This document shows positions 1 to 64,000 of a stretch of DNA of 64,000 bases, piece by piece. The stretch is taken from positions 10,444,427 to 10,508,426 of the forward strand of contig OX442315.1 in assembly GCA_949358305.1 (NCBI GenBank). The letters run 5' to 3'. The position numbers were made by a program, and so were the translations under genes. The notes under the pieces were generated by a model. It was not told the origin of the DNA. It worked only from the letters and a program-made list of their open reading frames with translations, and did not search any database. The stretch is from Strigamia acuminata (lineage: Eukaryota; Arthropoda; Chilopoda; Geophilomorpha; Linotaeniidae). The stretch's first letter is position 1; each line of letters starts with the position of its first letter.

Positions 1-43
1 ATTAATCGAAAACCATCGCACAGAAGCGGTAATTTCGAGGATG

Positions 44-664
44 ATGAGTCGCTTGGGTGGCAAAGGGAGAAATCCGGACAAACCGTGGTAAATTTCACTG
101 ACAAAAAGTGCAAATTATTTTAATTTTAGTACAAATTTCGTTTCCTTAATTTTATTTTTCAAGCGACGAATGTGAAGCGCAAACAAATCAATACCGCAGA
201 AACCATTCGGATGACAAAACAGCATCGAGTACATAATATTCATTTTTTTTAAATTAAAAAATAATTTTGCCTGTGTTTATCGGTGTTTCCAGGCACCAGA
301 GGAAGCATCGAAGTATTTTGGGGCCCGAAATTGGACGAATATATATTCATAAAAGGTCCATGCATGAGCAAACCAAACGGAGGTGAAATCCAAGCCGCCA
401 TTCGAGCTGTAGATGAAGCCAAGTGGACTGGAATTCGACGACTTCCGGCAGATAACTGGCAACGCGAATTCTCTAATAACTGGAAAACTGTTTCCGGTAA
501 ACCGGTGAAAAAAATGGCGGATTCCAAGGACTTCAATGCCCCATCGAGCGCAATTGGGTAAAAAAAAAATATTAGAATTCTCGGTTAAATTTTTTTTCAT
601 ACCGCCATTTTGAAATTCTAGAGACATCGATAAATTGGCGAAACAAGACATTAACAAACCTTAA
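44..664 (+). CDS. Degenerate RNase H-like protein (paralogue of the adjacent RNase H1)
   Basis: Rebuilt as four exons, 44-87, 164-228, 293-557 and 622-664, with GT-AG introns of 76, 64 and 64 bp; the frame stays open and ends at TAA 662-664. The start MSRLGGKGRN resembles MSRRGGNY of the RNase H1 gene at 1431. Later blocks also align: FWGPKLDE with YFGPNDRR, GGEIQAAIRAVDEAK with SSAEIRAAERGIRQA, and DIDKLAKQ with AADQLARQ. The first catalytic Asp region (YTDGAC in RNase H1) is replaced by a non-matching stretch, and the His loop (SGHSGN) is missing. The Glu of GGEI and the last Asp are kept. Activity is therefore unlikely; it may be a pseudo-enzyme or a decaying gene. AATAAA lies at 755-760. 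ATG at 41 is an alternative start. Exon 2 is the least certain because its donor (GTACAT) is weak. Confidence 0.55.
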
Positions 665-689
665 TATTTTTTTTAAAAACTGAGAAAAT

Positions 690-2218
690 ATCACTTTTCA
701 CTTCGAGTATGTCAATTTTATTTCCATTAAAACGCAAACATGTTTCGTTTGGGCAATAAATAAAAAGAATTTTTCAACTTGTGAAAGAAGTCGCCTTGCT
801 TTCATCTGCGCGGGAAGCCTGTAGTAAAGTGTGCTGGAATGCGACAACAATGAAAATTGGGGTTATCGGATTATATGGCCCAATCCCCATGTGAGTGGTC
901 AATTGTCCGTTTCTGCTTTCAAGTGCAGCGCCCCCTCGGGTCCTGCGAAGATGAAAAACATGTGCAAGAGCTTCGGCGACAAGTCTAGACAAGCCCATTG
1001 AGATATTTAGCGCTTTTGTTTCTGATTATTCTCGCCAGTTGGCGTCAAAGTGCTTTTTGAGTCTTTTGATTCGCTGAAATAAGTCACGTGGAAGAATCTA
1101 GGGGGATTACGTGGCAGTTCGGGTGGCAGTTTTACACTCACGACAGTGCACTTGGCATTATTTCTTCGATCGTCGTTGGTGAAAGGTGAAAAACTTCTAA
1201 TCTTATCTGGAATCAGGCAAGTTCTTAATTTATTTCAAAAATCTTATCTATCTTTTATAGAATTTCTTCAAATATTTAAATTTCGAGCGATATTATTTCT
1301 ATTTAAATCTTAAAATTTAAATTTTTATGATTTTCCACTCGTGGTGGTGGTTGCCGCCATTTTCTTCACGGCGATAAATCTAAAAGAAAATTACATTTTT
1401 ACAGGAAAAACATCCAATTCTTCAATCAAAATGAGTCGCAGAGGAGGAAACTATCACAATAGGCAATATTCCGGTAAAAAAAAAGATTAATTTAATTTAA
1501 AATTAAATTTTAATGAATTTCTGGAATTTCTTTCTAGATCCGCGCCACGTCGACGTATACACGGACGGCGCATGCACGAACAACGGCCGCGACGGCTCTT
1601 CTGCCGGAATCGGTGTATATTTTGGCCCGAATGACCGCAGGTAAGAAAAATAAATTTTGTTAAATATTTTTAAAAAAAAAATTTTTTGTGTTATTTATCC
1701 AAAATAAAGAATGGGAAAATTTCATTCCAATTTTATTTTGTATTTAGGAATGTGAGTGAATCAGTTGGAGGCCGCCAAACCAACAGCAGCGCCGAAATCC
1801 GAGCGGCGGAACGTGGCATTCGCCAAGCGCGGGATTCTGGTTATGACCATGTCACCGTGCACACCGATAGTAAATTCTTGGTTGACAGTAAGTTATTCAT
1901 TCGTGTGGATTTTTAGTCGACGATTAAATACAAATTTGATTCAGGTACGACCAAATGGATGGGCGGTTGGCAGCGCAACGATTGGCAAAAAGCGTCTGGT
2001 GGAGAGGTCGTCAACAGAACCGACTTTGAGGCTTTGAATAATGCGTCTAGAGGAATGAATGTCGAATATGTAAATTTAATTTTTTTTTTCTTTTTTTTCT
2101 ATGATTTTTAATATTTAATTGATTTTTGCAGAAACATGTTTCCGGTCACTCTGGCAATGCTGGCAACGATGCTGCCGATCAGTTGGCGAGACAAGGAGCT
2201 AGCAGACGTCGTTACTAG
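690..2218 (+). repeat. Plus-strand arm of an inverted segmental duplication (RNase H block)
   Basis: The sequence upstream of and including the RNase H1 gene is repeated, diverged, on the minus strand at 22367-24260. Shared blocks include CACTTCGAGT near 700 (and 24236 on minus), the GAAGTCGCC stretch near 787, and TCTAGACAAGCCC near 985 followed by TTTTGTTTCTG. The homology continues leftwards into the degenerate paralogue at 44-664 (matching 24322-24560). It therefore spans two genes and their spacer, not just the coding exons. Confidence 0.75.
1431..2218 (+). CDS. rnh1: Ribonuclease H1, catalytic domain only
   Basis: Type 1 RNase H, which cleaves the RNA strand of RNA-DNA hybrids. Five exons, 1431-1473, 1538-1640, 1748-1887, 1945-2069 and 2132-2218, join in frame to 165 aa. 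All catalytic positions are present: Asp in YTDGAC, Glu in AEIRAAERGI, Asp in HTDSKF, His in SGHSGN and the last Asp in GNDAADQLA. The protein starts only about 15 residues before the catalytic domain, so the N-terminal hybrid-binding domain of typical animal RNase H1 is absent. No mitochondrial targeting peptide is evident in the short basic start MSRRGG. AATAAA follows at about 2336. A second copy on the other strand (22367-23693) shares every exon boundary. Confidence 0.9.
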
Positions 2219-3198
2219 TTTTCTTTATTTGGTTTTATAATTTCAATTTTGTTTTTTTGTTTTAATTAAATTAATGATTGATGATATCTTTTGTTTAGAA
2301 TTTTTCTGTGGTTATTTTATTTAGTTAAATGGCGAAATAAAATAAGTTTTTAGCTGAATTTCAATTTCATGTGTGGTTTACTTGCGAAATGTTATTTAAA
2401 TTTTTATTTACAAAATTTAAGTAACTTGGTTTTGATTTGGATTGGGAAATGGTCAACGATTGATGGTGATTTAATGTAACTTTGAGAGAGACAAAATAGA
2501 CACGACTTGACTGGAAAATGTGAGACTGATTAAACTTTATTACAATGTGTGTGGCACTACTAAGGTGGGTGTCATACTCATGACAGTTGTTTACACAAGG
2601 AAGGGGGAAACGATACAACACCAAATGACTTATGGAGGGGTCACTCTAAACGCTAAGACCACACAAACTCAAAATGTAAACAAAACATGGCGTAAATGGT
2701 TAATGACTATAAATGTGACAACTATTAAATTTCAAGTCATTATTTTTGAATGAAATAAAATCCTTTATACATCACGAGCACGAAAAGTAAAATTAAATCT
2801 GGTAATTTATTTATATTGTAATCAAGTGAAAAATTTATAAAGTAGTACAGTATTTGTTGCATTGAATGGATACAGTTGCCAAATATACACAAGAAAGAAT
2901 ACAAAAATTACTTAATTTACATCACGGCATATCTCAATATTAATAAATGTATATAAAAATTATTATGAATATGTGAACTAATTTTAATTTGGAATCCCAA
3001 TCGTTTTGTAACAGAAAGGACAGCGAAAGTTTGGACAGCACGATGCAGTAACTAGCAAATTTACACACAATAAAACAAGAAAATAGTGCTATTTTCGTTC
3101 GTGATAACGCCACTAGCCAGCGCCACCGTAGACAAAGAGACGTTGGAATGAGTAGTGCATCATCGTACATGCTGCTCGCTGAGCTTCACCACTCTGCA
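2219..3198. other. Intergenic, AT-rich, no gene seen
   Basis: Spacer between RNase H1 and the TRAF-C gene. It holds the RNase H1 3' end with AATAAA near 2336. Short open frames on both strands have no domain or splice support. I see nothing else in it. Confidence 0.5.
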
Positions 3199-4211
3199 AT
3201 GAACGAACCACGAGTAAGTGAAATTGATGAATTAATCTGTTAGTTTATTGTCTGGAAATTCAATTAATTAATGAAATATCTAAATAACGAACTTGCACTA
3301 GAATTTTTCTTACAAAAAGATTTTAATTTTAGGTTTTCCACGACGAAATGTCTGAGAAATCTCCGACTGTCCGCCATTTATCGGTGAGAAAGAAAATTAT
3401 AATAAAAGTCAAATACTTTATTGAAATTATATTATTTTTTAATTCAAGCTTGCGCGACGAGAGCGCAGATTTAATCCTTTTCCGCCAATCTTCCAATTCC
3501 GTGGAAACGGTAAAGAAATTTCACGTTTTAGCTTCAACCGTGTTTCGGTTTCTACAACAACACCACCTGGTGGCGTTTTGGTGCAACCGGGCGGCCATAC
3601 CTAAAAATGGCGACCAAGCTAAATAAAAATATTTTTAAAATGTATATATAGGCCGGCAAGAAACTCAAGAAGCTTATGAAACTCAAGAAGCTTACGAAAC
3701 TCAAGAAACTCTTGATCCTTTTCTACCGCCAGCATTCTTCTTCTATCCACCACCTCAGATGTATTACAAGGACACGTACTACCACACGTTGACAATGAAC
3801 AACTTCTCCCAACGCCAAGACGAGGCTCGACGAGGCGGAAGCGAGATTTTATTTAGTGACGAATTCAGCCACGAGGGCTACCAATTGTGTTTACTGCTTT
3901 GCCCCAACGGATTGCGAGATGCAAAGGGCAGATTTTTATCCGTTTATTTTCAAGTTGTCGAAGGTCCCAACGACGCATCGCTCGTGTGGCCGGTCAAATT
4001 TGACCTAACATTTATTTTGGAGGACCGGTTGGAGGAGCGAAATCATTATTTTTACAAATTGCCCAAATTTCAGAGCAAGATTAATAAACCTGCCGAGAGA
4101 AAGAGCACTTACTCTCGCGGTGTCAGGCTTTTTTATCCACTTGACCAGCTGGAACCGTATTATCTGGTGGACGACAGTATTTCGGTCCAAATTGCGGTTA
4201 CATTCATTTGA
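3199..4211 (+). CDS. TRAF-C (MATH) domain protein without RING or zinc fingers
   Basis: Four exons, 3199-3213, 3333-3383, 3449-3569 and 3652-4211, join in frame to 248 aa; the third donor (GTGGCG) is weak. The C-terminal 150 residues form a TRAF-C/MATH domain, with FSDEFSHEGYQLCLLLCPNG, then FLSVYFQVVEGPNDASLVWP, FILEDR and, near the end, LVDDSISVQIAV. In TRAFs this fold trimerises and binds receptor tails. The N-terminal 100 residues are low complexity: a basic stretch, STTTPPGG, the tandem ETQEAYETQEAYETQ and the run FFFYPPP. No RING or TRAF zinc fingers are encoded, so it is not a canonical E3-type TRAF. It could be an adaptor or decoy; function is not shown by the sequence. The last exon is secure, the first three are inferred. 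Confidence 0.75.
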
Positions 4212-4789
4212 ATTTTGAATTTTGAATTCTATTTTTGTACTTTGATTATTAAGTTTTTATTTGTTGTTGTTTTAATTTTTTAAAATTTTTTTTGGTAGTT
4301 TTTATTCATTTTATTTGTTGCTGTTAATGAGTAATGTTTGTCAAATGGACAATATAACATTCCATAAACACTTATGTATATCCGCATTGTATTTAAATTG
4401 AGTTAGATTATGCTCTTAGAATTAGTATTTCTGATATTGTTCGCAAAGTTAAATTATGGCGATTTTGTTAAAAACAGAAAGTGTAAAGTATAGTTTCTCA
4501 TTTAAAGACACTTTTTTCTAAAATGGCTTGTCTGTTTTTTTTTTTGTTTTTTTTTTCCTAGTTATCGGCTGGAATTTGTAAGTGAAGGGTTAGGTCATTT
4601 CATGGATAGAATCTTAATTTTTAATGATACATATATGTATGTTTTTTTTTTTTTTTATAAAATTGTCTAGAAATTTGCCGGAAACAGTTTCCTAATTATT
4701 GGAAAATTTGTGTTGTCAGTTATCTACCGCTCAATATGCAGCTCAATTGTGATTTGTAAGTTATATTTTATTAAACAATTATCTTAGTT

Positions 4790-5056
4790 ACGTTTAGGGT
4801 AATTTATAATAATTTGAATACACAATTTTACATATTTATAATAATTTGAATACACACTTTTACATATTTATAATAATTTGAATACACACTTTTACATATT
4901 TATAATAATTTGAATACCGGTATATACTTTTACATATTTATAATAATTTGAATACACACTTTTACATATTTATAATAATTTGAATACACACTTTTACATA
5001 TTTATAATAATTTGAATGTACTTTTACATATTCGTAATAATTTTAATATATTATTA
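4790..5056. repeat. 32-bp minisatellite, about 8 copies
   Basis: The unit, containing ACATATTTATAATAATTTG and then AATACACACTTTT, repeats with a 32-bp step (TTTGAATA at 4813, 4845, 4877, 4909, 4947, 4979, 5011). One unit is expanded by 6 bp around 4917-4926. There are no unique spacers, so it is not a CRISPR array. Confidence 0.9.
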
Positions 5057-5159
5057 CAGTGGCTCCCAAACTGCGCCACAGCAGGCCTACAGGGACGTTG
5101 TGACTGGCCTACAGGGGCACCATGACCACCTACAAGGGCGCCATGCAGCAAAAAGGTTA

Positions 5160-5228
5160 ACTAAACTCTGGCTCATCATAAGAGGCGGACCAGTTCCTAT
5201 TGGCCGAGCCATTTCACTGGTGTAGGTA
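5160..5228. mobile_element. Fragment of the CATTGG-CGAGCC MITE family
   Basis: The terminal part of the dispersed element seen complete at 6591-7013 and 16825-17168. It carries CTCTGGC, CATAAGAG, TTGGCCGAGCC and TCACTGGTGTA. The rest of the element is missing. Confidence 0.5.
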
Positions 5229-5270
5229 TACATAAAAATAGGCCAAAATACATGTTCAGAATAATTTTAA

Positions 5271-5433
5271 TACCGTATTTGTATTTCTTCGATTCTAAGA
5301 TGCACTTCATTTTTAGAGATGTTAAATGGGGGAAAAGAAGTAGGTTTTTCAATGGGAAATGGCTGTGATTGTAAGACGCATCCAATTTTTATAAATGGGA
5401 AAAAGTGCGTCTTAGAATAGAAGAAATGTGGTA
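5271..5433. mobile_element. Short TA-flanked MITE with ACCGTATTT ends
   Basis: Ends TACCGTATTTG and CGATTCTAAGA are mirrored by GTCTTAGAATAG and AAATGTGGTA. A related 100-bp copy lies at 22502-22601 with better-kept ends (GTCTTAGAATCG, AATACGGTA). It is non-coding. Confidence 0.5.
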
Positions 5434-5733
5434 ACAATAAATTTATCACTCGGTCTGTGTATCCAGCAGTGACTAACAAGAAGCAGGGTGGGTCTTATCA
5501 ACCATGGCAAGAAATCAATGGACCCATATGCAAGTTGGGTCGACGGGTTCTTTAGCAGAGGATTTTCAATATTTGGCAAGATACGTAGTTGTTATTTTTA
5601 TCCTCCATGGGCAGGGTTAATTAATATTAAAATTTGCGGTGCTGTAAATCGAGTAATTTTTACAGTCTTTGTTTTGTGTATATTAGCTTGTCCTGTACAT
5701 GCAACGTTACATTATAAATTATTTTGCAGATAT

Positions 5734-8700
5734 TCAATTATCAGCGAAACGAGAAATCATTTGCAATAATTCCAAGCACGAGAGAACTGAAATTCCAAGA
5801 AAAAAGCCTAAAATTGATCCAATATCATTGATGAATTTTTCAACTGGCATGACAAATTTCTGTTCAAATATTTCATTTATGTTGGTCCCAAACTGAATTT
5901 TTGTTCCGATTAACGTCAGCCCCGGGAAAGCATAGTCGGTGGATACGGCGTAAACTGTCTGATTGCATTCAGGGTGACAGTTGCAGTCACGACCGACATG
6001 AAAATTCGAAAAGACGTTTAAATAGGATTTTCTCACTGATTTCGCCGAAACCGATGTATTGCATGGAGGTAAAGCCGATGAATTGAAAAATGGTAAGCTT
6101 TTTGGTTAGACGTGTCAAGAATTAAATAGAAGTAAGTTTTGCTTGATATATTAGGTTTACCTGCAATTGATGTTTTGTTTCCAGAAGTTAGTTTCGAGGC
6201 AGTGAGCTTTACATCTTTCAAATTCCTTTCTGGACACGCATGGTTTTACTGGTGAGTTCAGTCGCAAAATCTGTAGTTTGATTTCTAAACTTATTAAGTG
6301 CAAAAGAAAACATCACCCAATATTACTTACTGTTTGCTGACTATAACTTAGTAACATCCAATAGCCATGAGGTTGCATTGTGAAAGGAATGACATCCATT
6401 AGTTCTTCTGTCAGCATGAAAAACATCTGAGGGCAAATATTGTAGATTCTTATTAAATTTCATGTACAGAGCGTCGATTATCTGAACGACGGGTTAATCG
6501 AACAGCGATGATCGACTTTTTATTTGATTTTTATCAATTTTTTAGTTGATTTTTAGTTTTCATATACAATACGGTATGTGTATCTTGCTACACTCTTGTT
6601 CGACTCAAAAGGGTGGCCTTCTCCCATTGGCCGAGCCGCATTACTCCTAACTCCAGTCTGTATTACTACCACTAAGAGAAGTAGTTTTTATTTTTATTTA
6701 TTTTTAAGATTATTGTGACCATTTAAATTGATATAATTTTAATTGTATTTTATTATAAAATGTTATTTCCATTTAGGAAATAAAGTTTTATGCACATATA
6801 AATGCAAAACTCATGTTTGTTCTGTTTATTGGCTGCTTTGTCTGGAAAGCAAACAATTTTGAAATTTTGGCTGTTATAACCTAGGCAATCGATTACAATG
6901 TCTGTACATTGTAATGCATTTGTGGTGTTTGGGTCTATATTTTTGGATCACTACACCAGTGATACGGCTCGGCCAATGGGAGAAGGCCACCCTTTTGAGT
7001 CGAACAAGAGTATAGACGCAACCGCAAGGAAAAATTAGTCGAACGCAACGCAGAGTCTGTTCACACTGTAGGGCACATGAGAACAGAGCTGAAACAATTA
7101 GGGTTGCACCGAATATTCGGATTATATTCGATTATTCGGCATATTCGGCCAAAAAACCGAATAATCTGTATTCGGCCGAATACATAATAATGACAAAGTT
7201 AGACAAATTTGCATTTTTCAATGCAAGTTTTTGTCTTCTTAGAGTGAATACTAATAATTTTCATCTTATAAAATGCATTTTACCAGATAACTTTACATTT
7301 TTAGATAAAAATTGCATTTCTACTGAAAAACTTACAATTTTTTGTGAAAACTGCATTTTTGACGTGAAACATGGCGATTGCTTTTTTGGTTGTAAAAATT
7401 GTTTTTTTGAAGTGGTAATTGCTTTTTTCAACAGTGGGAATTGAGTTTTCGGCATGAAAATGGCATGTTTAACTTGGGGATTGCTTTATTTGGCTTGGAA
7501 ATCGCTTTTGACAATGTAAATTTGTTTTTTAAATTTTTATTCGGTTATTTGGCCGAATACCGAATATTCGGCCATGGTATTCGGTTCCGAATATTCAGTA
7601 TTCGGTTATTCGGCCTTTATGGTATTCGGTGCAACCCTAGAAACAATTGATGTTGCGTCTGGCCAATCACACGGTTTCAATGATACCTGGAATTGGATCT
7701 AGTTCTAGAACTAGTTCCAGAATCCAAAAATGGCGGCCTGGGTGCATGAGGCAAAGTCTCGCCAACCGGACGTGAATCAACGAGAGTTGGAGTCGATCTT
7801 GATTGGTTGGCTACAAGACCTTTCCTTGCGTTGCGTCGCTTACTTCAACTTGAAGTTGAAGCAGGAATTGGCGTCAACGTCAAGAATTTTTGGACTCAAG
7901 CAGCTTGCGTTGCGTCAGTTTTCTTGCGTTGCGTCTAGTGTGAACACAAGTGTGAACCTAGCTTCAACCTGGTCTGATTCACGATTTTTGGGCATGCTCT
8001 CCAAAACAGGGTTTTAGGCCAATGTGTACAGTCGTCAGGGTGCAAGGAGTGGCGCATTACGCAGGGCCACCTTAATCATTGGGCTAACTGGGCTGCAGCC
8101 CAGACGCCTCCTACAAGGGGTCTTTGTAAGTGTTCACAAATAACTTGTATATTTAAATATGTTTTTTTTTTAGTTTCGACAACCACAAAGGAGAGAGAGC
8201 CTGAATTCTTTCAGTCCAGGGCGCTGAAGTACGTTGAGAGGGCCCTGCCCTTGCACCCCTGCTAGAGACGCCCCTGACAGTCGTGGTCATCAAAATTGTC
8301 TCAGTCCAGCTTGATTACAATCGCCTTCACATCAGAGGTTTAGATGATTGTGTAACGTGATTTAAATGTCAATTTGTTACAACTTTTTCGTGAGTTTTTG
8401 CACCACCTGGTGGATACATCGAAAAATGCTCATTCTGCAGGTGAGCTTCAAGCTGGACTGGAACGATTTACATGACTAAACTGTACAATACTACTTCACT
8501 AAATACTTTGGTGTGAGTGTTGCATCGAAGTCCGTCGGGAGATGCATATGGTAAGTACATTGCACTGTCCCTTGGATTGTATTTAACAATAGCTAAAATA
8601 ATTTTTATTTTATTAATTTTAAAATTAAAATTAAAGAATGTAGAATATTATACCTGATTTTAAGTGAACACATTTACCAAATACAGTTTGTATATAAGAT

Positions 8701-11700
8701 CTTTTTGGAAATCCATACGATGAAATTTGAAATAAGCCTTTTACTGCATCTGCTATATACTTTATTGAAAAAATAAGAATATTAATTTTGTCATACCGTA
8801 ATATTTTTTTTTTGCTTTTCATTTTATGACCAATTGTGTTGCGGGAGAAAATTTTTTTTTGCTAATAGTGCACGGGTGCGCAATTAGAAGATATACAGTA
8901 TTTAGATCTTACCTCAGCATTGTCGTAGTTCTCCATGTCTCCAGTTTCTTCCCACAAATCCTCAGCATTGCCCGCAAAACTGGACGGTTCGTCGAGTAAA
9001 TCCAAAATGTCGACATCTTCCACACAAGTATTATTCAGCTGTTTCTTCTCTTTGATTATTTTTTTTTCTTTATATATTTCCTCAGGATCGGTGCATACGA
9101 CAATAGAAGGTATGTGAACGTGTTCTTCTCGAACAAGTCTAATAGTCTGGTATGTAGAAAACGCTGAATACGCCACTATTTTTTCGTAAATATAATATGA
9201 CGCAACAGCAAACATGAGCAGAACAAAAATCTGTTTAAACTTTTTTATAAATCCAAATTGAACGTTGATTTGAATTTGATTTTGTTGATTCATCAATTTC
9301 TTAGCGATTTTGAGAACTCTCATTTCAAAATAACTCTTTTTCTTGAAGTTGAAAACGATTTGTTTTTTTTGTTTGCGAATGGTGCGAATAATTATGTCGA
9401 CAATCGACAGACACGATACCCCGGCGTAAAAAGACAGACAACCTCCAATGTCACACATTAGAGAAATAGAGTCGTAGAAGAAGTATTGCTTCGCAGTGCT
9501 GACCCAATTACTAGAACAGTAGAGTTCCACGGTTGAATCTTTGATTTCGCTGTAGGTAAATTGTGAAGTGACCTTGCTTATTTCACACTCTGTAGGGCAT
9601 TGGCAATCAAGAAGTATAGTTTTTGTTATTTCAACTAATTGTGTAAGAATTTCGCACGAGTGTTGATTTGCAATACAGTTTTCAGTTTGTTTTTTAGGCC
9701 AGAATGGTTGCCTGAAAAACACGTAAAGAAAATTAAAATAAAAAGGCAACTGGCGGTGGAAGGCTACTTCAGAAAAATGTTAAATATTGTTACGCGTACG
9801 GACCGTTCCGTTTAAGAATAGCTTTGCTAAAATGTAAGTTTTCCTTCCATAATGTAATCTAGCTGTACTTTGAGCCGATACAATGTTGTCCTATTTCCTG
9901 CCGTATCACTGGTGTAGTGGCACAAAAAGGTAGCCCAAAACACCAGAATTATAATCGAATTCCAAACATTGTGATTGATTACCAACACTTGTTTCATTGT
10001 CAAAGGTGATGCTTTGACACAGAACTACTTTTCCGCCTAGTAGAGCACAGTCCATAGTTAGGCGTAATACGGCTGGAATTAGGTCAACGTGGTATTCATT
10101 CACAGTACAGCACCGTAGCAAAACACTAGCGAAACATAAGTTATAAAATAGCTAATATTAACGATTTTATAGCTAACTGTTGCTAGCTAACGACAGTGAC
10201 AACTAGCAGAATGTAAATTATGGGAAGAAGACTGAAATTTTGCAAAAATGAATCATTTTTATTTTACTTCTTGTTTATTATTTCCCTGTTCCAAACATAA
10301 ATAATTCCTAAATGGGATTTTTAGAATTGTTTGAATGATATGTACTTACTGGCAAGAATAATTTCGACGAGAAATTTCATTGAACAAACACCTATTTTGA
10401 CATTTTTCCATTTCCGAGTAATCAACACAAGGGGCTAGTTTTCGGTTCATAAATTTATACTATGGAAGCAAACCACTTTAATTGTTTACTCGACATTTTT
10501 AAAGGAAATGAAGAATCTTATACCCTTTTAAATGTGAATGCGATAATGTTGGATTTAAATAGGTCCATGATATGATGTGATGGTACAGTAAGAGCAACAA
10601 TATTTCTTGTTTTTGCAGTTAAAAATATCTATAAAGCAAATTAGATCAACTATTGTATAATTTTAAAGATGAACTTTATCAGATATAAAGTTTCTTTCAA
10701 ATTCATTTTTTTGAAATGATTAATAATTACTCAATAGTGTTAAATATATTTACCATTCCGCCGAGATCCTGCTTGTAAGTGGTTTTACCCGTGAATTTAA
10801 TTTTCAATTTGTATTCTGGTCCAAGTTTAATTTTTTCCACTTAGTTGGAGAAAAATAAAGACAATATTATGGGGTGCCGTTTCAACGGCGAATCGCCTAA
10901 GGGCGAATCTGGCCATTCAGATGAATGGCGAATTTCTATTTTATTCTGTCCAAAAGCAGTCCCAATGGCAAATTTCTCCCAATTCGCCATTTGGAACGTA
11001 TTTGGACCTTTCTAATGGCGATTTGGTAGAAATTAGCCACAGGGGTGCACATCTAGCGCGACATGAATCTGCCGCGACAAGCCGCCCCAAAAAATGGTTA
11101 TGCACCAAAAAACCACTAAGGTTAGCCCTTCTTAGGAATTGGAAGATGACACCCACAGATTCGTCATTGGAAACGCAAATAACGTTTCCAATGGCGAATT
11201 TTCCCAGATTCGCCATTGGAAACGTCAAAATAGCTTTCCAATGGCGAATTTTGGAAATTCGCCCTTAGGTGATTCGCCATTAGAAACCTATTTTTATATC
11301 TTCAACGGCGAATTTAGACATTTTCACCATTGAAAGCGAATTAGGATAATGGCAAATGTATGTACTTTGCCATTGGAAACACACTGTAATATTTCCAATG
11401 GCAAATTTGTGCACATTTTTTTTCCATTAGTAGTAATGGTCAATGGCATGATTTGCCATTGGGCGATTCACCATTGGTAGGGCAACCCGATAGGTGTTTA
11501 TTTAAATGGTTATTAAAAGGTTATTTAAATATTATTGCCCTGCTATGCTTTGTCAATAAATCAATTAATGCTTGAACTAAGAAAAAAAAAGTTGGTTGTA
11601 AATTATTAAATAAATAAAAATATATAATTAATTTAATTTAACAAAAACAAATAAATAAATAACAAACATTAATAAATATAAAAATAAAAATAAAAGTTAT

Positions 11701-13049
11701 CACTTGGACTTGGTGTGGGGATCATCAATAATGCAGTGATTGTGATTATTGGAACAATCACTTCAGCGCCTTCAGTGTGTCATTTTTGATACCCCTGAAT
11801 GTTTTCTTTAATTAAGATCTACAATTTTTCCACTTTGTGCACCTTTGCTGGACTTGCCAACAAGCTCTTGCTAGGGAACTTGTTTAGGGGACTTACTAGA
11901 GAGTAAATATATAAATAGCAAAACATACCATTTTCGATTCTTGTAAGAAGTGACATAAGTGTGTACAATTCCTTCGCTTGAAATGAGTTGTGATTCCCTT
12001 CTGATCCGTGCTTAGCAAATTTCTTGCTTACGCTTGACTTCAAAACCAGGATATTTTAGTTACAATGTGTTTATACAGGTTTTAAAGAATTACACTATAC
12101 TCTAATCCACGACAAAATTGGCCTTTCTTCTATTGGTCGAGCCATTTCACTGGTGTACAGGTGTAGTGATACAAAAAAATAGACCCAAACACCAGAATTG
12201 CATTAGATGTACAGACATTGTAATCGATTACCTATTGTTAGGAAATTGTTTACTTTCCTGACAACGCACACAATAAACTGAACAAACTTGTATGTTGAAA
12301 TAAAAACAGCATAAAACTATATTTCATGAATGGAAAAAAACATTTGATTATAAAATACAATTAAAATTATATCATTTTAATCATTATAATAATCACAAAA
12401 ATTTAAAAAAAATATGTAACTACTTTTCCTGGTCTGCAGTTAGGAGTAATGAGACTCGGCTAATAGGAGAAAGTCCAATTTTGTAGTGGATTAAAGTCCC
12501 AAAAACATAGGTGGTAAGATGAATGATTTATTTACTTACTTTCAAATAAGTCATGGATTTTATCTGCTTGGTGAGATTTCTCATTTTCAGTATTTGATAC
12601 ATGTCTGATCGGTTGTCCAACTTAAATCCTATGGCTGCTTGGCAGACTGAAACGTTTAATTTTATGTTTAACTTCTAAACTCATATCAAGTGATTTAGTT
12701 TTGTCTGACCGGCTTTAAACTTCTCATCCAAGTTGAATTCATGTTCATTGCTCTCGTCAGTGTGGCTTGTGGTCACATATATTGCTGGAAAGTCGCCCAA
12801 GGTTTCTTCGGTAATATCAACATCAACTTTTACGGGGTTTGTAGTGTAATAAATCATCTGTTCCCAACACTTGAATATGCAATAAGAAAGTATAATTGTG
12901 ACCACAAGCATTTGGAAAATTTGATATATTTTTGACAGTGTTTTGTTCTTTTTGATTTCAACTGTTTTAAATGTGGATTCTTCCGATTCAATTTCCACAT
13001 AGGTTTTTGTAATTCTTCGAACTTTTCGATTTCTTCTTTTGAAATCCAT
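5734..13049 (-). CDS. Gene M: two-module DEG/ENaC-type sodium channel protein
   Basis: Twelve exons on the minus strand join in frame to about 805 aa: 13049-12710, 12646-12540, 12037-11929, 10839-10754, 10628-10524, 10459-10350, 9711-8913, 8759-8654, 8592-8507, 6426-6331, 6270-6161, 6097-5734. Intron phases are 1,0,1,0,0,2,0,1,0,0,2, as in genes A, C and D. Module 1 has TM1 in exon 1 (residues about 45-63), cysteine-rich exons (PCVDYSEMEKC) and TM2 with GVS as the G-x-S filter in exon 7. The same exon continues through a Lys-rich linker into TM1 of module 2. Exon 12 holds CNCHPEC and the second TM2, SILGFFLGIS. The family forms trimeric Na+ channels gated by ligands, acid or force. The typical N-terminal His-Gly gating motif is not seen. 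This is the most diverged member. MITEs occupy introns 2, 3, 6 and 9. Exon 9 is the least certain. Confidence 0.85.
6591..7013. mobile_element. Long-TIR MITE, complete, in intron 9 of gene M
   Basis: Terminal inverted repeats of about 50 bp. The left end reads ACTCTTGTTCGACTCAAAAG, then GGTGGCCTTCTCCCATTGG; the right end is its reverse complement. The interior carries CGATTACAATG and an AT-rich core. It encodes nothing. Relatives lie at 5160, 9903, 12096, 13718 and 16825. Confidence 0.75.
7014..7948. mobile_element. Possible older MITE with ACGCAACGCA ends, split by a hAT MITE
   Basis: The left flank (7015-7068) has AACGCAACGCAGA and TGTTCACACT. The right flank (7893-7948) has the complement, TTGCGTTGCGTC twice, then AGTGTGAACAC. 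The two halves surround the hAT element at 7099-7639. The middle contains an open frame from 7730 that I do not recognise. No clear target duplication is visible. Confidence 0.4.
7099..7639. mobile_element. hAT-type MITE, 541 bp, with 8-bp target duplication
   Basis: TAGGGTTGCACCGAA at the left is matched by TTCGGTGCAACCCTA at the right. It is flanked by the 8-bp direct repeat GAAACAAT (7091-7098 and 7640-7647), the hAT signature. Subterminal ATTCGG/CCGAAT motifs are repeated many times. No transposase is present, so it would need to be moved in trans. Confidence 0.85.
7949..8506. other. Rest of intron 9 of gene M, no gene seen
   Basis: Repeat-like, relatively GC-rich sequence between the nested MITEs and exon 9 of gene M. 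CAGGGCCACC near 8071 and GGGCCCTGCC near 8240 are inverted relative to each other and may mark another small element. No open frame with a recognisable domain. Confidence 0.4.
9903..9982. mobile_element. Internal fragment of the CATTGG-CGAGCC MITE family
   Basis: TCACTGGTGTAGTGGCACAAA and CAAAACACCAGAATT match the interior of the copies at 12096 and 6591. It lies in intron 6 of gene M. Confidence 0.45.
10871..11490. mobile_element. MITE packed with ATTCGCCATT/AATGGCGAAT motifs
   Basis: The ends GGGGTGCCG and GGCAACCC form an imperfect inverted repeat. Inside, the motif AATGGCGAAT or its complement ATTCGCCATT occurs more than ten times in both orientations. It sits in intron 3 of gene M and is non-coding; open frames here only reflect the repeats. 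Confidence 0.6.
12096..12496. mobile_element. Long-TIR MITE in intron 2 of gene M
   Basis: The left end ACTCTAATCCACGACAAAAT, then TGGCCTTTCTTCTATTGG, is mirrored by the right end CCTATTAG...AATTTTGTAGTGGATTAAAG. It shares its interior (GTACAGACATTGTAATCGAT) with the copies at 6591 and 13718. Confidence 0.7.
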
Positions 13050-13717
13050 TCTAATAGTAAATTAAGAATAAACAAGAATGGAAAAAAAATTAACCATCAT
13101 ATTTTCTCTCTTTTTTTGCATTCTTATTTAATGTTAATATAGTAGTATTTTAAATGATGTATTTACTTACCTAAAGAATGAATTTTAGTTGTGTTCCTGC
13201 GAAGTCCAAACTGATCACTACCACATGCAGTTTGCATCTTTGTCAATATAAACTAAATTTATAATTTATTTTCAATCAGAAAAAGGTGTGATGAAGTTAA
13301 TAATCTGTGGCAACTGTTATCACCCAACGAGCAGTGATAGAAAACCTTCTCTATACTTAAGCATAAATAACTTAAAAGTAATCAAATCACTTCAAACAAG
13401 TTTCATTCACTTTTGAAATTGAATATTCTACATAAATAAAATTTAACGATCGATACACTGAAGCAATACTTAAGAAAATCATGAGTTCGTGTAAATAAGT
13501 ATAGAGGTATACGACAAAATCAAATTATAGTGATATTTTGGAAAACTTTTAGAGATGTATTGACAAATCACTATCACTAGGTTTGTCGTAATAACAGACC
13601 ACTGCATGCAGTGGTGAGTGTTCATTTTAGTTTGCATTTCCAATACCAGACAAAACCTTGTTGCTATTATTCAAGGTCAAGCAGATGTAATTTATTATTT
13701 ATTCAAATTTCAAATTA

Positions 13718-14070
13718 TACTCTTGTTAGAGTCAAAAGAGTCCTTTCTCCTGTTGGTCGAGCCTCATTACTCCTAACTCCAGACTGTATACTACCACTAG
13801 GAGAAGTAGTTTTTATTTTTATTTACTTTTGAGATTATTATGACTGTTTAAATTGATATAATTTTGATTATTTTTTATTATAATGTTTTTTTCCATTTAT
13901 AAAAAATAGTTTTATGCACTTGTTAATTTAACACTCATGTTTGTTCTGTTTATTGGTTGTTTTGTCAGGAAAGAAAACCATTTCCTAACAATGGGTAATC
14001 GATTACAATGTCTGTACATTGTAATGCAATTCTGGTGTTTGGGTCTATTTTTTTGGATCACTACACCAGT
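13718..14070. mobile_element. MITE of the CATTGG-CGAGCC family, right end missing
   Basis: The left end ACTCTTGTTAGAGTCAAAAG matches the copy at 6591. The interior ends at CACTACACCAGT near 14068, where the right terminal repeat should begin but does not. Confidence 0.6.
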
Positions 14071-14072
14071 TG

Positions 14073-14359
14073 GTTTTTATTTTAAAATGAAAAAATTTAA
14101 CTTAAGATGACTAAGATAAGTTGGATAGTACTAATTTGATGGTGCTCTACAACTTTGTAATTGGAAATTTTGCTCTATCTCGACCAGCTAACGAGTTAGC
14201 AAATGAAAAGTGCATTGTTTCATGTCTGGCATAAAATTTGATTGCACTATTGGATTCGTCATCCCTACTTTGCTGTAGGCTAGTCTGCTTGCTTTTTTGA
14301 AAAAGCATATACTTATTCTGGAAATTAACTGTAAACGTCTTAAACGAAACACCCTGTAT
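14073..14359. mobile_element. Half of a TACAGGGTGTTTCGTTTAAG element
   Basis: It matches one arm of the inverted-repeat element at 32089-32849, running from TAACTTAAGATGACTAAG to CTTAAACGAAACACCCTGTA. A second CAGGGTGTCTCAG end follows at 14372, so remnants of two elements lie side by side. Confidence 0.55.
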
Positions 14360-15177
14360 TAAGGTTGATATACAGGGTGTCTCAGAATTCATATTACACA
14401 GAAATAGGGGGTATAGAGGGGGATCAGGAGGTCACGTTTCAACTAATCAAAAATTCCAAAAAAAAATTTCCATTTAGTCACAGCCCCCAAAACAATGGAA
14501 GATTTCAAATATTGCGCGTCATGCATATCGCCCACGTTTGCCAGGTTAAAGCACAATTCTCAAATACGCTACACAACATATCGATGAAGCTTTTTATTCT
14601 GTGAGGTCATATGGGAGTGTTTTTGTTCGTAACTACAGAATAAATTACTATGTACTCAGAGAGAAGGAAATTGGATTCATGTGTAATTCATAAATATTGA
14701 GTAATTCATAAATATTAAATGACTGTAATTTTATTTATAGATAACTTGGCAAGAAAACACACATTTAATAGATCTTGTGTTCAGTAAGAAGCAAAAATAA
14801 GAATATCAGCTTCCAGGTTGTTGGCTAAAGATTAATACACACTCAAGTAAGCTTATGCTAAACTTTTCCAAATACTCATTGAATCATGCAGGTTTAGAAC
14901 AGGGTGTTTTACGTAAGTGTGTAGGGACACATTCATAGCCATCCTGGGCCACAGGTTGGACACCCCTGGTTTATAGTACACAAATACATAATGGTAGTAC
15001 AAAGGGGCCGTCCATAAATTACGTAACGCGTTACTTAATGTATGGGGGGAGGGGGTTTCAAATTTTGTTACGGGTTGTTACGACGGGGGAAGGGGTGTTC
15101 GCAATAATGTTACGTAACTTATTGAAAATTTGAAAAGTTAACTTAAATAATTGGTTCATGATTTATTATTCTTTTAT

Positions 15178-15380
15178 TTTAAAACATTAAAAAGATTAAA
15201 ACATTAAAAAGATTAAAACATTAAAAAGATTAAAACATTAAAAAGATTAAAACATTAAAAAGATTAAAACATTAAAAAGAATTAAAACATTAAAAAGATT
15301 AAAACATTAAAAAGATTAAAACATTAAAAAGATTAAAACATTAAAAAGATTAAAACATTAAAAACATTAAAAACATTAAA
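15178..15380. repeat. 17-bp minisatellite, about 12 copies
   Basis: The unit TTAAAACATTAAAAAGA repeats head to tail upstream of gene A with little variation; one unit has an extra A near 15281. It decays into ACATTAAAA at its right end. Confidence 0.9.
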
Positions 15381-15580
15381 GATTCAAGAGAATATTGTTA
15401 CCAAGGGGATGTAAAACACATTGAACTGACATACAAATTTAAATTAAAAACACTAACTGCTTACACTTAGTACAGAACTCTGAATCGGAAGATAGCGGTA
15501 AGAAATATTAATAATTATTCATTCTTTCACATTACTAGTATAATATACTAGCACTTGTATAACCCACACACAACAAAAAT

Positions 15581-18500
15581 ATGCGACAAATGAAGAGAAT
15601 GATCTCAGAATATATTGAAATGGACGTAGAAGTTCCCCATTTACTTCCCCAATTTCCTCAAATTCGCAAGAACAAATTTCGTCATTTTTATTCCGTGATT
15701 TGGCATTTCATCATTATGTTAGTTGTGGCATTATGCATCTACCAGACATTTGACCGGATCAAGTACTACACTTCATCACCGGTCAAAGTTTCTGCCGTTA
15801 TCAACCAAAACGAGAACTTTCCAGGAATATCTATCGGCATCTTTAGCTTTACTACTATGGAAACTGCCTTAATATATCAATCAGTAAAAGAATCAACTCA
15901 GAAAGGCAAATTTTATTTGAAAAATGTCTAAAACAAAGTGATACTTTCAAAATTGCTTTTTTCTCAACAGGTATTCTGTGCTTAAGCACTATTCCATATT
16001 TCTTTATAGATGAAAAAAGAAACATCAGTTCAGTATGGAGTGCTACAAGCAGTAGGCCATTAATAAGAAACATAACTACATCTTATGTGAAAGTAAACTT
16101 AATAATAGGTTATGTTCTGCCATATTGCTCCACTTTGGAGGGAATGATCTAAAATGCAAGTTTGGCCAAATGTCGAGGGGTATGACTTACGGGTGGAATC
16201 TCTTACACCCTCTAATACTAAGTTTTCATGCACCGAATATTTCAAGTGGTGAATAATTAGAGATCAAATTGTTCTGTTTACATGCAGAAAATAATTCGTG
16301 GTCACTTTCGGTTTTCGACCGACGGGGAAGTGTCGGAAGTAATGCACGCATGCGCAATAAAAATAGTTCGAGTTCACTCGAATTAAACAACTTTCTCCGA
16401 GGGATTATTCACTACTCGAATAATCGTTACCAGATTGACTGGGTTCTTTTTAGGGAATACCCTCCAAGGCGGGGTAGTGCGGTAACAATGTGAACTTGTA
16501 TTGGCAATAATTTATTGCAGTGGTCGAAAGGAATTTGTGACAAAATTCAGAGCAATGTAGTTATTAATGAAATGAACTTTATACTTGGAAGCGAACTGCT
16601 TGTAACAATCGGTTTGTATTATTTGCAAAATTTTAAAACAAAAACTTTAATATAACAACAATTTTTTATGAAATTTTTAATTGCGTCATTGCCAGATGAA
16701 GAAATACCCATTGATTGCCAAGCCAGTATTATCATTCAGTATAACAAGCGTGACTTAGGTTTAATAAAAGATGATAGGGAAAGGAACATTTTAGGAAGTA
16801 TAATGGTAGGGCAATTATTATGACAAAACTCTGGCCAACCATAAGAGTGTACCTTTTTCTCATTGGCCCAGCCTGATTACTCTTAACTATGGACTGTATA
16901 CTCTCACTAGGAAAAGTAGTACTGTTCTGTTTTTAAATTCTTAAAACAATATTTTATGGTGTTCTTATTTCAAAATACATGTTTGTTCAGTATGTTCTGT
17001 TTGTTGGTTACTTTGTCAGGAAAGCAAGCAATTTTTGAATTTTTTTATTGGTTGTTTTGTCTGGAAAGCACTCAACATGTATTTTGGTCTATTTTTTGGT
17101 ATCACTGCAAAAGTGAAATGGCTCGACCAATGGGAAAAAGGTACACTCTTATGGTTGGCCAGATTTTAGGCAGAATTTTATTTCATTATTGTTTGAGCTG
17201 TTGTACATCCTGTTCTGGATATCTCCCTTATGGATATCCTTTTCAAGATTTCAAGATATTAAATTAATGATGGATTCTAGTTTAAAATGTAGTCCTTTTA
17301 CCATATTACTCGGCTTATAGCCGCATGTCCTTGGGCATGGGTTTATTATGCTTTTCAAATCTCGCTCAAAAAGTCTATACCGGCATGCCGGTATAGAGCG
17401 AAACACGCTGGTGCAAGTGAAAAAGCTATTTTTTTTTGTTTAAAAGATCCCAGATGAATAATTAAAATTAAAATTTGGGCCTGAAATTAAAGTTTTCTTA
17501 ATATTCTGAAGATTACTACTAAATTTTTGGGAAAATTTATAGAAATTTAGGCCAATTTCCTACATCTTAGACATCTAAATATGCATTTTAAGCATGTTTA
17601 GGCTCAAATTTAAAAAAAAATCGTACTCACTTAAGCTTACACCGGCATGACGTTAAAAACGAGGTTTATCGGCATGCGGCTACAAGCGGGGTAATACAGT
17701 ATTAATTTCCATACAAATCCAATGGGCAATTAAGAATGAGGATTGCAATATGAATTATAAATCTGCTGTCATATGAGAATGAACCAAATTAGATTTTTGA
17801 ATCACTTATTTTGTATTGCTAAATGGTAACAGGTGAACTTACAAGCGGAGAATAAACAGAATCGATTCGTTGGTACCTCTTTGCCGCGTACCTCATCTGT
17901 TTTGAAGCATTCTGAATTATTATTCACCATTAAGAGAGTATGTTACTTCAGATTGATACGAATTGTGACCAGAAGTAAAATAATTTGTGGTTTCAGTACA
18001 AATTTCTAAACAGGAGAAGTTTTCCTTGTGTGGAAGAACGTGATGAACAAGAATGCCATCAAGCTTGCTACCTCAAATTTATATCAACTGAAATTAAGCC
18101 TCAGTGCAGGTAAATATAATGCTCTGTTTAATTCACCTTTGAAACAAAATTTATTTTATGTGTAACAAAATCCTTTCAGATTTCCTTACATGCCTGATTC
18201 AGATCTTGGAGAGTGCAGTGCAAATAATTTGACCTGCACGTACATGACAGAAATTCAAGAAAAAGGGAAACTTATCAATCCGCATTATGACTGCAATTGT
18301 GCCAGAGCATGCAACAAATCTGTGATAATTGCTCATCAACATTTCGATAATGTCATCGATAACACTTTGACAATTTCTTCATTCAGCAATCAAAGACTCA
18401 CTTTGTCCGAGCATTTCTGTTACGACATCATCGCTCTGCTGTGCGACATAGGAGGTTTTCTTGGCTTGTACATTGGAGCCTCGTGTTTGAGTTTAGTCGA

Positions 18501-21500
18501 GGTCATCACTCGCAGAGCACAAAAGCAGTGCAAAAAGAAGTGGACAAGTTGTTTAGGAAAAAAGATTTCCAAACAAATTGATAAAATTTTAGTTAGACGC
18601 AATGAACTAACATTGTCACACGTAGTAAACACTCATTCACACTGGTTATTGAAGGGCATCAAAGCGTTGATCGTGCTTTCATGCATTTGTGCCTGCTTCT
18701 ATCACGTCAGCATACGAATCATGTCATTCTACTCGTTTCCTGTTTACACCACAATTGAAGTAATGGAAGACCGAATTGTAGAAATGCCAACATTAGTTAT
18801 TTGCAATGAGAATGATGCTGTGATTAATCAAAAAGAAGCAGTAATCGAAAACAACGGTTTGGATGAAAAGTGCGTTGAGAAATTGAGCATTGCCGAATTA
18901 CTCGATCCACCATCGACATTTGCTGGCGAAGCAAATCGTCTGTGGGAAGCCTCGTCTAACCTCAACAGTTTTTTGGACATGGTACGTTTCGTCACAACGA
19001 ACATAAAGTCGTGGGTTCGGTCGGGATATCAGTTTAAATTGATTTTATTAAATTTTTAATACAGAGCGTCATCAAATTCGACATTTCATTTTTAAATACG
19101 AAGGAAGGGATTAAATCGCCCATTTCGACCGTATTTGGAGAGTGCACTAAAGTCAAATACGGTAAAATTGACTAAATTTCACATTTATAAATTATAATAA
19201 AGTCTGGTAATAATATCACCACAGATGAAGTACAATACAATGTAGCAACTGGGTACGTTTGCATCTTACAATTTATTAAACACAGAGGTTGTAATTCACA
19301 TTCTAAAGTAGGTCTTTTATTCGTATAAAACTACCACAAATGGACAGCTTTAGTATTTATAATTTTATGTTTTACTTCAATTTCAATTTTAGATTTTCTT
19401 GATGGCAACAGAGAATCGAATGGATTTTACCACTTACATGATTCACCCGCATAATTCATGGATGCTCGTCATTTTCAGAAGGCAATCTGTAAGTTTCACT
19501 TTTCGAATATAAATTAAACACAAAATGCAAGGTGGAAACACAAGAGAGCGGGTAAAATCCCAAAGCTTGCTGGTACAAGTTTAAAAAGGGAGTCGTTTAC
19601 AAGCTGACTTAACCCTTGGAGGCATAAGGGTAAAATATGCCGTTCTGGTATAAGCCATTACGGATTTTGGGACAATTTTCAGGTCAGTTAGTTGAAGCGC
19701 TGTTTAGGTTTTTTGTAGTTCTTTACTAAATTTATAGAAGGCGCAATATGTTAATGCAATAATAATGAACTTTGAACCATCTGGTGGTGGTTTTAAACAC
19801 TACCTGTAAAAGCAAAAAGGCTGTTAACTGAAGCGCTCTTTACTAAAGCAGCAAAGCCTGTTTAAAAGTTTTGCTGGAGTTTTAAGGGGCACCAATTTTG
19901 CAAGATGAATAACTAATTAAATAAATGATGAATCAATACAAATTTCACCTGAGATTTACTTTACTATCAGATAAACAAAGTCACAAATTTTCAGCGAAAA
20001 AAAATGGATAGGAAAAAAATTTTCCTATTCAAGAAAGAGCTTGTCCCTAAATCCGTATAGCCTTATGCCTCCAAGGGTTAACCAGCTTTTGACTTACTAG
20101 CTTAACTGGCAAACTCAAGCTAGCTACTGTAGCCCGTTAGGACACAAGTGATCTTATCTGACAAGAAGATGAGTGCTGACCTAATCCCGACAATTACTAA
20201 AGCATGAGGTGTATTTTATACGAGAATTTACCGATAGAAACTAACGTAGATCGTCAATCGTATCCAAACTGGCCTCGCCCCATCGTAACGAAGCAGTCGC
20301 CATGATAGCCGCGAATGAGATTAGGCCTAACAAAACAACAGTCGTTTTGCCGACCAATCCCGATGCACGTAACAAATCGCATTTGACGTTTGATGCTTGG
20401 TTCGTAAAGGCCCCACCGGGGGGCGCCAGCACCAGAAACATTGACCGGGAAGAGTGAAAAAAGTGCATGGCGCAAGGAATTTCTTCCCGGTAAGCACCAA
20501 TCAGACGTCAAAAGCGGTTTGTTATGCGCCTCGGGATTGGTCGGGAGACCGATTGTTGTTATGTTAGCCCTAATCTCATCCGCGGCTATTTTTAGACAAA
20601 GCTAGTGGTAAATTCTCACCAAAATCTCCTCCAAGAATTTCCTCGCGATTCTAATTGGCTGTCAAAGTCACATGACCAAAACACCAGCAAGCTTGAAGCT
20701 GGTAAATCAAACTCAGTTTGATCGGAGCGGGTAAGTACAAGCTCGCTTCAAAACAAAGCTTTGAATAAAAACGCAAGCTTGTGTTTGCTCAAGTGGGCGA
20801 GTTTTTAGCCGCATTTTCAAGTAAATGCAAGCTTTTAAATTTTACCCATATCCTTGTGTTTCCAACTTAAGACCTTGGGAGGCTCTGGGCACATCCAATA
20901 ATAGCACCCCATAGCTATACACGTGTTGCCAATAAACTTAATAGATAACAGTTATAGAAGGCCTACTGCCTGAAGAAAGTAGAATATCTAATAAAATACA
21001 AACCTGTAATGGGGCCTTTAAATTTAAAGTTCAGGTCTTGGGTCCCTTGACCCACCTTGCCCTGTGGATGGCAGTGAGATGGTGGTGCACAGCCAATTTA
21101 AGCTAACAGTGTGCATCAACAATGTATGAATTATAAATACCATAACATTTAATTACCAGTTTTCACGGTTGCAAAGGCCAACTAAACCTTGTCTTGAGAT
21201 GGAAGAATTTAGAAAATGTGAGGACGACTGTCTGATGGAAGACGGACAAAACATTTCATGCAGGTTTAATGATATATTTTGGGTTTTTGCATTATGTTTT
21301 TCATTTTATTTATCACCATCAGTTTACCATTCATCAACAACTCGTCGTTGCCTTCTTGCACCAATTCTACCTCGGCTAAACGAGTTATCAAAACTTACTT
21401 GAACGAGGTTTTGAAGACCAAATGTAGGTGCCATCCTCCGTGTCGACACACTTTCTACATTCCTCAAATTGAATATGAACAAATATTCCCCCCATTCATT

Positions 21501-21725
21501 GATCAGTCTCTTCTATTTGCACGTTATGAATTGGAAAGTAATTTCCGAGAAGTATTCAAAGAGGAACTAGTTCTCCCATTTGAAAAACTTGTCTGCGATA
21601 TCGGATCTATTCTTGGATTCTTTCTGGGATTATCGGTTTTCTCGCTTTTGAATCAAATATTCAATATTTCCTCTTTCCTCAGCAAATTCTATAAGAGTTT
21701 TAAATCTTTTTTTCACAATTTATAA
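15581..21725 (+). CDS. Gene A: two-module DEG/ENaC-type sodium channel protein
   Basis: Twelve exons join in frame to 816 aa: 15581-15905, 15971-16092, 16521-16611, 16696-16805, 17833-17937, 17997-18109, 18180-18981, 19065-19161, 19225-19307, 19393-19488, 21160-21263, 21323-21725. The first intron has a GC donor (AAAG/GCAAAT), all others GT. TM1a lies in exon 1 after RKNKFRHFYS. Exon 7 carries CNCARAC, TM2a with filter GAS, a basic linker, TM1b, then FPVYTTIEV. Exon 12 carries CRCHPPC and TM2b with filter GLS. The start codon used by C, D and E (ATGGC) is lost here, so translation probably begins at the in-frame ATG 15581. No broken frame was found, so it may be functional. AATAAA lies at 21861. 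Introns 4 and 10 hold MITEs. Confidence 0.88.
16825..17168. mobile_element. Long-TIR MITE in intron 4 of gene A
   Basis: The left end AAAACTCTGGCCAACCATAA, then GAGTGTACC, is mirrored by GGTACACTCTTATGGTTGG then CCAGATTTT. The paralogous intron sites in gene B (about 25250) and gene C (about 37960) lack it, so it inserted after those genes separated. Confidence 0.75.
17303..17700. mobile_element. MITE with GGCTTATAGCCGCATG ends
   Basis: TATTACTCGGCTTATAGCC at the left matches the complement of GGCTACAAGCGGGGTAATA at the right, both joined to GGCATG. The interior contains CCGGCATGCCGG palindromes. It also lies in intron 4 of gene A and is non-coding. Confidence 0.6.
19609..20081. mobile_element. 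piggyBac-type MITE, TTAA target duplication, 473 bp
   Basis: TTAACCCTTGGAGGCATAAG at the left and CTTATGCCTCCAAGGGTTAA at the right are exact complements. They begin with the CCC that follows the TTAA duplication in piggyBac elements. No transposase is encoded. Confidence 0.8.
20305..20589. repeat. Inverted repeat, about 65-75-bp arms
   Basis: ATAGCCGCGAATGAGATTAG near 20305 and CTAATCTCATCCGCGGCTAT near 20570 are complements. The arms continue inwards through GACCAATCCCGATGC and CTCGGGATTGGTC. A foldback-type element nested in the 19529-20868 element. Confidence 0.6.
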
Positions 21726-21866
21726 AACTTATACAATCTAAATCACAATGAAACCTGTATGAGAGCGATAGCTTACTTTTTACCGCAAATTTTGGCATTA
21801 ATCTTTGCGAATACACATCTCGAAGCATTATTACAATTATAAGATTTAATCAGTAACTAAAATAAA

Positions 21867-22366
21867 TTGAATTCGACTAACTTATTTTATTTGTTGTGAT
21901 TTTCTTTTCATCAAAAAAGAATTCAAGCAAATGTGACACTCAAAGTTTGATGCGTGCGGGAAACGGATTTCATTTAATTGCATCATGCATCATTTATTAT
22001 TTTGTGGGTTTAAGTATAGGGTTGTGCAGTTATTTCTTTGGGCGAGTGCAGTGCGGTTTCCGTAAAAATCAATTTTTTTATTGGTTTTCTGCAGTTTTGC
22101 GGAAAATATCGCGGTTCGATATATTGCACTCGTGAACAACCCTAGTTGTAAGAATTGGGATTGGGACAAATTTTATGTCCATGACTGTACGTACACAGTC
22201 ATTTAAACCATTAATGTCTCTATGTTCTCTTAATAAAATCGAAATGAGTCGTGGTTCTCTGTTGATGCACAACTATGGAATCCAAACAATAAAAATTCTA
22301 AGTTAAAGATATCATTTCTTTACTTAAAAAAATCAAATTAAAATTTAAAACCAAATACAAAAATTA
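21867..22366. other. Spacer between gene A and RNase H1 copy 2, with a small TAGGGTTG element
   Basis: Gene A (plus) and the RNase H1 copy (minus) converge here. Around 22017-22144 the ends TAGGGTTGTGCAG and GTGAACAACCCTA form an imperfect hAT-like inverted repeat. I cannot see an exact 8-bp duplication. Confidence 0.4.
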
Positions 22367-22501
22367 TTAACGGCGTCTGGATGCACCTTGTTTCGCTAAT
22401 TTGTCGGCAGCTTCGTTGCCAGCATCTCCAGAGTGACCATGAACATGTTTCTGATTAATTAATAATAATAATGAAAAATTATTTCAGAAAAAACACAAAA
22501 C

Positions 22502-22601
22502 TACGCTATTTCTTTGATTCTTAAGACATACTCCCCACCCCCATCCATAAAGAGGGAAAATCTTAAAATCAATGTTGTCTTAGAATCGAAAAAATACGGT
22601 A
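22502..22601. mobile_element. 100-bp TA-flanked MITE in intron 4 of RNase H1 copy 2
   Basis: TACGCTATTTCTTTGATTCT, TAAGAC at the left is complementary to GTCTTAGAATCG, AAAAAATACGGTA at the right. Same family as 5271-5433. The intact RNase H1 copy lacks it. Confidence 0.6.
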
Positions 22602-22831
22602 ATTATTATTATTAAATTTACATAAGTGACTTTAATTCCTCTGGAAGCATCATTCAAAGCCTCAAACTCAGCCCTATTTTTCACTTGTCCACCAGACGCC
22701 TTTTGCCAATCATTCTGCTGCCAGGTGTCCATCCACTTAGTCTTACCTGAATCAAATTTACATTTAATCATCAGATAAATACATATTCGCAAATAAATAA
22801 CTTACTGTCAACCAGGAATTTACTATCGGTA

Positions 22832-23271
22832 TTAACCCTTCCAACCCGAAAGAATTTGTTTCCCATCTCTCCCTAAGATGGGCATTATATGACCCAGATT
22901 CTGCGCATGCGCAAAATCCGGGTTTTAGGGAATTCCGAACATCTAGCCAATGGGGTTAGATTGTCTATTCATGTAGTGAACGCCATATGGACGTGGTGGA
23001 CATGATTGACATTAGCGGAGCCTGCTGATGATCATACTTTTTGACCTTTGGACTCCTAAGATGGGTCTTTTTTGACCCAGTTAAACTTTGAGTTCAAATT
23101 ACAGAAAAACTTAAAAAATTAAAAAAATTTCAACTGTGGTATAGTGTCTAGTGATGTTTCAAAGGAATAGTCAGCAAAAATCAGATAAAAAAAAAATTTA
23201 TTTGTTATAAAAAAAATGATTTTTTTAAAACGGGGTCACAAAATGACCCATCTCAGGGTTGGAAGGGTTAA
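22832..23271. mobile_element. piggyBac-type MITE inserted in RNase H1 coding sequence
   Basis: TTAACCCTTCCAACCC at the left and GGGTTGGAAGGGTTAA at the right, each with TTAA, which is the piggyBac target duplication. The interior repeats a motif close to CCTAAGATGGG...TTTGACCCAG in both orientations. No transposase. It interrupts exon 3 of RNase H1 copy 2. Confidence 0.9.
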
Positions 23272-24321
23272 TGGTCACTTCTTGATAACCCAACTCCTTG
23301 GCTTGGCGAATGCCACGTTCTGCCGCTCGGATTTCGGCGCTGATGTTGGTTTGGCGGCCACCGATTGGTTCGCTCAAATTCCTGAATAAAAATAAAATAA
23401 AAATGAGATGAATTTTTCTGATTTTGTATTTTAGATAAATAAAACAAATTTTTTTCAACTACTGACAAAATAATTTATTTTTCTTACCTGGGATCGTCTC
23501 GGCCCCAACTTACACCGATTCCTGCAGAAGCGCCGTCACGGCCGTTGTTCGCGCATGCGCCATCCGTGTACACATTGGCGCATCGTGAATCTAGAAACGG
23601 ATAAATTCATTAAAATACATTTTTTAAAATAAATTTAAATTAAATTTGAGTTTTACTGGAAGATTGGTTGTAGTTTTCTCCTCTGCGACTCATTTTAATT
23701 TAAGAAATGGATGTTTTACCTGTAAAAATTCAAAATAATCAACCGACCACCCTGATTGGCTCAAATATATTCAAAATTAAAAAACTATACATCGAAATTT
23801 AAATACAAGAAAAAAATTTCGTGAACGATAGATCGTTCGATTAAAAACAAATAAAAAACTTGCCTGATAACCGATAAAAGTTAACGTACACCTTTGAGCA
23901 ACGACGATCGAAGAGACAATGGAAAGTTATCGGAATAAGATCCTACCGTGTGATATATTTCAGCAAATCAAAAAGCTTGGTTTTACAGCTACTTCAAGAA
24001 AATAAGCTCGACGGCTCCATCCAACGGGAATAAGCAGAAACAAAAGTACTAAATGTCTCGTCGGGCTTGTCTAGACTCGGTCTAACCACAGATCTAACCT
24101 GCCTCGCATTTCTTGCACACATGTCTTTCATATTCGCGGGGCGCTGGGATTTTCTGCAAATGAAATAGAGGCGACTGCTTTCGCGAAATAACATTCAAAC
24201 ATACGTAATAATGGAAGAAAAAATAACAGACTCGAAGTGAAAGGTGATATATTCTTATTTATTTGAATAATAAAATATTGACGCTTGTAAAAGTCTCGTT
24301 TTGAAAATTTATAGGTTTATG

Positions 24322-24560
24322 TGTTTTCACAATTCCTCGCTAGATGTCTCAGGAATTTTAAAATGGCGTTATCGAGAATTTAATGGGATTGAACTTTAAT
24401 GAAGTATTTAATTTTACCGAGTTTACTCAATTTGCGCTCGATGGGAGACGTTGGAGTTGCTGGAATCCGCCAGAAATAGTTTTCCAGACATTAAAAAACT
24501 TTCTGCTGGAAGTCGTCTAAATCCCTCCATTTAGCAGCGTGGATTTTAATGAATGGTATG
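24322..24560 (-). pseudogene. Relic of the degenerate RNase H-like gene
   Basis: On the minus strand, blocks match the gene at 44-664 in order: GACGACTTCC, TGGAAAACT, GGCGGATTCCA, CCATCGAGCGCAA, then GAGACATCTAGCGA in place of the last exon. In that last block the frame reads a stop (TAG) where the active copy encodes the DKLAKQ region. Indels separate the blocks. It is the duplicated partner of the plus-strand paralogue. Confidence 0.7.
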
Positions 24561-24689
24561 ATAATTAATTTAATGGCATTATATTTTCATTTTTAGATCC
24601 AAGACAAATATAATTTTGATAATAATCCACAATTGAAACTGGGTCTTTCTTTTGACTGAAAAAAAAATCTATTTTCATAAAAGGAATTT

Positions 24690-27015
24690 TTTTAGATCTG
24701 TATGGAGAAACTGTAATAAACAAGAAAAAAAATCCAATGCATTTCCGAAAGGTAAATATTAGCAAATAAAATGTCTAAAAGAAGTGATACAGCTAGTGAA
24801 TGCAAAGGTACTATGCCACGTTTCTTTATAGATGAAAAAAGAAAGATCAGTTCAGTATGGAATGCCAGCAGAATTAGGCCATTAATAAGAAACACGACCA
24901 TATCCTACGGGAAGGTAAACCCATGAGTAGTTCTTAAATAATACGAGCTTATATGGATAATAATAAATTGCAGGGATCTAAAGGAACGTGTGTCGACACT
25001 CAGAGCAATGTAGTTATTGCGGAAATGGATTTTATGCTAGCAAGTCAAGTATTTGTAACAACCGGTAAATATTATCTTCAAATTGCTGAAAGTCTGTAAC
25101 AATAATTTTTATAAATTTTTAAATGGTGAATTGTCAGAGGGAAAAATACCCGTTGATTGCCAAGCAAAAATTACCATTAAGTATAACATGCTTGATCTCG
25201 GTGAAATAGAAAATGATATCGATAGATATATTTTAGGATTTGTAATGGTACAGTTATTATCACGACTATAATGAATTTTGTTTCATTATTGGTATCCAAG
25301 TGCCAATTGGGCATTGAGGATAAAATATGACATCCCACAATGAATTAAAATTTTGTCACCAGATAAGACTAAACAAAATTACATTTCTTAATCACTTATT
25401 CTTTTGGCAAATGGTAAATAGTCAACTTGCAAACAAAGAATAAAACGAATAGATACGATCCTGACTTTATACCGCGCATCTCATCTGTTTTGAACCATTC
25501 TGAATTATTATTCGCCATTAAGAGAGTAAGTTACTTCAGATTTCTGCTCATTGTAATCTGATAAGATAAGAAAAAGCAACCTGATTTGTCGTTCCAGTAT
25601 AAATTTCTAAACAGAAGAAGTTTTCCTTGTGTGGAAGAACGTGAAGAGCTAGAATGCCATTACTCATGTTTCAAAAAATTCATATCAACTGACATCACGC
25701 CGCTCTGCAATTAAATACAATCATCCCAAAATTAGTATAAAGCTATTAAATTATGTGTTGGCACGACTTTCGCGCTTTTGCAATCACTTGAGTCAGTAAA
25801 CTAACCTTTGCTAGAAAACTCCATTCCGTGCAAAGCTTACTTTCATATTGCCGCTGCATAATATTCAATAAAATCATTTCAGATTGCCTTGCATGTCCAA
25901 TTTTGATCTTAAAGAATGCTTTGCAAATAATTTAACCTGCACGTATATGAAAGAAATTCATAAAACAATTAAACTTATCAATCTGCATTACGACTGCAAT
26001 TGTGCCAGAGCTTGCAACAAAATTATGATAATTGCTCATCAAAATTTTGATAATGTCGCCGATAACACTTTGACATTTTCTTCATTCAGCAATCAAAGAC
26101 TCACTTTGTCCCAGCAATTCTGCTACGACTTCAATGCTCTGCTGTGTGACGTAGGAGGTTTTCTTGGCTTGTACATCGGAGCCTCGTGTTTGAGTTTAGT
26201 CGAAGTGTTCACTCGCAGAGCACAAAAGCAGTACAAGAAGATGGCCATGTCCCGGAAGTGGAAAAGATGGTTCGAAAAGAAAATTTTTCAGCATATTCGT
26301 AAAATTATACCCAGACAAAACGAATACACATTATCACAGGAAGTAAACACTCAATCCTACAGGTTATTAATGCGGATCAAAGTATTGATTGTGCTTTCGT
26401 GCATTTGTGTCTGCATTTATCAGGTCAGCAGTCGCATAATGTCGTTTTACTCGTTTCCTGTGTACACCACAATTGAAGTAGTGGAAGACAGCTTGTTCAA
26501 ATCCCAACGTTACTTATTTGTAACGAGGGTGAAACTGTGATTGCTGAAAAAGAAGAAGTTATCGAAAACAACAATTTAGATGAAAAGTGCATTGAGAAAT
26601 TGAGCATTGCCGAATTACTCGACCCATCATCGGTATTTGCTGGCGATGCAGATCGTTTGTGGAAAGCTTGGTCTAACATCAACAGTTTTTTGCCTTTGAT
26701 ACGTTTCTTTGTAAAGGGCAGCAAGTTGTGGGTTTCTGTAGAGATGTTACCTTAGATATAATTTATTTTATAATGCAGGGTGCCATGGAACTAGATACCT
26801 CCTTTGTAAACCAAGAGGAAGGAAATAAAACTTCTGCTTCGACCATATTTGGAGATTGCACTAAAGTCAAATATGGTAAAATTAACCAAATTTGGATATT
26901 TCTAATAAAATAGAAATACGATGTCACCATAGATAAGGTTCAATACAATATACTAACAGGGTATGTTTGCATCGTGCAATCGATTGAGGATAGAGGTTGC
27001 AATTCACATTCTAAA
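24690..27015 (+). pseudogene. Gene B: truncated two-module DEG/ENaC pseudogene
   Basis: Recognisable exons are 24793-24914, 24974-25064, 25138-25247, 25422-25525, 25598-25710, 25883-26698, 26779-26875 and 26933-27015 (exons 2 to 9 of the family). Only a tail-like trace of exon 1 remains at about 24690-24751, so the first TM1 is gone. Exon 5 is one base short compared with the other copies. The exon 6 donor is lost (CTGCAATTAAAT for CTGCAGGTAAAT). A one-base deletion near 26489 shifts the frame after the second TM1. The exon 7 donor GT has become AT (26699). Exons 10-12, with the second TM2, are absent. The inverted RNase H duplication ends within about 130 bp of its broken start. It is not expected to make a channel. 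Confidence 0.85.
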
Positions 27016-28668
27016 GTAAGTCCATTCTTTGTATTAAACTTGTCACGTGTATGGTTTTTACCTCCATTTTTAATTTTTTAATTTTTCCAATTTTCATTAT
27101 AATTCCTATTTTATTTCAATTTTATTTCAATTTTTTAATTTTGCCAACTCATCGTCTGTAATTTGTGTGCAAATCGTTTGCGCATACAATTGCTCTCAAC
27201 ATCTTTTTATTTCAACCCCACCCCTGATCACAATTGACATCGCTTGTCAATCATGTTATCAGAAGTGACTTCTGGGCTACCTTACCTCCTAAACAACACT
27301 TCTTGCTTAATTGTCAACAGAGACACACCTCTCTTAGACTTTATTGTTGTAACATTTAATGGGGAAATGATGCAGGATTTTGCTTTCCTGCTTGGTCTTT
27401 GTTCTTGACCAATACTAATCTTTGATGCTGTTATACCAGCATCCCCTATGTAAAATTAGCATAATAAAATCACTTGTAAATCTGAATTTAACAATGGCTG
27501 ACTTGTTTCATGCTCTCTAGACGATCACGATTTGCATTAGTATCCAAAAATACCAATTTATTTCCTATTTAATTCAGTAATTTTATTTATTTCCAATATA
27601 ATTCAGTCATTCCATTTCTTTCCAATATAATTCAGTAATTTTATTAATTTCCCATTAATTTCAGTAAGTTTATCCATTTCCCATATATTTCAGTAAGTTT
27701 ATCAATTTCCCATATATTTCAGTAAGTTTATCAATTTCCTATATAATTCATTAATTATAGTTAATTCCCAATAACAAGATGCTCATATATAAGAGAGCTG
27801 TATTAAGTTATACATATTAGTTGGTTTCTTTTACACCAAGAAACGGTACGGCCTTTGCTGCAGGATCTATGTAAAATAAAATGAAGAAAAAAACATTTAT
27901 TAGTTATATTACATTACAGTTTTATACAGTATATTTACCAGTTGCTTTAGAAACATTACCAGAAGTTACTTGCTGTTGTGGTTTTTCTTGTGCTAATTTA
28001 TGAGGATGAAAATCAAAATATATCATTAAAGGGGTGCTGTCTTAACACCCCTATACACTATGGCATGGTCATGGTTAAAATAAAAATAGGAGAAAACGTA
28101 TAAACAATATTACAAAGTTCTCCAAACAAAACACTAAACTATAGCATGGTCATTCATTAGGAAATAAATTAGAAGAAAACAAGTGCAATAGAAACAAGTG
28201 GAAAACAACATGAGGTCAGTGGTATCTAGTGTACAGAGTCACTCTGTACACCGGACACTATAACCGATCCCAACGACGACAAGTGGGAAACTGCAAGACT
28301 GCTGTGCTTCGATTTTTTTCTTGACCGTCCTCTCCAGGCATCACACATGTCCAAGTCTCCTACTCTCGACCTAACCTAACAGAACCTTAACCATAGGCCC
28401 CCTGACGGTTTTCAGGGGGCTTTGGCGTTTCCTAACCTTGTCGAGCGAGTAATATGACTCAGAATGAGTGATGAAACGAGAGAACGGAAGAAAAAAATCG
28501 ATATTTAGCCAATAGAATATCGATTGATTTGTTTTAAGTTAATGCGCTCGCGCTCCGGTGGAAAATGTCTCGTCTTTGGGTGGTTCTTCAGTGTCATTGG
28601 ACATTCCTGCAGTGTGAGAGTATTTTAAAATTACACATTAATTATTTTTTGGAATTGTAAAACAATAT
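27016..28668. other. Spacer after pseudogene B, with minisatellite
   Basis: It has no exons 10-12 of the channel family. A 29-bp minisatellite lies at 27570-27775 (see its own entry). On the minus strand, 28060-27780 holds two exon-like stretches ending in a frame that reads QEKPQQQ and VPFLGVKETN, which could be the end of an unrecognised gene. A GC-rich hairpin (GGCCCCCTGA, TCAGGGGGC) lies at 28397-28422. Confidence 0.4.
27570..27775. repeat. 29-bp minisatellite, about 6 copies
   Basis: The unit ATTTCAGTAAGTTTATCAA, then TTTCCCATAT, repeats head to tail. Units on the left are more diverged (TTCAGTAATTTTATT, CCAATATAA). Confidence 0.85.
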
Positions 28669-28896
28669 TTATTCATCATCACTTTCACATGATTGGTCAG
28701 TTGAATGATCATTCACTTTTGGCCAGATTTGATCCCATGGGTCCCATGATAAGTCGCCGGATGAGTCGCTGGATTGGTCACTTGATTGGTCACTTGATTG
28801 GTCACTCCTTTCATCACTTGACTGCTCACTTGACTCGTCACTTGATTGGTCACTATGGACACCAGTTCCTAATAATACGTCATAAATTATTTGCAC
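28669..28896 (-). CDS. Unrecognised small acidic Ser/Asp-rich open frame
   Basis: 75 codons ending at TAA, rich in Asp, Ser, Gln and Glu because of a short tandem repeat of GACCAATCAAGT, giving DQSS units; it ends in SDDE. A splice acceptor-like TTAG precedes it. On the same strand, an exon-like stretch with MSNDTEEPPKDE lies downstream at 28606-28540. This may be the tail of a small gene or only a translated microsatellite. No domain is recognised and I give no function. Confidence 0.25.
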   Translation of the reverse strand: MQIIYDVLLGTGVHSDQSSDESSEQSSDERSDQSSDQSSDQSSDSSGDLSWDPWDQIWPKVNDHSTDQSCESDDE

Positions 28897-29120
28897 CCTA
28901 TTTATTCTTCCTTTTTCACTAAAAATGATTTAATTCTGCACTGCTGTTTTTTTGCACTGTTTTTTCTTTTTTTTTGCACTGAAAATTACTTAATTCTGCA
29001 CTAATGTTTAAAATTTTGCCAACATGCCTTTACGGCCTTAGATAGCCTACCTAATGTTGGAATGTTGTGTATACATTACAGTATGGCAATGTGGTATTCC
29101 GTAGTGTGGTGCAACATGAG

Positions 29121-29596
29121 TGGCGCCATAGTGTAAGAAGGGATAGTGGTCTCACTCCGTAAGTTTCCTGATTCGCCACGGTGGCGCTGCTTTGCACAGA
29201 CAGACTACTACAGCATAGAAATGCATGCTGAACTAGGTCAAAACCACTCATTTTGATTGTTTTAAGCATCAGAAATAAAAATAATTATTACACACATATT
29301 TTAGACGACGAAACATTAATTTGGTAAAAAAGATGAATAAAATTAATTTTAAAAAATTTTTTTTTAATTATTTTTTTATTTTTATTATTTTATTATTTTT
29401 ATTTTTTTATCTTTAAATTATTTTTTAAATTATTTTTACTTCTGATGCTTAAAACAATCAAAATGAGTGGTTTTGACCTAGGTCAGCATGCATTTCTATG
29501 CTGTCGTAGTCTGTCTGTGTAAAGCAGCGCCACCGTGGCGAGTCAGGGAACTGACGGAGTGAGACCACTATCCCTTCTTACACTATGGTGGCGCCA
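29121..29596. mobile_element. Foldback element with about 155-bp arms
   Basis: TGGCGCCATAGTGTAAGAAG at the left is answered by CTTCTTACACTATGGTGGCG at the right. The complementarity runs through GGTCTCACTCCG, GCCACGGTGGCGCTGC, TTCTATGCTG and AATGAGTGGTTTTGACCTAG to TCTGATGCTTAAAACAATCA. The loop is about 160 bp of almost pure A/T. It is non-coding. Confidence 0.8.
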
Positions 29597-31170
29597 ATGA
29601 TTATTTAGTCTACTTATGTAGTTTCATGTAACCATGTCTACCCCATGTACAGTTTTAACGAGATCAAATTATTGACACCCCCAAATTAAATGAAAAATTA
29701 CCCAAATCGATTTAATTGCACACCAATTATTCACACACTATTTTTATTTATTTGACCCCCCCATTAGTAGTTAACAAACCCCAAAAAATATTTATTTCCA
29801 CACTGTTTATTTTAACACTATTTTCCTTGATTTTTCCACCAAATATTAAATATCCCCGGTTTAATGTTTGCAATGCCAGTGTGGCCTTAGATGGCCTACC
29901 CCATTTGCTTTTATGCCCAATTGGAACATTCTTGGCCTTGGGTGGCACTACCAGAAAGCCCTCCTTTATGGCTACTCCAAGAGTATGCTTGCAGACATGT
30001 TTTGTCGGTAGTTATCGAATCGGCGCCAATTTTGAAGTTTGGTCTGCCTCAAGTGTGTGTCAATGTCTGGTTCACGCACATTGTTTTGGTTTGTGGGCGT
30101 AATGAAATAAAATTTTTGATTACCCCTGAGACGAGTCTTGACACACGACTTCGATGCTTGCCAGTTGTATGCTTCGGATAATAACTTCAATGTACGGGTT
30201 GGTTGTAGAGCAAATAATTTAGCATTTAGCAAGCTGAGCCCAGACAATGACCAACATGCCACCCAACAAAACGATTCAAGTACTCCTCCTCAAAGTAATC
30301 CGAAAAATCAACAACGCTTGTCTCCAGTCTTCATTTCTTAAGCAATAGGCCTTTTGCTACTTCGAAATTCTGGTCTGAGTTTGCCAACTGTAATGCCAAA
30401 ATATCCGATCTCAATGACACACACGTCGAAAACGTCATAAAAATGTTCATAAAACTACTAAAACGCCTTAAAAACGTTCCCGGGGAAAATAATTGAATTT
30501 GGGGGATAGATTCAATGATTTGGGGGATAGATTCAATGATTTGGGGGCAAACTCAATATGTGTGAAATTAAATATTTTAGGTGTTTTTATAATTATAAAT
30601 AGGGGGTCAATAAATACAACCCAGTTTTAACCCCCAGTCCGAATAAGGCCACCCATAGAGTAAGACATGCTCTGGGTCTCTCTCTTCAAGAAGTAACAAT
30701 ACCTTGTTCCCTTTTCCCCCAAGAAGAATGTTTTTGCCTTCTGTCTGATTGGGGATAAAAAGATTAAGATTGAGCTGCTTTCGGATATTGAGATGAGGAA
30801 TTTGAAGTGACCAAAGCCTCATTCATCAAGAAATAGAGTTGTGAGGAAGTATCAGCTCCCTCCTTGCCTATACTGGGTCATACCACTCCGCGAGCAGGGG
30901 ATGACCTTAGACCTTAGGGCCATTTGCCAGCGTGTGGCAAGGGGTCACCGACTTTTTCTAAAACATGTGTGCAAGCACATCATGGACATGTTTGTAATAA
31001 TGTTTTTAATAATCTCCAGAAGCCAAAAAATTCTTCTCTGGGAGAAAAGAAAAAGGCACAGTTAGTATAATTTTAAACATTAGTGCGGAATTAAGTAATT
31101 TGCCGTGTGAAAAAAAGAATATATAGTGCGTAATTAAATCATTTTTAGTGAAAAAGTTAGAAGAAATAGT
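29597..31170. other. Intergenic, no gene supported
   Basis: Open frames here are short and overlapping on both strands with no domain. Near 30840-30960 a block resembling 48045-48140 (CTATACTGGGTCA, then GGGGATG and GGCAAGGGGTCACCG) marks a dispersed repeat. Two adjacent copies of TTTGGGGGATAGATTCAATG lie near 30500. Confidence 0.4.
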
Positions 31171-31329
31171 AGGTGCATTCAAAAAGTCTAAAACGTATGC
31201 AAAACTCGTTTCGTGTTTGAATGTGACGTCATTCCCATTGAATACTGAAAAATGTTATTCAATGGGAATGACGTCACGTTCAAACACGAAACGAGTTGTG
31301 CATACGTTTTAGACTTTTTGAATGCACCT
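31171..31329. mobile_element. Near-perfect 159-bp palindrome with about 72-bp arms
   Basis: AGGTGCATTCAAAAAGTCTA to ATTCCCATTGAATA is followed by a loop of about a dozen bases and the complement, ending TAGACTTTTTGAATGCACCT. Only a few mismatches are seen between arms. It would form a strong hairpin as RNA. It could be a foldback MITE or a source of hairpin RNA. Confidence 0.85.
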
Positions 31330-32088
31330 AGTGTTTCAATAAATACAATAATAATAAATAATATACATTATAATTAGGATAGAAATATTATAAGGTGCAA
31401 AGGTGTTTATTTTATGTCTTTAAACGTTGGGACAGTGCAAGAATGGCCAGGAGACATTGGGTGAGTGCAAGAATTGGCCAAAACAGTAGATGTTGGTGTA
31501 CAATGATACAGATAACAGTGGTTTTGGTGTGCTATGGTGTATTACAGTGGATGAAGTAGTGCAATGATACAGATAATGATGGAAGTTGGTGGACATATGG
31601 GAAAAGTGGGGAGAAGTAGTTAAAGGCTTGCAAATTTAGTTCTAGATTTTTGCAATGGAAACTGCTGCAATGATTTTACACTTACCATTAACTGCAGATG
31701 TTATGTTGTTTTCTGCAATGAGATAAGACCAATGCATCAGTAAAATTATAGAAGCAATTCTTCTATGACCCTTGGCAATCATAGTGAGCTTCAGTTTTTC
31801 TCTGAATGTCCTGTTTTTTATAAGAAGTAATTTATTATGTAGTTAAGATACTTTGAATGGCACAAAAGAATATTTAATTTCAAAATTTAATTGTTTCAAT
31901 TGTAAAATTGTTACCGGAGAGCATCCATGTTTTTCTCTTTAAGAACACTAACAAAATAAATTGCCAAAGAGATACTAAATTACTATTGTTATAGTTTTTA
32001 TCGCCTTATTCTTTTGTGTTTTAACAATCACCCAAATTAGTGTGGCATTCGATTATAACATTCTTCAAACTACGTAAATAAATTAATA
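31330..32088. other. Intergenic, nothing identified
   Basis: AT-rich spacer with short direct repeats near 31500-31590 (CAATGATACAGATAA twice). No gene or element is recognised. Confidence 0.4.
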
Positions 32089-32849
32089 TACAGGATGTTT
32101 CGTTTAAGACCCCCCCAGTCAATTTACAGAATAAGTATATGCTTTTTTTAAAAACCAAGCAGACTATTCTATAGCAAAGTATGGATGACGAATCCAATGA
32201 TGTAATCAAATTTCATGCCAGACATGCAACAATGCACTTTTTATTTGCTAACTCGTTAGCTGGTTGAGATAGAGCAAAGTTTCCAATTACAAAGTTGTAG
32301 AGCACCATAAAATTAGTACTATCCAATTTATCTTAGTCATCTTAAGTTAATTTTTTTCATTTTAAAATGAAAACAAATCAGCTAAAATAAAGCCAGCCAT
32401 TGTGGCAAAAATTAAATTTCTACTGCAAAAGTACTGAATTTCTTCAATAAATGTATTCAAATTTGCATTATTATGCAAGTAAACAAGAAAAACCACTGTA
32501 TTTTTTAAATGCCTAAATTATTTTATTTTCTAAGAATAAACATTTTCAATTTGCTGATTTGTTTTCCTTTTTTTTTAAAAAAAAAAAGTTAACTTAAGGT
32601 GACTAAGATAAGTTGGATAGTACTAATTTTATGGTGCTTTACAACTTTGTAATTGGAAACTTTGCTCTATCTCAACCAGCTAACGAGTTAGCAAATGAAA
32701 AGTGCATTGTTGCATGTCTGACATGAAATTTGATTACACCATTGGATTCGTCATCCGTACTTTGCTATAGAATAGTCTGCTTGGTTTTTTAAAAAAGCAT
32801 ATACTTATTCTGGAAATTGACTGGGGAGTCTTAAACGAAACACCCTGTA
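32089..32849. mobile_element. Inverted-repeat element with TACAGGRTGTTTCGTTTAAG ends
   Basis: The left arm (32089-32380) and right arm (32580-32849) are complementary over about 280 bp, including GAATAAGTATATGCTTTTTT, GCTAACTCGTTAGCTGGTTG and AGTTGTAGAGCACCATAA. Ends carry TA, which fits a TA target. A single arm is found at 14073-14359, and a diverged relative at 33575-34070. No transposase is present. Confidence 0.75.
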
Positions 32850-33574
32850 TGTAAGCAATTAAAAAAAATTAATTGCAGTTTTGGTGATGATGTACAGTGA
32901 CTTAACAACAAACTGTCATCCCTAAACCCCAAACCCTTCACCCTAAATTTAATTTTTTAAATTCAACTTGGGTCCTCAGTATCAGTATACAGGGTGGGCT
33001 AGAAAATGTGGCATACTCAAATATATAATGTTGCATAATAATATCAAATTCACTTTTTTTGGCCCAGCCTGTGATTAATGAAATGCTGAAAAATCTACTA
33101 CTATAAAACAAACTCATCTTACCTCTGTGACCACCTTTGTTGAGTACGATTTTGTGGATATATTCTTGGGAGTGTATGTGGTTCAACATAGACAACATAA
33201 GACAACTACTATCATTAAATTAAACAAATACATAATCTTATATTTATGTACTGTAGCTCAAATATCAATAAAATAACAGTAAAAGTACATCCTTGTTTAA
33301 TTTTAAGCACACAATAATATCCTGTATAAGATCCGGTAAGAAATCTGATGAGATTAGACACTAACAATGGTTTGCTTGTAATGAGTGAAGACAAGAAGTA
33401 TAATATCAAACAATAAAAAATATTTAAATGTTTGCAAAATATTTTAGAAAACTGAGCTAGATTTTTGTGGTTGGGGTTTTTATTTCTTAATTTTAGTTTT
33501 CCAGTTGAAAAATTATCGTGACTGGACAAAGCAGTCAAAAAGTTGTTAGGTTAACGGGATTGGTCAAAGTCAAA

Positions 33575-34070
33575 AACAGGGTGAGTCAAAAGCCTGTTCC
33601 CCTCAAATATTTCCTGAGCAATTGCATCCAGGCCAACTTTGATGAAGCGATCATATAGAAAGTTGGGTGAGAGCAATCCAATGATGTAATCAAATTTGAC
33701 CTTGAAGGCCATTTTCATGGTCATTCACTTGCTAACTTCTAAACCAATCCGGTTAGAGCAAAAAAGTCAATTACAAAGTTGTAGAGCACCATCAAATTTC
33801 AACTCTCCAACTTATTTTAGTTATCTTCGATTTTCTTTTTAAAAAGGAAACAAATCAGAAAAAAATCAGCAAAATGGAATTTTTTATTATTGTGAAAAAA
33901 AAAATCATTGAGGCATTAAAAACGATAGTGGTTTTTCTTGAGTACTTGCATGATAATGCACATTTGAATACATTTATTTAAGAAATTTAGTACTTTTGCA
34001 GTAGAAATTTAATTTTTGCCACAATGGCAGGCTTTATTTCAGCTAATTCGTTTTCATTTTAAAATGAAGT
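33575..34070. mobile_element. Diverged relative of the 32089 element
   Basis: It starts at ACAGGGTGAGTCAAAAGCCT and shares CAATCCAATGATGTAATCAA, then ATTTG, and ACAAAGTTGTAGAGCACCAT with the 32089 arms. No clear right terminus is seen. Confidence 0.45.
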
Positions 34071-34899
34071 TGTGGCACCAGATTGGGAAATTAAGTACAA
34101 GTCTTTTTTGTGCCATATTCAAATGCTTGCTGCTCGAAAACTAAGAGGAGTAGAGACTTGTTCTGTTCACGGTTTGTTTAGGAGAAAGTCCTTCTTTTCG
34201 TGTAAAAACCATTGACATACATGGTAAAAAAAAATTGGGATTTGTTCTATCTGTAGTTTGGTTGAATGTGAATGTGGTGCCAACTTCAGCCTGATTGTAC
34301 GGTTTAGATTCAGGAAATGTAATGTTGAGAAACTCGTACAGTAGGATTAATTAGTAAAATTAGTTTTACCCAACTATTTTATGTGTTGTGATTTATTTTG
34401 CCAAAAACCCAATTAAGTAAATGACATACTTGTACTGTCATGCGGTAGAGCCCTACCGATTACCGGCTGGTTTAGTTCAATAAATCATCCATAGATAGCG
34501 TTTGGCCAATATGACATTATAATGTTGTACACATCCTTCACTCACATTATTGCATCAGAAAGACTTTACAAATGGCTGCCGTTTATTTAGTGCATCTTTT
34601 AAAGTTTTTAATAATAAAAGCCAAATCAAAAAATTCTCTCTGGACCATTTTGATGTCCACGGCTACAATTTTGAAATATTACAAGAAAACTTTTGTCATA
34701 CAGAAAGAAAATGTGGATCGAAGTGTTGTTAGTTGACAACTAGGGCGGCCGCTTAACTTAAACTGCCTTCACAAGTTATCAGAAACACCCATTTCCTTAA
34801 AAACATAGACATAAAATACTAAGTGCACATAAAATTAAACATTAAAATAGATATTATTAAGTAATCGAGGTTATAATGGTATAAACAACATGTTTTTAC
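34071..34899. other. Spacer upstream of gene C
   Basis: The segment around 34740-34830 (TTAACTTAAACTGCCTTCAC, CATAGACATAAAATA) resembles the sequence before genes D (about 44800) and E (about 57720). It belongs to the duplicated 5' flank of the channel genes. No coding content is supported. Confidence 0.5.
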
Positions 34900-35116
34900 C
34901 AGTGGCGGATCTAGCACCGGGCTATCGGGGCTTGAGCCCCGGGCCCCCAAATTCTAGGGGGCCTCCGAGACTCTGGGCCATATACTAAAAAAAAAAAAAA
35001 AAAAAAAAAAAGGTCACTAAAAAAAAGAAAAAAAAAGAAAGGTCGCGAAAAAATTTTGAAAGGGGCCCCGAAAAAACCTCAAGCCCCGGGCCCCCGAAAA
35101 GCTAGATCCGCCCCTG
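34900..35116. mobile_element. 217-bp hAT-type MITE with exact 8-bp target duplication
   Basis: CAGTGGCGGATCTAGC at the left and GCTAGATCCGCCCCTG at the right, flanked by GTTTTTAC at 34892-34899 and 35117-35124. It contains a run of 22 or more A at about 34987-35010 and a GGGGCTTGAGCCCCGGGCCC palindrome. It lies about 200 bp before the gene C start codon. Confidence 0.9.
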
Positions 35117-35326
35117 GTTTTTACACATTTTTATTAACAAGCACTAAATTATAACGGAATACTTTAAATACTTCCTGCTTGTGCACTTAATATTGTCGTC
35201 AAGGCGATGTAAATGCATTAAAATTTCATATCAAACAAACTGTGTTTACACTTCGAACACGGCTCCGAAGCGAAAAATACGAGTAAGAAATATTAATAAT
35301 TACTCATTCTTGCACCTTTTTACATT

Positions 35327-38300
35327 ATGGCGCCTATACCCACTCGTCACAAAAATATGCAAAGAAGAATGAAAAGAATGATCTCAGAATATATTGAAAT
35401 GGACTTTGAAGTTCCCCATTTACTCCCTCAATTTCCTCAAATCCGCAAGAACAAATTCCGTCATTTTTATTCCGTGATTTGGCATTTCATCACTGCGTTA
35501 GTCGTGTTAGTGTGCATCTACCAGACATTTGACCGAATCAAATACTACGTCTCCTCACCGGTCAAAGTTTCCGCTGTTATAAATGAAAACGAGCACTTTC
35601 CAGGAATAGCCATTGGTCTCTTTGTTTTTCATACTATGGAAAGTGTCTTAGAGATTCAATTAGCAAAAAATGCATCTCCTGACGGTAAATATTTGCAATA
35701 AATAGTCTAAAAACGAATTTCTGTCGTTAATTTTTTTTTTCTAAACAGCTAAGCCATGCAAAGGTGCTACTCCACAATTTATTATGGATGAAAAAAGAAA
35801 CATTGGTTCAGTATGGAGTTCTAAAAGAATGACTAAGTCATCAGTAAGAAATATAACTCTGTCTTACACCAAGGTAAACCTACAATGAGTTAAATTACTG
35901 TATTACTTTGAGTAAAAGTCGCTGCTTGTAATTGTAAACGCAATTGTATAATCGAGGGTGACCTTTAATTCAAATCGTGTAATGTGTGCAGCAGATGTGG
36001 TCCACGTGTATGACTTGAAGATTGTGTAGAAGAATGGAGGGGTGAGGGTTGTTTTGCCAATGCAAACACTGACCTAACCCATTACCACAGGTAGTATAGT
36101 TGGTCAAAGGCGCCCTCAGGAGGGAGTTTATGGAAGCTACTAGCACAACTAATCCATACGGGATTGTAGAAACTAAGGTCTAGGACCAAAACGGGGAGAA
36201 AAGAGAAAACACAACAGCTCTGTCAAATCCAAGTCTGTACTGAATTAAAAATATAATAAAATAAACGAACAAAGTGCCGCGTCCTACTTGGTATAGGTTT
36301 AAATGCGCTAGCGTGTAATACTTTACCTGTGATCAATTATGCTGTGGAGTTTTTCGGGTTCGAGACGGATAACGGCGACAATACGTCACCAGAGGGCGGG
36401 CGGACATATACAAATATGTCCTATAGACGTTTTGGGGGCAAACAGCCAATTGGGGACTGTTCCTTGTAGTCAACCAATCAGGGTTGACTAGAGAGATATT
36501 TAAACAGGGTTGAATTGTTAATAAAATTACTTTTGAATTTAAACAAGCAAGCGTGTGCGTCGCAGACCAGCGGGTCCGCCATTTTATTTGAAAGTCAGCT
36601 AGTCTCAGTTTGAGATAGTTTACAATGCAAATACCCAAATAACTTCTAAATGTATATAAATGAACAAAGGGTTTTATTTAATAGGCTTGGAGGCCTTAAA
36701 TACACTCAGTAAAATTCTAGAGTCGACTTGGTCAGAGTCGAACAAAGGATTTCTCAAGATGGCGTCCTCGGTCCCGCGTGGTCGGCGGAACAATGGTGGC
36801 GTCTCGAGTTGTCGTTAATTCGTCACGGATTCGTCGTTCACGGACGCGGTGGAATGCTCTTTCGAGTCTTCTATCTGTGCCTATTGTCTAGGGGTTGGTT
36901 TAGCGTCGCAGAAGCCTCGTTTGGGAACTGGGGGTTCCTAACAAAGCACACGGACGCTTACTTCGGTGAATAATCGTGGGGACGATTATCCTGGGTGATT
37001 TCACAAGGGCTATTCTCTTGCTTTCGCCGGAATAGCTCTCAAGTGACTTCGTGAGAGTTACAGTTGCACTTTACTCAGCGATCCTCGATCAATCCTAACT
37101 TGTACTTGAAGTTGGCCTGACGGTGAGGTAGTTGCTGTGTTCTTGGTGTCGTTTGTGTAAGTTCTGTCTTTTAGGCGGGAAACACAGCCTTTTATGCAGT
37201 GGGGTGAAGGGCCGGCGATCAACCAATGAGGGCTGACTACCAGCCGCTTCCTTCCCCTCGGGGCACACACCTGCTAAGGGGAGGTGGAGCCAACTCGGGG
37301 GGGGGGGGGGGGAACGACTCTTCAATCATAGTGACTCAGAGGGAAAGTATCCGCTTCGGGGGGACACACTTCCAACTGGGTCACCACAAAAGAAAGCTCG
37401 AAATAACAGTAGCACTAAAGGAAACCGCATCTCATTATCACAACAATAATTTGTACTAAAACGCTTAAAACTAGATTTAACATGGGAATATGAGAATTTA
37501 GAATTATAACAGAAAATTGATAAAAAACCATAAAAAATTGATAATAAATAACATAGCAACTGGATAACTCCATGTGTCCAAAAGGACCATAATGTCACTG
37601 TTTTTATCAACAATTTATAAATTTATAAACTGTATTTTTTCTAAACTTATATTGGCAATAATTAATTGCAGGGGTCGCAAGATAATTGTGATATTCAGAG
37701 CAAAGTTGTTATTAATGAAATGAACATTTATTTAGGAAATCAAATGTTAGTAACAACTGGTAAGTATTATTTACAAAATTTTAAAACAAAATCCGTAATA
37801 ATAATTTTTATGGAAATTTCAATTGCTTAATTGCAGATAGAAAAATACCCGTTGATTGCCAAGCAAAAATCATCATTAAGTATAACAAGCTTGATTTACG
37901 TTTAATTAATGATGCTAGAAAAAGGACCATTTTAGGATGTGTAATGGTATGGCAATTATCATGACTATGCAGAATTTTACTTCATTATTGGTGGTTAACG
38001 GTGAACTCTTCTTCTTCTCTTCTCCAAATGTGTGCAGCAGCGACGGCTGGTACACACAGCGCAAAGGGGTGCAAACGGGTGGAAACGGGTGCTGGCTTTG
38101 CACAATGGGTGCAAAGAAAGCTGGAGTGTTTTGCACTCCATCTTTATTCTTTAATTGCGGCGCACGTCGCGTTCTCGTGACATTACGAGATCGCGTACAG
38201 CGCCACCTGTATTTTTATGCAAAATAAAGTATTCTAATTTGGTTCCTTGCAACTACTGCCTCGTACTTTCGCCACCTCCAACACAATCCGACTAAATCCA

Positions 38301-41300
38301 CGAGAATCCGAAGTCATCTACGCACAGAACACATCAAATGGCGACGAGCGGATGAGATATTTCAACCCAATTAATTTCCAGTGACTTTTTGGTGTTGTTG
38401 TGTGCTTTTTCAAACACTTCCGGTCTCCAACCACGCTGTCCTCCGACCACGCTGTCCACGCCTTTCCAGTGCAGGCCTAATTCCGAACGTGTGAGTTTTT
38501 ACGTGTGTTTTCGCCGATTTTATTCTTCTAAATCTACGAGATGCCTCGCCTTGTTGGTGACCCTAACAAATACGATCCAGCAGACGACTGGAGCACCTAC
38601 ACTGCCCAGCTGAAGTGTGTTTTCACCTGCAATGGAATTACCAACGACAAGCAGAAAGTTAATACCTTGTTGGCTTGCGTCGGCATTGCAACTTTTAAAA
38701 AAATCACGGACTTGGCGTTCCCGAAAGATCCGGCCGAAATGCTGTACGCCGATGTGATTAAGCTGATGGAAAAGCACCAGAAGCCCAAGCCACTGGTCGG
38801 CGGCGAGCTGTTCCGCTTCCGCTCACGGCGACGAAAGCCCGATGAATCCGTTGCAGACTTCGCGGCCGCACTCCAAGCGCTAACAAGATACTGCGAGCTT
38901 GGCGAATCGCTCAATAATGAACTGCGCAACCAATTCATCTGGGGTTTGCAGATGAAGCACGTGCAAAATGCGCTCATCATTCAAAGCGACTTGACGTTTG
39001 AAAAGGCGCTGGATGCTGCGACCGCCGCGGAATTGGCTTACGCCGACGTTTCCAGTTTCGAGGACCCTCCTACGGCAGTCCACACGATCCAGAACGGTAG
39101 GAACCAGCGACGTAACACCCACCGTGACCACAGTTCTTCCTTCCACGGCCCGGCGCCTCCAGCGGATCCTGCGAGCCTCCAGCCCCAATCGAGTGACGAC
39201 CGCCACAAATGCTTTTCGTGCGGCGCCACGGACCATCGTAGGCACGAGTGTAAGTTCCGACAGTCCCGGTGCCATGCGTGCGGCAAGATTGGGCACATTC
39301 AGGCTGCCTGCTGGTCCGGTGATAAGCAGTCTGTAACCGCGTCGGCCCCCGTCAACACGGTACATGTTGAGCCGCGCAAATTGCAGTTTTATTAGCTGTT
39401 TCCAGCTTAGCTTTTCAGGGGGGGAGGAGAGAGTTATCCTTAACTCATTTTATTCAATGTTCAAATATGTGCTATTCAATTTCAATTCGTGTTTCAATTT
39501 ATTCAATGTTCAAATATGTGCTATTCAATTTCAATTCGTGTTTCAATTTATTCAATGTTCAAATATGTGCTATTCAATTTCAATTCGTGTTTCAATGTTT
39601 TATTTTGCATTACAAACTTCGTGCAACTCTTGCACTATTCTATTACAAATTTCGTGCAACTCTTGCACTATTCTGTTACAAATTTCGTGCAACTCTTGCA
39701 CTATTCTATTACAAATTTCGTGCAACTCTTGCACTATTCTGTTACAAATTTCGTGCAACTATTTGCACAACAATTCTCATGTTCAAATTAATTATATGTT
39801 CAATTGTTTGTTTTAATTGCTCTTCTTGGTTGCTTCGCAATTGAGGGGATACTGGAGTGTTTTGCACTCCATCTTTATTCTTTAATTGTGGCGCACGTCG
39901 CGTTCTCGTGACATTACGAGATCGCGTACAGCGCCACCTGTATTTTTATGCAAAATAAAGTATTCTAATTTGGTTCCTTGCAACTACTGCCTCGTACTTT
40001 CGCCACCTCCAACACAATCCGACTAAATCCACGAGAATCCGAAGTCATCTACGCACAGAACACATCAAAAGCAGAGATTGCGAATCACACAAACACTTAA
40101 CACGGTCGATACTAGCAAGTTTTTGGCTTAGCAGTGACAAGTGTGTTGTTGGTTTTAGTGTGAATTCAAGAGTGCGCCAAATTTGATAATTCAAGCTTGG
40201 CACACTTTGGAGCTGCACAGTAAATCTGCACAATTTGCTCATTTTGGTGCAACAAAGGATTTTGCTGCACCAAAACGGTTAATTAGGGCTCACCCCAGCC
40301 AAATTGGGGTGAAGTATGCTTGGGGAGTTTTCACCCCCTAGTCACATGACTTAGTTTGGCGCATGCCAAACTAAATTGAATTAAAAATACAATATAATTA
40401 ATTTCTAAGTGCTGATTTTTATTAAACAAAAGACAAAAATTACAAAAACGAATCGAGATGACCACACCCCAACCACATGTGCCGTGTGTGGTCGCAGGTC
40501 TGATTCAGCAATGCAGCATAGCAATAGAAGAGGCATGAGATACTGACCCCTTAGTCACTGAATAAAGGCCATAAACCATTAAATACAGTCTCGTGTGCGC
40601 ATTCGCATCATGGCGTGCGCCCGGCGCTGTTTAGGCATTTCTGTGCCCTAATGGCATCCGTCCACTCTCAGAGTACAACTGGAATTTAGTTTTCCGAATT
40701 AGTTTGTCTTTTCTGGAAAATTAGTTTGTATACATGATCAGTTTTCCAGAAAAGTAATATTTGGATTTTCAGTTTTCTAGATGACTGAGTACATGTAAAC
40801 ATGATAAATGAGTTAAAATTCTGCTCTGGGATGAGAATGAACCAAATTATATTTTTTAATTACCTGTATTTGTATTGCTCAATGGTAAAAGGTCAACTTG
40901 CAAGCAAAAAATAAAAAAAATATATTTGTTGGTTCCTCTATGCTGCGTATCTCATCAGTTTTGAAGCATTCGGAATTATTATTCACAATTAAGAGAGTAA
41001 GTATTACTACTATTCCAGATTTTTACAAATTGTAACCAGATTAATTTGTAATTTCAGTACAAATTTCTTAACAGAAGAAGCAGTCCTTGTGTGGAAGAAC
41101 GAGAAGAGCAAAAATGCCATCATTCATGTTTCAAAAAAATTATATCAATACACATTAAGCCTTTCTGCAGGTAAATATAATCAGCCTAAAATTAGCAAAA
41201 CTGTAGAGAATAACCAAGAAATTCTGAGTTTCTTGTTTGTTAAGTTCTTGCTTGGCTTTTCTGCAAAGCTTTGCTATTATTGGAATGATTTAGGTAGGTC

Positions 41301-43784
41301 TTATTTGTTTGTGTGAACTGTCTAAGAGAGTGTGCATTTATTTTATCCTCCGATTAATTCTGGTAATGGTTAGTGCAGTGATTCCCAAACTTTTTCGGTT
41401 CACAGTTCACTTAATATCAAGCATCTCAAGTCTTTTCAATAAAATCTTTTCAGATTGCCATACATGACTGATTCAGCTCTTGAAGAATGCCTGACAAACA
41501 ACCTGACCTGCATAATGATGAAAACAATTCAAGAGAAAGTGAAGCTTATCAATCCGCATTACAACTGCAGTTGTGCCAGAGCTTGCAGCAAAATTATGAT
41601 AATTGCTCATCAAAATTTTGATAATGTCACCGATAACACTTTGACAATTTCTTCATTCAGCAATCAAAGACTCACTTTGTCCGAGCAATTCAGTTACGAC
41701 ATCATTTCACTGCTGTGTGACATAGGAGGTTTTCTTGGCTTGTACATCGGAGCCTCGTGTTTGAATTTAGTCGAAGTCATCACTCGCAGAACACAAAAGC
41801 TGTATAAGAAGATGGCCATGTCCCGGAAGTGGAAAAGGGGCTGGGAGAAGAAAATCATTTACCGAATTCATAAAATTGTAGACAGACAAAATGAATTGTC
41901 ACATGTAATCAAGTCACATTCGTACGTGAGAGGACTAATTCTGGCTGTATCCGCTTGCGTCTGCTTTTATCAAGTGAGCAGTCGCATAATGTCGTTTTAC
42001 TCATTTCCTGTTTACTCCACGATTGAAGTAGTGGAAGACCAGCTTGTTCAAATCCCAACATTACTTTTTTGCAATGAGAATGATGCTGTATTTGATGAAA
42101 AAGAAAAAGTGATAAAAAACAACAGTTTGGATGAATGTGTTGAGAAATTGAGCATTGCCGAATTACTCGATCCACCATCGGAATTTGCTGGCAATGCAGA
42201 TGGTTTGTGGGAAGCCTCGTCCAACATCGACAGTTTTTGGCCCTTGGTATGTTTCTGGAAAAGGTTATTGGTTTTGTCGGGATATTATTTTTGATGTAAT
42301 TTGTTTTCTAATACAGAGTGCTATCGAGTTCGATGTTTCATTCATAAATCGCAATGAAGGAACGAAAACACCGATTTCAACCATATTTGGAGACTGCACT
42401 GAAGTCAAATATGGTAAAATTGACTAAATTTCACATTTATAATAAAGTAGTTTATACAATATCATCGTAGATGAGGTTCAATACAATACAGCAACTGGGT
42501 ATGTTTGCATCTTGCAATATATTCAAGATAGAGGATGCAATTCACATTCTAAAGTAGATCCATTATTCGTATTAAACTGTTATTCAACTAGATGGCATGG
42601 TATTTTCTTTTCATTTTCAATTTTAGATTTTCTTAATGGCAACAGAGAATCGAATGGATTTTACCACTTACATGATTCATCCGCATAATTCATGGATGCA
42701 CGTCATTTTCACGAGGCAATCTGTAAGTTGCACTTTTTCAATCAAATATCAGTTCTACAATATTGATGAACTCTCAAGATGGTGCTTGTTAGGCTATCGT
42801 ACCTGAAATTATATTTAACCCGTGACTAACGTCAGTAAGTGTATTCCAGGCGTTTTCCTAGACCACCATGACGTTTTGTAACACAAAGTGCCACTGATAT
42901 GTGTAGTTGTGAGTGGCGGTCGATTGCCTCATGGCCAGGGGAGGACCATGGGTTGTTTGGACACCATAAACGATTAGAAACAACACAAGAGAACAAACAG
43001 TTTAGATTGATATAATCTTCATTGGTAGTTGTCTAGAGGAAGCAATCAGGCTGCGGACGCAGCTACGACGATAAGTCGTAGCAGCTGCTGAGAATCCTCT
43101 TCTTAATGTCGCCAGTTGGTCACATAGTGGTGCAGATGCACAGCCACTTACGTTTAGCTAGTTTTTCAGAGAAATAGTGTCCATTAAAATATTAGGAATC
43201 GTTAATAAACATTAACAATGTTATATTTATTTACCAGTTTGCACGGCTTAAAACCTCAACAAAAGTTTGTCTAGACATGGAAGAATTCAGAAAATGTAAG
43301 GACAACTGTCTAATGCAAGACAGACAAATCATTTCATGCAGGTTTAAAGATATAATTTATATTTTTTTTGCATTATGATTTTATTTTGTTCATTACCATC
43401 AGTTTACCATTCATAAATAACTCGTCGTTGCCTTCTTGCACCAATTCTACCTCGGCTAAACGAGTTATCAAATCTTACCTGAAGGATGTTTTGAAAACCA
43501 ATTGTGGGTGTCATCCTCCGTGTCAACACACTGTGTACATCCCTCACGTGGAGTATGATCAGACATTCCAATCATTCATTATTGATAGATCTCTTCTATT
43601 TGCACGTTATGAATTGGAAAGTAATTTCCGAGAAGTGTACAAAGAGGAACTGGCTCTACCATTTGAAAATCTTGTCTGCGATATCGGATCTATTCTTGGA
43701 TTCTTTCTGGGATTATCTGTTTTCTCTCTTTTGAATCATATATCCAACATTTACTCTTTTCTCGATAAATGCTGCAAAAATTAA
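35327..43784 (+). CDS. Gene C: intact two-module DEG/ENaC-type sodium channel protein
   Basis: Twelve exons join in frame to 817 aa: 35327-35684, 35749-35873, 37672-37759, 37837-37946, 40892-40996, 41058-41170, 41454-42246, 42317-42413, 42471-42553, 42627-42722, 43238-43341, 43403-43784. Predicted parts: TM1a about 47-66; ectodomain with FPGIAIGLF (91-99), PCVEEREEQKC and CSCARAC; TM2a about 384-408 with filter GAS (399-401); basic linker 409-456; TM1b about 457-474; FPVYSTIEVVED and PTLLFCNEN; CGCHPPC (725-731); TM2b about 783-805 with filter GLS (794-796). Usual DEG/ENaC proteins have one such module. Each ectodomain is about 310 aa, shorter than in ASICs, and no His-Gly gating motif is seen before either TM1. 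Expected at the plasma membrane with both ends cytosolic. The gag-only LTR element sits in intron 4. Confidence 0.92.
36330..36605. mobile_element. Possible solo LTR in intron 2 of gene C
   Basis: It has LTR-like layout: a TATTTAAAC box, AATAAAATTA, then GCGTGTGCGTCGCAGACC and a region rich in short inverted repeats. Intron 2 is 1.8 kb here but short in the paralogues, so something inserted. I cannot find a matching second LTR or target duplication. A G-run of 16 lies near 37297-37312. Confidence 0.3.
38122..38336 (+). repeat. 5' LTR of the gag-only element
   Basis: 215 bp, TG...CA ends, with GCAAAATAAAG as likely polyadenylation signal. It carries C at the one site where the 3' LTR has T (TTAATTGCGGCG). 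Confidence 0.9.
38541..39395 (+). CDS. Gag polyprotein with two CCHC zinc knuckles
   Basis: 284 aa, intact, Ty3/gypsy-like gag. The start MPRLVGDPNKYDPADDWSTY is followed by a capsid-like region with ELFRFRSRRRKPDESVADFA and QFIWGL, the usual layout of metazoan gypsy gag. Two zinc knuckles follow: CFSCGATDHRRHEC (about 223-236) and CHACGKIGHIQAAC (about 245-258), both C-x2-C-x4-H-x4-C. It ends at a TAG shortly after, where an autonomous element would continue into pol. Gag would package the element RNA in virus-like particles, with enzymes supplied by another element. The open frame with near-identical LTRs suggests recent activity. Confidence 0.9.
   Translation: MPRLVGDPNKYDPADDWSTYTAQLKCVFTCNGITNDKQKVNTLLACVGIATFKKITDLAFPKDPAEMLYADVIKLMEKHQKPKPLVGGELFRFRSRRRKPDESVADFAAALQALTRYCELGESLNNELRNQFIWGLQMKHVQNALIIQSDLTFEKALDAATAAELAYADVSSFEDPPTAVHTIQNGRNQRRNTHRDHSSSFHGPAPPADPASLQPQSSDDRHKCFSCGATDHRRHECKFRQSRCHACGKIGHIQAACWSGDKQSVTASAPVNTVHVEPRKLQFY
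39440..39770. repeat. Two minisatellites inside the gag-only element
   Basis: First, three copies of a 53-bp unit containing ATTCAATGTTCAAATATGTG then CTATTCAATTTC. Then about five copies of a 33-bp unit containing TTCGTGCAACTCTTGCACTA. Overlapping open frames in three phases here are products of the repeats. Confidence 0.85.
39853..40067 (+). repeat. 3' LTR of the gag-only element
   Basis: Identical to the 5' LTR except T for C in TTAATTGTGGCG. It is followed by the target duplication AAAGC. Confidence 0.9.
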
Positions 43785-43996
43785 ACCAGATTAAGAATTT
43801 AAAATTATCAAATAAAAATCACAATATATTAATGATTTTTCACCAATTATAAAACTTGTACAATCTAACCTACTGCAAAAGCTGTATATGAAAGTAACTG
43901 CTCACATTTTACTCTAAATTGTAGGATTATTAGCGTTGGCTTAACACACCTTTATGCATTTTTCGACTTTTTATTCAACATTTTTGCTAGAAGTAT

Positions 43997-44297
43997 TACC
44001 GTACCGCCCGTTTAAACGTCCGGGCGTTTAATTTTTTTTTCAGCCGCTTCCCCGGCGCCAATTTGAAACCCGGCGTTAAATTGAACCCGGTGCATAACCG
44101 AAAAATCACCGATTTTTCGCAAAAAAATGGTGATTTTCGGCAAAAATCACCGATTTTTTGAAAAAAGGCGGTGATTTTTGAGAACCCGGCGCTTATTCGG
44201 GGCCGGCGCTAATTCAGTGAATCGCCGATGACTGCCCGGCGCTAAAACGGGGCCGGCGCTTTATTGAACCCGGGCGTTTAAACGGGGCGGTACGGTA
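43997..44297. mobile_element. TA-ended MITE with GTACCGCCCGTTTAAACG termini
   Basis: TACCGTACCGCCCGTTTAAA at the left is the near-complement of TTTAAACGGGGCGGTACGGTA at the right. Repeated ATCACCGATTTTT and GGCGCT motifs fill the interior. The paralogous site after gene D (about 57005) lacks it. Confidence 0.75.
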
Positions 44298-44510
44298 TAT
44301 TAGTTATTGTGTAGCTTTGATTTTAAACTATTGAAGAAAATTACACTCAATACTTATAACTTATTTATACAAGTACAGTATAGTTAAAATGTATGAAATA
44401 TGGTATATCCAAGCGTTATTACTTATTAATTACAAGGTTTAACTACTAAATTAAATTATAGATCCAAGTTTTTTATTTGTCATTTTATTTCGTCAAAACA
44501 TTTCAAGAAA

Positions 44511-44740
44511 ATGACACGTTGTGCAATGAAGCCCAACTCTAAAATCTCCCCTGCTACCACTCTCGACGACCAAGCAGGCAATTTAGGATGGGTCGCAGCT
44601 CGCAACAATGTAAACATAGAGAAATGTATCTTTGGATCACTCGCAATCCGACTTTTAATTTGCGGCGAGTTTATTGCGCATATTCAGTACATCTTGTAAA
44701 GTTTCTGCAGTGAATGCAGACGACAATTTAGAGATATTTC
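44511..44740 (+). other. Conserved block duplicated upstream of genes D and E
   Basis: It matches 57465-57665 with few changes. In one frame both copies stay open and read similarly (DDQAGNLGWVAARNN, then GEFIAHIQ and a stop TAA). It may be a small coding exon, part of a 5' regulatory region copied with the gene, or an old element. No domain is recognised. The open frame at 44511-44699 is recorded here, not as a gene. Confidence 0.4.
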
Positions 44741-44877
44741 AGTAAGAACTTTTGTCGTACCGGTACAAAAAAAATTACCAGTTAGGCCCATCGTTTAAGT
44801 TAGGTGCCTTGGTAACTGCCTTCACATAAATTTACAGAAACGCCCACTTCCTCAAAAACAGAAAGACATAAAACAGA

Positions 44878-44985
44878 AAATACACATAAAATAGAAAATG
44901 CACATAAAATAGAAAATGCACATAAAATAGAAAATGCACATAAAATAGAAAATGCACATGAAATAGAAAATGCACATGAAATAGA
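44878..44985. repeat. 18-bp minisatellite before gene D
   Basis: The unit ACATAAAATAGAAAATGC repeats about six times. A related array lies before gene E (57783-57870). Confidence 0.85.
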
Positions 44986-45883
44986 ACATTAAAATAGACA
45001 GTATTCAATAAGCGAAGTTATACAGGCACGAGTGGCACAAACAACGTTTTTTTTATCATTTACCTAAGTATCCCCATAAAATTAAAAGTGAACGCTAATA
45101 AAACTTTGTTCTTGCAAACTTAATATTGTTACCAAGACGATGTAAAAATATTGAAGTTACATAAGAATTTCGTTTAGAAGCACATCAATTGTGCTTACAT
45201 CATGGCGCTTGTACTCACACGTCGCAAAAATATGCAAAGAATGAAAAAATTGATCTCAGAATATATTGAAATGGACTTTGAAGTTCCCCAATTACTCCCT
45301 CAATTTCCTCAAATCCGCAAGAACAAATTTCGTCGTTTTTATTCTGCAATTTGGCATTTAATCACTGCGTTAGTCGTGTCAGTTTGTATCTACCAGACAT
45401 TCGACCGGATCAAATACTACGTTTCATCACCGGTCAAAGTATCTGCCGTTATCACCGAAAATGAGAACTTTCCAGAAATATCTATCGGTCTCTTTAGTGT
45501 TCGCACTATGGAAAGTGTCTTAGAGGATCAATCAGCAGCAGACAAATCTTCCAATGGTAAATATTAGCAAATAAAATGTCTAAAACATAGTGATAGTCTT
45601 AACATTGGTTTTTCTACACAGTTAGCAAATGCCTGGGCACTAGTCCACAATTTTTCATAGATGAAAAAAGAAGCATCAATTCAGTATGGAATTCGAGTAA
45701 AATTGGGCCATTAATAAAAAACATGAGCATATCTTACGTCAGGGTAGATCTAAATTTAATTTTCATATAATGTCAGCTTGTGTATTAGCAATAGTTCATT
45801 GCAGAGGTCTAAAGATGTTTGTGACAATGTTCAGAGCAAAATAGTTTTAGATGAAATGAACTTTGCACTAGGAAGTCAAATGC

Positions 45884-46399
45884 TACCGTCTTCCCCCGAA
45901 TAAAACACCATGGTGTTGTATTCGAATATAACACCACCCTGGTGTTGTATTCGAATACAAAACCATGGTGTTGTATTCGTAAAAAAACATGTAAGTTTGC
46001 AAAAAAAGGAAAATTGTTAATATGTGTTTATGACTATGATTAAAAAAACAAACAATATCTTGTATGTTTTTATTTTTTGTGTTTTATTTAAAGTAAAAAC
46101 AAAAAACAATAAAAATAAACTAAATAAAAACGTACATGTGCTGTATCGTTTGCGTTTTGGAAGCGTACACTGTACGTATTTCATAGTTTTTAAAAAATTC
46201 GAATATAAAACCATGGTGTTGTATTTGAAAACAATAAAAAATTCGAATACAACACCATGGTGTTATATTCGAATATAACACCATGGTGTTATAGCTGAAG
46301 TGGTGTTATATTCGAATTTTCGGTCAATGTTTTCAAACTTGTCATTTCGAACAAAACTCGAATACAACACCATGGTGTTATATTCGGGGGAAGACGGTA
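45884..46399. mobile_element. TA-flanked (mariner-type) MITE in coding exon 3 of gene D
   Basis: TACCGTCTTCCCCCGAATA at the left and TATTCGGGGGAAGACGGTA at the right are complements with TA at both outer ends. Comparison with genes A and C shows the empty site CAAATGCTAGCAACA, hence a TA duplication. The interior holds many copies of the palindromic motif ACACCATGGTGTT next to TATTCGAATA. No transposase. Confidence 0.9.
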
Positions 46400-47749
46400 G
46401 CAACAATCGGTAAGTATTCTAAAATAAAAACTATAACATAATATTTTTTGTGGAATTTTTAATTGCTTAATTGTCAGAGGGAAAAATAACCAGGGGTTGC
46501 CAAGCAAAAATCGCCATTAAATATAACAAGCTTGATCTTGATTTAATAAAAGATGAGCAAGAATCGGCCATTTTAGGATCTCTAATGGTATGGCAGCTTT
46601 CATGAATCGTGACTATGCAGAAGTTTATTTTATTATTGGTCGAGTTATGAAACCTTTTTTGTGGCATTTCTTTTTACCTGCAATCATTGTATGTACAATC
46701 CTGGCCATAAAAATTGTCACTGCCTAGTCATGCTCAGCTTGCTGCTGAAATTGAGAGTGACTAGTTACAATTCCAACCATTAGATGGATTGGTCAGGTCT
46801 ACTTTTTAAAGGGATCACACATAACTGGCTGCAACTGGTCAGACGGCATTCATTTTTAATACAGCTTAAGTGATCACACAATAAGCTTACCAATTCACTC
46901 TTGTGAAAAAAATTGGAATTACTCATTCAAGTTTCAGCAGCATGCCAAATGCAACAATTTTTGGACCGCTATTGTACATCCTGTCCTGGGTATCCTCTAT
47001 ACAGATATTCTGATTAAGATACAGAATTAATTTATTGAAAATCTCTTGTTAATTTCCGTATTAATCCAACAGCCAATTAGCTATTGGAAGTGAAATATGA
47101 TAACCACAATGAATTAAAATTCTGCTATCAGATGAAAATGAACCAAATTTGATTTTTTAAATCACTGATTGTATTGTTAAATGGTAACAGGTCAACTTTC
47201 AAGCAAAGAATAAAAAAAACAGATTTGTTGGTAACACTATGCCACGCATCACATCTGTTTTGAAGCATTCTGAATTATTTTTCTCAATTAAAAAAGTAAG
47301 TTACTCCAAACTTTTACACATTGTAACCTGATAAGATAAGAAAAAGTAATATAATTTGTGGTTTCAGTACAAATTTCTAAACAGAAGATGTATTCCTTGC
47401 GTGGAAGAACGTGAAGAGCTAGAATGCCATCACTCATGTTTCGCCAAAATGATATCAACTGACACAACTGACACTAAACCTCTCTGCAAGTAAATATAAT
47501 CATCCAAAACTCAGCATACTCGTGGAGTAAAGCCAAGAAGTTGCGTGTTTGGTTTTTAATTTTTGCTTACTGTGACTGGTATGGTCTTTGCCAAGGTAAC
47601 CTGGGGACTGGTTATCCTGGTTTGGGACGCATACTGACGTAAAAAATGCAAAGCAACTCCATTTTGTCGGTTGTTGGCCTTTAATATGTTTGTCTAGGGG
47701 TTGGAGAATCCCATCACCCCCGTGCAGGGGTGCCATGAAGATATGCCGC

Positions 47750-48330
47750 ACCCCGCAACCGACCCGTCACATAAGAGGTCGGTTAAACATAACATTCGTG
47801 TCGTACTTACCCGAGTATGACCCATGCAGCCGCTCATGGAGGCTGTAGCAGGCCCATCGCCATACTACTGAGCGTCACAGTGGTGAATGGTGAGGAGAGC
47901 AGAGTCAGCACCGGGCATGGTTGCCCTTGCTGGCGTCAGGACCTTCTTAACACGTCTTCTCTCTATGGTCGTTGTGCTCCTTCCATCTCTCACTCACCAC
48001 ACCATTCAGCTCCTTCCATCTCTCACTCACCACACCATTCAGCTCCTTCCTTCCCTATATTGGGTCAGTCCACCCACAAAGGGGGATGCCCCTAGGGCCA
48101 CAGGGCGGTGTGTGGCAGTGTCGTAGGTCACCGTGGAAACAAGCGGTAACATTACCTTACTTTTCCTTCACGGCTTTGCTTGTGCTTTAGTTTACTTCTT
48201 TGTGTTGTTCGTTTTATCTTTTGGAAGACAAATAATTCATTGACTTTAGCCTGTGAGGGCACAGAAAACAATATACTTTGCTAAACTTGCTAAAATTAGT
48301 AAGGCATAATATTCAATAAAATCGTTTCAG
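47750..48330. repeat. Dispersed repeat in intron 6 of gene D
   Basis: ACCCGTCACA, CATGCAGCCGCTCATGGAGG and GCGTCACAGTGGTGAA match the region 59620-59800. TATTGGGTCAGTCC and GGGGATGCCCC resemble 30880-30930. Inside, CCATCTCTCACTCACCACAC is part of a 33-bp tandem pair (47985-48055). Open frames here are repeat products. Confidence 0.5.
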
Positions 48331-49264
48331 ATTGCCTTTCATGCCTAATTCAGATCTTAAAGAATGCATGGCAAATCATCTGACCTGCAACTATTTGAAA
48401 CAAGTTCATGAAAAATTGAAAGTTACCAATCCGAATTACAACTGTAGTTGTGCCAGAGGATGCAACAGAATTATGATAATTGCTCATCAAAATTTTGATA
48501 ATGTCACCGATAACACTTTGACAATTTCTTCATTCAGCACTCAAAGACTCACTTTGTCCGAGCAATTCTGCTACGACTTAATCGCTCTGCTGTGTGACAT
48601 AGGAGGTTTTCTTGGCTTGTACATCGGAGCCTCATGTTTGGGTTTAGTCGAAGTCATCATTCGCAGAACACAAAAACAATATAAAAAAATAGCCATGTCT
48701 CGGAAGTGGAAAAGATGTTTCGAAAATAAATTTTTTTATCAGATTCGTAAAATTATACCCAGACAAAACGAACGCACATTGTCACACGTAGATAACACTT
48801 ATACCCACCGGTTATTAATGAGGATCAAAGCATTGATTGTGCTTTCGTGCATTTGTGTCAGCATTTATCAAATCAGAAGTCGTATTATGTCGTTTTACTC
48901 ATTTCCTGTTTACACCACAATTGAAGTAGTGGAAGACCAACTTGTTCAAATTCCAACGTTACTTATTTGCAATGAGGATGATGATGTAATTGATGAAAAA
49001 GAAACAGTGATAAAAATTAACAGCTTGAATGAAAAGTGTGTTGAAAAATTGAGCATTTCCCAATTACTCGATCCACCATCGAAATTTGCTGGCGATGTAG
49101 ATGGTTTGTGGAAAGCCTCGACAAATATCGAAAGTTTTTTGGACTTGGTACGTTTCTGCAAAAAGTTGTTGGTTTTGTCGAGCTATTACTTATCACAGGG
49201 TTTCCCAAACGGTGAGGCGGGCCTCACTGGTGAGGCGCGAGCTGATTATTGGTGGGGCGCACCC

Positions 49265-49570
49265 TGTTGCGGATGCAACTCAAAATGTTATGTTGAACAA
49301 ATAAAAGTTACTTTGGATACTTGATGGTTGTTGAATTTGGTTGAATCTTGTGGATGACAAATAAAGCATGCGTACACACGGATTTACATTTGAACAGTGG
49401 TTTAATTTATTCAAACAGGAAATAGGTAAATGTTCTATTCCCCCCTTAATCCATCAATAAAATGTCCCAATACAGAGTGGGTCACCGAAGTGACCCTCTG
49501 GTGGCCAAACATGGCGCCACCTCCAATTCCCCCCTAAACGTTGGCTTCTACAGGAACTCCAGTTTCCACA
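49265..49570 (-). repeat. 3' LTR of the BEL/Pao element
   Basis: 306 bp, identical in my reading to 54843-55148. On the minus strand it starts TGTGG and ends CAACA. A polypurine tract (GGGAGGGGGGGAC on the minus strand) lies just before it. The pol frame stops inside it at 49534. Confidence 0.92.
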
Positions 49571-52500
49571 GTCCCCCCCTCCCGGGGACGTTCCAACTCG
49601 TTTTCAATCTCCAGTGGACACAGTCGTTGTATCGGTCGGCGAAGCTTGGTTCGGTTGGGAAGCTGTAACTCACAAGATCTAATTAATCCGTCGCGACCGA
49701 CTTTCACGTCGGTTATTCTTCCTATTTTCCAAGTAAGTCTTGGCTGATTTTGATCTTCAATCAGAGCCAAGTCGCCCACTCGAAACTTTGCGTCGCTCGA
49801 ATTTCCCCTTTGTTGTCGCAGCTCGACGAGGTACTCATGCGTCCACCTCTTCCAGAAGTGGGCAATAATCGTCTGGCGTTGTTTCCAAATTCGTAAAATC
49901 TGGGTCTGTGTCTCCGGTCGACCTACAGTGCTAGGGACGTTAGGTAAACTTATTAGACGCTTTCCCACAAGAAAATGTGCGGGTGTGAGTGGATCTGGTT
50001 CCGTTGGACTATCGTAGACATATGTCAATGGCCGCGAGTTTATCACAGCCTCCACTTCGACCAACACAGTCGAAAGTCCCTCGTAGCTTAGAGACGTGCG
50101 ACCGATTGTTTTCTTTAAAGCGATTTTCACTGACCGCACCATGCGTTCCCAGAAACCGCCCCACCACGGTGCGGTCTCGACGATGAACTTCCACGTAATT
50201 CTTCGCACGTCTAGAAACTGTCGAAATCGACCCACCAACACTTCGTTTAAAAACACACTTAATTCACGGTCAGCTCTTTTAAAAGTTTTTGCGTTATCTG
50301 AGTAAATGGTCGTTGGTATTCCTCTTCTGCCGACAAACCGCTTAAACGTATCCACAAATCGATCCGTCGACAAATTCGAAAGTATTTCTAAGTGTACAGC
50401 TCTCGTGACCGCGCACGTAAACAATGCGATATAAAGTTTTTCACCTTGATTGGAGTACAGTGGTCCCGCGAAATCCACGCCACTTGTTTCGAATGGCGCA
50501 CTCGGTGTTACGCGGTCGAGTGGCATCAGTCCCCATCGTTCTTTCGCCAATCGTCCCTGCATTTTTCGGCAGAGCACGCATTTGCTCAGTACCGCCTTGA
50601 TTGTTTTCCTGGCTCGTGGGATCCAAAATCGTTCGCGAAAACTGCTGAGCGTGTCTGCCAGTCCTCCATGCATTGTTCGTTCGTGCTCTTCTGTAATAAT
50701 CAAATTCGTTACATAATTGTTACACGGCAAGATGTATGGCTCTCGGATGTCGCGTTCAATTTCTGCTAGCGCCCATCTGTGTGTTGCACGCATCAATTCG
50801 TTCTCGTCTATCGTCGGGGAAAATTGCAACAGCGGTGAGGTTTTTTCTACGAGTTCTCCTTTCTGTAGACACTTTAGTTCTCGATGAAAATAAAAGTTTT
50901 GTAAGTATTTTATCCAATATCTCTCTCCCTTTTCAATCTCGTCTCCGCTCAATTCTCCCGTGATTTTATCTTTACTTCGCAAGTTTTTAACAAACCGTAA
51001 TACCCAAGCAGTCGTTCTCTTTAATTTCGACCATCGACTGAACCTTGTGTAGTCAATTATCTGGATTTGTTCATTTATCGCGTTCACTTGGACTTCTTCG
51101 CTCGTATCCGTTGTTTTCACAATGTCAGTTTCAGTTGGCCAATTCGAATCGTCGCCACTCAACCACTGCGGTCCTTTCTGCCAAAAATCACTATTTGTTA
51201 GTTCTTGTACCGTTACGCCCCGTGTTAGTAGGTCTGCCGGATTCTCCTTGCCCGGGCAGTGGCGCCAACAGCTGGTGTTTACTGTTTCCCCAATCTCCTT
51301 TACACGATTGAAGACAAATGTGACGGGACGATTCTTCGTTTCTCGCAACCAACACAGCACTATTTTCGAGTCAGTCCAAATTGTTACATTGTCGTATCCG
51401 ATTGTCGACTGCAGCGTCGGCACAAGTCGGGCTGCCAGCAATGCTCCCATCAGTTCTAGTTTAGGAAGGGTTAGTTCCTTAAGTGGTGCTACTCTGCATT
51501 TGGAAACGATAAAAGTAATGTTAATTGCACTTGTATTCGAGTCCAGGACTCGAGCATAAGCTACCACGCCATATGCCCGAGGACTGGCGTCGCAGAAAAT
51601 GTGAATCTCCTTTTTTACATTAATTCCTCCCCAGTTTAATAAATTTCGTGGAATTTTTAAATCAATTAGGTATGGTATTTGTGCACACCATTCTTCCCAA
51701 GTTTTTTTCACATATTCTGGGATTTTCTCGTCCCATCCAACCCCAAGTTTCCATAATTCTTGAAATAAAATTTTAGCCGTGACCACAAAGGGATGAGCAA
51801 ATCCCAATGGGTCGAAAATCATAGCTGTTGTTCTAATAATTGATCGTTTTGTGTATTTCGTTAATTCGACCCCGTTAATTAATTCAGTAATATCTAAACT
51901 TAATTCATCGGTTCTTGTGTTCCACCCCACCCCCAAAACTTTAGTCTCTTGTTGAGAGAGCGATTCTTCACAAGTCGGGTCATCAGTTACAATTATTTTT
52001 CTCAGTTGTTCACAGTTGGTTTTCCACTTAGTTAGTCTCATATCCGCTTTCCTCAGAATTTCACAACTTTCACGGTACAGTTTTATAGCGGTCGTTAATT
52101 TGTTTAAACTTGAAATGAGGTCGTCTACGTACCGATCATCCTCCAATCGCTTGCATGTTTCTGGATATTCTTCCTTGAAGTCTTCGACATGATGATCGAT
52201 GGTGGCCGAGAGGAGAAAAGGGCTGGGGGATGTACCAAATGGCACTCGTGTTTGTCTGAGTTCCCTTATCTTCGCCGGTTCGGTTCCATTCCAGTTTTCC
52301 TCGAGCCAAAGAAATCTCATGACATCGCGTTCTTTTTTCTTCAAATGGATGCGATGGAAGGCCTTTTCAATATCCGCGATGGCTGCGATGATTCCTGTTC
52401 TAAATTTGAGAATCACGTTTAGTAATTTTGGCAATAAGTTCGGTCCCTTGTATAAACAGTCGTTCAATGAGAAGCATCCTTTCGCGTGTGAGGAAGCGTC

Positions 52501-54783
52501 GTACACGATTCTAAGTTTGGTCGTTGCTCTTGTCTCGTCGATCACGGGTCTGTGTGGAATATAATAAATTGGGTTATTTTCTCCAGTTTCCTGTGGTACT
52601 TCTTCGACAATTCCAGTTCTAAGTTGCTCCGTGATCACTTCTTTGTATTGTAAATACAGCTTCGGATTTTTCCTAAATCGATTGACCAAACTCCAAAATC
52701 TTTTTAATGCTGGTTGTCGGTTGTCGTCCAGTTCTTTGGCGTTCAGTTTCCACGGCAGTTCGACTTCGTAGTGGTCTTGTACCCATTCGATGCTTTCCTT
52801 GAATCGTTTCAATGTTTGCTCGTCGTCCTCGTTTTGTTCCACGGTCTCGTGTTTAATCCCGATTGCCTCCAAACTCCAAAATTTCTCCAAAAGCTCATTA
52901 GTATTGTCAATTACAAGGATTTTATTTACCCGTACGAGCGCCGACACTGTCTCCTTATTCTCCCCAGATGAGCCGTGCAAAGTCCAACCGAAAATCGTTT
53001 CTATTGCCATTAAATTTTCTCCAAGTCGGTGTTGTTTTCCGGTGGTCACTTTCCAAAAATTGTCCACTCCGATCAAAATCGAAACTCCATCGTCCATTTG
53101 AACATTTCCGTTGCTTGCCAATTTGATGTTGTGTTTCTTCAGCTCGTTCAGTATTCTCTGGTCAGTCTGTCCCTTCAGCGCTGGTGTGATCCACGGAGTT
53201 TCTAGTGCTTCGACTTCTAAATTAAAGGCAACATTATCGCAATTATTCATTAACAGTTTCACTCGATTTCTCTTCGCAATTGTTGGCTCGGTTGCTCCAA
53301 AGGTTAACAATGCAATATCTTGTTCGCCAACTCGTTCCAAGTTCAGTTCTCGAGACAACTTCTCCGTAATAAATGTCTTCTGCGATCCGCCATCCAAAAA
53401 ACACTGTACTTTACGCCTTTTCGATTGTCCGCACGCATCTACAACGAGTACTTGCAAAAACATCACGGATACTGGTTGTTCCTGCTCCAAAACGGCGGAT
53501 GAGGTCAGTGTCTCGATTGGTTTCTTCTCTTCAGCGTCGCACAGGTAAGTGTGGTGATTCTTTTCGCAGTTCTTGCATCGAAATCGAGTTTTGCATCTGG
53601 AGGCGATGTGTCCCTCCTTGAGACAACGATAGCATCTTCGAAACTTCATGCACGCAGCTTTACGTTCGGCAAGAGTCAGCGGGCAATTTGGGCTCGTATG
53701 CTCTTCTTTTTGACAAAATGTGCATTTGTACGTGATTGTTGTCAAAGCTGCGGCGGAACCAAGTGGATTATTCTTTGTATTTATTTTCTTAGTTACCTCC
53801 TCTTGTTTTTTCGTAGTAGTTTCTTTCTTTTCGATCAAGTTGTTTTTATCACTCATTGCCTTCGTCCTCTCGCGCATCTCGATTTCGAATCGGAAAAACT
53901 TCAGAAAATCTGTCATCGACCATGGTAATTCGCCTCTGGATCTGGAAAAGTCGTGTTGCATCGAATCGGGCGTCGCACGAGTTAAAATTGGGCCCAAGAG
54001 TGCCCCAAACGTTGATGCATCCACTCCTAAATTTCCTAAACTTGTTATGTGAAGGTCGCAATAATCATAAAGTTCTCGAAGTGCAACAACATCTTCTGCA
54101 TTTTTCACGGGCTTCATCTCCAAGAACTTCTGCATGTGTGCATTTATTATCAAGTCCGGTTTACCAAATCTACTTGCCAACAAACCGACCGCGCTGTCGT
54201 AATTTTCATCCGTTACCGTGAGTCCACTTATCGCGTTGGCGGCCAATCCTTCGACCAACGATCGTAAATACACGAACTTCGCCGTTTTGGGAAGCGAAGT
54301 GTTGTTATGCACGCTTAACTGGAAGTCTCCCCAGAATTGAGTCCACGTTTCGGGTGTTCCTCTGAATTTGGCAATTTCCAGCTTCGGCAATTTCATGCTT
54401 GTGCATTGTTGGCCTCCGATCGGCGTATTAACGATAACGGGATTAATAAGTGGTAAGTTTGGATTTAGTACTTGCGGTTTCAGTCGTGTGATTTCTTTCA
54501 AAGCCATTTCCAGCGTGATTTTTGCTGCTACCAATTCGTCTTGGAACTCCTCGGCTCCAATCGTATCGTCCGTGACTTCGTCAATGTCGGTGATGGCGTC
54601 GGCCACCAGAATGTCCAACTTCTCGATCTTTGGTCCCTTTAAAAGTAACTGTGCTTGTATGCATAAAAGTTTTACTTCATTTACCGGATCTTGTTTTATT
54701 TCATGTTTCAATGTGTTGAAAATATTTCGAATGTTAGTCCTCGCGGCTTCCCTTTGTCTTCGATTCTTCTCCAAATCCGTCAT
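49534..54783 (-). CDS. BEL/Pao Gag-Pol polyprotein
   Basis: 1749 aa from ATG 54783 (MTDLEKNRRQ); the frame is open upstream to an ATG at 54861 inside the LTR, but 54783 fits the end of the primer-binding region better. Domains in order: gag with DUF1759 (FRGTPETWTQFW); three Cys/His knuckles near 358-425 (CTFCQKEEHTSPNC, CYRCLKEGHIASRC, CKNCEKNHHTYLC); aspartic protease near 466 with the unusual active site LDGGSQ where LDSGSQ is usual; reverse transcriptase with YVDD near 886; RNase H with FCDAS, ELMGAL and TDSK; integrase H2C2 near 1373 (HGG, CVLCRKMQG) and catalytic core (GVDFAGP, YSDNAKTF, WWGGFWERMVRS); DUF5641 C-terminus (HFLVGKRL, FRVGDLALI). Length and order are typical of autonomous BEL/Pao. 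Confidence 0.95.
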   Translation of the reverse strand: MTDLEKNRRQREAARTNIRNIFNTLKHEIKQDPVNEVKLLCIQAQLLLKGPKIEKLDILVADAITDIDEVTDDTIGAEEFQDELVAAKITLEMALKEITRLKPQVLNPNLPLINPVIVNTPIGGQQCTSMKLPKLEIAKFRGTPETWTQFWGDFQLSVHNNTSLPKTAKFVYLRSLVEGLAANAISGLTVTDENYDSAVGLLASRFGKPDLIINAHMQKFLEMKPVKNAEDVVALRELYDYCDLHITSLGNLGVDASTFGALLGPILTRATPDSMQHDFSRSRGELPWSMTDFLKFFRFEIEMRERTKAMSDKNNLIEKKETTTKKQEEVTKKINTKNNPLGSAAALTTITYKCTFCQKEEHTSPNCPLTLAERKAACMKFRRCYRCLKEGHIASRCKTRFRCKNCEKNHHTYLCDAEEKKPIETLTSSAVLEQEQPVSVMFLQVLVVDACGQSKRRKVQCFLDGGSQKTFITEKLSRELNLERVGEQDIALLTFGATEPTIAKRNRVKLLMNNCDNVAFNLEVEALETPWITPALKGQTDQRILNELKKHNIKLASNGNVQMDDGVSILIGVDNFWKVTTGKQHRLGENLMAIETIFGWTLHGSSGENKETVSALVRVNKILVIDNTNELLEKFWSLEAIGIKHETVEQNEDDEQTLKRFKESIEWVQDHYEVELPWKLNAKELDDNRQPALKRFWSLVNRFRKNPKLYLQYKEVITEQLRTGIVEEVPQETGENNPIYYIPHRPVIDETRATTKLRIVYDASSHAKGCFSLNDCLYKGPNLLPKLLNVILKFRTGIIAAIADIEKAFHRIHLKKKERDVMRFLWLEENWNGTEPAKIRELRQTRVPFGTSPSPFLLSATIDHHVEDFKEEYPETCKRLEDDRYVDDLISSLNKLTTAIKLYRESCEILRKADMRLTKWKTNCEQLRKIIVTDDPTCEESLSQQETKVLGVGWNTRTDELSLDITELINGVELTKYTKRSIIRTTAMIFDPLGFAHPFVVTAKILFQELWKLGVGWDEKIPEYVKKTWEEWCAQIPYLIDLKIPRNLLNWGGINVKKEIHIFCDASPRAYGVVAYARVLDSNTSAINITFIVSKCRVAPLKELTLPKLELMGALLAARLVPTLQSTIGYDNVTIWTDSKIVLCWLRETKNRPVTFVFNRVKEIGETVNTSCWRHCPGKENPADLLTRGVTVQELTNSDFWQKGPQWLSGDDSNWPTETDIVKTTDTSEEVQVNAINEQIQIIDYTRFSRWSKLKRTTAWVLRFVKNLRSKDKITGELSGDEIEKGERYWIKYLQNFYFHRELKCLQKGELVEKTSPLLQFSPTIDENELMRATHRWALAEIERDIREPYILPCNNYVTNLIITEEHERTMHGGLADTLSSFRERFWIPRARKTIKAVLSKCVLCRKMQGRLAKERWGLMPLDRVTPSAPFETSGVDFAGPLYSNQGEKLYIALFTCAVTRAVHLEILSNLSTDRFVDTFKRFVGRRGIPTTIYSDNAKTFKRADRELSVFLNEVLVGRFRQFLDVRRITWKFIVETAPWWGGFWERMVRSVKIALKKTIGRTSLSYEGLSTVLVEVEAVINSRPLTYVYDSPTEPDPLTPAHFLVGKRLISLPNVPSTVGRPETQTQILRIWKQRQTIIAHFWKRWTHEYLVELRQQRGNSSDAKFRVGDLALIEDQNQPRLTWKIGRITDVKVGRDGLIRSCELQLPNRTKLRRPIQRLCPLEIENELERPREGGTVETGVPVEANV

Positions 54784-54842
54784 TGTGATCGATTTTCCTT
54801 GGTTTTTTTTTCTTTTAAAAGGTCTCGGGTTTTCAGCACCAA

Positions 54843-55148
54843 TGTTGCGGATGCAACTCAAAATGTTATGTTGAACAAATAAAAGTTACTTTGGATACTT
54901 GATGGTTGTTGAATTTGGTTGAATCTTGTGGATGACAAATAAAGCATGCGTACACACGGATTTACATTTGAACAGTGGTTTAATTTATTCAAACAGGAAA
55001 TAGGTAAATGTTCTATTCCCCCCTTAATCCATCAATAAAATGTCCCAATACAGAGTGGGTCACCGAAGTGACCCTCTGGTGGCCAAACATGGCGCCACCT
55101 CCAATTCCCCCCTAAACGTTGGCTTCTACAGGAACTCCAGTTTCCACA
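54843..55148 (-). repeat. 5' LTR of the BEL/Pao element
   Basis: 306 bp, identical to 49265-49570. On the minus strand it is the upstream LTR, followed by TTGGTGCTGAAAACC. The target copy CACCC lies at 55149-55153. Confidence 0.92.
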
Positions 55149-56850
55149 CACCCATCATACATGCCTAAATAAAACAAGCTTATTTTGCAAACTTTTGTAA
55201 ATTTTTAAGCAAAATTATATAAAATTACATAAAAAATTCTACAAAGTTTTATGCAAAATTATATAAAAATTTCTTTTTTTCTTTTTAGTAGTATATTTTT
55301 TAAAAATTTAATGGACTAGTAGATGAAGTGGGGCGCAGAAGATTGCCTTGCTTAAAAAATGGGGCGCGATGCTAAAAAGTTTGGGAACCCCTGACTTATC
55401 ATATAATTTGTTTTCTAACACAGAGTGCTATCGATTTCGATGTTTCATTCATAAATGACAAGGAAGGAACAAAAACGCCGATTGCGACCATATTTGGAGA
55501 CTGCACTCAAGTCAAATATGGTAAAATTGACTACATTTTATATTAATAATAAAGTAGTTATATAATATCATCATTAGATGAAGTGCAATACAATGTAGCA
55601 ACTGGGTATGTTTGCGTCTTGCAATATATTCAAGATAGAGGATGCAATTCACATTCGAAAGTAGATCTATTATTCGTATTAAACTGTTAATCAACTAGAT
55701 GGCATAGTATTTTTTTTTAATTTTTAATTTTAGATTTTCTTAATGGCAACAGAGAATCGAATGGATTTTACCACTTACATGATTCATCCGCATAATTCAT
55801 GGATACACGTCATTTTTACGAGGCAATCTGTAAGTTTCACTTTTTCAATCAAATATTAGTTCTACAAAATTGATGAACAATCAAGATGGTGCTTGTTAGG
55901 CTATTGCCTCATGGCCAGAGGAGGACCGTGGGGCATTTGGACATCATTCACGATTAGAAACAACACAAGAGAACACACAGTTTGGATTGATATAATCTTT
56001 ATTGGTAGTTGTCTATGGGTTGCGCGTTCACCGTGTTATCGCCTTGGTCACTGGGTTGCCTTGCAGCAACCCAGCCCAGTCGAACCGCTGACAACGTGGT
56101 CGAGGACCACATGGGCAGCTTGGTCGGTTGCTTTTACTTGCCGTGCATTGCAGCACGGCCAACGAGTGATTTCGGACTTGAGAGTGATCACGCCTCTGAT
56201 TGCAACCACAACCTCTTACGTTTAGCTAATTTTTCAGATAAATAGTGTGCATCAAAATATTATGAATCATTAGCAAACATTAACAATGTTATATTTACTT
56301 ACAGTTTGCACGGCTTAAAACCCCAACAAAACTTTGTCTAGACATGGAAGAATTCAGAAAATGTGAGGACGACTGTCTAATGAAAGACAGACAAATCATT
56401 TCATGCAGGTTTAAAGATATAATTTTTTTTTTGCATTATGATTTCATTTTATTTATCACCATCAGTTTACCATTTATAAACAACTCGTCGTTGCCTTCTT
56501 GCACCAATTCTACCTCGGCTAAACGAGTTATCAAATCTTACCTGAAGGATGTTTTGAAAACCAATTGTGGGTGTCATCCTCCGTGTCAACACACTGTGTA
56601 CATCCCTCACGTGGAGTATGATCAAACATTCCAATCATTCATTGATAAATCTCTTCTATTTGCACGTTATGAATTGGAAAGTAATTTCCGAGAAGTATTC
56701 AAAGAGGAACTGGTTCTACCATTTGAAAATCTTGTCTGCGATATTGGATCTATTCTTGGATTCTTTCTGGGATTATCGGTTTTCTCTCTCTTGAATCATG
56801 TTTCCAACATTTCCTCTTTTCTCAACGTACGTCGCAAAAATATAAAATAA

Positions 56851-58183
56851 AAACCACTAATTATTAATGATTTTTCACCAATTATAAAACTTGCACAATC
56901 TTTTCTACAGCGAAATCTGTATATGAAAGTAACTCCTCACTTTTTACTCTAAATTGTAGGCTTATTAGTGGTCGCTTTACACAGGTTTCAAAGTTTTACT
57001 TTTTGACATTTTTGTTAGAATTAGTTATTATGTGTAGCTTTGATTTTAAACCATTGAAGAAAATTACACTCAATACTTATTATAACTTATTTATACAAGT
57101 AGTATAGTTAAAATGTATGAGATATGGTATATCCAAGCATTACTTATTAATTACGAGGTTTAATTTTTAAATTAAATTAGAGATCCAAACATTTCATTTG
57201 TTATTTTATTTCGTCAAAACATCTTAAACAAATGACACGTCGTGCAGTGAAGCCTGATATGTTTGTGTGTTGGAATTGTACGGATGCTGTCGGATTGAAG
57301 TTGGATGCATTTGGACTGGAGTCACGAAACGACCATGTTGAACAGGAATATTTGCATGCATGTTGTTTATTAGAAAAATAGGTGGCACTGCTTTAACAGC
57401 GTCACAAAATAGAACAATGGTCAAGGATGAACAATGGAGTGCGAGACACTCCAAAGCCCAACTCCAAAATCTCCCTTGCTGATCTGGATGACCAAGCTGG
57501 CAATTTAGGATGGGTCGCAGCTCGCAACAATTTAAACAAACAGAAATGCATCTTTGGAACACTCGCAATCCGACTACTTTTTATTTGCGGCGAGTTTATT
57601 GCTCATATTCAGTGCATCTTGTAAAGTTTCTGCAGTGAATGCAAACGACTATTTAGAGATATTTCAATAAGAGCTTTTGTCGTACTAAAAAATTGCCAGC
57701 TAAGGCCATCGTTTCAATTAGGTGCCTTGGTAACTGCCTTCACATAAATTTACAAAAACACCCACATCCTCAAAAACAAAAAGACATAAAATAGAAAATG
57801 CACATAAAATACAAAATGCACATAAGATACAAAATGCACATAAAATACAAAATGCACATAAAATAGAAATGGCGTATAAAGTTTTTTTAAAAAAATATAA
57901 AATGCACGGAAAATGAGACATTCAATAGCCGATGTTATACTGCAGCAACAGTATATTTTTACACAAATTTTACTACCGCCATTAAAAACGTAAAATTCAA
58001 ACGGTAAACTATTAAAACTTCCGACATTGTTGCCAAGACGATATAAACATATTAAAGTTTCATAACAATTTCTTTAGAAATACCTAAACTGTGTTTCCAC
58101 TTCGAACAGAATGGAAGCGAAGAACACCAATACGAAATATTAATAATTAATCATATTGGCACATCGGAAAAATTTCCCACGTT
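56851..58183. other. Spacer between genes D and E
   Basis: It parallels the C-D spacer without the MITE at 43997. The conserved block lies at 57465-57665 and an 18-bp minisatellite (ACATAAAATACAAAATGC, about five copies) at 57783-57870. An extra 180-bp stretch at 57250-57430 is absent from the C-D spacer. No independent gene is supported. Confidence 0.5.
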
Positions 58184-59392
58184 ATGGCACCGACACACAT
58201 ACATCACAAAAATGTGCGAAAAATGAAAAGAATGATCGCAGAACAGATAGAAATGGACTTTGAAGTTCCCCATTTACTCCCTCAATTCCCTCAAATCCGC
58301 AAGAACAAATATGGTCATTTTTATTCCGTCATTTGGCGTTTAATCACTGCGTTAATCGTGTCAATGTTCATCTACCAGACAATTGACCGGATCAAATACT
58401 ACGCTTCATCTCCAGTCAAAGTTTCTGCCGTTATGAATGAAAACGACGATTTTCCAGGAATACTTATCGGTATCTTTGGTTTCAACACTGTAGAGGGTGC
58501 CATGTATTTTGATTCAGTAAGAAAAGCATCTCCTCATGGTAGAAAATAAAAAATAATGGGAAAACAAATGTTAATACTAATATCTTTTAAATTGTCTACA
58601 CAAAAAAGCTGAAACTTGCAGCGACGCAACTCCAAGCTTTGTTATGGATGAAAAAAGAAACATTAGCTCAGATTGGAATAATTCAGGAATAAGGCCAGCA
58701 ATAAGTAACATAACCATATCTTATATCAAGGTAAACAATAATTTGTGACTTAATATGAACTTGTATTGAGAAGAATTTAATGCAGGGTTCGAAATGTTCT
58801 CGTGAAAATTTTCAAAGCAATCTAAATATTGAAGAAATGAACTTTCTGCTCGGAAGTGAAATGCAAATAACAAGTGGCAAGTATTATTATTGTCAAAAAT
58901 TTAACAAGTATTTCAAAAAAGTTTTTTAATTCCTAAATTATCAGACCAAAAAATACCCGTTGATTGCCAAGCAAAAATTATCATTCAGCACAAAAAGTAT
59001 CCAGGTGTAATAGAAAGAAGCGATGCGGAGTTTATAATGGTAATTGCATGGGGCTCGGGGCTCGGGGCTGAGTTTTTTTTACAAAATATTTTATTCCGTT
59101 GCTAAATGGTAAAAGGTCAACTTACAACCAAAGAATAAAAAAAATAAATTTATTGGCTCCTCGATGTTACGCATCTCATCAGTTTTGAAGCATTCTGAAT
59201 TCTTGTTCACAATTAAAAGAGTAAGTCTTAGTAACTTACAACTAGCAGATAAGAAAAAGATCATTATCTTTGGTTTCAGTACAAATTTCTGAATAGAAGA
59301 GGTAATCCTTGTGCAGAAGATGATGAAGAGCAAGAATGCCATCAATCATGTTTCTATAAAACTATATCAACTAAAGTAAATCCTACATGCAA
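58184..59392 (+). CDS. Gene E: first six exons of a DEG/ENaC family member, truncated
   Basis: Exons 58184-58538, 58609-58730, 58786-58876 (GC donor, AGTG/GCAAGT), 58945-59039, 59116-59220 and 59280-59392 are in frame with family phases 1,0,1,0,0,2 and encode about 293 residues. TM1a follows RKNKYGHFYS in exon 1. Exon 6 encodes PCAEDDEEQECHQSC. Exon 4 is 15 bases shorter than in the other genes. Exon 7, with TM2, is not found by 61034; dispersed repeats begin soon after and a MULE gene follows. The rest may lie beyond the window, displaced by the insertion, or be lost. Alone it cannot form a channel. Confidence 0.75.
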
Positions 59393-61034
59393 GTTAGTGT
59401 AATGTTCTATTTATGTTATTACGGTATTATTATTTTATTATTATTATTACGTATTTAAATAGAAGTATAAATTATTATTATTACCGTATTATTATTTTAT
59501 TGTTTATACTCTGAAGGAGTAGGAAGAGGGAAATACAGTGAGACTGGATAGAAAATAATTTCAGAGTAAATTATAGCTGACTGATTAATAAGTAGATGCT
59601 TTTTGGGTACACCACACCAGCAACTGACCCGTCACACACAAGGAGGTAATCCCCATGGGTGACATGGTTGGTATGCTTGCTGTACGCTTGCTGTTCAGCC
59701 CATGCGGCCGCTCATGAAGGCTGTGGTGGATCGATCATCTGAGTGTCACTGTGGTGAACAGGGAGGAAGGTGGAGCAGCGCAGACGATTATTGCTCTCGC
59801 TGGCATCCACAGACAACTCTTAAGATGGAAACACAAGGGAGCCGGTAAGATTTAAAAGCTTGCTTTTACTTGAAAAAGCGGCTAAAAACTCGCCCACTTG
59901 AGCAATCACAAGCTTGCGTTTTTGAAATTAAGCAGGCCGTTAGGAGAGTCCTAGTGTGGAGGCACTGTTTAGCACTGCATGAAATTGGAACTTTCCATAA
60001 TGAAAAGTCATGAAAATTTGTTGTGAAAAGTTTAACTTTATAATGTGTGGTAAGTTATTGTGAAAGATTAATTGGAAAGCTAGCTTTACCAACATGAAAA
60101 GATGTTGTAAATGTTTATGGTGAAAAGTTAGGTAAATATGAAGTTATAAAGTTATGTAAACAACACTCACGAATGGGGTGCAAAATTTTGAGTGTTAGCT
60201 AACACTCACAACAAAGTTTGTATTGATGGGTGTTATTTAACACCCATTTATTTTAATGGGTGTTATTTAACACCCATTTATTTTGATGGGTGTTTTTCCA
60301 AAAATTATGAAACCAAGGTCATTGGAAAGAGTAACTGAATTGTTGTCATTTAATTTAAAGACCGGCCTTTGCTTTTGGCCTATTATGCTTGAAGAATTAA
60401 ATCAATTATATCATTTGAAGCAACTTAAATAGAAAAGTTGCTAAAGATTCTTTCATTTTCCATTTTAAGTTTGCAATTTAAACAATCATGCACCAGGGTA
60501 ATTGAGGTGTGTTTAGATATTCACCTCCATATGAAATTGTATCAAATTTTCAACCAAGGCATTGAATTCTTTCTGCCTTCTCTGATGCTAATAAATGCAT
60601 TAAAATGCATTTTATTGTGACTTTAGATTAAAATTGAATAAATTGTGATTTCATCACAATTGATTGTTCAAAATGGCGGGTGATGATGGGTGATGGCTGC
60701 ATTAGGGCCAAATTTTATGGCCGCATTGTCGTTTGGGTTTGTTTTGGGTTTTTCATTTTTTTGGATTTTTGAATTTAATCTATTAAAGTATTTGGAAAGC
60801 TATAAAAACTATACTTTTTTTTTTCTAGTAAAGACATTCTAACCATTAACTTTCGCAGTGGCTATTTCTACTGATATTTCAGTGGAAACAGTGCACAGGC
60901 TATTTCTACTGATATTTCTCCTGTGTACAATACGTATAAATTAATGATACGTATCGTACACGTTTGAAAAGTGTATACCGGTATATAAACAATGTATTTA
61001 TTGAATCAAATCACTTGTCCACTGCATTCCAACC
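59393..61034. other. Repeat-rich spacer before the MULE gene
   Basis: TTATTATTATTTTATT runs and a near-duplicate lie at 59425-59510. 59600-59820 matches the dispersed repeat in intron 6 of gene D. 59825-59940 is an end fragment of the GGAAACACAAG MITE family. Palindromic GGGTGTTATTTAACACCC occurs twice at 60225-60275 with half copies either side. TATATAAAC at about 60981 is a candidate TATA-like site for the downstream gene. Confidence 0.45.
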
Positions 61035-64000
61035 ATGCGTCTGCAAGATTCTTTCAAAACTTGGGAGGAATGTTTCAAAGCCCATATTAATTATTGTGAC
61101 AGCACTTTCGCACCGTTATTTGTAATTTTGCGGAGTCAGTCGAGTGAATTGTTCAACAAACGCTCTAAGAAGGCTCAAATTTCGAATCTTGATAACAAAT
61201 ACTATTATGTCAAGTATTGTTGCGTTCATTTTGGCGAGTACACTAGCAAATCAACAGGAGTTCGAGATTCGTCCACGATGAAATCAAACTGCACCGCACA
61301 CATCCAATATTCATTTCGAATTAAATTAAATGAGTATTTAGTCTCCAGCTTTTGTGACGAACATAACCATTCTTGCCTTCCTGATGATTACAACAAATAT
61401 CCGTTTAAACGAGCAATTAGGCAAGCCACTGCTGAGAAGAAGGATTACTTTAAATTGCTTTTATCATTAGACAGCAATCCAAAACTTTTACTCGCTTTCA
61501 TCCAGAACGAAACCAAAAATTACGAAATTACGAAATCATTGAACAATTTGAAACAAACAAACACGACCAATTCATCAAATTCTGCTCAATTACTACTCGA
61601 CGAATTTGAAGCAGATAGAACGAACGATCCAGATATGAGTATCGAATTTAGTTTAGATGCGCAGGATGGACTTGAATTTTGCTTCTGGCAAACCTCGAAA
61701 ATGAAAGCTGTATTTCACCAGTATCCTGAACATATTCTTATGGATGCCACATACAGTTTAAATAATTCGCGAATGCCATTGTATATCATAATGGTTGTCG
61801 ATGGCAACAATTCTACACGTGTTGCTGCACTTTGTCTTGTAAAACTCGAAACCAAATCCATGATCCAACGATTTATCGACGTATTTAAAAAAATTAACTC
61901 GAATAGCCAGCACATTCAATCGATAATGATTGACAAAGATATTACCGAGCTCAGTGTTCTTGAATCTGCATTTCCACAAGCCCAAATTGAAATTTGTTTA
62001 TTTCATGTTTTGAAAGCTGTACGGAAATACATTTCTGATTTACGAATGAACCGTATTGCTGACCAAAATGCCCGACATCTTTTCCAACGTTTAGCATACA
62101 GCAATACCGAAGATATTTTCAATGAACTCCAAACCGAATTTGATTCCGATGTTTCTTTAGCCGCATACCCCAAATTCAAACAGTATTTTAAAGACAACTG
62201 GTCTCCGATAAAAGAGAAGTGGGTCAAGTGTTTTAGGAACACACACTTCAATTTGGGCGATACGACAAATAATAGGCTCGAATCGTTTAACCACAAAATC
62301 AAGACAATCGTTCATCAAAATTCTCCACTGCATCGATTTTACCAATCACTTCGATTACTTCTAAAAAGCACTGATGATATTCATGACCATGCTAAATTTA
62401 ACGCGCGCATCAAGAAACAGTTTTACGCAAAAACGGGAGATATTTCAATCGACGATACAATTGCGAAAATCTTTGCATGTGTTCCTAAAAAAAATGCAAA
62501 TATTATCGTAGAGCAACTTAAGTTTGCTTCGGTCAACGATGTAGCTATTACAGCAATCGAAGGAGATTCGTATTTGGTAAAGTTTGAAATTTATTCTCAT
62601 TCTCGCATAGCATCAATGTTAAAATGCGCATGCCAATTTTTTCGAACGCGCCACCTTCCGTGCAAACACATGTTCGCTGTGCGAAAGTTTTTGCAGCTGT
62701 CATTGTTTGAAGAAACAATGATTTCTGCTCGTTATAATAAGGATAATTGGATTGGTCAACCATCATCATCTTTCTCTGGCTCGGTTGTGTTAAAAGAAAG
62801 TATGCCCTCTACGAAATGTTTGACTAATTGTGAAAAATACACAGATATTATGTGTGATTTGAAGAAGTTGGCCGATGTTGTGTCCTTAATGGGTGTTAAG
62901 GAATATTTTAGAATGAAACAAATAATTGCGGATATCACGAAACGATTTGCAAGCAATATCCCATTCGTCATTGTCGATGCCACAAAAACGCCAATCGAAC
63001 CGTCCTCGACTTTCGATTTTCCTCCAGTTGCCACAAAAACGCCAACCGAACGTTCCTCGACTTTCGATTTTCCTCCAGTTGCCACAAAAACGCCAACCGA
63101 ACGTTCCTCGACTTCCGATTTTCTTCCAGTTGCCACAAAAACGCCAACCGATCTGTCCTCGACTTTCGATTTTCCTCCAGTTGCCACAAAAACGCCAACC
63201 GATCCGTCCTCGAATCTCGATTTGCATCCAGTTGCCCCAAAAACGCCAACCGAACGTTCCTCGACTTCCGATTTTCTTCCAGTTGCCACAAAAACGCCAA
63301 CCGATCCGTTCTCGAATCTCGATTTGCATCCAGTTGCCAAAGAAACGCCAATTGAACCGTCCTCGAATCTCGATTTGCATCCAGTTGCCAAAGAAACGCC
63401 AATTGAACCGTCCTCGAATCTCGATTTGCATTCAGTTGCCAAAGAAACGCCAATTGAACCGTCCTCGAATCTCGATTTGCATCCAGTTGCTGCAGAAGCG
63501 CTTGCTGAAATTCACTTGACTTGCGATTTGCGTCAACGGATAAAGCCTCCACTCGTTTTAAAAATCCGGGGTAGACCAAAAGGGAGTTGTAATACGGTAA
63601 TTGGGTCGAAACGAAAGCATGATAAACCATCTTCGCTAAAGGAAAAAAAAAGAAAGCTGGAAAACCAGAATTTAGACCCAATAACCCCAAATACTGACGA
63701 ACAGTGTATTCCTTCGACCCAGATTTGCCTTTCAGATGAGATTGAGGATTTTGCATTTTCTTGCCGTTCTGAAGATGAATGGATCGCAATTCCAACATGT
63801 CTCACCATTCATGACCGAAATCAAATTCTCCAGCATAATTGGTTAAATCATTCGATTTTGAACCATGCTTCTCTTCTTTTGGCACAACAATATCCCGAAA
63901 TTGTTGGTCTTGTAAATTTGGACAAATTCGGAACGGCTACAGATCCATTGTACATTCCATTTATTATTGACGTGCTTCCAGAAAGGGGAATTTTCGTTCA
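61035..64000 (+). CDS. MULE-type transposase with SWIM finger, 17-aa repeats, AT-hook and Ulp1-like start (partial)
   Basis: Open for 988 codons with no intron, running off the window. The N-terminus has a Cys/His WRKY-FLYWCH/FAR1-like region (YCCVHFG near 61, then HNHSC). The MULE core has acidic residues in ILMDATYS (Asp near 236), MIDKDITEL (near 298, followed by CLFHVLKA) and TNNRLESFNHKIK (Glu near 416). A SWIM finger, CAC...LPCKH, lies near 530-545. Ten 17-aa repeats built on VATKTPTERSSTFDFPP plus a worn eleventh span about 648-835. RGRPKGS near 845 is an AT-hook. The visible end, from about 936 (NWLNHSILNHASLLLAQQYP), resembles the start of Ulp1-like cysteine protease domains found in some MULE-derived proteins; its catalytic residues would lie beyond the window. 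It may be an autonomous transposon or a domesticated gene. Minus-strand frames over the repeats are shadows. Confidence 0.85.
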   Translation, partial: MRLQDSFKTWEECFKAHINYCDSTFAPLFVILRSQSSELFNKRSKKAQISNLDNKYYYVKYCCVHFGEYTSKSTGVRDSSTMKSNCTAHIQYSFRIKLNEYLVSSFCDEHNHSCLPDDYNKYPFKRAIRQATAEKKDYFKLLLSLDSNPKLLLAFIQNETKNYEITKSLNNLKQTNTTNSSNSAQLLLDEFEADRTNDPDMSIEFSLDAQDGLEFCFWQTSKMKAVFHQYPEHILMDATYSLNNSRMPLYIIMVVDGNNSTRVAALCLVKLETKSMIQRFIDVFKKINSNSQHIQSIMIDKDITELSVLESAFPQAQIEICLFHVLKAVRKYISDLRMNRIADQNARHLFQRLAYSNTEDIFNELQTEFDSDVSLAAYPKFKQYFKDNWSPIKEKWVKCFRNTHFNLGDTTNNRLESFNHKIKTIVHQNSPLHRFYQSLRLLLKSTDDIHDHAKFNARIKKQFYAKTGDISIDDTIAKIFACVPKKNANIIVEQLKFASVNDVAITAIEGDSYLVKFEIYSHSRIASMLKCACQFFRTRHLPCKHMFAVRKFLQLSLFEETMISARYNKDNWIGQPSSSFSGSVVLKESMPSTKCLTNCEKYTDIMCDLKKLADVVSLMGVKEYFRMKQIIADITKRFASNIPFVIVDATKTPIEPSSTFDFPPVATKTPTERSSTFDFPPVATKTPTERSSTSDFLPVATKTPTDLSSTFDFPPVATKTPTDPSSNLDLHPVAPKTPTERSSTSDFLPVATKTPTDPFSNLDLHPVAKETPIEPSSNLDLHPVAKETPIEPSSNLDLHSVAKETPIEPSSNLDLHPVAAEALAEIHLTCDLRQRIKPPLVLKIRGRPKGSCNTVIGSKRKHDKPSSLKEKKRKLENQNLDPITPNTDEQCIPSTQICLSDEIEDFAFSCRSEDEWIAIPTCLTIHDRNQILQHNWLNHSILNHASLLLAQQYPEIVGLVNLDKFGTATDPLYIPFIIDVLPERGIFV
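62976..63540 (+). repeat. 51-bp coding repeat array, 10-11 units
   Basis: Units begin GTTGCCACAAAAACGCCAAC and encode 17 residues each. Three subtypes alternate (ending DFPP, DFLP and LDLHP), suggesting block duplications. All units keep the reading frame, and the lack of stops creates long shadow frames on the other strand. Confidence 0.9.

Follow-up and report, generated by a model that had tools for sequence, protein, structure and literature searches.

Genes with two DEG/ENaC channel modules predicted in one polypeptide form a very large clustered family in the centipede Strigamia acuminata

Can two complete DEG/ENaC channel modules be carried by one polypeptide, and if so, how would such a chain enter a pore that is built from three? 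The question is raised by a 64,000-nt stretch of the genome of the centipede Strigamia acuminata (GCA_949358305.1, contig OX442315.1; C3:10444427-10508426 in our numbering), hereafter the window, in which an earlier note had proposed a channel gene of this kind. Known DEG/ENaC members have two transmembrane segments (TMs) per chain, with both ends of the subunit intracellular, and the channels are assemblies of three separate subunits, which makes a recurrent double subunit surprising. Repeated pore modules fused in one chain are familiar from K2P and two-pore channels, and the fusion principle is alike; however, in tandem-pore channels the repeat number divides the symmetry of the pore, whereas a double module does not divide a three-module pore, and we claim no homology to these systems. 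Because a two-module chain cannot be evenly divided into a three-module pore, the genes amount to a natural experiment on channel stoichiometry. Here we place a probability of about 0.8 on the reading that the product of each of these genes is a single protein in which a positively charged linker, taken by us as cytosolic, connects two complete DEG/ENaC modules, and that the genes form a very large clustered family.

Gene C spans window positions 35327..43784 on the + strand in 12 exons (35327-35684, 35749-35873, 37672-37759, 37837-37946, 40892-40996, 41058-41170, 41454-42246, 42317-42413, 42471-42553, 42627-42722, 43238-43341 and 43403-43784). Its coding sequence of 2454 nt, whose sole stop is terminal, encodes 817 aa, and all 11 introns are of GT-AG type. 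The border between exons 4 and 5 was set by comparing five copies of the gene; for exon 9, a donor after SHSK restores the frame in C and A, and the matching border does so in M. An alternative donor for exon 9 was rejected, as it leaves exon 10 out of frame and the copies in A and D have a stop in the extension. Hydropathy analysis places four segments in C, with starts at residues 47, 383, 461 and 781, accompanied by two C-x-C-x3-C motifs, CSCARAC (338) and CGCHPPC (725), and two G-x-S filters, GAS (399) and GLS (794), such that the rebuilt coding sequence and its hydropathy reproduce the exon number, length, segments, motifs and filters that the earlier note had reported. The two modules meet inside exon 7 (41454..42246, +), which holds the end of ectodomain 1 with CSCARAC, the second segment of module 1 (TM2a) with GAS, a basic linker, the first segment of module 2 (TM1b) and the start of ectodomain 2; an uninterrupted open frame of 264 codons takes in all of these parts. 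Intron 4 of C contains a retroelement (38117-40080) with a 287-aa gag-like frame bearing a zinc knuckle (38532-39392), and look-alike stretches, judged by eye, flank it on both sides.

With the exons of C as queries, the window yielded five further copies (A, B, D, E and M), two of which could be rebuilt whole, bearing out the claim that A and M share the architecture of C. Gene A (15581..21725, +) has 12 exons encoding 816 aa, starts 10 codons later than C and would require a GC donor at intron 1; gene M (5734..13049, -) has 12 exons encoding 796 aa. The phases of the 11 introns (1,0,1,0,0,2,0,1,0,0,2) are identical in C, A and M, and each of the three chains has four hydrophobic segments, two per module, where known DEG/ENaC chains have two TMs in all. 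Complete 12-exon genes were rebuilt at these three loci only, all of them inside the window. Gene D (45202..56850, +) is known from exon matches rather than as a rebuilt protein: all 12 exons are matched and exon 7 is open, and the insertion already suspected in this gene is an element with inverted ends (~45884-46399) that splits exon 3. Gene B (24801..27039, +), which like gene E was not listed in the earlier note, is a broken copy in which exons 2-9 are matched, with no match to exons 1 or 10-12 of C and with a frameshift and a stop in exon 7. Gene E (58184..59390, +) is matched within the window by exons 1-6, exon 4 in part, and runs past the window end; a matching exon 7 (L013) lies ~1.4 kb beyond that end. 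Intron 7 of D harbors a BEL/Pao-type retroelement on the - strand (49534-54885) with a 1783-aa open frame comprising Pao peptidase, reverse transcriptase and integrase.

By profile, cysteines, filter and TM layout, the halves of C, A and M all belong to the DEG/ENaC/ASIC/pickpocket superfamily (Pfam PF00858). The halves score 38.0 and 57.1 bits for C, 43.7 and 61.9 for A, and 42.3 and 56.4 for M, so that all six exceed the curated cut-off of 23.6 bits and every gene yields the two profile matches that had been expected. The best solved matches of C are two channels known from structures, PDPNaC1 for module 1 (2.4e-14) and BRTNaC1 for module 2 (1.7e-14), the former an antennal proton-gated channel (PDB 9JF7) and the latter a Scolopendra thermal receptor (PDB 8YMR/8YMW). 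The species of origin is in both cases the centipede Scolopendra subspinipes mutilans, and PDPNaC1 is described as a homotrimer of the antennal sensory neurons that has no HG motif (PMC12714832). These channels resemble the C, A and M modules in their core cysteines and in being similarly short (431 and 421 aa), but they are single-module chains, whereas the genes described here have two modules per chain; the best BRTNaC1-like matches in the S. acuminata genome reach 41-43% identity in the final portion of the channel. The HG motif is missing ahead of TM1 from every module of C, A and M, and occurs once in each ectodomain of M; since PDPNaC1 is likewise without it, the motif is not diagnostic here.

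The same fused exon recurs throughout the assembly. When we searched the genome (237.5 Mb, 157 contigs), exon 7 of C matched at least 145 places and exon 7 of M at least 144, while more distant exons used as queries matched at least 147, 147, 150 and 148; these lists overlap, and for families of this size the counts are lower bounds. The union of all but one of the lists of 147, in which places of at least 540 bp were kept, stop-bearing, short and fragmentary entries of the lists of 150 and 148 were omitted, and one place read directly in L081 was added, comprises at least 436 places; these are spread over 15 contigs and group, at a 60-kb gap, into 162 clusters, of which the largest holds 36. 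The remaining list of 147 adds no place to the 436. Ten of the places are on small contigs and may be alternative copies, and seven have a reported stop; together with the omitted stop-bearing entries, the latter indicate that part of the family consists of broken copies. Nearly all listed places span TM2 to TM1, as judged by query coverage and, for part of them, by reading the sequence.

For closer comparison we used 51 distinct exons, namely the 60 loci L009-L068 minus three that failed the motif filter and six repeats. All 51 have TM2, a linker and a second hydrophobic segment (TM1) in one frame; a stop is present in two, L019 (gene B) and L038, and the module 1 filter is G-x-S in 50 and GIC in one. 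The exon-6 motif C-x(6-9)-C-x3-C lies within 1500 bp upstream at 41 of these loci. Eight further exons (L075-L082), read by eye, have the same layout, and the surroundings of three of them vary: at L077 on contig C1, exons 5-12 are all matched in their proper order inside 6.5 kb, L076 has exon 7 followed by a weak exon 11 match (E 0.039) and then a strong exon 12 match, and exon 7 is the only match within 6.5 kb at L075. Single-module genes probably exist as well; at L069, for instance, a TM1 frame that has a start region of its own is followed by a TM2 frame closed by a stop. Open frames of ~130 aa that end after TM2 may be terminal exons of double genes. The genome also contains many PF00858-type exons besides the fused ones: a first look gave 2094 candidates, and 93 of these were scored.

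We then asked what kind of sequence joins the two modules. Across the 51 exons the linker measures 45-61 aa (median 54) and is net positive in every case, with Lys + Arg exceeding Asp + Glu, which fits a cytosolic loop. Among genes A-D the dN/dS of the linker is 0.20 for the pair C-D (p 7e-5), 0.22 for C-A (p 2.5e-4) and 0.32-0.37 for the other four pairs (p 0.005-0.04). In the same genes, the portion of exon 7 that precedes the linker has values of 0.43-0.98, a single pair of the six having p < 0.05, and the portion that follows it has 0.20-0.52. When 22 independent close pairs are drawn from the genome, pooled dN/dS is 0.52 for the linker, with pN<pS in 21 of the 22, and 0.28 and 0.31 for the parts before and after it. 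Given that dN/dS is below 1 and that pN<pS in most pairs, the linker is, on these substitution patterns, selected as protein, and genome-wide less strongly than the modules. For genes A to D, dS in the linker (0.41-1.09) mostly exceeds that in the flanking parts of exon 7 (0.14-0.63), and gene conversion of the flanks may be one cause. Structure prediction of exon 7 alone, from four sequences, gave a pLDDT of 38.9, too poor for use.

These observations bear directly on whether one protein or two should be expected from each locus. An artefact, in which neighboring single-module genes were wrongly joined by the assembly or the gene model, would be a natural suspicion, since merged annotations may account for predicted proteins that have two such domains; yet the join lies inside one open exon and crosses no predicted intron, and matching exons recur at the 436 or more places on 15 contigs, so that this explanation is already contradicted and we regard it as scarcely credible. 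It is rather more conceivable, though still very improbable, that each locus yields two one-module proteins through alternative promoters, splicing or polyadenylation in spite of the continuous exon. A methionine is present in the linker of 40 of the 51 exons and could in principle start a module 2 protein, but the linkers of the remaining 11 exons have none and in gene A the stretch from TM2a to TM1b is free of in-frame Met codons, both of which speak against a separate start for module 2. Likewise, no stop lies between TM2a and TM1b in A, C, D or M, where according to the earlier note a stop would have refuted the double subunit, and both the narrow range of linker lengths and the selection on the linker as protein would be at odds with separate products. 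Chance, too, is a poor account of these genes, given a dN/dS of 0.36 between C and A over the whole coding sequence and the recurrence of the fused exon. The proposal of two channel modules in one polypeptide is supported by gene structure, by linker selection and by genome-wide recurrence.

The fusion also appears to be old within the family. C and A are identical at 585 of 799 aligned residues, C and M at 244 of 770 (32%). Module 1 of C is 27% identical to module 1 of M and 21% identical to module 2 of its own chain; for the module 2s of C and M the identity is 35%. When an unrooted tree was built from the final portion of the channel, the module 1s split from the rest with support of 99/100 and the module 2s with 99.8/100; the two Scolopendra channels fall between the module groups, at an exact place that is weakly supported (64/61). 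Judging from the low identity of C and M and from the separation of the module 1s and module 2s in the tree, the fusion is older than the C/M split, with C-like and M-like genes both having inherited a fused gene. Furthermore, each of the five module 2 introns is matched in module 1 by an intron of equal phase in an identical or nearby position, indicating that both modules descend from one gene structure; the double gene may have arisen either through an intragenic duplication or through the joining of two adjacent genes.

How, then, might a double chain be used? The earlier note had suggested an unusual stoichiometry, with a double plus a single subunit or with linked trimers, which is a reasonable proposal. 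We infer that the double gene would be transcribed and translated as a single chain, and that each chain would put both modules, each with intracellular ends, into three-module cation pores. Since both ends of a DEG/ENaC subunit are intracellular, two modules can be joined without a change of topology. Our preferred assembly, to which we give somewhat less than even odds, is a pseudo-trimer in which one double chain would supply two neighboring subunits and a partner the third. Three double chains might instead build two pores, the module 1s forming one trimeric pore and the module 2s a second one tethered to it, so that the gene would be self-sufficient; this we hold more tentatively. Six modules are the lowest common multiple of 2 and 3, filters and core cysteines are kept in both modules, and the modules diverge along separate lines, as if each had mostly met its own kind; against it stands that, to our knowledge, no tethered pair of DEG/ENaC trimers is known. 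Ranking third after the pseudo-trimer and the tethered pores, two double chains may assemble with one module left out.

The earlier note had also raised the possibility that one module had turned structural, which we do not favor. A module that does not conduct and serves only as scaffold or regulator would be in keeping with two departures in C, A and M: module 1 of M has Ser at the position of pore glycine 378 of PDPNaC1, and module 2 of C and of A has Asn at the acidic position after the filter. Nevertheless, the six core cysteines (BRTNaC1 273, 282, 299, 311, 337 and 341), the DIG aspartate and the G-x-S filter are kept in all six modules. The filters read GAS or GVS in module 1 and GLS or GIS in module 2, and the bulky second residue of the latter (Leu or Ile) has its parallel in the Ile of BRTNaC1, a functional channel, so that it is not in itself a sign of a dead pore. 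We accordingly consider loss of conduction in one module improbable, though less so than either of the explanations that would do away with the single double-module chain.

The scale of the family suggests a large clustered receptor-like family with a DEG/ENaC fold. By analogy with the Scolopendra relatives, and from the clustered, chemoreceptor-like expansion of the family itself, we infer that the repertoire may be sensory. It is a bolder idea, and one that we think doubtful on present evidence, that in an arthropod lineage naturally concatenated DEG/ENaC subunits, with at least 436 loci, make up a receptor repertoire that ranks among its largest and that three double chains close into tethered twin pores, which would be a new architecture for a trimeric channel. 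In practical terms, the natural linker, strongly basic and 45-61 residues long, could guide concatemer experiments with ASIC and ENaC. Five ENaC-related terms are all absent from the main text of the genome paper on the centipede Strigamia maritima (PMC4244043). The window also contains, at 3639-4208 (+), an open frame with a MATH (TRAF-type) domain (PF22486, 4.4e-24) and, at 62978-63490, a tandem array of ~10 copies of a 51-bp unit.
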